Of a stretch of DNA of 37,470 nt, positions 1-37,470 are shown one piece after another. The notes under the pieces were generated by a model. That model was given only the letters and a program-made list of their open reading frames with translations. It was not told where the DNA came from and did no database searches. The position numbers were made by a program, and so were the translations under genes. The DNA is from a virus: positions 1-37,470 of the IMG/VR virus record IMGVR_UViG_3300031141_000017. One strand, 5' to 3'. Numbering within the stretch: the stretch's first letter is position 1; each line of letters opens with the position of its first letter.

Positions 1-342
1 GCCGTGGGCTACAGTGTAATGAATAGAGTAAGTTCGCCTCGCTACCCCGACACTGTATGCGGTGTTATTTACGACGCTCAATTTAACTCTTGGGACCCGA
101 TCAATCCTATTAGGCATCGTTGCCAATATTCTTGGTTTTGTGACGGGGTTGCTGACGATATTGATCCTACCGACCATGCTATGGTTGAAGCTAAAGCGTT
201 GGCTAAAAAGATTTATTTTGGAAGGGTGGTGGATGTGAGCGAGGGTGCTACGCACTATCACAATACGACGGTTAACCCGTATTGGGCTTCACAACTTACA
301 AAAGTATTGTCTGTAGGGTCGCACCTTTTCTATCGGTACTAA
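1..342 (+). CDS. SleB/CwlJ-type cell wall hydrolase (Hydrolase_2), 5' end cut by window edge
   Basis: The reading frame is open from base 1 and ends with TAA at 340-342, so only the C-terminal 113 residues are present. The sequence fits the C-terminal half of the SleB/CwlJ (Hydrolase_2) peptidoglycan hydrolase domain: an N-R-V helix, then SPRYPDTVCGVIY, a CQYSWFCDG core, GATHYHN, and a terminal VGSHLFYRY. Known members cleave the glycan backbone as lytic transglycosylases or glucosaminidases; the catalytic Glu lies further upstream, outside the window. The GTG at position 4 is internal to the domain and is not the real start. It is the only convincing plus-strand gene and converges with the long minus-strand operon, overlapping its last gene by 4 bases. 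Inferred role: lysis, or host wall opening. Confidence 0.85.
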   Translation, partial: AVGYSVMNRVSSPRYPDTVCGVIYDAQFNSWDPINPIRHRCQYSWFCDGVADDIDPTDHAMVEAKALAKKIYFGRVVDVSEGATHYHNTTVNPYWASQLTKVLSVGSHLFYRY

Positions 343-608
343 GTCCACTTTACTTTATTTGACCACCAAGCCGCAGACATTTTACCTTTTTTAATGTTTG
401 CAGCATGGCGGGCTTTGAAGGAGTCAGACCGCTTTGTTTTATCTTTATCTCCAGTGACGCCCTGTTGCCCAAACCGAATCGTCTTAATTTCGCCGTCTTC
501 TTTAGCAACTACTATATGACTTTTAGTTTTATGTTTGGGAGTTCGTTTAGGCTTGTTAAAACCATCAACACCTGCTCGAGCTAATCGAGGGTCTTTTTTA
601 GCGGGCAT
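339..608 (-). CDS. Conserved small basic marine-phage protein (89 aa)
   Basis: A Lys/Arg-rich protein with a conserved core: PAKKDPRLARAGVDGFNKPK, then TPKHKTKSHIVVAKEDG, IRFGQQGV, SFKARHAANIKKGKMSAAWW and a final NKVKW. From memory this closely resembles a family that is widespread in marine and other tailed phages and has no established function. High charge and the lack of a signal or membrane segment suggest a soluble, perhaps nucleic-acid-binding or virion protein, but that is inference. The ATG has an AGGAG box at normal spacing. It is the last gene of the minus-strand operon, and its TAG overlaps the end of the convergent hydrolase gene, leaving no room for a separate terminator. Confidence 0.85.
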   Translation of the reverse strand: MPAKKDPRLARAGVDGFNKPKRTPKHKTKSHIVVAKEDGEIKTIRFGQQGVTGDKDKTKRSDSFKARHAANIKKGKMSAAWWSNKVKWT

Positions 609-621
609 TATAGCTCCTTAT

Positions 622-1734
622 TTAGCGGTTTATGTCTTCAAATAGACGACCGATACCTTGCGACTTTACCACGCCACCTTCGGCAAACGAAGATAAACCC
701 GACTTGCCTGCAAAGCTAAACATGGGGCTATAATCAGTCATATAACTAGCATACGATTCGGGTATAACTTCTTCTATGGGCGGTATGACAGGCGGTAAAA
801 ATGGATTGTTACTGTCGCCAGCCCCTTGTTGGTTAGACTGGGTAAGGGACCTTTTCATTTCCGTAGGGAGCATTAAAAATTGCGCCTCAGACATGTTCTC
901 TGGACGCATAGCGTTTAATTGGGCGTCGTTTGCTGTATTACCTGTCTCATTGTTAATGAAAGCATTAGATAGTTGATTATCCATCTGAGGTTTACGAGCT
1001 AATTGCACTCTTTCTTTTTCAGACATCATAGGCCAATTAGGGTTTGACGCTTCTTGCCTCATGTATTCTTGTTTGGCAACGTCATTCATGCCGTACACAC
1101 TCTGCTGTGCAAAGTCACCTAGCGGATCAAACTCACTATACGCCTTTAAAAAATCACTTACGGGATTGTCTTCACCCACTAAATTTGCGGCACCACTTAA
1201 CAGGCTACCGCCCGTAAGGTTACCCATTAAACCCCTAAACATGGTGTCAGGTGCATTTGCAGGGTAATAACTAGTACCGCTACGACCTTGCGTGAACTGA
1301 GTCGGTGCAGTACGAGTATCTACGGAAGCGGGTGCTTCCATCATTGCTTTGTATGACGCTATACCTTGTTGGTTTTGTTGTTGCTGTTGTTGTTTCTTTT
1401 GTGCTGCTTGTTGCTCTGCTTGTTGTTTCTTTTGTGCTGCTTGTTGTGCTGCTTGTTGTGCTGCTTGTTGCTCTGCTGCTGCTATTTGCGCTTGCATATT
1501 CCTATTAGCCGTAGCTTGTGCTACTGCTGCTTGTTGTGCTGCTTGCGCTTGCTGTGCGGCCACGGCCTGTTCTCTCAACCTCTGAGCTTGCTCCGCTGCA
1601 AATCTTGCCCTTCCGTCACCATTACCTCGGTCATTAGCATCTCTTCCACCGCTAGGAGGAGAGTAACCGCCCCGCCCGTCATTACCACCCTGACTACCCG
1701 CACTCGGGTGGCCACTTCCTCTTCTATATGCCAT
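622..1734 (-). CDS. Gln/Ala-rich virion-associated protein (370 aa)
   Basis: Function not recognised. Residues 1-40 are Gly/Arg/Ser-rich and disordered-looking. Residues about 45-125 are an Ala/Gln/Lys low-complexity stretch, including runs of Gln, likely a long helix or coiled coil. The rest is ordinary sequence ending in SSFAEGGVVKSQGIGRLFED. The FAEGGVV motif recurs in variant form in two other large proteins of this operon. The ATG overlaps the upstream stop as TAATG and is preceded by AGGAGG. Its place after the giant structural genes makes a virion or assembly role likely, but this is inferred from position only. The simple repeats make it prone to length change. Confidence 0.8.
   Translation of the reverse strand: MAYRRGSGHPSAGSQGGNDGRGGYSPPSGGRDANDRGNGDGRARFAAEQAQRLREQAVAAQQAQAAQQAAVAQATANRNMQAQIAAAEQQAAQQAAQQAAQKKQQAEQQAAQKKQQQQQQNQQGIASYKAMMEAPASVDTRTAPTQFTQGRSGTSYYPANAPDTMFRGLMGNLTGGSLLSGAANLVGEDNPVSDFLKAYSEFDPLGDFAQQSVYGMNDVAKQEYMRQEASNPNWPMMSEKERVQLARKPQMDNQLSNAFINNETGNTANDAQLNAMRPENMSEAQFLMLPTEMKRSLTQSNQQGAGDSNNPFLPPVIPPIEEVIPESYASYMTDYSPMFSFAGKSGLSSFAEGGVVKSQGIGRLFEDINR
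1371..1500 (-). repeat. Imperfect trinucleotide-type repeat coding poly-Gln/Ala/Lys
   Basis: On the plus strand this is a run of ttg/ctg/ctt triplets, for example repeated units of tgctgcttgttg. On the coding strand it gives Gln and Ala codons with occasional Lys. It is low-complexity coding DNA inside the 370-aa gene. Antisense Leu/Cys-rich open frames across it are artefacts. Confidence 0.7.
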
Positions 1735-4700
1735 TACGCCATTCCTCCTAAACTACCTATTCCAGACATTAAATCACGATCTTCAGGGAAGAGCGCGGCA
1801 AATCTTTGACGGTCCACGGGGCCCGATGCGGCCACTTGCGGTGCGGGCTGCAAAGGTTGTGGAGCCACGGGCCGCGGAGCCTGCTGCATCTGCTGTGAAG
1901 GCAATTGCATCCGCTCTACGGGTGGTAATCGTACAGGGACCGCGCTCTGCGGATCTGCGGTAGGCACTTCTTCTACGGAATCATCAGGTGCTGACCCCGA
2001 AACCACACCTTCTGTGCCTGTTCTTCTAATGGGGTTTAAAATGTAGTTTCTTAAGAACGCATCAATCACTTCCGCTGCTAAAGCCTCTTTTCCTCTTTGG
2101 GTCTTACCCGTTTGAAGTACTTTTTTAAGCAATACGTCGTTACTAAGAATAATAGCCACACGACTAGCTTGAAGAGACTGAGGTAGCTCTGCCATGTATT
2201 TTTGAGCTAGTCCTTGACCAAAAGCAGCACCACGTCCCGCAGCAATTAAATCACCCGATCCGCCACCACCAAACATTTGTCTAAGGTTAGTACCTGCGAT
2301 TGATCCACCCATAGCAGCTATTATTTTAACGCCTTCCCCAATATCTTCAAAAAAGGCATCGGTCTGGCCTGCTTTAGCATTTGTGTTAAAAGCCTGTATT
2401 TTGCCCATTTCTTGCAAAAACTTTTTAGTATCTTTAAGCTGATCTTCCGTTATAAGATCATGTTTTAACATGAAATTTGCAACAGTTTGACCTTTGCCAT
2501 TAGGGTGTTTTATAAAAAGTTTGTTGTAGGCCACATCGGGTCTAAAAGCTGCACCATTGGCTTGAACTTCAAAAATAGAGTCATAAATGGCAGTACGCAG
2601 ACCTAGTTGTATGTCCGCTTTAGTGTACATATCAAATTGATTAGGGCTTAGTGGAGTAGTTACGGTAAAACCATCTTCTCCAATATTATCAATCATGTTT
2701 GTATATTTGGTTAGCGTGTCAAAAGGTGTATCTGAGTCCAATGCTTTTGTTATTGCAGTAGCAGGGTTTGCGGTCTTGTTTGGAAGAACTTCGTACAGAC
2801 CTTTAACCCCTTTAAGCTGCGCTAACTCTGTTTTTGTTGCTACTCTTGTAGATTCCAACAATGTTTTGGCTTTTTTAACGTCGTCTAAATCACTTTTAAG
2901 TGCAGGAAATAAATCCAACAACCTTTTGTTGTTTTCGTTGTTTTTCCATGTAGACAGTTTGCCAACATTTAGCGTTCCATCGGGGTCTAACATGTCGGCC
3001 TTCATGGTCCTTAACAAAGTATCTTGTGAGGATCGCATCTGAAGGGCCCCGTCCATGGCGTCTTGTATGCGTTCTTTTAAATTTGGAACAGACGCAATAG
3101 CGTCTTCGTTTCGTCCATACCATGAACGCATTAAAGCCATGTCTAATACGCCCGTGGTAGGATCTATGTTCTTATTGAAGTCTTCTAATAAGGCCGCGCC
3201 TGTCTCTCGTGTAGCAGCGGAAAGTCCCGATATGTCACCTGTCGCTTCTTTAAGAGGCGCTTCAAGAAGGTTTGTAAGGGATTGAGTAACTTGGAACTGA
3301 GCTATCCCATCCAACATTTTTGCTCTAGAAAAAGCTTCTTTTCCTTGCATAAGGTTATTGGCTAAAACTTCGATAGGGATTTTTAATGCGCCATTTCCTT
3401 TAGTACCTAAAACGTCTCCCGCATAAGCCCTAGTAAACACATTGTTAAAGGCTCTGGAGTAATTTCTAGCGGTATCATAAGCCTTATTAAAAGCTCCAAA
3501 CTGGGGGCTGTCTAGATCGGCTAAAATAGCATTAGCCATTTGAGACGCTATGCGGGATTCATCTGCATCATCGGCTGATGCAAACTTTTTAGATGAGTTT
3601 AACAATCGGCTTCTTATTCTCTGAAGCTCGCTTGCATTTACTGCACCTGCTACAAATTCTACTGGAGGAACGGCTTGAAAAGCTTTAGCTTGTATGTCTT
3701 GTGCCGAAATCAAATTTGCGTGTGCCTTTAACAAAGACGATAAATCTTTAGATTCTTGTGTTACCGTTAACTTTCCAGAAGGTCTTGAACTCATTGAATC
3801 TTGCCAATTAGGTTCGGGCTCTAAGGCGTCTTTGGCTCTCTCTTTAAGTCGTTGTACTATTTGAGAGGTGTTAAGCCCATCTTCGGCAAATTGATCAAGT
3901 AATTCGTCTAAAAAACCGTCGTTGTCCGTTCCAGATACTTTAGTTAAATATTTATTAACCTCCTTTTGCTCGGGTAGCGCGGGTAACACCGTAGGAGCAG
4001 TTTCCGCGGGAGGAGTAAGACCCAGTTCTTCTGAGGTGCGTATAACGTATTTATTTATAAATCTTAAATTGGCATTGCCTAAGATTTCGTCTTGTATCTC
4101 AATAGGGTAATCACCAACGAGTTCTTGCCATTTAGTTATAAAGTTTGGAACATTAGTAGTTGCACCTTGTTCATCTACAAACTCTGTTAGCTCTATGTTT
4201 TTTGGAATGCGCTTCCACAGAAGTTCTTCTTCTTTTCTGCCCGACCCATATTGTCTTTGTAGCAAAGTAAAGATGTCATTGGCGGCCTCTAAATCTATGT
4301 TTTCGCCTTCAGGCCTAACTTGCCGCATGGACTTTTGCATCCTAGAGACAGCACTTGCTAATTGAGAGTCTAAAGCCCCTTCAAACAAACCTGTTTGAAT
4401 CAAAGCCGCATCACCTAATGCTTCTTGCGAACCGTCCGCATACATTGCCAACAACGCACGACGTAATGCGCTTACTGCATCAGTCATTGATTTCTTGGCT
4501 CCGCTAGCCGCTGCCTCGGGACCTGCATCCATAAACTGGTGTTGCAAAGCCAACAAAGTAACACTAGCTGATCGAGTGGCCGCATCTAACTCTATTTGAT
4601 TACCATCTTCGTCAACAAGAAACCTATTAAAAGAAGAATCGTTTAATGATTTTAATATTTCGTCAGGGCTTTCTCTGTTTTTTTCTAGTTGATCTAAAAT

Positions 4701-6017
4701 AAAATTACCGCTGGATATCATGTCCCCTTCGGTCAAATTATATTGAGCTTCTATAGTCGCAGCGGTGTCGCCTGACAGTCTTTGGTAAAGTCTTTTAAGA
4801 GGGCCATAAATTCCTTTCACAGCTATTGCAGGGATAGTGTTAACCGCAAGGTTTGTCGTTAACGACCCGCCTAACCCAAAACCCACTTCCATACCAAACT
4901 TCATCCAACCATTATCACGGAAAGAGTCTTCGGCTTTATACGAACCATAAGTGGTGCCGCCTAAACCACCTACTTCAACCATCGCAGTGGTTATAGGGTT
5001 TTGTCTTGCAGACGTACCGATCCTTTCCGTAAGTCCTTCTATGCCCCTAACAGCCCGTGCGGACAAAGGATTAGTATTGCCTGATGCCGCCATAGATTCT
5101 ACTGCGCGGCGTCGGAAGGTTTCTTGTCCCCTATTGACCATAGGACCTATAAAGTCTTTAAGGTTATTAAGAACTACTCTTCCGCCCATGTTGGCTCCTG
5201 CAGCAGGTACCATCCAAGGTGTAATTATGTAAGGAAGCATATTAGCGGCGGTTCTACCTGCCTCGTATGCAGGGGCTCCCGGAATTATAAGTCCTTCTGG
5301 GCCCATAAAGGCTTCAGTAATTTCGTCACCTGCCGCTTTACCCGTTATTGCTCCCGTTACGCCAGCAAGAAGAGGAACACCTACCCGAATAGCAGCGCCC
5401 CAACCTATCGGTGGAACAGCAGATACCGCCAAGTTACCTGCTCTAACGCCTGCAAAAAATCCAGCAGCGGAAAGAGTGCCCCCTGTTATGTCTCGTTTAA
5501 ATCCTTCGATACCAGAGGGGTTTGCGTCAATAGGATTACCTTTGTCGTCTTTTGCAAATACTTGTATTATTTGTACGTCGCTCATCGCTCCGTCGATGCC
5601 TAATTCTTTTATAATAGGAGCGGTGCCGTCACGCAATGTTCCGTAGGTCATCTTGTCTTTGTAAAAAGGATCGTAAACTAAAGTTTGTACTAATTGACTT
5701 GCAAACCCTTGCTCGGGACTATTAACACCAGAACCATATTCGTTAGAAGCCTCGTCTAGTGTATTCCACATACCCATAAACTCTTCGGGAGTAAACCTTA
5801 ATGCAAAAGGTGTATTAGAGGCTATTCCGGGAGGGTATGCTGTTTGCGCAGCAGTCGCCGTAGCTAAAGGATTTGCAGCCACAGGGGTTGCCGCCACAGG
5901 AGGTGCCGCTACAGGAGGTGCCGCTACAGGGGTTGCCGCCACAGGGGTTGCCGCCGCTGCTGGAGTTACAGTATTTGCAGCAATGCCTGCTGCGCTTGGC
6001 GGGTAAGTTTGTGCCAT
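1734..6017 (-). CDS. Giant putative internal virion/ejection protein (1427 aa)
   Basis: No enzymatic domain recognised. Residues about 10-60 are an Ala/Pro/Val pentad-like repeat. A Gly/Ala-rich hydrophobic region lies at about residues 180-250 (AGFFAGVRAGNLAVSAVPP and following), which could enter a membrane. The rest is mostly charged and helical, and residues about 1340-1427 are Pro/Gln-rich. Size, composition and position in a block of five large genes after the tail hub fit ejection or internal core proteins of short-tailed phages; this is inference. The frame can be extended to 6053, but the ATG at 6017 has AAGGAG at good spacing and avoids a longer overlap with the upstream gene, so it is preferred. 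The stop overlaps the next ATG (TAATG). Confidence 0.85.
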   Translation of the reverse strand: MAQTYPPSAAGIAANTVTPAAAATPVAATPVAAPPVAAPPVAATPVAANPLATATAAQTAYPPGIASNTPFALRFTPEEFMGMWNTLDEASNEYGSGVNSPEQGFASQLVQTLVYDPFYKDKMTYGTLRDGTAPIIKELGIDGAMSDVQIIQVFAKDDKGNPIDANPSGIEGFKRDITGGTLSAAGFFAGVRAGNLAVSAVPPIGWGAAIRVGVPLLAGVTGAITGKAAGDEITEAFMGPEGLIIPGAPAYEAGRTAANMLPYIITPWMVPAAGANMGGRVVLNNLKDFIGPMVNRGQETFRRRAVESMAASGNTNPLSARAVRGIEGLTERIGTSARQNPITTAMVEVGGLGGTTYGSYKAEDSFRDNGWMKFGMEVGFGLGGSLTTNLAVNTIPAIAVKGIYGPLKRLYQRLSGDTAATIEAQYNLTEGDMISSGNFILDQLEKNRESPDEILKSLNDSSFNRFLVDEDGNQIELDAATRSASVTLLALQHQFMDAGPEAAASGAKKSMTDAVSALRRALLAMYADGSQEALGDAALIQTGLFEGALDSQLASAVSRMQKSMRQVRPEGENIDLEAANDIFTLLQRQYGSGRKEEELLWKRIPKNIELTEFVDEQGATTNVPNFITKWQELVGDYPIEIQDEILGNANLRFINKYVIRTSEELGLTPPAETAPTVLPALPEQKEVNKYLTKVSGTDNDGFLDELLDQFAEDGLNTSQIVQRLKERAKDALEPEPNWQDSMSSRPSGKLTVTQESKDLSSLLKAHANLISAQDIQAKAFQAVPPVEFVAGAVNASELQRIRSRLLNSSKKFASADDADESRIASQMANAILADLDSPQFGAFNKAYDTARNYSRAFNNVFTRAYAGDVLGTKGNGALKIPIEVLANNLMQGKEAFSRAKMLDGIAQFQVTQSLTNLLEAPLKEATGDISGLSAATRETGAALLEDFNKNIDPTTGVLDMALMRSWYGRNEDAIASVPNLKERIQDAMDGALQMRSSQDTLLRTMKADMLDPDGTLNVGKLSTWKNNENNKRLLDLFPALKSDLDDVKKAKTLLESTRVATKTELAQLKGVKGLYEVLPNKTANPATAITKALDSDTPFDTLTKYTNMIDNIGEDGFTVTTPLSPNQFDMYTKADIQLGLRTAIYDSIFEVQANGAAFRPDVAYNKLFIKHPNGKGQTVANFMLKHDLITEDQLKDTKKFLQEMGKIQAFNTNAKAGQTDAFFEDIGEGVKIIAAMGGSIAGTNLRQMFGGGGSGDLIAAGRGAAFGQGLAQKYMAELPQSLQASRVAIILSNDVLLKKVLQTGKTQRGKEALAAEVIDAFLRNYILNPIRRTGTEGVVSGSAPDDSVEEVPTADPQSAVPVRLPPVERMQLPSQQMQQAPRPVAPQPLQPAPQVAASGPVDRQRFAALFPEDRDLMSGIGSLGGMA
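5881..5955 (-). repeat. Five tandem 15-bp repeats coding an Ala/Pro/Val pentapeptide
   Basis: Five consecutive 15-base units of the form acaggRgKtgccgcY on the plus strand. On the coding strand each gives five residues of the PVAAT/PVAAP type. They lie near the N-terminus of the 1427-aa protein and probably form a flexible linker. Copy number could vary by slippage. Confidence 0.85.
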
Positions 6018-6039
6018 CGTTGTATTCTCCTTATAAACC

Positions 6040-9000
6040 TTATTTTTTTGCACCGGGCAATTTAGACGCCATCATACTAGAAACTGAGTTTATATTGGCC
6101 ATTGATGCCTCGGGACTAGACATTCCTGTCCACATTTGAGGTCCTAGAAGTTGTTTTATTCTTGAAATCTCTTGTAGCTTAACGGCTCTTGTTGCCATAA
6201 CGGCGTCATCAGTAGTGGATAAAGGTATTGTTTGTAGCCTTGCTTCTTCTTCTTTTAAAGCCTCGACTAACATTACAAGTTTGTTGGCTTCGGATTCTGG
6301 GTTTGAAAAGAAAGTTTCTTCGCTAGGGAATAACTTGCCTGTCGCTTCCAAATCCGCAACCGCAAATCGTGGAGAGGCTGCTAATGCCGAACGTCCCATT
6401 ATACGAATCAATTTAACGTACTGGCGACCTTCTTCCACATCTTTAAACATTTCAGAGAAAGCTTTTGGATTAATAAAGCCACCTACGACACCGTTGACTG
6501 CGGCCTGAAAAGCCGATATCGGTCCAGTACCCGCTCGGACTTTACCTAAAACATTTTTTGCAAAGTCTTTTTCTTCAACACTACCTTGTAAACTTGCAAC
6601 AAATAAAGCATCGTTTTGGTTTGACCAATCCCTAGCTTGAGATCGAAGCAATTCTTTACTATATAGATCCGCGGTTTGAGTATCATTAATCTTCATAGCG
6701 TTAGCTGGAAGCTTTTTAGGAAGACCATCTGTTCCAGTGTACGTGGCACCGCCATCGTAAGACATAGCGATAGTTTGCGTACCTTTTTCCTTGTCTGGGA
6801 TCATAAATGCCAAGGCAGTATTGCTTTCAGTTCCAATCTTCTGCATACGTGCGGAGCCGGGATCTGCAGCATTAAGCGCATTAACTTTTTCCATGGCTTT
6901 TTGGCCTGCAGTGGTATTCAAATCGATAACCGTTGGCGTCATTACACCCTCGGCATCAGGCATTGAAACCCTAAACAAGTCTTTAGACTGCAATATGGCT
7001 GTGTTAAATACCTCCACGCCCTTTTGGTTTATATCAGGGTCGTTTTTATCGTAGCGCATCAACACGATTTTCTCACCATTGTTGACCTGTTTAAACTCGT
7101 ACTCAGGAGCAATCCCCCACAATCTGTTTCTACTGGCAACAGGAAGACTGGTAAATTGCGCTTGAGACATTCCAAACTTGTCAAAGTAATCTAGGTCTGA
7201 AAGACCTATACCCTGTAAAGATTCTCTCGTTGTTTTTGGCAACGCTTTAAATTCGGACTCAAGCATTCCATACTTGGCAAAGTACTCATCGTTACCAACG
7301 GGAGCCTTATATTCAGTATATCCTGCAGCCCCAAGTTGATTCACAACTATTTCAATTTCATCTGGCGTAAAGTTAGGCGAAGTACCTGCTTTGTATTTGT
7401 GTCCCATAACTTCTACGTCTGCTGTTAAAGTAACTTGAGTTCTATCTTTGTTACGTTGAACAACCTTATCTGTTATAGCGCCACCTAGTCCGCCTCCAGA
7501 CACTTGTTTAGTTAAGTTCTCAAATCGAGTTGTTCCCGGCGTAGCTACTACTACCTCACCAGAAGGTAAAAGTATATTCATTGGGGCTTTATCAGTGCCT
7601 AATTCAGATATAGCACCTAAACCACCGTCTTTCACAGGCAAAATTGCATTTCTGTGGGTATCACTTCCTACCAACATTTCTCGTAGTGAGCCATCTGGTA
7701 ATTTCATCGTCTTAAACACGAGCGACTTGTTAGTGGGATCGGCTACTGCTGTGAATGCAACTTTACCGTATTTATCTTTATAGGCTTGTATTTCAGAAGG
7801 CAATAGCAATTGATCATTTTCCTTAACCGTTTTGCCGTCTTCATTTTTGTAAGTTACATTGTAGGTTTTAGCGAGTAGTTTGTCGTCGCCTTCGGCTAGT
7901 ACGTTTACGCTTTGGTACCCTGCCGAGTTAACCATGTTCATTTGACCAACTGTTAACGGCTGTCTTACGCGCATAATCGTACCGTCTTGCCTTACAATTT
8001 CTAAAGCTTGAGCTTTACCCCCATCTATCAACTTGGAGTTTGCCAAAGCAAGCGCGGCGGCGATGTCGGCGGCTTGAGCATTCTGTGCAATTTGAGAAGC
8101 GGACTGTGACGCTAGTTCAGCATCAAAACGACCTTGAGACGCCGTTAGCGCCGAAAGATCCATGGCTCTGTCTTCCGCGTCTTGAGCTTGTTTGAACTTC
8201 CCTAATTCGCCTGCACGAACGCCAATGTTACCTAATACAGGAGAGAAAGACTGAGCTAAACGCTCCGCGGGGCTCATTTGACGATCGCCGGGAGAAGCAA
8301 ACGCTAATGCACCCTGCGCCACATCAAATAGCATTTGAGCTTGAGTTAAGTTTTTTTGTTCTTCAAACGCATCTTCATTGTCGCCAGCACCAAGCAAAGT
8401 GCTTTGAAGTGTTTTCTGATCTTCAAACAATTGTTTTTGACGCGCTAACGCAGGAGACATTCCAACGGCATTGTCTAAAGTTGGGAGAGCAGCGTTTGCA
8501 TTTTGAGGTACGGTACTGTTATCCAACTGGTAATTAAAAGCACCACCCCCCAATTCCATATATCTGACGGGGCCGCCATTATCCATGTACTGGACAGCAC
8601 CGCCTTGGCTAAAATTTACAGGGGCGGGGCCCTCCGCAGGTCCCATATTAACGGTTGACATGATGCCTTCGGCCATTGGGCCCTCAATAGGGGCCATCAT
8701 CTCATCTTGAGCTAAACCGCCAATACCCTGATCAACCGCTGCCATTTGCATGACAGGCTGTATCAAGGTTAAAACTGATTCTGGAGTCGCCGTAGCGTCT
8801 TCTGGTCCGACCATTCCAGCAAGCTCTTGGTACCGAGCATCAATGGGCAATTGATCGCCACGAATTGCATTGATTGCGCTTTCGTAGTCTTGGGCGTTAT
8901 CTAAGTTATCCATACCTTGTTGGTAATCGCCAAGGCCTTGTTCCAACATGGCGGGGTCTAAACCCTGATCCATTGCACCTTGCGCGGCTTGCTCCATACT

Positions 9001-9183
9001 CATCTCTTCGGGAGGCATTCCACCCATCATTGCAGGATCAGGCGGCATTCCACCCATCATTGCAGGATCAGGCGCGGGAGCGGCTTGTGGCATTAGTTGC
9101 ATAGACGCGATGCCGCCTTCTTGCATAGGGCGGACAAAACCACCTTGAGCAAACATCTGACGATTCATTACTTCTCTGTTCAT
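6040..9183 (-). CDS. Large putative internal virion protein (1047 aa)
   Basis: Not assignable to a named family. Residues 1-215 are rich in Met, Pro, Gly and Ala. They carry FAQGGFV at about 11-17, two copies of a PDPAMMGGMP unit, and several GG-hydrophobic motifs (FSQGGAVQYMDNGGPVRYME). Residues about 225-380 look helical, with many Ala, Gln and Glu. The middle holds a tandem repeat, YFxKxGMxxxxFxxLPxxxRxxLxGI, twice. The C-terminal third is helical. No protease or lysozyme motif was seen. The start overlaps the previous stop (TAATG); an alternative ATG lies six codons in (MNRQMF). Position in the block of large late genes suggests an ejected or internal protein. Confidence 0.85.
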   Translation of the reverse strand: MNREVMNRQMFAQGGFVRPMQEGGIASMQLMPQAAPAPDPAMMGGMPPDPAMMGGMPPEEMSMEQAAQGAMDQGLDPAMLEQGLGDYQQGMDNLDNAQDYESAINAIRGDQLPIDARYQELAGMVGPEDATATPESVLTLIQPVMQMAAVDQGIGGLAQDEMMAPIEGPMAEGIMSTVNMGPAEGPAPVNFSQGGAVQYMDNGGPVRYMELGGGAFNYQLDNSTVPQNANAALPTLDNAVGMSPALARQKQLFEDQKTLQSTLLGAGDNEDAFEEQKNLTQAQMLFDVAQGALAFASPGDRQMSPAERLAQSFSPVLGNIGVRAGELGKFKQAQDAEDRAMDLSALTASQGRFDAELASQSASQIAQNAQAADIAAALALANSKLIDGGKAQALEIVRQDGTIMRVRQPLTVGQMNMVNSAGYQSVNVLAEGDDKLLAKTYNVTYKNEDGKTVKENDQLLLPSEIQAYKDKYGKVAFTAVADPTNKSLVFKTMKLPDGSLREMLVGSDTHRNAILPVKDGGLGAISELGTDKAPMNILLPSGEVVVATPGTTRFENLTKQVSGGGLGGAITDKVVQRNKDRTQVTLTADVEVMGHKYKAGTSPNFTPDEIEIVVNQLGAAGYTEYKAPVGNDEYFAKYGMLESEFKALPKTTRESLQGIGLSDLDYFDKFGMSQAQFTSLPVASRNRLWGIAPEYEFKQVNNGEKIVLMRYDKNDPDINQKGVEVFNTAILQSKDLFRVSMPDAEGVMTPTVIDLNTTAGQKAMEKVNALNAADPGSARMQKIGTESNTALAFMIPDKEKGTQTIAMSYDGGATYTGTDGLPKKLPANAMKINDTQTADLYSKELLRSQARDWSNQNDALFVASLQGSVEEKDFAKNVLGKVRAGTGPISAFQAAVNGVVGGFINPKAFSEMFKDVEEGRQYVKLIRIMGRSALAASPRFAVADLEATGKLFPSEETFFSNPESEANKLVMLVEALKEEEARLQTIPLSTTDDAVMATRAVKLQEISRIKQLLGPQMWTGMSSPEASMANINSVSSMMASKLPGAKK
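7111..7284 (-). repeat. Tandem protein repeat YFxKxGM...LPxxxRxxLxGI within the 1047-aa protein
   Basis: Two adjacent copies, 26 residues each, separated by GLSDLD. Copy one begins YFAKYGMLESEF and copy two YFDKFGMSQAQF; both continue with a LP pair, an Arg, a Leu and a final GI. The DNA copies have diverged, so this is a repeat at protein level only. Confidence 0.8.
9014..9073 (-). repeat. Two perfect 30-bp direct repeats coding PDPAMMGGMP
   Basis: The 30-base unit starting ggcattccacccatcattgc occurs twice in immediate tandem with no mismatch (9014-9043 and 9044-9073). Perfect identity suggests a recent in-frame duplication in the N-terminal segment of the 1047-aa protein. Confidence 0.9.
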
Positions 9184-11177
9184 TAAAATAACCCCGATTT
9201 GCCGACACCAGCGGCTGCTGATAGTCCTGCTACGCCCAAACCAAGTATTTGTTGGGCAGGTGAAGTGCTTGGAGAAGTAGAAGACGTAATAGACTGCTGA
9301 CTAGTCGGCGCACCTTTATATATGTCGGACAAAAATCCAACACGTTGATATGGTTCGTAAAGCCTTTCCATCTGCGTTTGACGGCCTGCTTCAAGTTCTG
9401 CTTGCTGCTGTGCTTGTTGTTGCTTACCAAGATCAAACGTAAACCCTGATTCTTTCTGCTGTAGACCTTGACCCAATTCACCGAGGGCCGCTTGACGCAT
9501 TCCAAGATCCGCTTGACCTGACCCTTGGGCCAGATTAAGTTGGCCGTATGAAGTTCCGAGACCGCCGATACCTTCACCTATTCTACTCTGTAATTCGTTT
9601 CCTTGCACCCCAAAGGCACCCGCTTGTTGAGCGCCTTGCATTCCGATTTGAGCTTGGGATTGACCTAATCCACCTGCCTGTCCTGCAAGTTGTGCCGCTA
9701 ACTGCTCTGTTGAGATGCCCATTTGAGCAGCTTGTTGAGCAATAGAAGCCTGTTGCGTTGCACCAGAAAGGCCTAACTGACCCATCTGCGAGGTTAACTG
9801 ACCGCTTAATTGTGCAGCGGACATACCCGTAGAGGCTTGAAGTTGTTGTAAATTCATTCCTGTCTGAGCAAGTGCTTGTGCGTTAGCCGCGGCCATCTGT
9901 TCGCCAGATAACCCTAACTGTCCTGCGGTTTGAGCCGCAGATAGACTTAATTGTCCACCTTGCTGCGCGGTTTGCGCCGCTAACTGCTCTGCAGATAACC
10001 CTAACTGTCCTGCCGCTTGTGCTGCCGCAATACCAGATTGAGCACCTTGAGCGCCGAGAGCACCAGTAAGTTGTGCCGCTTGTAAGCTGCGGCCTTGTTG
10101 TGATTCAAAAGCTTGTTGCGCACGTTGTGATGCGCTGTCAAAACCTTGCTGACGCATTCCAGCCGCAGTGCGGCCTTGTTGCTCAAGAATGTTTCGGCTT
10201 AGTTCTGAATCTACTATGCCTTGGCGAGATCCGCCAAAAGCACCTGCGCCTACGGCTTGAGCATCAGCAGAAAGCTGTTGAATATCGCCAGCACGTTGAA
10301 TATCTGCCATAGCTTGTTGCACGGCAGCGTCTTCGTATTGATTCATGTAAGAACTAGCACTAGTGGGATCATAAGCACCCGTTGCGCCTGCTAATCCTGC
10401 AATACCTTGTTGAGCGGTTTGTGTGCCAAAAGCACCTGCTTGTTGTAAAGCTTGAGCCGCCGTTCCTGTAATACCTCGAGCACCAGCAATAGCTGTTCCA
10501 GTGCCTAGCTGAGATTGACGAGCCGCCTCTAATGCCGCAATGCCTGCGGAGGAAGTACCCGCTCGTGCTGCATCAGTAACACCCGATAAACTTTGTCCAA
10601 GCGTTGTACCTACACCTTGGTTAGACGCTGCCGTTAATGCTTGTCCCGCCTGACCCAAAGAACGCTGATTACCTAGTTGAGCATTGTTTAAAACAGTGGG
10701 TATCTGACTCGAGGCAGAACCTAACGCCGTTTGTCCAGCTAAAGCCGCGGCCCGTGCGTTCTCAGCCGCGGTCCCCAGTGCGCCTGTGGCTGTTTGAGTC
10801 GCACCTGCACCGTAATCAATAGCGTTTTGGATACCTAATTGAGCAGCGGATATTTGTTGCTGATTGTTGCCCGCGGCACCACGCATAAGACCCGCGGCTT
10901 CTGTTTGATAAGGACTTGCGGCTCCCATTGTAGAGCCAATCGTGCTTTGCGCATCACCTAATGTGTATCCAGCTTGCTCTAAATAAGGCTGGTAACCGCC
11001 GATACCCGCTTGCGCGATTTCAGTAGCGTTTATTTGAAGCGCCGACATCTCCGCAACTACTTGTGCGGGAATAGCGACGCCTGTATCAGCCAGTGCTTTA
11101 GCCGATTGAAGGAGGGCTAGCTTGTAGGCCTCAATCTCGGGAGCTTCTCTGACAATTTGTTCTTGAGTTTCAGCCAT
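9183..11177 (-). CDS. Gln/Ala/Gly-repeat virion protein, putative ejection protein (664 aa)
   Basis: The N-terminus (ETQEQIVREAPEIEAYKLAL) and C-terminus (PYQRVGFLSDIYKGAP, then a Ser/Thr-rich linker and a Gly/Ala-rich tail ending KSGLF) resemble a family I know from marine phage virion proteins. Between them are about 400 residues of degenerate Ala/Gln/Gly/Leu repeats such as AAQTAGQLGLSGEQMAAANA, about 14-18 residues per unit, and a conserved patch GAFGGSRQGIVDSELSRNIL near residue 320. The pattern predicts long amphipathic helices, as in ejected core proteins that line a transperiplasmic channel. That role is inferred. Both ends are coupled to neighbours by TAATG overlaps. Confidence 0.85.
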   Translation of the reverse strand: MAETQEQIVREAPEIEAYKLALLQSAKALADTGVAIPAQVVAEMSALQINATEIAQAGIGGYQPYLEQAGYTLGDAQSTIGSTMGAASPYQTEAAGLMRGAAGNNQQQISAAQLGIQNAIDYGAGATQTATGALGTAAENARAAALAGQTALGSASSQIPTVLNNAQLGNQRSLGQAGQALTAASNQGVGTTLGQSLSGVTDAARAGTSSAGIAALEAARQSQLGTGTAIAGARGITGTAAQALQQAGAFGTQTAQQGIAGLAGATGAYDPTSASSYMNQYEDAAVQQAMADIQRAGDIQQLSADAQAVGAGAFGGSRQGIVDSELSRNILEQQGRTAAGMRQQGFDSASQRAQQAFESQQGRSLQAAQLTGALGAQGAQSGIAAAQAAGQLGLSAEQLAAQTAQQGGQLSLSAAQTAGQLGLSGEQMAAANAQALAQTGMNLQQLQASTGMSAAQLSGQLTSQMGQLGLSGATQQASIAQQAAQMGISTEQLAAQLAGQAGGLGQSQAQIGMQGAQQAGAFGVQGNELQSRIGEGIGGLGTSYGQLNLAQGSGQADLGMRQAALGELGQGLQQKESGFTFDLGKQQQAQQQAELEAGRQTQMERLYEPYQRVGFLSDIYKGAPTSQQSITSSTSPSTSPAQQILGLGVAGLSAAAGVGKSGLF

Positions 11178-12895
11178 TACGCTGTATTCCTCCCACGGCT
11201 TTCGAGATTACGCATGACTGAATACATATTCTGGATACCGCTGTTAAGGTTTCCGTTACCCAAGCCGCGGACTGCGTCAGTGGTCATTACAAATTCGCCG
11301 GGCATTAACATCGCCCTAACACTATCCTGTCCCGCAACACCTTCGGTAGGCGCAATGCCTCCATTACGGCGTGGGAAGATAGGACCGCCTTCGGCTGCTG
11401 CTTGCACATAAGGGCGTGCAAAAGGACCGCTCGGCACACTGCCTCTCAAGTAATCGTTAGGAGACATAGCGGGCATCGCGGCATAGCTAGTTGGAGCGGT
11501 GTACATAGAAGAAGCCGTAGACACTATGTCTTCGTATTCTCCTGTTTCAGGGTTTAGTCTAATATTGCCTAACTCTGAAATTAAATACTTACTTGGATCG
11601 GCTTCGATCAAGTCAGATCCTGTAATCACAGTGCCGTCTGGGTTGCGACCTGCTAAGTTTACGGGCTCTTGCTCTGGAACTTCAAATGCGCCTGCGCCAG
11701 CCGCTAGTGCGGTGCCTGCTAATACGCTAGGTCCGTATCGAGCTAACATGCCGGGTTGCGCCGAATCATAAGCGTTTTGTAATCCCTGTTGTGTTACGGC
11801 AAATCCGTCTGTTGCAGCTTCAAGTTTATACGCTTGTTTAGCTTTTTCTCCCGCTGTTATTAGATCTGCTTTGGTTTCACCACCACGGAAAGCAAGATCT
11901 CCCGCTCTAGTGACTTGCTCGTCAAAGGGTAAGTCAAGGAAGGAGGTTTCTGGGCCAAGTGCTACAGAAGAATCTGCGGTTTGTAACCCTCGTCCGTAGC
12001 GCCCCATAGAATTAACTGTTTCGCCTAATTTATCAACTGATTCGTTCATGCCTGCCGTCGGCGTCACATTGCTGTTTAATTGTTGAGTTGCCTCTTGAGG
12101 CTTAAATTTAAACTCTGATGCGTCAACCTTAACATTTGCTGTAGGGTCAGATTTGCCAAGAAAATCACTAAAACTGGATTTAGTATTTTCAAAAGCTTGA
12201 CTAAAACGTGCGGAAGGATCAGCGAAGGCATCAGCAACGCCTTTCATTCCACCCGTAGCACCTGCGTAAGCCGCGCCCGTAGCACCTGCGATAAGACTCG
12301 ACTTCAAGGCATCGCCTATATCACCACCATTAATTAACGTGGATATGCCCGAACCCATCGCTGCGCCGTAGACAGGACCGAGGCCCGTGGCTGCCAAAGC
12401 AATAGGAAGTATAATAGGAGCGAGTTTCTTAACGACTTTAACAACGCTTTTAAAAGCACTTTTTACGCCGCCAACAATGCTCTTGAATATCTTACCTAAG
12501 AAGAACTCAGGTAAACCTGTAGTGGGGTTAATAGAGTTACTGTCGCCACCAACTACATAACGCTCAGGATCTTCTAAACCTGCTTCAATCAGCATCTCAA
12601 AGATACGGTTCTTTGTATCTTCGTTTTCAAGGAATTGGAAAGGTATAACTAACTCACCCTTGGCAACGTGTGCAAGAAATTTGTCTTCGTTTCGTCCATA
12701 AGTTGCCATTTTCTTAGCAATCTCTGGGAACTGCGCGATTCCAGTGTCCCCGAAGTCTTCATCTTCGTCTTCGTCTTTGCCGTATATGGCTTCTGCTTCG
12801 TCATCGTCCATGACAAAGTCACCAATACCGCCTTCAGGAACTTCAACTTCTTCTATTTCATCAATTTCTTGAATCTTTTTTGCTGTTGCTGCCAT
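11177..12895 (-). CDS. Putative virion structural protein with GEFV motifs (572 aa)
   Basis: Residues 1-50 are strongly acidic. A conserved patch MATYGRNEDKFLAHVAKGEL lies near 63-82, followed by INPTTGLPEFFLGKIF. A Lys-rich then hydrophobic Gly/Ala segment runs from about 135 to 215 (VVKKLAPIILPIALAATGLG onward), possibly membrane-active. The C-terminus has AAEGGPIFPRRNGG and then MLMPGEFVMTTDAVRGLGNG. I recognise this architecture from marine phage virion proteins of unknown role. Late position suggests an internal, tail-tip or ejection component. The ATG overlaps the TAA of a 30-aa gene (TAATG) and has a GGAG site. Confidence 0.85.
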   Translation of the reverse strand: MAATAKKIQEIDEIEEVEVPEGGIGDFVMDDDEAEAIYGKDEDEDEDFGDTGIAQFPEIAKKMATYGRNEDKFLAHVAKGELVIPFQFLENEDTKNRIFEMLIEAGLEDPERYVVGGDSNSINPTTGLPEFFLGKIFKSIVGGVKSAFKSVVKVVKKLAPIILPIALAATGLGPVYGAAMGSGISTLINGGDIGDALKSSLIAGATGAAYAGATGGMKGVADAFADPSARFSQAFENTKSSFSDFLGKSDPTANVKVDASEFKFKPQEATQQLNSNVTPTAGMNESVDKLGETVNSMGRYGRGLQTADSSVALGPETSFLDLPFDEQVTRAGDLAFRGGETKADLITAGEKAKQAYKLEAATDGFAVTQQGLQNAYDSAQPGMLARYGPSVLAGTALAAGAGAFEVPEQEPVNLAGRNPDGTVITGSDLIEADPSKYLISELGNIRLNPETGEYEDIVSTASSMYTAPTSYAAMPAMSPNDYLRGSVPSGPFARPYVQAAAEGGPIFPRRNGGIAPTEGVAGQDSVRAMLMPGEFVMTTDAVRGLGNGNLNSGIQNMYSVMRNLESRGRNTA

Positions 12896-12987
12896 TATCC
12901 TACTCCACCAATAATGCTGTCAGGTATATTGACCTGTTTTATTGTACTTCGCTTAGACGACATAGTCAAAATAGTCATGCCAATCAT
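12895..12987 (-). CDS. Micro-gene, 30 aa, coupled on both sides
   Basis: This is a short frame in the gap between two clear genes. Its ATG (12985-12987) overlaps the TGA of the 98-aa gene as ATGA. Its TAA (12895-12897) overlaps the ATG of the 572-aa gene as TAATG. The product begins MIGMTILTMSSKRST and ends NIPDSIIGGVG, with no membrane segment long enough to be certain. The overlaps at both ends and the exact filling of the gap support a real translated gene. A pure coupling leader is the alternative. Confidence 0.6.
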   Translation of the reverse strand: MIGMTILTMSSKRSTIKQVNIPDSIIGGVG

Positions 12988-13280
12988 GATGTGGTTACCG
13001 TAACTTGGCCCACGAAACCTGTTCCCGATGATCCCCGTAAATACGGTTTGTTTGTAACAGTGATTCTCAACTCGTCACCATGTTGAAACACACTACCTAC
13101 GGGCAGGCTAACGTTATCCGTTTGTAGGTTTGGCAAGTTTAGCGCAGAAGCTTGCCAAGGTCCGGGATTGCTAACCTGTTCCAAAAACACCGAGAAAGAT
13201 CGGATGATTTCAGCTTGGTATACTTGATCATATCCCGAAGGCGGAATAGGAAAGAACGGTAATACTAATCCTCTACTCAT
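12984..13280 (-). CDS. Conserved small virion-type protein (98 aa) with VGQVTVTTS tail
   Basis: The sequence resembles small proteins that sit next to the tail hub in marine phages: LPFFPIPPSGYDQVYQAEII, SFSVFLEQVSNPG, a central LNLPNL segment, and a C-terminal beta segment ending GTGFVGQVTVTTS. No catalytic motif was seen. The last residues match the end of the 108-aa protein encoded at 24799-25125. Start and stop overlap the neighbours by four bases each (ATGA), which suggests it is made in step with the hub protein. Confidence 0.85.
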   Translation of the reverse strand: MSRGLVLPFFPIPPSGYDQVYQAEIIRSFSVFLEQVSNPGPWQASALNLPNLQTDNVSLPVGSVFQHGDELRITVTNKPYLRGSSGTGFVGQVTVTTS

Positions 13281-15217
13281 CGGCGGCCATCCGGTCTAAT
13301 GTCTACACGCGGTGTTCCTAACCGCCATTCCACCCCTGTAGTGGCGGAATTAATTTTAAGGGAGAAAGATCGACCTCTTAGCCTAACGTATACTTGATCT
13401 GTGAATTGTTCTACTGGCGTAGTGGCGGATCTTGTGACTGCGTTAACATTTGTGCCTGTGTAATCTGCGCCGGGAAATTGCCTACTTTCTAACGTCATAG
13501 ACACCGTAGGGGAAGAGGCTGTAGAACCCGCAAAAGTAATGTCAGGTATAAGCCTAGTTAAAAATACAAAGCTGTCTCCAGCACCTAATGACATCTGACT
13601 ACTTTCAATGAAAGAGGGGATTGCCGTAGGAGGGTTTTGACTACCATCATCACTTCCAAACTCATGGTAATACAAATGGCCGTCTAACGCGGCCGCAACA
13701 GGAAAAGGAGAAATGCCTCTATCTACCCATGCCGAACGAGTTAGTGCGCCGTAATACCAAGCTTTTTCTTGGTAGTTATAGATGACATATCGATCCACAT
13801 TAGCCGACGATGCAGAGGGGTAAAACCACCATATTTCAGAATAGCTAGAGTTTACTCCGCAAGTGACTTTTTCTATCTGTCCATTGTTAAAATCATCAAA
13901 TATATAAGATCGTACAGAGCATGGTAGTTTTTGAACTTGACCTGAATAAACGTAAAACGCATCTTCGCCCATCCAATACACCATGTCGTCTACCGCAATA
14001 GCAGATAGAGGGCTGGCAATAGTAAGGTTTTCAGATATTAAACTAATACCAAAAGTAAATGGGGGTCCTAAATACTGCATGGCATGAAGAGAGCGGTCAG
14101 TAAACACCAGTATTTGTTGACGAGTCTCAACTGCCGTAATAATCTGAGAACCTGTACCAATACGCAAATCACCTGCGGTATTGGTAGCTTGTGCCGCCCA
14201 AACCAAGGGGTTGGCTTGGTCTGAGAACCTAATCAAAAGAGGATCTTGTACGCCAATGTTGTCTTGCGGATCGCAACCAAACACTAAAACGTGTCGGTCT
14301 CTATCTGAAACCATAACTTGCTTGGCTACGGTAGGCGCGGTTGAGTCTATTCCCGGTACGTCCGAAAGTGCCACTGCTCTACCATACGTCGGAGTCTGTG
14401 TAGCTATTGATTCATCCCAATAAAATATACCGCCATCACGAACGTTAAGGATTAAATCTTCACCAAAGTTGTCATGGGTCCAAATTCTAAGTGTGTCGCC
14501 AAAAGCTAAAAGGCTTGATCCAAATCCCCAACCAAGACGACCCCATGTTCCTGCGCCCCAACCTGTTCCAGACACCGTAGTATCTAGTCCCGTGTTAACT
14601 TGATAAAGACCCTTACACGCAGATCCGCCGTTTCCAGTGTCCGCAGAAGTAGCCACGACAGGAGTAGGAGTGTATGCGCCGTTTACCGTAATGTTAGGAA
14701 CAATGGCTACTTCTCGAGCCACTATTTGGTAAGAGGCGTCAGTTAAAATAGCCGTAATTTGATATTCTTGGTTTAAAACCGCCGCTGTAATCTTTGCGGT
14801 AGACCCACCTAACGCAACAGCATTTTCAAATGATACGAAATCATTAACAATTGCGCCGTGACCCACGTCAGTCACCGTAAGAGTAGATGATCCGCTAGTC
14901 GCGGAAAACGTAATTGCGCCCGCGGCAGTTGTTTCACGGATCGGGGTTATGTCGTTATAACCACCACCTTCCTCGATGTAATACTTTAAGTGTGTGCCGT
15001 TACCCATGTAACGATCACCTGCTAAAGCTACAAAAGGATGCAGTGCTCGAGAAGTGCCTAAGAAGCTACTGCCCGAAATCTTTTGCCACCCGCCTATTTT
15101 TTCTGGAGTGCCTGCTTGAAAACGTACTTTGTCACAGTCGTACCATCCGCCTTCATTTGAATACGAAGTGGTCTCTCGGTTAACTCCCGGACGAAACTGT
15201 AATTTAGTAAGTGGCAT
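13277..15217 (-). CDS. Tail hub protein, P22 gp10/T7 gp12-like beta-propeller (putative)
   Basis: A 646-aa beta-rich protein with repeated blade-like segments, each built around hydrophobic strands and Trp or Asp turns (for example GWGFGSSLLAFGDTLRIW, QVMVSDRDRHVLVFG, VDDMVYWMGEDAFYVYSGQV, YNYQEKAWYYG). The N-terminus, FRPGVNRETTSYSNEGGWYD and KVRFQAGTPEKIGG, is typical of marine phage homologues of the DNA-stabilising hub proteins of short-tailed phages. In those phages the protein closes the tail tube and carries fibres or the needle. Homology to gp10 is judged from fold-like pattern and position, not alignment. The ATG has a modest AAAGAG site. Confidence 0.65.
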   Translation of the reverse strand: MPLTKLQFRPGVNRETTSYSNEGGWYDCDKVRFQAGTPEKIGGWQKISGSSFLGTSRALHPFVALAGDRYMGNGTHLKYYIEEGGGYNDITPIRETTAAGAITFSATSGSSTLTVTDVGHGAIVNDFVSFENAVALGGSTAKITAAVLNQEYQITAILTDASYQIVAREVAIVPNITVNGAYTPTPVVATSADTGNGGSACKGLYQVNTGLDTTVSGTGWGAGTWGRLGWGFGSSLLAFGDTLRIWTHDNFGEDLILNVRDGGIFYWDESIATQTPTYGRAVALSDVPGIDSTAPTVAKQVMVSDRDRHVLVFGCDPQDNIGVQDPLLIRFSDQANPLVWAAQATNTAGDLRIGTGSQIITAVETRQQILVFTDRSLHAMQYLGPPFTFGISLISENLTIASPLSAIAVDDMVYWMGEDAFYVYSGQVQKLPCSVRSYIFDDFNNGQIEKVTCGVNSSYSEIWWFYPSASSANVDRYVIYNYQEKAWYYGALTRSAWVDRGISPFPVAAALDGHLYYHEFGSDDGSQNPPTAIPSFIESSQMSLGAGDSFVFLTRLIPDITFAGSTASSPTVSMTLESRQFPGADYTGTNVNAVTRSATTPVEQFTDQVYVRLRGRSFSLKINSATTGVEWRLGTPRVDIRPDGRR

Positions 15218-15244
15218 AGTGTCGTTTCTCTTTATCTTTTACGG

Positions 15245-15667
15245 TTATTCCTTAAAGTAAACTAATACTCCAACGGCGGCACCCATAATTAAAATTAGTA
15301 TACCAAAAACTTTCACGGCTAAGGATAGATTTTCTTCTAATGCTTTTTGTTTAGCCCTACGCTTTTTAGATTCAACCTTTTGTTTCTTGTAAAACTCTTC
15401 TCTAAATTGCTGATACTTATAATAGCCTAAAAGTCCTTGCTTGTTTAACATCCACGCCAATTCTTCTTCTTGTCGTACTAAAGCTTGTTTTGCTTGATAA
15501 GCAGCTAAGACATCACCTGTACCTAGCTTTGCTTTCTGCTCAATAGCTTGGCTTGCCCCAAAGTATTTAGTTAACGCAGAGCCCGCGTCTGCGATTTCTT
15601 TGCCGTTAGATAAGGTGGTTTTAATAACCTTAAAGGCAGCGTTAGCTATCATTAATTCAGCTAACAT
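15245..15667 (-). CDS. Coiled-coil protein with C-terminal membrane anchor (140 aa)
   Basis: Residues about 1-105 are helical and charged, with a Lys/Arg/Glu-rich coiled coil (FREEFYKKQKVESKKRRAKQ). Residues about 115-137 are one membrane segment (VFGILILIMGAAVGVLVYF). I have seen proteins of this layout near the tail genes of marine phages, without a known function. The frame extends to a TTG at 15679, but the ATG at 15667 has a GGGTGG element just upstream and only a 7-base overlap with the previous stop, so it is preferred. It could be a lysis accessory or a virion membrane-interacting protein. Confidence 0.8.
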   Translation of the reverse strand: MLAELMIANAAFKVIKTTLSNGKEIADAGSALTKYFGASQAIEQKAKLGTGDVLAAYQAKQALVRQEEELAWMLNKQGLLGYYKYQQFREEFYKKQKVESKKRRAKQKALEENLSLAVKVFGILILIMGAAVGVLVYFKE

Positions 15668-15852
15668 TTTGCCACCCAATGCAGCGTGGACATAGGGCCG
15701 TGCTGCTTGTAAGCTACAATCCCCGTTATACGCTGTACACTATATCGCTCTGTTACATCAGTTGTTTGAGGTTCATTAATTAGAACCTGTCCAACAGGTG
15801 CGGTAGCAGGTGCAACATATACGGGATATACCTCGCTGATCGTAGACCACAT
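15661..15852 (-). CDS. Small hypothetical protein (63 aa)
   Basis: Not recognised. The product starts MWSTISEVYPVYVAPATAPV and ends STLHWVAKC. It fits exactly between two coding genes: it starts 7 bases after the upstream stop and its stop overlaps the next ATG. The ribosome site is weak, so translation may depend on coupling. The segment would otherwise be an unusual 190-base gap in a compact operon, which supports it being real. Confidence 0.65.
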   Translation of the reverse strand: MWSTISEVYPVYVAPATAPVGQVLINEPQTTDVTERYSVQRITGIVAYKQHGPMSTLHWVAKC

Positions 15853-15859
15853 TGCTAAA

Positions 15860-16069
15860 TTAAGCAGCCGCTGCTGTGATTGCTTTCATATCTTCTGTAG
15901 TCCAGTAATCTTTAGCAAGCATGAGAACCAAATGTTCTTTGTTACGTGCTAAGGTATCTGTCCAATCATCGTCAGACATATCGGCTGGCTTACCTGCCTT
16001 GATTAGGGCTACTGAGTCACCACACGCTACGTAGTGTGCTGCGATTTCTACTGCTGTTAATTCTTCCAT
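15860..16069 (-). CDS. Small acidic conserved protein (69 aa)
   Basis: A helical acidic protein: ELTAVEIAAHYVACGDSVAL, then AGKPADMSDDDWTDTLARN and a C-terminal helix EHLVLMLAKDYWTTEDMKAI. Similar small proteins occur beside fibre genes in marine phages; the role is unknown. It could be a fibre assembly factor, by position only. The ATG has a GGAT element, and the gene follows the S74 fibre by four bases. Confidence 0.8.
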   Translation of the reverse strand: MEELTAVEIAAHYVACGDSVALIKAGKPADMSDDDWTDTLARNKEHLVLMLAKDYWTTEDMKAITAAAA

Positions 16070-16073
16070 TGTT

Positions 16074-18110
16074 CTATCCTTCTAGTGTTGTGATACGTGC
16101 AGCGAGTGCTGCGTTTTGGGTTGATAATTCTTGGATTGCTTTAGTTAAAATGGGGATTAAGGCTCCATCTGCTACCTCTTGAGAACCATCTTCTCTGCTA
16201 TTCCACATCTGGAATCCATCTTTTATTTCAGAATGTGAATCCATAACAGTCTTAACTTCTTGTGCTATAAATCCATGATTAGTTTGTGTGTTTTTAAATA
16301 CTTCTGTTGAGTCTGCTTTATAAGCTCTAAAAGTTTCTGGTAGTTCACCTAAAGTTTTATAGTTCCAAGTCACTGGACGTAGTGCGTTAACAAATGATAA
16401 TCCCGCAGTTGATGAAGTTATGTCTTTCTTATATCGTTCATCAGATACAGTGGCCCAGTTAGTGCTACCATGAGAAGTTCTTATGTCAGATGTTCCGTAG
16501 CCTATCGTAGTGGTGCTGGCTGAACCAGCCACATCATATCCAAAGGCATTAGACTCTGAACCAGTAGCCTGACCATGTACATTTGCCCCTATAAATGTAT
16601 TTCTTCCACCCGTAGTAAGTGCTTCACCAGAGACTCCTGCTCTATATCCTATAATAGTGTTTGAAGCACCCGTAGTTATGGAAGATCCAGCATTCTTACC
16701 AAGCACTGAATTATAACTAGCAGTAGTAGCAGCCTGTAAAGCATTCTGACCAAAAGCCGCATTCTGTTGGCCTGTGGTGTTAGTATATAAAGCGGCATAG
16801 CCTACAGCAGTATTATGTGGCCCTGTGGTGTTATTATATAAAGCAACATAACCTACAGCAGTATTCTCTCCACCTGTAGTATTAGCATTTAATGATGCTA
16901 AACCTATCGCAACATTACTAGAACCAGTAGTGTTAGTAGTCATAGCAGCCTTACCAACTGCGGTATTATTAGAACCTGTGGTGTTAGCGTCTAACGCTTG
17001 ATACCCAACAGCAACATTAGCTCCACCTGTTGTGTTAACTTGCATAGCAGAGGAGCCAACTGCGGTATTAGTAGCACCTGTAGTGTTAGATATTAAAGCA
17101 ATTCTACCTACTGCTACGTTGTTTGCGCCCGTGGTATTTTGCTCCATAGCACCTGTACCCACAGCAGTATTATCAGATGCGGTGGTGTTAGCATACAAAG
17201 CAGTTCTACCAATGGCAACATTGTACTGGCCTGTAGTGTTGGTATACAAAGCAGTTCTACCATGAGCGGTATTGTAACTACCTGTGGTGTTAGCTCTTAA
17301 CGATTGAAAACCAACGGCAGTATTGTCTAAGCCTGTGGTGTTAGCCTCTAAAGACCCTGTTCCAACAGCTACGTCACTTGCACCAGTAGTGTTAAGTGCA
17401 AGTGAGTTATAGCCTACGGCTGTGTTATCTGCACCTGTGGTGTTAGTTGTTAAAGAGTTTCTTCCTACAGCCGTATTTGCACCTGCTGTAGTGTTAGCAT
17501 TTAAAGCACCTTGACCAACTGCGGTATTTAAAGCACCCGTAGTATTGCTTGCAAGAGAGGCATCACCGACAGCAGTGTTGAACTGACCTGTTGTGGACAA
17601 CTGTAGTGCAAATGTTCCTACTGCTGTGTTGTATGCCGCAGTAGTGTTAGTACCTAACGCACTTTTACCTACAGCCGTATTACGAGTACCTGTAGTGTTA
17701 GCGTCTAAACATTGAAAGCCAACAGCAGTGTTACTAGCACCTGTAGTGTTAGCTAGCAAAGAATAATAACCAACCGCAGTGTTTTCAGAAGCTGTAGTAT
17801 TATTTAACAAAGAGGCGTGACCTACAGCAGTGTTACTAGCACCTGTGGTGTTATCTCTTAAACTGTTGTCACCTAAAGAACTATTAGCAGAGGCTGTAGT
17901 GTTAGCAGTTAAAGAATTATTACCAAAGGCTACGTTGTTATCACCTGTAGTAATAGCAGTGCCAGCATTAGTACCAACTAACGTATTCTCATTGCCACCA
18001 GACGTAATACTGTCGCCAGCAGTAGAACCAGCTACAAAGTTGTTATTACCTAGCGTGTTAGTAACGATACCTTCTGTTGTGACTGCCGCACCCGTTATAA
18101 TAGTAGGCAT
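16074..18110 (-). CDS. Tail fibre/adhesin with YadA-head-like repeats and S74 chaperone domain (678 aa)
   Basis: A short N-terminal segment (about 57 residues) is followed by about 25 units of 17 residues with consensus xNTAVGxxALxxNTTGx (residues about 58-482). This pattern resembles the left-handed beta-roll of trimeric autotransporter heads. After a degenerate unit region comes a C-terminal intramolecular chaperone of the S74 type. It starts at SDERYKKDI (Ser near 556, the expected self-cleavage site with the downstream Lys), has GFIAQEV, and ends in a coiled coil QELSTQNAALAARITTLEG. In known S74 fibres the chaperone trimerises the shaft and is then released. Unlike its upstream paralogue it lacks an obvious virion-docking N-terminus. 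Likely role: host binding. Confidence 0.85.
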   Translation of the reverse strand: MPTIITGAAVTTEGIVTNTLGNNNFVAGSTAGDSITSGGNENTLVGTNAGTAITTGDNNVAFGNNSLTANTTASANSSLGDNSLRDNTTGASNTAVGHASLLNNTTASENTAVGYYSLLANTTGASNTAVGFQCLDANTTGTRNTAVGKSALGTNTTAAYNTAVGTFALQLSTTGQFNTAVGDASLASNTTGALNTAVGQGALNANTTAGANTAVGRNSLTTNTTGADNTAVGYNSLALNTTGASDVAVGTGSLEANTTGLDNTAVGFQSLRANTTGSYNTAHGRTALYTNTTGQYNVAIGRTALYANTTASDNTAVGTGAMEQNTTGANNVAVGRIALISNTTGATNTAVGSSAMQVNTTGGANVAVGYQALDANTTGSNNTAVGKAAMTTNTTGSSNVAIGLASLNANTTGGENTAVGYVALYNNTTGPHNTAVGYAALYTNTTGQQNAAFGQNALQAATTASYNSVLGKNAGSSITTGASNTIIGYRAGVSGEALTTGGRNTFIGANVHGQATGSESNAFGYDVAGSASTTTIGYGTSDIRTSHGSTNWATVSDERYKKDITSSTAGLSFVNALRPVTWNYKTLGELPETFRAYKADSTEVFKNTQTNHGFIAQEVKTVMDSHSEIKDGFQMWNSREDGSQEVADGALIPILTKAIQELSTQNAALAARITTLEG
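16665..17939 (-). repeat. About 25 tandem 51-bp units coding xNTAVGxxALxxNTTGx
   Basis: Each unit is 17 codons. On the plus strand a recurring word of the type cctgtggtgttagc marks each repeat. Copies have diverged in the variable positions but keep NTAVG and NTTG. The DNA is a good substrate for recombination between units and with the paralogous gene next to it. Confidence 0.9.
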
Positions 18111-18114
18111 TGTT

Positions 18115-19878
18115 TTATCCCTCTAGTGCTGTGATTCGGGCAGCGAGCGAGGCGATTAACGTCTGACTTGCTACATCTTTTGCTGATAATTCTTGTATTG
18201 CTTTGACTAACGGCATAACAAACATCTCGTATGAAATACCCTGCATGTTATCTTCACCATCTTCCATCTGATGATGCCCTGCAAAGTCTGTGATGTTATG
18301 TGCATTTAAAGTTGCTTTAACTTCTTGAGCCACAAATCCATACATCTTTTTAGAGTGTCTAGGCGTGGTGTTTTCTGAGTCATACTCAGTCATTGAGGTG
18401 TCTAGTTCTGAAGGAGCTTTAAATTTATACGTTACTGTACGTAGGTCATTAATAAAGTCTAATCCACAATCTGTGTTTGTAGAAATATCTTTCTTAACCC
18501 TTTCATCTGAAACTCTCGTCCAAGAAGCGTTAGCTTGAAAGTTGTTATAGACACGACTACTTCCAGTATTCAGACCAAAAGTAAAATATCCAGAACCAGC
18601 ACCCCTCACAAAACGACCAATAACAATCTCATTACTTGCTGATGCACTTGACACATGAGAATACGCACCAACACAAACATTTGAATTACCCGTAGTCGTT
18701 GGCAAGCTATAGCCACCAGCATAAAAACCTAGATAAGTGTTTTCTCCACCAGTCGTTACGTCCCTACCTGCTGCTGTTCCAACAGTAGTATTGTCACTAC
18801 CTGTAGTATTTGTCACTAAAGCAGAACTACCTACAGCAACATTATTGCCACCAGAAGCGGTAGCATAGCCAGCCTGTGTACCGATTAAAGTATTATCTGG
18901 ACCTGCTGCCAAGTCATGCCCAGCAGTAAAACCAACTGAAACATTGTTAGCAGCCGTTGTTGATGACAATGAAGCATGATAGCCTATTGCTACGTTTGAC
19001 TGTCCCGTGGTGTTAGCACCTAATGCACCAGCACCAAGAGCAGTATTTTGTGCACCTGTAGTGTTAGCGTCTAAAGCTTCAACACCAACAGCAGTATTAT
19101 TTGCTCCTGTAGTGTTAACCTGTAAAGCACTTTTACCTACAGCAGTATTACTAGCACCTGTAGTGTTAGACGTTAATGCCACACGACCAATAGCAGTGTT
19201 GTAACTTGCTGTTGTATTTAACTGCAAAGCACCTTGACCTAAAGCAGTATTGTTATTGCCTGTAGTGTTAGTTTTTAACGCTTCTTTACCTACCCCAGTA
19301 TTTTCTGCGCCTGTCGTATTTGCAAGTAAAGACTCATAACCCACTGCTGTATTATCATTGGCTGTAGTGTTAGCCGCTAAAGAAGACTTACCAACTGCTG
19401 TATTACGAGTACCTGTAGTATTAGCCTCTAAAGAAGCAAAACCAACGGCAGTATTGTTACTTGCTGTGGTATTAGCATACAAAGCATCCCTACCAATAGC
19501 AGTGTTAAAACCACCTGTAGTATTAAGAACCATTGCAGTTCTGCCAAATGCAGCATTACTTGCTCCTGTAGTGTTAGCCCCCAAAGAATCTAAACCAACA
19601 GAAGTGTTAAAACCACCTGTAGTATTTGCGTCTAAAGAACCTTTACCTAGCGCAGTGTTATCGTCACCTGTAGTAATTGCTGTACCTGCTTCATCACCTA
19701 CTACAGTGTTATTATTACCACCAGATACAATAGAGTTACCTGCGTTAACACCTGCCACAAAGTTACTTGTTCCTAGAGTGGTCGAGGAAATACCTTTTGC
19801 AATAATCGGGTTATTGATAGTAATGCTACCTGACCCGTTTGCCGTTTCAAGCGTATCTACTTTTATTTTAGAAGCCAT
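18115..19878 (-). CDS. Tail fibre/adhesin with YadA-head-like repeats and S74 chaperone domain (587 aa)
   Basis: Paralogue of the next gene downstream. The N-terminus ASKIKVDTLETANGSGSITI is a typical phage fibre docking segment. Residues about 73-378 hold about 18 units of 17 residues, the first 14 regular (NTAVG/NTTG) and the last four drifting. The C-terminal S74-type chaperone starts at SDERVKKDI (Ser near 457), has GFVAQEV, and ends in a coiled coil SLAARITALEG. Expected maturation is trimerisation followed by autocleavage before the Ser. The ATG has AGGAG. It lies four bases before its paralogue, so the two are probably made together and may form two layers or alternatives of one adhesin. 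Confidence 0.87.
   Translation of the reverse strand: MASKIKVDTLETANGSGSITINNPIIAKGISSTTLGTSNFVAGVNAGNSIVSGGNNNTVVGDEAGTAITTGDDNTALGKGSLDANTTGGFNTSVGLDSLGANTTGASNAAFGRTAMVLNTTGGFNTAIGRDALYANTTASNNTAVGFASLEANTTGTRNTAVGKSSLAANTTANDNTAVGYESLLANTTGAENTGVGKEALKTNTTGNNNTALGQGALQLNTTASYNTAIGRVALTSNTTGASNTAVGKSALQVNTTGANNTAVGVEALDANTTGAQNTALGAGALGANTTGQSNVAIGYHASLSSTTAANNVSVGFTAGHDLAAGPDNTLIGTQAGYATASGGNNVAVGSSALVTNTTGSDNTTVGTAAGRDVTTGGENTYLGFYAGGYSLPTTTGNSNVCVGAYSHVSSASASNEIVIGRFVRGAGSGYFTFGLNTGSSRVYNNFQANASWTRVSDERVKKDISTNTDCGLDFINDLRTVTYKFKAPSELDTSMTEYDSENTTPRHSKKMYGFVAQEVKATLNAHNITDFAGHHQMEDGEDNMQGISYEMFVMPLVKAIQELSAKDVASQTLIASLAARITALEG
18745..19662 (-). repeat. About 18 tandem 51-bp units coding xNTAVGxxALxxNTTGx
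   Basis: Same 17-residue unit as in the neighbouring gene. The first 14 units are regular and the remainder lose the NTTG end. Units such as those starting RNTAVGKS and SNTAVG occur in both genes, which suggests duplication or exchange between them. Confidence 0.85.
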
Positions 19879-19890
19879 GAGACTATTCTC

Positions 19891-20145
19891 CTATTCTGGG
19901 CTTGATGCAGCTACATGAGCAGCAAGAGCGGCTATCACAGCATCTGTGTGAACTACTGAACAGATAGCCTGTACTTCTGCACTCTCTGTTGAGTAATCGT
20001 CACCTGCGTTAACTGTGTGTCTGTGGAAGCTAGATGATAACTCCACACTATCTTCCATAACTGCCGTCTTTGTGCGAACTTGAACATGCTTAAAAGGGCC
20101 ACAAACTTCTATGCGGTCTTGGGTTATTACTTTTGTTAATGCCAT
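19891..20145 (-). CDS. Small hypothetical protein within the fibre cassette (84 aa)
   Basis: Mixed alpha/beta sequence: ALTKVITQDRIEVCGPFKHV, a central Ser-rich stretch with SSFHRHTVNAGDDYSTESAE, and a C-terminal helix HTDAVIAALAAHVAASSPE. The family is not named, but similar small genes are found among fibre genes of marine phages. It may be a fibre-attached or assembly protein. The ATG has a good GGAG site and is preceded by a short inverted repeat. Confidence 0.8.
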   Translation of the reverse strand: MALTKVITQDRIEVCGPFKHVQVRTKTAVMEDSVELSSSFHRHTVNAGDDYSTESAEVQAICSVVHTDAVIAALAAHVAASSPE

Positions 20146-20157
20146 TTGTATTCTCCA

Positions 20158-20174
20158 CTAGCGATCCACGCTAG
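20158..20174. other. Short inverted repeat (6-bp stem, 5-nt loop) in intergenic gap
   Basis: The sequence ctagcg-atcca-cgctag forms a perfect six-pair hairpin in the 40-base gap between two fibre-cassette genes, next to an AT-rich segment. There is no T-run after it in either direction, so it is not a canonical terminator. It sits just upstream of the ribosome site of the 84-aa gene and could be an RNA processing or stability element. Confidence 0.35.
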
Positions 20175-20185
20175 ATAATTATTAA

Positions 20186-21004
20186 TTAAGCGTCAGTAAA
20201 ATATGTTGCGTTAAAGTAAATTAAGTCATTAACAGTAATATTAGCAACATGTTTAAAGGGCTGCCATCCTCCATTACTACATGACTGATAGAATTTTATA
20301 GTGGTGGCTGACATATACGAAGCCGCATTAAATGCTCCACTATTGCTAGTAACGAGATTGCACATGACATTACCGACTGCTTGACCTGAGTTTGATATGA
20401 CGGCAAAAGGCAGTCCGTTTAATTGAACTGTGTTGCCGCTAGACCCAATTCCAGTAAATTGAACGTATGCGGTTAAGTGAACTAATCTACCTATTTTTGT
20501 GTAGCGTGAATCCAGCACAGCTAATGTGCCACCGCCTGTATCGGCTGGCGTCCAATTCCCTTCTTCATAATCATCCAGCGTATTGGCTGCACCTGTGCCG
20601 CCTAAAGCAATGCCACCAGTTACAGCAACACCTGTTGCTGTTGTTTCAATTTTCTTAGAACCATTATAATAAAGCTGTGTTGATCCATTCCATGTAAACC
20701 TTGCTATATCTTCATCGTTATCGCCAATTATTTTTACGTTTGTTCCGTTTGATTTAATTATTAAATCGCCAGAGCCTGCATCTTGAAGATAAGTATTGCT
20801 GCCATCGTGCCTGATTGAGAAATCACCACTTGTTCCCCACTTCGCTTGCACTCCGTCGTTATGTGTAACATTACCTGTAAACGTAGCACCAGTAGTGGTT
20901 ATAAGATTACCGCCGCCCGTAGGTAGGTTAACTGTCTCGTTATTGGAGGTAGTGGAATCTAATGTTACACCACCGCCTGCGGTATTTTTAATTGTAATTG
21001 GCAT
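20186..21004 (-). CDS. Tail fibre protein (272 aa) with LDDYEEGNWTP motif
   Basis: The N-terminus PITIKNTAGGGVTLDSTTSN followed by NLPTGGGNLITTTG is a fibre-type beta segment. Then come FSIRHDGSNTYLQDAGSG and KSNGTNVKI shaft motifs, and near residue 145 NTLDDYEEGNWTP, a signature that I know from marine phage fibres at the junction to a C-terminal receptor-binding domain. The last 120 residues are beta-rich and end IYFNATYFTDA. There is no S74 domain. Probable role: a receptor-binding fibre, alone or joined to the 760-aa fibre encoded just upstream. The ATG has AAGGAAA. Confidence 0.8.
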   Translation of the reverse strand: MPITIKNTAGGGVTLDSTTSNNETVNLPTGGGNLITTTGATFTGNVTHNDGVQAKWGTSGDFSIRHDGSNTYLQDAGSGDLIIKSNGTNVKIIGDNDEDIARFTWNGSTQLYYNGSKKIETTATGVAVTGGIALGGTGAANTLDDYEEGNWTPADTGGGTLAVLDSRYTKIGRLVHLTAYVQFTGIGSSGNTVQLNGLPFAVISNSGQAVGNVMCNLVTSNSGAFNAASYMSATTIKFYQSCSNGGWQPFKHVANITVNDLIYFNATYFTDA

Positions 21005-21013
21005 GATATTTCC

Positions 21014-23296
21014 TTAAAGAATGACCCACGTTGAACCGTTTGTTACTGTAACAGTATAACTCGCGTTTACAGTAACAGGGCCTACGGTAGACCCGTTTTC
21101 GTTACCTGCGAATGTAATGTTTTCGGCTATCACCTTTGCATTAGTGCGTATAACAGAATTTGTTCCAAGTGAAGGACCTCCTCCGTTAGCATCGACGTAA
21201 GCTTTAATGGATTGTTGAGTGGCTAACGCCGTGGCGCTGTTGCCTGACATGTTGTCTTGATCAAGAATGTCCGTAATGCTAACCGAACCTGTGCCCGACA
21301 AAGAATTAAACTCAACTGCTCCCGCCACGTCTAACGTGCCTGCAATAATTAAACTATCTGCACTCTCGTCCCAAAGAAGAGACTTGCCCGAGGTAGCACC
21401 AAAGAACTTAACGTCATAACCCGTGTCGTTAACACCTACTGTAACAGTAGAGTCAATTTGAACAGCACCATCGATGTCTACTGCTCCACTAATGTCTAAA
21501 GTCGCTGCGTCCAACTCCCCCGTTATAGTAAGATTACGAACGCCTGTGTAGTCTTTATTCGCATCTAGTATGACAGCCTTAGAGGCTACAGCCGTACCAA
21601 TAGCTGTGGAGCCAATGTCTAAAGCATTGATTTCAGCTACTACTACCGTTGCACCGTCAAGAATGTTTAACTCTGCCGCAGTACTTGTAACCCCATCAAG
21701 GATGTTTAACTCTGCAGTAGTAGCGGTAACCCCGTCAAGAATGTTTAACTCGGTGGCCGTTGAAGTTACTGCCACGTTTTCATTAATTTTAGGAGAGGTT
21801 AAAGTTTTGTTTGTTAGTGTGTCAGTAGATACGCGTGACAATAAAGTTGAGTTAGCGCCCGCTGGCAACATGAGCGTATTGGTCACAGAAGCGGAGTGAG
21901 GTTGGCCAAATACTTTTTGACCGTGACTGTTACTCTCGCAGTTGAATACAATCGCACCTGAATTATTATTACCTCGTACAACTACAGTACCTGTGCCGTT
22001 AGGCGCTAGATCAATAGTAGCATTAGACGTTGTAACAATGTCTTTGCCGTTCATGTCTAGGTTTCCACCTAATTGTGGAGAGGTATCGTCTACCACAGCA
22101 GATAAATCGCCGCTTGAGCCTGTGCCTGCAATAACAGTTGCTCGAGTCATCTTTTTAAGATTACCGCCCGAAGCATCTATAGCTATAAAAAGGTCGTCCG
22201 CTGCAGCGGTGCTAATCTCTACTAAAGACGCTACCGCCGTGGGGTTAAAATTTGTGCCATCAGCAACAAGAAGCATTCCTGCCGTGTTGGTTCCCATAAC
22301 CAGATCATCGCCAGTTATAGTAAGGTCACCACCTACTATTAAGTTACCTGATACATCGGCTGCACCATTAACATCTAACGTACCCGTAACAACTAGGGTA
22401 TCAGCACTCTCGTCCCAAAGAAGAGACTTGCCAGAAGTAGCGCCAAAGAACTTAACATCATACCCCGTGTCGTTAACACCTACCGTTACGGTGCCATCAG
22501 CTTGAATAGCGGCGTTAATGTCCAAAGTGGTTGCAGCAAGTTGGATCTCAGTGTCTGCAACAATGTCTAACTGACCATCAGCACTTGAGTTAATAAAAAT
22601 CCCTGAGTCTCGGAATTGTATTTTTTGATTGGTCGTAGTGGTGTTGCCGTTATTCAATACTTCAGCTAGATTGCCGCCCGTATTTGCGTCAACATAGGCT
22701 TTAATAGATTGTTGCGTGGCTAATGCAGTGGCACTATTGCCCGACATATTATCTTGATCAAGAATGTCTGTTATTGCTACGGACCCAGTGCCCGATAAAG
22801 AGTTAAACTCAACTAAGCCCGCGACATTAATTCCGTCAACAGCCAGATTTGAGTAAACGTTAACGGCCTTCGCACCTGAACCGCCGCCATCAAACTTAAC
22901 GAGCACATCGGTACCCGCGGCAATTTCAAGATCATTGCTTGTGTTGTATGTGCCTTGAAAAATAAATATGGATCGACTACCCGTTAAGCTGTTGCGTATA
23001 AAGCATAGTTTTTCAGCGTCATTAGGGGTAAGTGTTACATAAACAGACGCGCCTAAATCTCCACCGTCTGCAAATTCAATGTATTTGTTACGTCCAGTAG
23101 AAGAAGCGCCGTTGGTAATAGCTATTGTATTAGGTGAGCCTGACGAGCCCGCAGAAGATAAAGTTATTACGACTGCACCGTTAATAGCCTCGTCTAAAAT
23201 ATTAGAGTTGTCATTAACCGTTTCGCCCCACGTTCCAGATTGTTCACCAGTAGCTGGTTTCTCAATACCGAGGTTGACTGTATATGTACTAGGCAT
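21014..23296 (-). CDS. Large tail fibre protein with internal duplications (760 aa)
   Basis: The N-terminus STYTVNLGIEKPATGEQSGT followed by WGETVNDNSNILDEAI is a common phage fibre virion-attachment domain. The shaft contains ELNILDGVT-type 13-residue repeats (three clear copies and one degenerate). Two long segments are duplicated: NSLSGTGSV...QDNMSGNSATALATQQSIKAYVDA at about 165-203 and 664-703, and VGVNDTGYDVKFFGATSGKS with its flank at about 272 and 615. The C-terminus ends VTVTNGSTWVIL, typical of fibres. The ATG has a GAGGAA site. It heads the fibre cassette and probably anchors to the tail hub. Confidence 0.88.
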   Translation of the reverse strand: MPSTYTVNLGIEKPATGEQSGTWGETVNDNSNILDEAINGAVVITLSSAGSSGSPNTIAITNGASSTGRNKYIEFADGGDLGASVYVTLTPNDAEKLCFIRNSLTGSRSIFIFQGTYNTSNDLEIAAGTDVLVKFDGGGSGAKAVNVYSNLAVDGINVAGLVEFNSLSGTGSVAITDILDQDNMSGNSATALATQQSIKAYVDANTGGNLAEVLNNGNTTTTNQKIQFRDSGIFINSSADGQLDIVADTEIQLAATTLDINAAIQADGTVTVGVNDTGYDVKFFGATSGKSLLWDESADTLVVTGTLDVNGAADVSGNLIVGGDLTITGDDLVMGTNTAGMLLVADGTNFNPTAVASLVEISTAAADDLFIAIDASGGNLKKMTRATVIAGTGSSGDLSAVVDDTSPQLGGNLDMNGKDIVTTSNATIDLAPNGTGTVVVRGNNNSGAIVFNCESNSHGQKVFGQPHSASVTNTLMLPAGANSTLLSRVSTDTLTNKTLTSPKINENVAVTSTATELNILDGVTATTAELNILDGVTSTAAELNILDGATVVVAEINALDIGSTAIGTAVASKAVILDANKDYTGVRNLTITGELDAATLDISGAVDIDGAVQIDSTVTVGVNDTGYDVKFFGATSGKSLLWDESADSLIIAGTLDVAGAVEFNSLSGTGSVSITDILDQDNMSGNSATALATQQSIKAYVDANGGGPSLGTNSVIRTNAKVIAENITFAGNENGSTVGPVTVNASYTVTVTNGSTWVIL

Positions 23297-23306
23297 TTTT
23301 AATTCC

Positions 23307-23411
23307 TCACGGTACTATGTTTGTCCAGCTTGGGTTTTGAATAGGCACAATACTCATCCAGATTTGTCCCACGCTTGCTGTGGCGGATACTCCCGTTACT
23401 GCAACGTTCAT
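23307..23411 (-). CDS. Micro-gene, 34 aa, with VTGVSATASVGQ motif
   Basis: A short frame found in the gap before the 760-aa fibre. The ATG (23409-23411) overlaps the TAA of the previous gene as TAATG, and the TGA lies ten bases before the fibre ATG. The product is MNVAVTGVSATASVGQIWMS and then IVPIQNPSWTNIVP. The VTGVxATxxVGQ pattern is like the tails of two other proteins in this operon, so it looks like a free-standing copy of a small beta motif. A virion-associated role is inferred. The ribosome site is weak (AGGA). Confidence 0.6.
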   Translation of the reverse strand: MNVAVTGVSATASVGQIWMSIVPIQNPSWTNIVP

Positions 23412-23863
23412 TATGCAATCCTAATAATAGCAGTGGCGGCATCAGCCGTTGGGAACACTACGGTGAAATTCCCAGAGTTTACAACCTTGTCAGACCCGAA
23501 ATCTAAAACCAATATGGCGGGTTTGGTTAGAGATATTGAAGTAGTGTTGGGCGTGTTGTTATAAATTAACGCGCCTCTAGCCGTAATCGTAGAGTTTGCC
23601 CACGTTTCGTCTATAAAATCAGTCAAAGCCGTAGTTGCAGAAGACGTAGGATCTACCGCAGTTAAATTTTCGCCTCCTGCAGTATACCCTGTGCCACTTA
23701 CTTCATTAGTGGTTGCATACGCAGTGGTGTCTGCATTCATCGTAGCAGAGCTTGTATAAAGTGCTATCTTAAACACATCACCGCTTGAAGCGTCAAAGTC
23801 ATGAGCACCGTACATTAATTCTTTCTTAAAACTGGTGCACATGTAGTTTCCTGTAAAAGCCAT
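23411..23863 (-). CDS. Virion-type beta-rich protein (150 aa)
   Basis: The sequence starts AFTGNYMCTSFKKELMYGAH and continues FKIALYTSSATMNADTTAYA, EVSGTGYTAGGENL, then a beta-rich C-terminal half ending PTADAATAIIRIA. I know this family as a conserved marine phage structural-type protein located between adaptors and fibres. No enzymatic motif was seen. It may be a tail or collar component. The ATG has GGAG and the stop overlaps the 34-aa gene. Confidence 0.85.
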   Translation of the reverse strand: MAFTGNYMCTSFKKELMYGAHDFDASSGDVFKIALYTSSATMNADTTAYATTNEVSGTGYTAGGENLTAVDPTSSATTALTDFIDETWANSTITARGALIYNNTPNTTSISLTKPAILVLDFGSDKVVNSGNFTVVFPTADAATAIIRIA

Positions 23864-23864
23864 G

Positions 23865-24155
23865 TCACAGTCTCCTTATATAGTTAGCAAGCTCTAATTG
23901 TCCTGCTTCGGTTAACGCGTTATGCATCGTAGTTCTATCTGATTTGATAGCTTCGTGCATGTAAAATTCTAATGTTTTAAGCAGTTGCCCACGAAAGGCA
24001 TGAGCTTGGGCCCTAATAGCAGGGTTTGCGTCATCTGAAATGGCGATAATCTTATTCGCACACCGCTCCGCAATTTCCTCTGGAGTAAAACCTCTTCCAC
24101 TGGTGGTGTGTACTTCCACCGAGTTTGTGTCCATCTGTAGGGCTGCATTACTCAT
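23865..24155 (-). CDS. Conserved helical protein (96 aa)
   Basis: The N-terminus is variable, then VEVHTTSGRGFTPEEIAERC, ANKIIAISDDANPAIRAQAH, and a C-terminal helix block SDRTTMHNALTEAGQLELAN ending IRRL. This closely follows a small marine phage family that sits beside the adaptor genes. Function unknown; the length and amphipathic helices suit a chaperone or connector accessory. The start overlaps the adaptor stop by four bases (ATGA). Confidence 0.85.
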   Translation of the reverse strand: MSNAALQMDTNSVEVHTTSGRGFTPEEIAERCANKIIAISDDANPAIRAQAHAFRGQLLKTLEFYMHEAIKSDRTTMHNALTEAGQLELANYIRRL

Positions 24156-24802
24156 TGTTTAGGCCTTATAAGTTGTCCAGTGCGGTATTCATCGGTCACT
24201 TCTTTGGCTTCGCCTAGTAATTTCAAACCGCCAATGGCTTCGGTAAACCGTTTGTCGTACATGGCCATCATGTCGGGTTCACCCTTCATATAAATGTATG
24301 CTTCTATCAAGCACCCATAAAGTAAAGCGATTTCAGCGTTTGTACTAAGCCATGTTACGCCACTATCGGCGCCCGCGGTCAAACTTGCAGGACGATAAAA
24401 ATAATGTAGCTCTACGCTGTACGCACTATTCGGGGTTGGACCCAAGATAAAGTTATTAATATCAAAAGTAGCGTAAAATCGCGGGTCTCCAGCCGTAGCC
24501 GAAATAGGATTAAAGGTCTGAACAAAATCAGGCTCTTTAAAGTCTAAGAAAACGTGATTGTTTGTGCTGTCTACATAAGATAAAGAAAAAGGAGCTAAGA
24601 AATCACTAGGTGCCGCTAAAAACTTGTCATTCAGAGTCATGGCACCGCTTACATTCTTTCTAAACAGGCTTAACTGAACACTTTTAAGGATTCTTTCCTC
24701 TGCTTGACGAATAAATAACGGCAAATTGCTTACAAAAGACGTTTCATCGTTCTCTGTATAGTCTCTAATAGCTTGTTTTAGCTGATCCAATGTAAAACTC
24801 AT
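24152..24802 (-). CDS. Head-tail adaptor-like protein, SU10-adaptor-like (216 aa)
   Basis: The N-terminal helices contain DQLKQAIRDYTENDETSF and LPLFIRQAEERILKSVQL, a pattern shared with adaptor proteins of short-tailed phages such as SU10. The middle has a beta section (PSDFLAPFSLSYVD, DPRFYATFDINNFILGPTP) with a Y-H-Y-F-Y-RP strand, and the C-terminus is a helical bundle with EIALLYGCLIEAYIYMKGEP. In such phages a dodecameric adaptor extends the portal. The assignment rests on pattern and gene order. Overlaps of four bases with both neighbours suggest coupled synthesis. Confidence 0.7.
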   Translation of the reverse strand: MSFTLDQLKQAIRDYTENDETSFVSNLPLFIRQAEERILKSVQLSLFRKNVSGAMTLNDKFLAAPSDFLAPFSLSYVDSTNNHVFLDFKEPDFVQTFNPISATAGDPRFYATFDINNFILGPTPNSAYSVELHYFYRPASLTAGADSGVTWLSTNAEIALLYGCLIEAYIYMKGEPDMMAMYDKRFTEAIGGLKLLGEAKEVTDEYRTGQLIRPKQ

Positions 24803-25125
24803 GTAGTCACCGTCACTGTTCCAACCGAACCTGTTGATATAAGGCGGTTAGGGGGGCTGTAATCGTTATCTGCCCACCCACCTACTGGATCAAAACTCCA
24901 TTGAATATTGCGTTGTACGGCAAGATTCGTTTCAGGACGGGCATTCTGCAAAGCTTGTGGATCAGAAACCTTACGAAAAGGCCCTAATTGAGGCTGCTTA
25001 GGATCAAATTCGTCAGGACCCACCAATAACCCGTTCCATTCTTTCCTCATTACCCTGTAAGGATAACGAAAGCCCGAACGGTCCGAGATGGCGTATGCTT
25101 TTTTTCCAGACGCAAACTTACCCAT
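24799..25125 (-). CDS. Conserved small protein with VGTVTVTT tail (108 aa)
   Basis: The sequence GKFASGKKAYAISDRSGFRY, then PYRVMRKEWNGLLVGPDEFD and KQPQLGP, with QALQNARPE, is a conserved marine phage family with no known function, usually found between adaptor genes. The C-terminus ends ISTGSVGTVTVTT, nearly the same tail as in the 98-aa protein near the hub. The frame extends two codons to a TTG at 25131; the ATG at 25125 fits the GGAG site better and is chosen. Probably a virion component. Confidence 0.85.
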   Translation of the reverse strand: MGKFASGKKAYAISDRSGFRYPYRVMRKEWNGLLVGPDEFDPKQPQLGPFRKVSDPQALQNARPETNLAVQRNIQWSFDPVGGWADNDYSPPNRLISTGSVGTVTVTT

Positions 25126-25127
25126 TG

Positions 25128-25787
25128 TCAAACTCTCCTGTATACAGGGGTCACGTTAAAGGACGAACGGTCCCTATCTTCTACAGCAGCCCTTTCAAAC
25201 TCTTCTTCGTATAGGGCTTTAAGCATTTCAACACGGTTTGGAGCACGTTTTAAAGCAAGGTAATAAGCTAAACCTGCCGCTAAACAAGGGTAAAACCTAA
25301 AAGGTAAGTCCATCGTGTTAGTGTATATGTCCGCATCATCCATTCGGGTTAAAGCGTCATAGTACACAACATCAGTGCTGTTATCAGGCACAGGCCAAAG
25401 CTTTAAGTTAGGCGTAACTTGCCTATCCAAGAAGAATTGATTAACTCTACCTTTCGTTGCCTTGTTGGGTATACTTAAATAACCATCTCGGCTTAAACGA
25501 ATCAACGAGTAATCAGTTCCAGATCGTTGCACAACGACAGATAAAATATCAATTACATCCGCGGTTAAAGGGTAGTTACCTGTACCGTCAACCATTGCAA
25601 CAGTACGCTGCTTAATGGTCCACTGGTTAAGGCCACGGTTAGCCCAGTCTGCAAGCAAAAGGTTTAAAGACCTCTTGGCAGATTTTAAGTCATAACCTGT
25701 TCGGACCTCTAGCCCACATCGCTCAAATGCCTCTTCGACATATTCTGCAACGTCTAACTCAAAGTCTTTACTTTCAGATGTAGCCAT
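25128..25787 (-). CDS. Head-tail adaptor, P22 gp4-like (219 aa)
   Basis: The N-terminal EYVEEAFERCGLEVRTGYDL, then SAKRSLNLLLADWANRGLNQW, a central YPLTADVIDILSVVV, LDRQVTPNLKLWPVPDN, and a C-terminal helix RAPNRVEMLKALYEEEFERA with a terminal NVTPVYRRV match the common pattern of P22 gp4-like tail accessory proteins in marine podoviruses. P22 gp4 is the first adaptor ring under the portal and lets the tail hub bind. The agreement with a P22-like portal in the same operon supports the call. It is called by pattern, without an alignment. Confidence 0.75.
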   Translation of the reverse strand: MATSESKDFELDVAEYVEEAFERCGLEVRTGYDLKSAKRSLNLLLADWANRGLNQWTIKQRTVAMVDGTGNYPLTADVIDILSVVVQRSGTDYSLIRLSRDGYLSIPNKATKGRVNQFFLDRQVTPNLKLWPVPDNSTDVVYYDALTRMDDADIYTNTMDLPFRFYPCLAAGLAYYLALKRAPNRVEMLKALYEEEFERAAVEDRDRSSFNVTPVYRRV

Positions 25788-25796
25788 AGCTTTTAC

Positions 25797-25967
25797 CTAC
25801 GCAGTGCGTGTCTTTCTCTTAACGGGTTTAGCCGTTTTAGCTGATGCTACAAACGCTTTTTTAGTTGGGGCACCGGGTGACCCAACCTTGCGCATTGTCT
25901 CCTTCGACCCTGCTGCAATTCGCTTTTTCTTAGCGTGGATGTTGGCATAAAGCCCTTTACTTGGCAT
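25797..25967 (-). CDS. Conserved basic marine-phage microprotein (56 aa)
   Basis: The product begins MPSKGLYANIHAKKKRIAAG and continues SKETMRKVGSPGAPTKKAFV, ending in a Lys/Thr-rich tail. I recognise the motif from many marine phages, especially cyanophages, where it is a small basic protein of unknown role. The high Lys/Arg content suggests nucleic-acid or capsid-interior binding; this is inference. The stop is TAG at 25797-25799. The ribosome site is a weak AGGG. Confidence 0.85.
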   Translation of the reverse strand: MPSKGLYANIHAKKKRIAAGSKETMRKVGSPGAPTKKAFVASAKTAKPVKRKTRTA

Positions 25968-25976
25968 TACAAGGCC

Positions 25977-26120
25977 CTACTTTTTCTTTTTAGCAGGCTT
26001 AACCATGCCGCCGCTACGCATACGCTTAACAGGTTCTTTCATAGCAACCATACCGCCGCCACGCATACGCTTAACAGGTTTCTTTGCTGAAGAACTAACT
26101 TTCTTTGGTTTCATAGCCAT
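25977..26120 (-). CDS. Basic microprotein with duplicated PVKRMRxGGMV unit (47 aa)
   Basis: A frame starting at the ATG at 26118-26120, preceded by AGGAAG at good spacing, and ending TAG at 25977-25979. The product is MAMKPKKVSSSAKK, then KPVKRMRGGGMV, AMKEPVKRMRSGGMV, and a final KPAKKKK. The two PVKRMRxGGMV units come from a direct DNA repeat containing acgcatacgcttaacaggtt. The start overlaps the end of the 197-aa gene by 26 bases. Function unknown; strongly basic, possibly nucleic-acid binding. Confidence 0.75.
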   Translation of the reverse strand: MAMKPKKVSSSAKKPVKRMRGGGMVAMKEPVKRMRSGGMVKPAKKKK

Positions 26121-26688
26121 TTTGGAGCTTCCTATATAAAGTTTCTCTTACTTGGTAAATTTGACGTGCATTATGTTCTGCATCGTATGTATCATAATAG
26201 CCTTTTTTATTCAACTTGTCAGCCGCTTGTTGTAACTTAGATAATCGCTGAATAAATATTATAGAGTAGGGGTTTTCTACCGATGGATCAAAATCTAACT
26301 CGCCCACAAAATCACTGGCTTCATCTTCATGGTGAAAGCCCATCAACCACATGTCTTTGTCGATAAACATGCCTTGAGACACCACTTTATTTAAGTCGTC
26401 TAGATAGTCGTGAAATTCTTCAGGAGTTTTGGAGTTGCTCATGTCAATGATAAGGGCAACGTCATACACGTCGTCGAACTGTGAGATGCACGAGTACACA
26501 CTTTGATAACCTTCTTCATACTTAAATATAATAGCCACCTTATCGCCTAACCACGCCCCTCGGGCATAGGGGCAAGCAGGTAAATTATTAAAGTAGGAGT
26601 TTGGTTTTTCTAAAACGTCTGAGGACCAGAGTTTTATTTCTTTTACAATCTTCGCCTCAACGGGGTCACTGAAGAAAGCGTCATACAT
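26095..26688 (-). CDS. Hypothetical protein with LPACPYARGAW motif (197 aa)
   Basis: A soluble alpha/beta protein. N-terminal FFSDPVEAKIVKEIKLWSSD, then NSYFNNLPACPYARGAWLGD, VAIIFKYEEGYQSVYSCISQ, DVALIIDMSN, and a middle MWLMGFHHEDEA followed by PYSIIFIQRLSKLQQAADKL. I have a general memory of similar proteins in cyanophages but no assigned function. The conserved Cys, two adjacent His and acidic residues could bind metal, which is only a suggestion. It is not a typical virion protein and looks like an inserted accessory gene within the structural operon. Confidence 0.8.
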   Translation of the reverse strand: MYDAFFSDPVEAKIVKEIKLWSSDVLEKPNSYFNNLPACPYARGAWLGDKVAIIFKYEEGYQSVYSCISQFDDVYDVALIIDMSNSKTPEEFHDYLDDLNKVVSQGMFIDKDMWLMGFHHEDEASDFVGELDFDPSVENPYSIIFIQRLSKLQQAADKLNKKGYYDTYDAEHNARQIYQVRETLYRKLQNGYETKES

Positions 26689-26690
26689 GA

Positions 26691-26954
26691 CTAGGCCAAT
26701 AGCTTATGCACTAGGGGTGCGATTATTATCAATACAGCAAGCCCCCAAATTTTAATATCTAAACCTTTTAGCGTTTGCTTTTGATCAGCCAGCTTTTCTT
26801 CAATCATTTGATATCTTAGGTTACACTCAGCTTCATGCTTATCTAGCTTGGAAAGAACTTCTGCTATTTTCATAATGTCCCTATCATGACTTGCTGATTT
26901 TTTATTACTTTTAACGGGTTTTATTTTTTTAAGAGTAGCTACTTTCGTTTCCAT
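26691..26954 (-). CDS. Coiled-coil protein with C-terminal membrane anchor, XhlA-like (87 aa)
   Basis: A basic N-terminus (about 25 residues), a coiled coil at about 27-64 (IAEVLSKLDKHEAECNLRYQ), and one C-terminal membrane helix at about 67-85 (KIWGLAVLIIIAPLVHKLLA). This layout resembles XhlA-type holin partners and other lysis accessories. There is no signal peptide. The assignment to lysis is weak because the other lysis genes are on the far side of the capsid gene. It follows the 89-aa paralogues by seven bases. Confidence 0.75.
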   Translation of the reverse strand: METKVATLKKIKPVKSNKKSASHDRDIMKIAEVLSKLDKHEAECNLRYQMIEEKLADQKQTLKGLDIKIWGLAVLIIIAPLVHKLLA

Positions 26955-26961
26955 AACTACC

Positions 26962-27231
26962 TCAATTGTAAAATACCGTTATGTTGGTGACGTTAGTCAG
27001 TACGGCAAAACACCCGTCACTAAATAACATCCCTTCGTCAGGTAAATAAACGTTGTCATCAGTATTGCTGGCAAACCCCAGTTTAAGCTTAACGGCACCG
27101 TTGGTGTCTCCGTCTTTTAACTCAATAACTGGATTGGTGCCACATTTGTAGTGAATAGCTTTTACGCGAGTTCGTCCCGCAAAGACAACACCGTTAGCCT
27201 CCAAATACGTAGCTTTTATGTCTGATGCCAT
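26962..27231 (-). CDS. Small beta-rich protein, paralogue 2 (89 aa)
   Basis: Same length and layout as the gene just upstream: ASDIKATYLEANG, a central DGDTNGAVKLKLGFAS, LPDEGMLFSD, and a final NITVFYN strand. It keeps the shared SDxK start, the Gly-Ala-Val core, the P-x-x-G-x-x-x-S-D turn and the I-T-x-F end. The role is probably structural, for example a minor capsid or tail decoration subunit. The ATG has AGGTAA. Confidence 0.82.
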   Translation of the reverse strand: MASDIKATYLEANGVVFAGRTRVKAIHYKCGTNPVIELKDGDTNGAVKLKLGFASNTDDNVYLPDEGMLFSDGCFAVLTNVTNITVFYN

Positions 27232-27242
27232 GAGTTACCTCT

Positions 27243-27512
27243 CTAACTATGAAATATTGTTATGGACGTACACGCTGTAAAGACCGACACAAAAATATCA
27301 CTCACTCTTATTCCGTCAGACGGAATATTTACAGAGTGAGTTTTTGAAGCATCTAGGTCCATGTCCAGAACTACCGCCCCGCCATTACCATCAGTGAAAG
27401 TAAGTCGAGGAGTACCAGTAGTTGTTTTAACTTGAACTTGGCGAATACGCGCAGGGCCCACACCAGCAGAGCCAGTAGAGGTTAAACGTTTTGATTTTAC
27501 ATCTGAACTCAT
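27243..27512 (-). CDS. Small beta-rich protein, paralogue 1 (89 aa)
   Basis: SSDVKSKRLTSTGSAGVGPA, a core TFTDGNGGAVVLDMDLDAS, IPSDGIRVSD, and a terminal SITIFHS. Clearly related to the following gene by matching length and spaced identities, so the pair arose by tandem duplication and then diverged strongly. The product looks like a compact beta sandwich. No enzyme motif. The ATG has AGGAGG at ideal spacing, suggesting high expression. Confidence 0.82.
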   Translation of the reverse strand: MSSDVKSKRLTSTGSAGVGPARIRQVQVKTTTGTPRLTFTDGNGGAVVLDMDLDASKTHSVNIPSDGIRVSDIFVSVFTACTSITIFHS

Positions 27513-27531
27513 TTTAACCTCCTATAAGTTA

Positions 27532-28014
27532 TTAGACAGCGGTTGCGTCTTGCAAATTATTGTCCTGCACATAAGTTAAAGTCACAGTAATTTGACCCGC
27601 AGTAGCAGTCGCTCCCGCAGAGATAAGTGTTGCTGTGATCTGGCTGTCACCACTAAAACGATCTGCTGTATCCAAACCCCCAGCGGCCAAAGTTTTAGTT
27701 TCCGCAACTGCTTTAACATTGGTATTTGCAATAAAAAATTGAGTCGTCTTGCTAACCATGCCCACTGAAAGAGTCGCTGTGCCACCGGCATTACTAGCTA
27801 TAGCCACTCTTAGTGTGACACCAAGTAACTGTGAATTATTTGGAATGACGCCGACATTGTAGGTAGTTGTGCCAGCGGCGACTGCTGCGTCAATCATAAT
27901 AGATTGAGACATTACAACTTGGCCGGTGTTCTTTACGTTAGTACCGAGAGCGGTACCTGTAGTATCTTTGATTGTTCCTGCTAAAATTGGTCCTGAAAAA
28001 GTAGTCTGGCCCAT
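27532..28014 (-). CDS. Putative virion structural protein (160 aa)
   Basis: A Thr/Ala/Gly-rich beta protein: GQTTFSGPILAGTIKDTTGT, a central YNVGVIPNNSQLLGVTLRV, FIANTNVKAVAETKTLAAGG, and a C-terminal strand QITVTLTYVQDNN. Similar proteins are found right after the capsid gene in marine phages and are usually taken as structural. It is the first gene after the capsid terminator and the new candidate promoter. The ATG has GAGGAA. Confidence 0.82.
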   Translation of the reverse strand: MGQTTFSGPILAGTIKDTTGTALGTNVKNTGQVVMSQSIMIDAAVAAGTTTYNVGVIPNNSQLLGVTLRVAIASNAGGTATLSVGMVSKTTQFFIANTNVKAVAETKTLAAGGLDTADRFSGDSQITATLISAGATATAGQITVTLTYVQDNNLQDATAV

Positions 28015-28106
28015 AATAAATTCCTCACATGCGAGTTAAGGTGGATCTGTCTGCATATCGTCAGTCGGGGACTGTCAGATTCACCGATATTTTCCCGATA
28101 ATTGTA

Positions 28107-28141
28107 AGTATAACATACCACTGTCTTTCGTGAACTGTCAA
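28107..28141 (-). promoter_or_regulatory. Candidate sigma70-type promoter downstream of the capsid gene
   Basis: On the minus strand a perfect TTGACA (28136-28141) is followed after 18 bases by TATGTT (28112-28117) and, overlapping its end, TATACT (28107-28112). It lies just after the capsid terminator and about 95 bases before the ATG of the 160-aa gene. Spacing to TATGTT is acceptable. It would restart transcription for the second half of the operon. Confidence 0.5.
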
Positions 28142-28151
28142 TGTTACGCAC

Positions 28152-28179
28152 AAAAAAGGGAAGCCGAAGCCTCCCTTTT
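28152..28179 (-). terminator. Rho-independent terminator after the capsid gene
   Basis: On the minus strand an 11-pair stem AAAAGGGAGGC / GCTTCCCTTTT (one G-U pair) encloses a UUCG loop and ends in a run of six T. The C(UUCG)G loop is unusually stable. It lies about 24 bases after the capsid stop codon. It probably ends or attenuates the head-gene transcript. Confidence 0.88.
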
Positions 28180-28202
28180 CTAAACTACACGTTACCGTGT
28201 GG

Positions 28203-29114
28203 TTATGCTGCGCCGGGCGTACCGTAAACACAACGCCAATCGGATACACCGAATGAGTAACGTTCACGAGCTTTAAAGCGCATGTTGCCCGTATCGAAGT
28301 CACCTTCCATCGCAGTCTTAATAGACGAACGGTTGAAGTGCTTGAAGCCGTTAGGAGCATCAGTCTTGATGAAGAAAGCATCAGTGTCGGTAAGGAAGTG
28401 GTTAACCACTGCACCGTCTGGAAGCATTCCCATAGACTTCATTGCGTTTGTGTCGTTATCCGCAGTGCCAGAGCGCAAGTTCGAGTTAATTACTCGTTCT
28501 GCGATGAACTGAAGCTCTTTAGGAATAATAAGCTTCATGCCACGAACTGCAATCTTCAAACCACGCTCATCCGTCAAACTAGCAACGTCAATCAACATCT
28601 GCTCCAACGAAGTTTCGTTGAGGTCGGCAGCAACTGCCAAGACATTGGTTTGGTTACCCGAAAGAGAGGGGTGGGCTGCGGAACAAAGTGCTGCACCATC
28701 GCCAATCGCATTAACGCCAGCAGAGAACGCATTGTTCAATACAGCCGCGGCTTTGATTTGCTTAGTCTGGGCCATAGAGCGGGCCAGAGCTTTGGTGTAA
28801 CGCGATGCAAGACGATCATAAAGATTGTCTTCCACTGCTTCCTCAGTAATTGAGAACGCAAGCGCAATAGTTTCGTGAGCGTAACGAGCGGTATAAGTCT
28901 CTTGAGCGTCGTCAAAACTGATGGCAGAGCCTTCATTCTTAACAGGTGCAGTAGAGAAACCACCAAGCATTACTTCTTCTTCAAAGGCGCGGTCCGAAGA
29001 CTCTTCTTCAAAGATTTCAGAATGCTCATTTTCGTAACGATTAAATTCGAGACCGAACAAGGCGTTTAGGCCGGGTTCAAGCTCTTTCGCTAGTTGTGCG
29101 CGAGAAATAGCCAT
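28203..29114 (-). CDS. Major capsid protein, HK97-fold type (303 aa)
   Basis: The protein begins AISRAQLAKELEPGLNALFG, then FEEEVMLGGFSTAPVKNEGS, TARYAHETIALAFSITEEAV, and EDNLYDRLASRYTKALARSM followed by VLNNAF. The C-terminus has RGMKLIIPKELQFIAERVIN, and ends with FSVSD-like SFGVSDWRCVYGTPG. This is the pattern of major head subunits in many marine phages and recalls Mu gpT-like proteins. Length is usual for an HK97-fold coat. The position after scaffold and decoration-like genes, the strong AGGAGG site and the terminator straight after it all fit the most abundant virion protein. Confidence 0.85.
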   Translation of the reverse strand: MAISRAQLAKELEPGLNALFGLEFNRYENEHSEIFEEESSDRAFEEEVMLGGFSTAPVKNEGSAISFDDAQETYTARYAHETIALAFSITEEAVEDNLYDRLASRYTKALARSMAQTKQIKAAAVLNNAFSAGVNAIGDGAALCSAAHPSLSGNQTNVLAVAADLNETSLEQMLIDVASLTDERGLKIAVRGMKLIIPKELQFIAERVINSNLRSGTADNDTNAMKSMGMLPDGAVVNHFLTDTDAFFIKTDAPNGFKHFNRSSIKTAMEGDFDTGNMRFKARERYSFGVSDWRCVYGTPGAA

Positions 29115-29126
29115 GATCTAACCCTC

Positions 29127-29774
29127 CTATAGGCCTGTTGACGTAGCAGTAGTCTGCGAGTCAAAGCGGCTTGTGTTAGCGTTGTAATGAGCGTTGATAC
29201 GAACGATCAAAGGAATACCTGCAGATGCAAAGTCGGTATTACCAGCGTCGTCCATGATGCCAACAATACGCAACGGCAAAGTGGCCGTAGCTGCAATTGT
29301 AGACACGCCCAAGGCGGAATTTGAGTTACCTATTGACGTACCAGTACGTGCAGAAGTTCCCAAAGATGCGTTTGCGAACACGGCGGCCTGTGCAGTAGCA
29401 CGGTTAGTTAGTGTTGCGTCAGATGCTACTTTAAATAACTGGTTGGGGTTGTCAGCAACGAAAGCTTTAACAGGATGATTAGTATCCACGCTTACGGAAC
29501 CAGAACCGGGCCAGTAACTTAAAAATGTTGGCTTCTTAGTTACAGAGTCAACGTATTCAACGCCCATCAGGACACCAAGCGCAGGGGTAGTTCCCCCACT
29601 AGTAGCTCCAGCAAAAGTAATAACGCCCGCTGCTAGCGGAACGCATAAACCAAACTGGAAAATAGCATTGGTGTTGTTGGAAGCGATCTCATACTGGGTT
29701 ACACCAGTAGAATTGACACCGCTACCAACTAGCCCGATAGGACGGAGACCATAGGCAGTATTTGCATTAGCCAT
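29127..29774 (-). CDS. Putative head decoration protein (215 aa)
   Basis: A Thr/Ser/Asn/Gly-rich beta protein: ANANTAYGLRPIGLVGSGVN, GLCVPLAAGVITF, a central GVLMGVEYVDSVTKKPTF, VKAFVADNPNQLFKV, and a C-terminal GIPLIVRINAHYNANTSRFD. Such proteins are found directly before the capsid gene in marine phages and are considered head decoration or vertex proteins. No enzyme motif. The ATG has AGGAGAG. Role inferred from position and composition. Confidence 0.75.
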   Translation of the reverse strand: MANANTAYGLRPIGLVGSGVNSTGVTQYEIASNNTNAIFQFGLCVPLAAGVITFAGATSGGTTPALGVLMGVEYVDSVTKKPTFLSYWPGSGSVSVDTNHPVKAFVADNPNQLFKVASDATLTNRATAQAAVFANASLGTSARTGTSIGNSNSALGVSTIAATATLPLRIVGIMDDAGNTDFASAGIPLIVRINAHYNANTSRFDSQTTATSTGL

Positions 29775-29804
29775 TATAATTCTCTCCTAAAGGGGTAGTC
29801 CATA

Positions 29805-30290
29805 TCATTTTTGTGGACCACCGAAAGTTACACGAGATTGACGGTCAGGTTTACTAATCGTCATCGATGAATGTGCATTCTCTCTCATCATATCATGGTC
29901 AACTGCATCCATTTGGTCCTTACTACGTCCTTTGAAGTAGTTAGTCCTTTCGGCCACAGTTTCGTCTGGTATACGAGCGAGAAGCAGTCCGCCAACTCCA
30001 AAGACACCTTGGTATTTACCTGATTCTACAGTAGGGGATTCAAAGTCTGGGTACTCGTCCCTTCGGACAAGTTCATAACCTTCCCTTAATTTAGCACTGA
30101 CGTTCTTCGTATCATCAAAACCACGCGTTTCGGCGCGAATCCAACGATGTTTAAAGCCGTCAGGGGCAGGTGGTGCATCTAGCATAGACGGAGGAGCCCA
30201 AGGCTTACGGATCGCCTGTTTCTCCCGAGTTTTGTTAGCGCGAGAAGTACGGTTCACGGCGGAACTACCTGTATTTTGTTGTTCAGTCAT
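29805..30290 (-). CDS. Conserved head-module protein of unknown role (161 aa)
   Basis: A polar protein: KQAIRKPWAPPSMLDAPPAP, DGFKHRWIRAETRGFDDTKN, AKLREGYELVRRDEYPDF, then a GVFGVGGLLLARIPDETVAE loop and YFKGRSKDQMDAVDHDMMRE. I know this pattern from marine phages, always between scaffold and capsid genes. It has no membrane segment and no protease catalytic motif. Possible head assembly or portal-vertex factor. Start six bases after the scaffold stop. Confidence 0.82.
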   Translation of the reverse strand: MTEQQNTGSSAVNRTSRANKTREKQAIRKPWAPPSMLDAPPAPDGFKHRWIRAETRGFDDTKNVSAKLREGYELVRRDEYPDFESPTVESGKYQGVFGVGGLLLARIPDETVAERTNYFKGRSKDQMDAVDHDMMRENAHSSMTISKPDRQSRVTFGGPQK

Positions 30291-30296
30291 TCTCTG

Positions 30297-31148
30297 TTAC
30301 TCCTTCACGTATTTCGCATATTCTTCAAGCGGCACACCCAATTTCTTCGCTATCGCGACTTGGCTCGGAGTGAGTCGAACCTTTCTATTACTGCGCCCAG
30401 ATGGTGTTCTTGAAGCTCCAATTACTGTCTGAGCGGGGCGTTTATTGGGGCTGCTTGATCCGTTACCAAACTTATCAAGAACACGGTTATCTAGCTCAGT
30501 ATAGTAGTCTTCGCTCTGCGGGTCAAACCCTTCTTCTTCAACAAGTTTTTTGTGTATGCCAAAAGCAGCATACGTCATTGCCTCGTCTTGGCCAAACCAA
30601 CTGTTACGCAAGGCCCATGATTCGGCTTTAGCGTCAGGACGTTTAGGCTGTTGAGCAGGCATAGGCTGTTGAGCTTGGTGCTGTTGAGCCGCCGCCGCTT
30701 GTTGTTGCTGCCTTTCCGACTGCATCTTAGCTTGGGCCGCTCGATCCTGCTGAATGGCTAAACTAGTAAGGTCTCGTTGAGCTTCTACGGTTGCGGCACC
30801 ATCCCCTCTTTCAATAGCACGAGTCAACACTGCTTCGGCTTGAGCAATCTGGGTATTAACACGAGTGGTATACTCAGCAACGTAGTTGGTGTCTAAGTTA
30901 GACATCCGACTTTTTAATTCTTGTGACTCACCTTGAACAGCTTGGGCATACTTAACCGCTTCTTGCTCACGGCGTTCTGCTTCACGCATTTTCTTAGTAA
31001 GACGACTAATTCGTTTTTGAGTAGAGGTCTCCGCTTTATCAAACTGATCATCCGAATCGTTTTCGGACTCAACAGCACCCGCGCTTACTTCTACTTCTAC
31101 TTCTTCCGAATCGCCTACATCTAACTCGACGGTGTTTGTATCCGACAT
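30297..31148 (-). CDS. Scaffolding protein (283 aa)
   Basis: The first 45 residues are very acidic; then a coiled coil from about 45 to 150 (RISRLTKKMREAERREQEAV and following), a Gln/Ala/Pro-rich linker at about 150-170, and a basic C-terminus KVRLTPSQVAIAKKLGVPLE followed by YAKYVKE. This architecture, including the helix-turn-helix-like basic tail that binds the coat protein, is typical of scaffolds in short-tailed and marine phages. It acts inside the procapsid and is lost on packaging. The position directly before the capsid genes agrees. Confidence 0.85.
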   Translation of the reverse strand: MSDTNTVELDVGDSEEVEVEVSAGAVESENDSDDQFDKAETSTQKRISRLTKKMREAERREQEAVKYAQAVQGESQELKSRMSNLDTNYVAEYTTRVNTQIAQAEAVLTRAIERGDGAATVEAQRDLTSLAIQQDRAAQAKMQSERQQQQAAAAQQHQAQQPMPAQQPKRPDAKAESWALRNSWFGQDEAMTYAAFGIHKKLVEEEGFDPQSEDYYTELDNRVLDKFGNGSSSPNKRPAQTVIGASRTPSGRSNRKVRLTPSQVAIAKKLGVPLEEYAKYVKE

Positions 31149-31158
31149 GGTGCTCTCC

Positions 31159-31671
31159 TTAGTTTAAATTATGGATGTCTTCAGGGTCCAAAATGGTCGA
31201 CAGTATCTCGTCGTCATTAAGTATTCTGACTTCTCCCCCATCTATCTGGAAGCGCGATCCAGCATAACGGGCGAACATAACCCACTGCTTTTCTTTGCAC
31301 CATGCTCCATCTGGAAATTTATCGGCATCTCCATAGGCTAGGGGTCCTAGCTTGAGTACATAACCGACTTGGGTAGAGATTTGGCTTTTCTCCTGCGTTT
31401 CAGAAGGGAGAAAAATACCGCCTGCGGATTTACCTTTGCCTTGATAGGGTAGAATTAATATCCGCCAGCCCGTAGGGTTGGGCATCCTGTCTAAGAGAGT
31501 TTTCCCGATAGCGTCAGGGTTAAGGCGTGGTTTTTCCACGTAGGCGTCTGCAAGTTTAGTTGCTTCATCCGCAACTTCGTTTGCTTTAGCTTTTGCTTTA
31601 GCCTCACTGGCTAATTGTTTAGCAGTCTTTTCATAGACTACGGGTTCTACTTTTTTTTCTACTGCGCTCAT
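31159..31671 (-). CDS. GroES-like co-chaperonin (Cpn10 fold), 170 aa
   Basis: Residues about 66-155 follow the Cpn10 beta-barrel pattern: PTGWRILILPY, a flexible loop GKGKSAGGIFLPSETQEKSQ (the GIFLP matches the GroEL-binding tripeptide region of the mobile loop), then GYVLKLGPLAYGD, KEKQWVMFARYAGSRFQIDG and GEVRILNDDEIL. Phage co-chaperonins such as T4 gp31 adjust GroEL so that it can fold the coat protein. A Lys/Ala-rich helical extension of about 55 residues precedes the domain, which ordinary GroES lacks. The gene sits immediately upstream of the scaffold. The start overlaps the previous stop (ATGA). Confidence 0.85.
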   Translation of the reverse strand: MSAVEKKVEPVVYEKTAKQLASEAKAKAKANEVADEATKLADAYVEKPRLNPDAIGKTLLDRMPNPTGWRILILPYQGKGKSAGGIFLPSETQEKSQISTQVGYVLKLGPLAYGDADKFPDGAWCKEKQWVMFARYAGSRFQIDGGEVRILNDDEILSTILDPEDIHNLN

Positions 31672-31862
31672 ATTGAGTGCTCCTGTTTATCTAGCAGGCT
31701 CTTGAGTTCCTGTTCCACATGATTGAGGCATTCTAAATTGCCCATAAGCTCACGATATTGTTCCATCGACTTAACGTTACCGTAAATCATCAAGTCCGTT
31801 ACACCTTGCCGTCTATCCCGTAGGACCCTAAAAACAGCTTCCGCAACTTGTATTTCGTCCAT
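31668..31862 (-). CDS. Small helical protein (64 aa)
   Basis: Helical and acidic: DEIQVAEAVFRVLRDRRQGV, then TDLMIYGNVKSMEQYRELMG and LNHVEQELKSLLDKQEHS. Similar short proteins occur before the co-chaperonin or scaffold in marine phages; function unknown. The frame extends to a TTG at 31883, but the ATG at 31862 has a GAGGTG site and is preferred. It overlaps the GroES-like gene by four bases. Confidence 0.8.
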   Translation of the reverse strand: MDEIQVAEAVFRVLRDRRQGVTDLMIYGNVKSMEQYRELMGNLECLNHVEQELKSLLDKQEHSI

Positions 31863-31943
31863 CCACACCTCGCATATAATCAAACAATGTTGGATATGAT
31901 CCTATCATAACTTATATGCAGGGGATAGAGTAAAAAGGAAAGG
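31863..31943. other. 81-base gap with overlapping palindromes
   Basis: The gap between the holin-like gene and the 64-aa gene holds ggatatgatcc (31892-31902) and atgat-cct-atcat (31896-31908), which overlap. No convincing promoter or T-tailed terminator was seen. It could be an operator-like or RNA-structure element upstream of the head genes. Confidence 0.3.
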
Positions 31944-32384
31944 TTACTTAAGTTTTACAGCACTTAACTTGCCTGATATTAGTTTAGTCAACAACCCACG
32001 CATACCAAACTTAACCACATACACACCAATAACTAGGTACTGATACCAGTCTGGCATGGAAGAAAACGATTCAAACGCTGCGGTAACTTCGACTTGATAG
32101 CCTAAAAAAGACGCCGCAATAGGTACTAGAAGTAGTGCAATCATAATCTCGTCGAGAAATGACTTATCCATTTGCTGCATGGCAACAAGGTCCAAATTGA
32201 AGTCTTGTGTCTGGCCATCGTCCGCTAATTTATGAGCGGCTTTAGCACCCGCCACTTTAACGTCCGCCTCGGCACCCAAAGTAAGTATAGCCGCTGCCGA
32301 CTTGGCTTTAGCAATTTCGTTCTTACCTTCAAGATATGTTTTACCTAGACTTGCAATAGGGCTCAAAAAGCTTAGAAAACTCAT
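31944..32384 (-). CDS. Putative holin, 3TM/GTA-type (146 aa)
   Basis: Residues about 1-60 are helical, with an amphipathic KNEIAKAKSAAAILTLGAEA segment. A conserved-looking LVAMQQMDKSFLDEIMIALL leads into a first membrane helix at about 78-96, and a second membrane helix lies at about 111-132 (WYQYLVIGVYVVKFGMRGLL). The pattern resembles holins of the GTA/3TM superfamily. It directly follows an M15 peptidoglycan peptidase gene, which supports a lysis cassette. Membrane holin function is inferred. Confidence 0.65.
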   Translation of the reverse strand: MSFLSFLSPIASLGKTYLEGKNEIAKAKSAAAILTLGAEADVKVAGAKAAHKLADDGQTQDFNLDLVAMQQMDKSFLDEIMIALLLVPIAASFLGYQVEVTAAFESFSSMPDWYQYLVIGVYVVKFGMRGLLTKLISGKLSAVKLK

Positions 32385-32386
32385 GG

Positions 32387-32773
32387 TTAATCCCTAATTT
32401 CAAAATGAGGGTAATCCTGCCACGATTTCCACAGGCCTCCCCATTTTAGTTCATACCCTAACTGAGACGAGGCTTGTAACATAGAAGCAGCTATAAGAGA
32501 AAGGTGGAGCTTATCCCACGAGGCTTTTCCGTCGACGTAAGCATACACATCGAGCGCCTTTCCGCTTTGGTGATAGGACTTGTTGTTGACTCCATCCGCT
32601 TTTGATACACCATCTCCAAACAACTTTGCTTGTACTTCTTCGGTGCGCAACCCACCAGTAGAAGGAATACCAAAATCAATGTTAGATAGCTTAATAGCAA
32701 CTTCTGCGATATCAATAAGCCTTTCATCCACACCTACCAAATTGTTTAGACTGTTCTTTCCTAACTTAAACAT
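32387..32773 (-). CDS. Endolysin, M15-type D-Ala/L-Ala-D-Glu peptidase (128 aa)
   Basis: Small M15 metallopeptidase domain with the zinc-site motif SYHQSGKALDVY (His68 and Asp75) and the terminal YPHFE (His123), preceded by WGGLW. The start of the domain, IDFGIPSTGGLRTEEVQAKL, is also typical of M15C phage endolysins. Such enzymes cut the peptide crosslinks of peptidoglycan. No signal peptide, so release depends on the neighbouring holin-like protein. Full length for a single-domain phage M15 peptidase. GGAG site before the ATG. Confidence 0.92.
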   Translation of the reverse strand: MFKLGKNSLNNLVGVDERLIDIAEVAIKLSNIDFGIPSTGGLRTEEVQAKLFGDGVSKADGVNNKSYHQSGKALDVYAYVDGKASWDKLHLSLIAASMLQASSQLGYELKWGGLWKSWQDYPHFEIRD

Positions 32774-32794
32774 TAGAATACTCCATCAAAAGGT

Positions 32795-33013
32795 TTAGTA
32801 GCCCATGTGGCTTGTTCCCTTGATCGCGGCACCCGTGCCACGAGTCTTCATCTTACGAGGGGTGTTAGCAAAGTCAGTCAATCCACCCGCTACAGGAGCA
32901 GGCGCAGTCTTGCCGTAAGGAATACGACCTTGACCTTTAATGTCAGCATAAGTAACCGCCTTGGGTGTGTTGCTCGGTGCTGCTCCGTTTACTCTTACAG
33001 TTCGATTTTTCAT
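32795..33013 (-). CDS. Small basic protein with RGTGAAIKGTSHMG tail (72 aa)
   Basis: KNRTVRVNGAAPSNTPKAVT, then IKGQGRIPYGKT, and a basic C-terminus MKTRGTGAAIKGTSHMGY. The RGTGAAIKGTxxxG ending recurs in small marine phage proteins of unknown function. No membrane segment. It follows the portal and a 52-aa gene with a gap of three bases, so it is likely a co-transcribed head-associated protein. Confidence 0.78.
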   Translation of the reverse strand: MKNRTVRVNGAAPSNTPKAVTYADIKGQGRIPYGKTAPAPVAGGLTDFANTPRKMKTRGTGAAIKGTSHMGY

Positions 33014-33016
33014 AAT

Positions 33017-33175
33017 CTACTTACCTTTTCCTTTACCCTTAGATACTTTTTGTGTGGCGTTTTTACCTGTGGATCTAGTGTTTTTCTGCAAGCTAAAACC
33101 TTTTCCTCGCTCCGCAAGAAGGTCTGCGTAATACATTTCAGAACTGTAGCCACCTATTCCGTCTTTTTTGCTCAT
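33017..33175 (-). CDS. Basic microprotein (52 aa) after the portal gene
   Basis: A 53-codon frame fills the gap after the portal. It starts ATG at 33173-33175, one base after the portal TAA, with a GGAG site inside the portal end, and ends TAG at 33017-33019. The product starts MSKKDGIGGYSSEMYYADLL and continues AERGKGFSLQKN, ending KVSKGKGKGK. Very basic C-terminus. Not recognised by name. Its exact fit between two genes and its ribosome site support it. Confidence 0.7.
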   Translation of the reverse strand: MSKKDGIGGYSSEMYYADLLAERGKGFSLQKNTRSTGKNATQKVSKGKGKGK

Positions 33176-33176
33176 T

Positions 33177-35618
33177 TTAATCTCCGCGTTGCTTTAATAA
33201 TTCACGATCCATAGCCGACTGGATACGTGCTGATGTTTGTCGTTCTTGTGCTGCAATCCGCTCATCAAACTGCTCCGAGCGCATCTGTTGGTTCTGTTGA
33301 TCCAACTGCAACTTGGCTTGATCAATCTGATTGTCAGCTTCGTTATCGGCTACTTTAGCCTGAATCTCTTGTTCCTTCAACTGAATCAAAGGATCAGGGG
33401 CACCCGCACCAGATATCTGGGCTGACGCATCTTTAACTTGCTGCATACCTTCCGCAATAAACTGAGCGGTCAATGCTTCTATTGCAAGCATCTGCTGATC
33501 TTCAGGAATGTTAGCACCCGCCTGTTGGGCTTGCTGTTGATAAGCGGCCATGGCCTGCTCTTTCGCTGCAATCTGAACGTGTTCCATTATATGCTTTTGA
33601 AGCGCCATAGCTACTTGAGGCATACCGCTAACCGTGGGACTTGCGCCAAAGATCAAGTGCGCTTGGATGTGCGCTTGATGATTTTGTCCTTCAAAGGCTT
33701 TTAGTGGCAACATGTCTAAAGCATTGATGTTCTCTTGTGCGGGATCAATAGGGCCGGGCTCTTCCGCTGGAATGGCCTTCATAATACGATCTACATCCGT
33801 CACACCTAACGCCTCATACATGTCACGATACACTTCGTGGATGTTATGAATCTCTGGTGCTTGGGCCGCGAGTTGCATTTTAGTCTGGGCAAGCACAATC
33901 CGCTGCGCCTGACTAAATACATTTGGATTGCTGACAGGGATGATATCAACGCGATCATCAAAGTCTTCGCGCATGATGGTTGCATCTCCGCCGGGAACTG
34001 AGAACGGATACTCCTGTGGCAAACTCTCCGACATTACCCGTGCAAGAATCTTAAACTCTTGACGCATCGCATAATGCAAACGCTTATGGACCGCACTCAT
34101 TACTCGAGCGCCTTGCTCCATCATCGCCATAGTAGTGCCTACTGCAGCACCCTCATTACCCGCACCTACTTTAAGGTCCGTGATAGTTGCGAAACGTTGC
34201 GCGGCATCGACTACAAAACCAAGTAACTGAAACAGGGTTTGGTCGGGGCCTTTAAAAGGTAGCGGCATTAGGCTGTCGCGTATGGCACCGCCGGGCGCGT
34301 CTACATCTCTAAACTCGCCGGGCTGTAGTGGTTCATCGTCATCTCTGATCCGTAGTCCGCGGGCCTTGAAACCAGCAGGCAGGTTAGATAACGTACCCGC
34401 ATCGATCAACTGTCGAAGGGCCGAAGTCGCAGTGCGAGACAGACCACCAATGGTATGAATCAAGCCTAAGCCGTAGAAACCGAATCCGGGTAAAAACTTA
34501 TAGTGTGTAAAGTAGCTGATCTTCTTACGCAAAGAATCGTCTTCGCGATAGTTGCGACGGATCGACAGCACCTTGCCGTTGTCTTCAGAGATAGTCACAA
34601 TGTACGGAATCTTAATTCCTGTGAACTCGCCGTCCTCGTCCTCGTCTTCGTAACCTTCTAAGTCTAGGTCAACGTGGCACTCAAGGATCGTGCAGTCATA
34701 ATCAATCTGGTTAGCGTCTTGGCCTTCTAGCCTGTCCATCTCACCACTTAGTGACGTTAGTTCTTTCTGAGAAGGGATTACCTCCACATCTAGATAAGCA
34801 CCCGCCACTTGGCGTTTGCGTAAATCGTTTAACGCCATGCGCACTACTTGCGTAATGTTGGGGCACGACTGAAGATCCGCAGTCTCATAAGGAACAATCA
34901 AGTTCTCTGCAGGAACAAACTTAGACACCGCTCGTTCAATGGTCGCGTCGTAATAGGTTTTCTTAAACGTAGAACCCGCCAACGGCAAGAAGAATAACAT
35001 CTGATCCATGTCAGGTGTGTACTCGTCCATCTCGTTAGTGATGTAGTAATTCATAAACTGCTTTACGCGCTGCGCTTGCTGCTCTTTAGCAGACGTACTC
35101 TTGCCCATCACTACCGTGCGGACTGGACCCGAAGGCGGCAGTAATTCATTAAAAGCTTGCGCTTGAAATTGTGTTGCCGCTTCCGCCAGCAAAGGATGAG
35201 TTACACCCGAGGCTCCACGAAAAGGCTGTGTACGTTCTTCGTAGTTAAAGCCCAATAGCTCTAACCCACTTGAATAAGCTTCTTCCCAATCTTGGCGACT
35301 GGCTTTGTTGGCATCAAACTCACCTAACAACTCTGACGAAATACGTTGAAGCTCGCGCTCTGGCATTTCTTCCGCGAGGTTAGCATCAAACTCTTGGGCC
35401 TCGCCTCGCTGATCCATGGGATCAAAGTCGATCAATACCCCACCGTCATCTTCTGAGGTGATCTCAATTTCTCCGACATTTTCGGCATTAATCATGGCCA
35501 TCACATCATTTCCTGAATCAGGAAGCGACAACTCTAATTCAGCCTCCAGATCGGCCATATCCATTTGAGATGGGACATTTCTATCCATCAAGCCCGCATT
35601 TGTTGTACCGTTTGCCAT
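33177..35618 (-). CDS. Portal protein, P22-like (813 aa)
   Basis: A large portal: acidic N-terminus (about 70 residues), then QPFRGASGVTHPLLAEAATQ, FLPLAGSTFKKTYYDATIER, and FVPAENLIVPYETADLQSCP typical of P22-type portals; a stem region KFLPGFGFYGLGLIHTIGGL; MSESLPQEYPFSVPGGDATI; and a Gln-rich helical C-terminus of about 120 residues comparable to the P22 portal barrel. It forms the dodecameric DNA entry and packaging motor dock. The open frame extends to 35699, but the ATG at 35618 (MANGTTNAG) lies just after the terminase stop with an AGGGG site and is preferred; the longer version would overlap the terminase by 68 bases. Confidence 0.9.
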   Translation of the reverse strand: MANGTTNAGLMDRNVPSQMDMADLEAELELSLPDSGNDVMAMINAENVGEIEITSEDDGGVLIDFDPMDQRGEAQEFDANLAEEMPERELQRISSELLGEFDANKASRQDWEEAYSSGLELLGFNYEERTQPFRGASGVTHPLLAEAATQFQAQAFNELLPPSGPVRTVVMGKSTSAKEQQAQRVKQFMNYYITNEMDEYTPDMDQMLFFLPLAGSTFKKTYYDATIERAVSKFVPAENLIVPYETADLQSCPNITQVVRMALNDLRKRQVAGAYLDVEVIPSQKELTSLSGEMDRLEGQDANQIDYDCTILECHVDLDLEGYEDEDEDGEFTGIKIPYIVTISEDNGKVLSIRRNYREDDSLRKKISYFTHYKFLPGFGFYGLGLIHTIGGLSRTATSALRQLIDAGTLSNLPAGFKARGLRIRDDDEPLQPGEFRDVDAPGGAIRDSLMPLPFKGPDQTLFQLLGFVVDAAQRFATITDLKVGAGNEGAAVGTTMAMMEQGARVMSAVHKRLHYAMRQEFKILARVMSESLPQEYPFSVPGGDATIMREDFDDRVDIIPVSNPNVFSQAQRIVLAQTKMQLAAQAPEIHNIHEVYRDMYEALGVTDVDRIMKAIPAEEPGPIDPAQENINALDMLPLKAFEGQNHQAHIQAHLIFGASPTVSGMPQVAMALQKHIMEHVQIAAKEQAMAAYQQQAQQAGANIPEDQQMLAIEALTAQFIAEGMQQVKDASAQISGAGAPDPLIQLKEQEIQAKVADNEADNQIDQAKLQLDQQNQQMRSEQFDERIAAQERQTSARIQSAMDRELLKQRGD

Positions 35619-35631
35619 AACCACCCCTAAT

Positions 35632-37095
35632 TCAATAATACACCCGCACTTTAGCAGAGTTTGCCTCTTCTTCCCAGTCATCCGATGGTAACTGCACAAA
35701 ATTGCCCTGACGATAGCGCATCAACGCCTGAGTCATGCTGTCCACCAAGTCATCAAACTCCCCGTTAGGAAACGCTGCCACCTCCTCAACTAACTCGTCC
35801 GCCCACGTCTCGTCAGGAACCCACACCATCCCCGCCTCAAACAAAGGTGACACACTGTGCACCCTCGTTATTTTGTCATTGCCACGACTCGGCGTAAAGT
35901 TAACCACGGGAATGCCCTGCGCACGAAGCTCCTGAGTCAACGGCGTACCACTAGCTTTGGCCTCGATAATCACCGTGTCAGGCTCCCAAAATTTATACAA
36001 ATCTAAGGCCACCTGCTTCAACTCAGGAAAATCCCAACGCCCCTTCTTGCTATCTAACAAAATTAAATTGGGACCACTACCACCCTCATTCGGATAAAAC
36101 ACCCCCCACGTCGTAATGGCCGAATAGTCCGCCGTCTGCTTCTTAGAAAACGCCGTATCGTAACTTTGGATCACATACTCCAACTGAGGCACCGCTGGCT
36201 TTTCCCACAACTTCCACCACTCGCGCTTAATAATCGCGTTCTCTTCGCCCGTGGGATTCTGCTGATACTGCGCATTCCACTTGCTCGGAGGAATTGATGC
36301 GCGGACCGCGGTCAAATCTTTAAGACTCCAGTACTCAGGCCAACACGGCGTACCATCCTCAAAGATGGCAGGAAGCTCCACCACCTCCCATTGATCAGCC
36401 AAAGGGTCCTTGGCCATAGCCCTCATAAGCTGCCCTGTCATGTCTTTCTCGGACCAGCGGGTTTGTACTATGACTATTGATCCGCCCGGCTGCAGACGCT
36501 GTCTAGGGCCGCCTGTGTACCAATCCCATGCATCATCAAAGCCTGCCGCCGACATCGCCGTCTGCTCCGAGTGAGGATCGTCAATAATAATTAAATCACC
36601 ACCACGTCCCGCCAAGTTCGAGCCCACACCCACGGCATAATACATACCGCCCGCGCTCGTATCCCAACGGCCCGAGGCCTTACTGTCCGACGCCAACTTA
36701 ACCGTATCAAACACCTCTTGATACGCATCCGTCTCCAAAAGGTTCTTCGTCTTACGCCCAAAGTTTACCGCCAACTCCGTCGTGTGCGTCGCCTGTATAA
36801 TCTTCATCTTCGGATTCTTGCCCATCATCCACGCAGGAAACAAGAAGGACGCAAACTCACTCTTCGTGTGCCGCGGTGCCATGTTAATGATCAATCTTTT
36901 TAGCTCGCCGCTCGCGACTCTTTCTAACTTGTCCGCGATAATCTTGTGATGTCTACCCGTAATGAACTCAGGCCACATAGCTTTTACAAAAGTTAAAAAA
37001 TTATCTTGGCAAGCTTCATTCTTCTCAAGCTGCGCGAGCCGCAGTTCAAGCTTCAAAGTCTTTTCCTCTACCGCAGGATTACTGGCTTTATTCAT
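35632..37095 (-). CDS. terL: Terminase large subunit
   Basis: The 487-aa motor protein has an ATPase domain with the deviant Walker A MAPRHTKSE (residues 72-80), Walker B LIIIDDPHSE (168-177) and coupling motif QTRW (211-214). The C-terminal RNase H-like nuclease shows Asp313 (QSYDTAF), Glu378 (VIIEAKASG) and Asp448/Asp452 (FDDLVDSM). It cuts and pumps DNA through the portal. The frame can begin at a GTG at 37137, but that codon lies inside the parS-like palindrome and has no ribosome site. The ATG at 37095 is preferred, although its own ribosome site is also weak. No small terminase gene is visible nearby. Confidence 0.93.
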   Translation of the reverse strand: MNKASNPAVEEKTLKLELRLAQLEKNEACQDNFLTFVKAMWPEFITGRHHKIIADKLERVASGELKRLIINMAPRHTKSEFASFLFPAWMMGKNPKMKIIQATHTTELAVNFGRKTKNLLETDAYQEVFDTVKLASDSKASGRWDTSAGGMYYAVGVGSNLAGRGGDLIIIDDPHSEQTAMSAAGFDDAWDWYTGGPRQRLQPGGSIVIVQTRWSEKDMTGQLMRAMAKDPLADQWEVVELPAIFEDGTPCWPEYWSLKDLTAVRASIPPSKWNAQYQQNPTGEENAIIKREWWKLWEKPAVPQLEYVIQSYDTAFSKKQTADYSAITTWGVFYPNEGGSGPNLILLDSKKGRWDFPELKQVALDLYKFWEPDTVIIEAKASGTPLTQELRAQGIPVVNFTPSRGNDKITRVHSVSPLFEAGMVWVPDETWADELVEEVAAFPNGEFDDLVDSMTQALMRYRQGNFVQLPSDDWEEEANSAKVRVYY

Positions 37096-37129
37096 AAGGG
37101 ACCCATAGGTTTTGAAAAATAAAAATTTA

Positions 37130-37145
37130 TGTTTCACGTGGAACG
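37130..37145. promoter_or_regulatory. parS-like ParB-binding site
   Basis: The 16-base sequence TGTTTCACGTGGAACG matches the chromosomal parS consensus TGTTNCACGTGNAACA at every defined position except the last. The core GTTNCACGTGNAAC is a perfect inverted repeat. Chromosomal parS is the loading site for the ParB CTPase clamp. It lies between the candidate -10 and the terminase start, so it would be at the start of the late transcript. Resemblance is read directly; binding is inferred. Confidence 0.7.
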
Positions 37146-37154
37146 CGATTAACT

Positions 37155-37183
37155 ATTATATGCGATATTACACGCATTTATAA
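37155..37183 (-). promoter_or_regulatory. Candidate promoter for the packaging/head operon
   Basis: On the minus strand TATAAT (37155-37160) is a perfect -10. A weak -35-like TTATAA lies 17 bases upstream (37178-37183). A better TTGAAC (37198-37203) is paired with TATAAA (37177-37182) at a short 15-base spacing, giving an alternative. Transcription from the TATAAT would begin around 37148 and run directly into the parS-like site and the terminase gene. Confidence 0.5.
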
Positions 37184-37342
37184 GACAGTTAAAGCTCGTT
37201 CAAAATATCACGTAAATATTTGAGAGAAACATGGTCTATAGCCCCCGACAGGCGACGCGGGGCCCGAGCGAGCGAGGCGCGATAAGTCGTTGATTTGCTT
37301 AGATTTATGACCCGATATCAGGGGGACCCTAGGGAATATATA

Positions 37343-37445
37343 CGACCCAATGACCCGAGGTCCGCGACCCAATGACCCGCGACCCGTGGCCAGTTGGGCC
37401 CGAGGTCCTGCAGCAAAACCCGCGAACCGCGAACCAATGACCGCG
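37343..37445. repeat. Short direct repeats cgacccaatgacccg
   Basis: The 15-mer cgacccaatgacccg occurs exactly at 37343-37357 and 37365-37379 (period 22), with a degenerate third copy, cgaaccaatgaccgcg, at 37430-37445. The word cccgaggtc also occurs twice in between. Iterons of this kind can be protein-binding sites for replication or packaging. Confidence 0.75.
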
Positions 37446-37470
37446 CGAATTGTGCCAGTGCTCGAGCTCG

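Follow-up and report, generated by a model that had tools for sequence, protein, structure and literature searches.

Receptor-binding tips set which bacteria a phage infects. Fibres that combine an NTAVG/NTTG repeat with an S74 end have been described in Pelagibacter phages HTVC111P and HTVC112P, Venkman, CRP-1, CRP-7, SPO1 (gp2.52) and P-SSM2, and are collected in PHROG 4636. Judging from sequence, the two fibres analysed here, designated P1 and P2, are members of this widespread phage fibre class, which includes proteins of pelagiphages, the OM43 phage Venkman, roseophages, SPO1 and P-SSM2. They have the same repeat and the same S74 end, with an identity of at most 42% among the matches listed. 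The window (the whole 37,470-nucleotide stretch of viral DNA that was analysed) differs from these phages in having two such genes head to tail, with different tips. A literature search on the string NTAVG returned nothing relevant.

The S74 tailspikes and fibres (PF13884), such as endoNF of K1F and T5 pb1, are likewise long fibre proteins with a C-terminal S74 domain in which Ser and Lys are five residues apart. The role of this Ser-Lys dyad is known from endoNF and MYRF (PMC3742443, PMC8326128). Their shaft is a triple beta-helix with an enzyme domain, whereas the shaft here appears to be a solenoid of 17-residue repeats, and no enzyme domain was recognised. Alteromonas phages A5 and V22 share with the present locus a fibre and a downstream partner gene that are common to phages with different backbones (PMC10579305). 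Their partner is an S74-like chaperone of 195-240 aa (PMC10579305), whereas the fibres of the present locus carry an S74 domain themselves, the small protein is 69 aa long and all-helical, and the junctions lie inside the repeat array. The anchor-branched receptor-binding proteins of G7C, CBA120 and KP32 viruses are also encoded by two adjacent genes, the second of which lacks an anchor domain, and the two proteins of such a pair differ in specificity (PMC6872550). Unlike these pairs, P1 and P2 have no enzymatic domain. Because the fibre class, fibre mosaicism and multi-receptor phages are already known, the advance made here is one of detail. The locus is a readable case of tip movement, with shared tip DNA, unlike backbones, a defined in-array codon junction and two tips kept together.

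Layout of the fibre locus

The window belongs to a marine-type bacteriophage and carries a pair of fibre genes, both on the minus strand. The upstream gene encodes P2 (18,115 to 19,878; 587 aa), and the downstream gene encodes P1 (16,074 to 18,110; 678 aa). Both were identified from the open reading frame list, an S74 profile match and a match to the tail spike family PHROG 4636. They occupy exactly the span in which an earlier note on this DNA had placed tandem S74-terminated repeat fibres. The intergenic gap is 4 nt. At the junction of the two genes (GCACTAGAGGGATAAAACAATG; 18,108 to 18,129, minus strand), the ALEG-stop codons of P2 double as a Shine-Dalgarno-like stretch ahead of the P1 start. 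The junction between P1 and the next gene downstream (ACACTAGAAGGATAGAACAATG) is nearly identical to it. When 8.2 kb of the locus were compared at the DNA level with GenBank phages, no match was obtained.

The C-terminal S74 domain expected on both proteins was confirmed by significant Pfam matches, above the curated cut-off of 22 bits (E 5e-10 and 2e-12; 39.9 and 47.6 bits). The domain of P2 (18,115 to 18,510, minus strand) contains SDERVK, with S457 and K462, and that of P1 (16,074 to 16,445, minus strand) contains SDERYK. The Ser and Lys of the dyad are five residues apart in both proteins, and S457, D458, R460 and K462 are invariant in an alignment of 30 sequences.

The repeat arrays precede the tips. 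P2 has 20 in-phase units of 17 residues (residues 57-396; 18,691 to 19,710, minus strand), and P1 has 27 (residues 42-500; 16,611 to 17,987, minus strand). Irregular extra units are located at residues 39 and 400 of P2 and at residues 24 and 504 of P1. These numbers are near the earlier counts of about 18 and 25, which refer to strict NTTG-type repeats. The 17-residue periodicity is far above chance; every one of the 37 core units has Gly at position 5 and Thr-Thr at positions 13-14.

Exchange of the P1 tip inside the array

The 3' part of the P1 gene (16,074 to 17,293, minus strand), comprising about 14 units, the tip and the S74 domain, shares 97.6% DNA identity over 1,218 nt with the fibre gene of another phage contig, L005. 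Over P1 residues 273-663, the mean DNA identity of 23 consecutive 17-codon steps was 98%, and immediately upstream of this block it drops to about 55%. The switch is abrupt and takes place within one unit, at the in-register NTTG codon run AACACCACAGGT. The backbone of L005 is unlike that of the window: beyond this block, only one further flanking homologue could be recognised, upstream of the fibre, and its identity is 26%. Similarly, L006 shares its tip with P1 at 96%, and its backbone homologues are 25-43% identical. At the level of sequence, such near-identical tip DNA on unlike backbones marks a horizontally shared fibre-tip module.

The block is carried by both L005 and L007, which are independent contigs, and the P1 junction is present in the window and in L004, which are separate records. 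A terminase search of the donor contigs was empty, as expected for short fragments. In a set of 150 fibres, in-array junctions recur, for example in L045/L049 and L224/L231/L230. Since the contigs are of metagenomic origin, chimeric assembly could account for some of the junctions, most of all L224/L231/L230.

The most probable explanation, in which we have fairly good confidence, is that P2 and P1 are two separate receptor fibres (or branches) of one tailed phage, that they differ in their tips and that they were put together by the exchange of tips within the arrays. In each protein, units of 17 residues would form a solenoid shaft, followed by a short tip region at the distal end and by the S74 chaperone at the C-terminus, and each protein is expected to form a homotrimer. 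The S74 domain probably drives trimerisation and would then release itself by cutting just ahead of the Ser in SDERxK. The set would have been built by fibre exchange between phages, with a presumed direction of transfer. Even unrelated fibre genes have conserved codons (NTTG, NxAVG) in the same register of their arrays, and a crossover in the array would put a foreign tip on the N-terminus already present. As these codons are in register, such a crossover would keep both the reading frame and the beta-roll. The second end of the exchange would fall where the fibre gene ends in its conserved 3' sequence, or slightly past that point, inside the small partner gene. P1 and an L005-like phage provide a direct case of this exchange. 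Two tips, if both are attached to the virion and used on receptors, would permit two receptors or one spare specificity. Tip swapping by in-array recombination is a plausible route to altered host range, and tip type together with shaft length could serve as a handle for marine viromics.

N-terminal regions and the status of P1

It is also conceivable that only one fibre works. P1, which lacks a docking N-terminus, would then be a tip cassette kept in store or in transition, or the decaying remnant of an exchange; we regard this as rather unlikely. In many full-length relatives the fibre starts with a docking N-terminus (MPSTYTVNLGIE..GEQSGTWG). Comparison with these relatives located it here on a separate upstream gene, which encodes a 760-aa protein (21,014 to 23,296, minus strand). 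The earlier note had assigned a typical docking N-terminus to the first fibre only, which was not the case, as P2 has only a short, IKVDxL-type N-terminus (MASKIKVDTLETANGSGSITINNPI). The N-terminus of P1 is short and unmatched, with neither the docking nor the IKVDxL type recognisable, as a cassette would have it. The nearest backbone relative, L085, manages with a single fused fibre, in which the docking N-terminus is joined straight onto the repeat array and S74. Single fibres of this kind are also the rule (of 173 loci that have any, 8 have two or more, and some of these 8 are redundant), which fits the same idea. However, P1 is open across 678 codons with its S74 dyad intact, 16 of the 29 differences between P1 and L005 are at third codon positions, and P1 follows P2 closely behind a Shine-Dalgarno-like stretch. 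Where there is only one repeat fibre, as in L078 and L040, its N-terminus can be short as well, and branched receptor proteins elsewhere attach via peptides down to 7 residues (PMC6872550). A T4gp10-like branching domain was searched for in P2 and in the 21,014-23,296 protein, with no Pfam match beyond S74; such domains usually need remote comparison.

Relationship between the two genes

The pair had been called paralogous, a term that suggests a tandem duplication. According to this explanation, one fibre gene was duplicated locally and diverged later, and the number of units shifted by slippage or unequal crossing over. The two proteins have the same domain order, their N-terminal caps are 69% identical and the 3' junction sequences are almost the same, as a duplication would leave them. 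The S74 tips, however, are only 41% identical, which indicates that the two genes did not arise by recent duplication, and at least 66 relatives of the P1 tip in other phages are closer to it than P2 is. The closest cap relatives are also in different phages, namely L005 for P1 and L020 and others for P2. Each tip is far closer to fibres of other phages than to that of the neighbouring gene. Tips diverge in every multi-fibre locus with at least two scorable S74 tips (window, 41%; L165, 40%; L184, 33%; L201, 30-36%).

The arrays were compared at the DNA level. Core units are on average 59% identical within P1, 64% within P2 and 61% between the genes. Adjacent units are no more similar than units far apart, and exact repeats reach at most 22-24 nt. 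The raised identity of neighbouring units that a recent duplication leaves was not seen in any unit pair. Recent array expansion within the window was excluded because neighbour-unit identity is not raised and there is no exact repeat longer than 24 nt. The high repeat identity noted earlier therefore applies to the protein consensus and not to the DNA. The accompanying proposal, that this identity favours recombination, was borne out as to the sharp in-array junctions (P1/L005, L045/L049, L224/L231) but not as to the driver, since unit DNA identity is low and the crossovers are in register at conserved codons.

Repeat numbers do differ across relatives. The 3' half of P2 (18,115 to 19,118, minus strand) is homologous to fibre 1 of L165, with 84.7% identity over 1,011 alignment columns and 95% over residues 358-561. 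P2 has exactly one additional 17-aa unit (about residues 341-357; 18,808 to 18,858, minus strand), which is missing from L165 and shifts the diagonal by exactly 51 nt. This clean single-unit difference is what slippage or unequal crossing over would give. In L165, the small gene comes immediately after fibre 1, and a second fibre, whose tip is different, comes next. Fast slippage left no trace in 23 pairs of full-length sequences from near-identical contigs (identity of 99.3% or more), which kept their length apart from contig-end truncation. L192 and L194 do differ in length, and this was considered as a unit-number change and rejected, because the difference was found outside the array. Taken with the divergent tips and caps, we judge local duplication to be quite improbable as the origin of the pair.

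Modelled fold of the array

The P2 array was modelled as a monomer and formed a beta-solenoid with a pLDDT of 85-94 over most of residues 200-370; the S74 part of the model was poor (mostly <50). The best structural matches of the monomer solenoid were UspA1 (2.7 A over 236 residues) and CsgA, with a Z score of 18.4 each. It also resembles CbpF, BoaA (32% identity, 132 aligned residues) and YadA, and equally the left-handed helices of GlmU/LpxD. Foldseek against the PDB found nothing for P2 at E<=0.001, and a search for solved relatives by sequence found none, with one match at E 0.056.

The head beta-rolls of trimeric autotransporters (YadA, UspA1, BpaC; PMC9543794) are similar to the modelled solenoid in having short layers with one invariant Gly each. 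Their layers are 14 (rarely 15) residues long, with Asn at position 3 and Gly at position 8 (PMC9543794). The fibre unit, in contrast, has 17 residues and an Asn-to-Gly spacing of 4 (N1, G5) instead of 5. Pfam YadA_head did not match P1 or P2 even at E<=10, at which HMMER filters drop most weak matches. The C-terminal YadA membrane anchor was not found, and the phage S74 end, the sole C-terminal domain in both proteins, takes its place. The "YadA-head repeats" of the earlier note thus stand as a resemblance of the modelled solenoid to YadA and UspA1 and not as a family assignment. A true homology with the trimeric autotransporters of bacteria, in which the fibres would be adhesins captured from bacteria and used to stick to surface structures, is very improbable despite the UspA1-, CbpF-, BoaA- and YadA-like model, given the differences in layer, spacing, family and anchor, the comparable CsgA and GlmU/LpxD matches and close relatives that are all viral.

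Small helical protein downstream of P1

A gene for a 69-aa helical protein (15,860 to 16,069, minus strand) starts 4 nt after P1. Of 124 related fibres, 62 have a member of its family directly behind them; P2 has none in that place. The family is absent from Pfam, PHROGs and NCBIfam. Structure comparison with the helical model gave a best Z score of 7.1 and no meaningful match, and Foldseek against the PDB gave nothing at E<=0.001. This small uncatalogued protein may be a fibre assembly partner, and as a conserved protein it could be required for producing such fibres in the laboratory. A broader and tentative reading, possible but short of probable, joins two proposals. The 17-codon arrays would be a general in-register site for the exchange of whole receptor tips between marine phages whose fibre bases are unrelated, at times with several tips stacked next to one another, and the helical protein of 69-90 aa would be the dedicated assembly partner of the fibre class. 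The small partner gene is also located near the fibre gene in HTVC111P, Venkman and CRP-7.

Tandem repeat fibres with S74 domains

The IMG/VR record is linear (37,470 bp), and the minus strand carries its main genes, including those for the terminase (35632-37137), portal (33177-35699) and major head protein (28203-29114). The fibre genes P2 (18115-19878, minus strand, 587 aa) and P1 (16074-18110, minus strand, 678 aa; starting 4 nt after P2) contain 20 and 27 in-phase 17-residue units, respectively, with irregular units at each end. Both proteins terminate in S74, an intramolecular chaperone domain. Gene calls, unit phase and S74 in both products confirmed the tandem fibres described in an earlier note. 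The core unit consensus was N-T-A-V-G-x-x-A/S-L-x-x-N-T-T-G/A-x-x, with Gly5 and Thr13-Thr14 invariant across 37 core units of P1 and P2. S457, D458, R460 and K462 (P2 numbering) were unvarying in an alignment of 30 fibres, and S457 and K462 correspond to the Ser-Lys dyad known from endoNF (S911/K916) and MYRF (PMC3742443, PMC8326128).

P1 was matched by 107 of 50,697 GenBank phage records, including Synechococcus, Bacillus, Pelagibacter, Prochlorococcus and Roseobacter phages. PHROG families cover this fibre class, and giant-virus proteins are among the viral proteins with predicted structures of this type. The class is widespread, and P1 and P2 belong to a known kind.

Tip exchange within the repeat arrays

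A recent duplication was disfavoured as the origin of P1 and P2: their S74 domains were 41% identical, 66 other tips (first set of 72) outranked P2 as relatives of the P1 tip, and the N-terminal caps, 69% identical to each other, were nearest to those of other loci (L005 for P1, 81%; L020 for P2, 87%). P1 and P2 carry a divergent pair of tips.

From codon 273 to the gene end, P1 differed from the fibre gene of L005, a phage contig with a different backbone, at 29 of 1,218 nt (97.6% identity), 16 of the differences being at third codon positions. Just upstream, identity was about 55%, comparable to that between arbitrary pairs of in-register units, and the switch fell within a single unit, at the NTTG codons AACACCACAGGT. 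Recombination in the arrays, as proposed earlier, is thus visible. The argument given for it, high repeat identity, fails at the DNA level, because unit identity was low (59-64%, similar within and between P1 and P2) and neighbouring units in both arrays were no more alike than far-apart ones. This pattern also speaks against a recent duplication.

The high P1/L005 identity reached into the first part of the adjacent small gene (15860-16069) and then dropped to about 80%. The same block was found in L007, a separate contig, and, from codon 409 on, in L006 (96%). Outside the block, these contigs differ from the window: the recognisable tail homologue upstream in L005 was 26% identical to that of the window, L006 backbone homologues were 25-43% identical, and window gene 15661, downstream of the fibres, was 49-51% identical to its L005/L006 counterparts. 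A block in the 5′ part of the L005 array closely resembles P2 residues 69-153, at 80-92% identity per unit. Assembly chimerism is an unlikely source of the P1 junction, because both the window and L004 (two records, 99.99% identical over 14.5 kb) contain it and no exact repeat in the P1/P2 arrays is longer than 24 nt. The locus preserves the traces of tip exchange with unusual clarity.

The 144-aa product of 15245-15679 (minus strand), which has a hydrophobic stretch at its C-terminus, was 73-81% identical to L005/L006 gene products despite the unlike backbones; its homologue in locus L165 is located just before the endolysin.

Partial high-identity pairs numbered 41 among 150 such fibres; in many of them, the matching stretch ran from a point within the array to the end of the gene. 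The clearest were L045/L049 (tip 98%, N-termini unrelated) and the trio L224/L231/L230, in which L231 matches L224 over 6.3 kb (99.8%) up to mid-array and L230 over 8.0 kb (99.8%) from mid-array on; L231 may be a natural recombinant or an assembly chimera. The 3′ half of P2 matched the L165 fibre (84.7% overall, 95% over residues 358-561). The L165 locus continues with the small gene immediately after this fibre, and next comes a second fibre of the S74 repeat type whose tip differs (40% identity).

Repeat number was not fixed across relatives: fibres with a MADTTT-type N-terminus had 21 to 38 units, and P2 had exactly one unit more than the L165 fibre. Because counts vary among relatives yet 23 near-identical full-length fibre pairs kept their length, fibre length shifts on an evolutionary timescale, chiefly when blocks are exchanged, and fast, phase-variation-like change is not indicated.

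Locus L201 carries three S74 repeat fibres (2518-10177) with tips 30-36% identical. A 293-aa ORF (MLNTYVVEGGVGKC...) lies after the first of them, and each of the two L184 fibres is followed by a similar ORF.

Shaft fold

In an AlphaFold2 monomer model of P2, the repeats formed a solenoid (pLDDT up to 94) and the S74 part was poor. The best VIA-align matches were UspA1 and the curli subunit CsgA (both Z 18.4), followed by GlmU (15.6), CbpF (15.5), LpxD (about 15), BoaA (13.3) and YadA (11.8), a family of solenoids rather than a specific match. Sequence searches gave no related solved structure at E ≤ 0.05, and Pfam YadA_head matched neither P1 nor P2 even at E ≤ 10. The unit has 17 residues, whereas each layer of an autotransporter head comprises 14 residues or, rarely, 15 (PMC9543794). 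For these reasons, we rejected a true YadA head and retained only the likeness from the earlier note, in that the shaft may be constructed like an autotransporter head.

N-termini of the fibre proteins

The docking N-terminus of many full-length relatives (M..TYxxxLxLxExxTGExSGTWG) sits on a separate window gene, 21014-23296. The P2 N-terminus is short and IKVD-type, resembling by eye those in the multi-fibre locus L201, and P1 has neither type. This changes the earlier claim that only the first fibre, P2, has a typical docking N-terminus. In L085, which by backbone is the nearest relative of the window (its neighbouring genes are 75-88% identical at the aa level), the docking N-terminus is fused directly to a repeat array and S74. 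Two receptor proteins, one without an anchor, are known in branched systems (PMC6872550), and we favor the reading that P2 and P1 may be such a pair.

The product of the 21014-23296 gene (minus strand), a docking-type fibre protein of 760 aa, contains segments that are duplicated internally (21327-21466 with 22371-22510, 82%; 21186-21328 with 22683-22825, 81%), and the gene includes a 39-bp tandem repeat at 21657-21751.

Small gene downstream of P1

The small gene (15860-16069, minus strand) encodes a 69-aa helical protein, and its codon-position pattern of differences fits a protein-coding gene. Relatives (69-90 aa) begin directly after 62 of the 124 S74 repeat fibres whose downstream sequence was long enough, a count that describes fibres from loci retrieved by fibre similarity, not all phages; after many of the remaining fibres there are other ORFs of 80-115 aa. 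Among isolates, Venkman and CRP-7 have the gene right beside the fibre; in HTVC111P and HTVC112P the two are separated by one gene, annotated as a glycosyl transferase. Pfam, PHROGs and NCBIfam yielded no hit for the protein; its model comprised three helices (pLDDT 95.8), and structural comparison gave no meaningful match. From its position, we guess that it is a candidate chaperone or assembly partner of the fibre. For a fibre and partner gene common to unlike phages, Alteromonas phages (PMC10579305) provide a precedent.

Other features of the window

Residues 63-160 of a 170-aa protein (31159-31671, minus strand) matched phage GroES co-chaperonin (PHROG 3188, E 1e-15), preceded by about 60 additional N-terminal residues. 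Three large proteins (1439, 1047 and 664 aa) at the usual site of internal/ejection proteins (1734-11177, minus strand) had no PHROG match at E 0.001; this region also has repeats at 5863-5955 and 9014-9074. Short tandem repeats with periods of 12/33/45 bp (TTGTTGTGCTGC) occur at 1366-1477, inside a minus-strand 370-aa ORF (622-1734).
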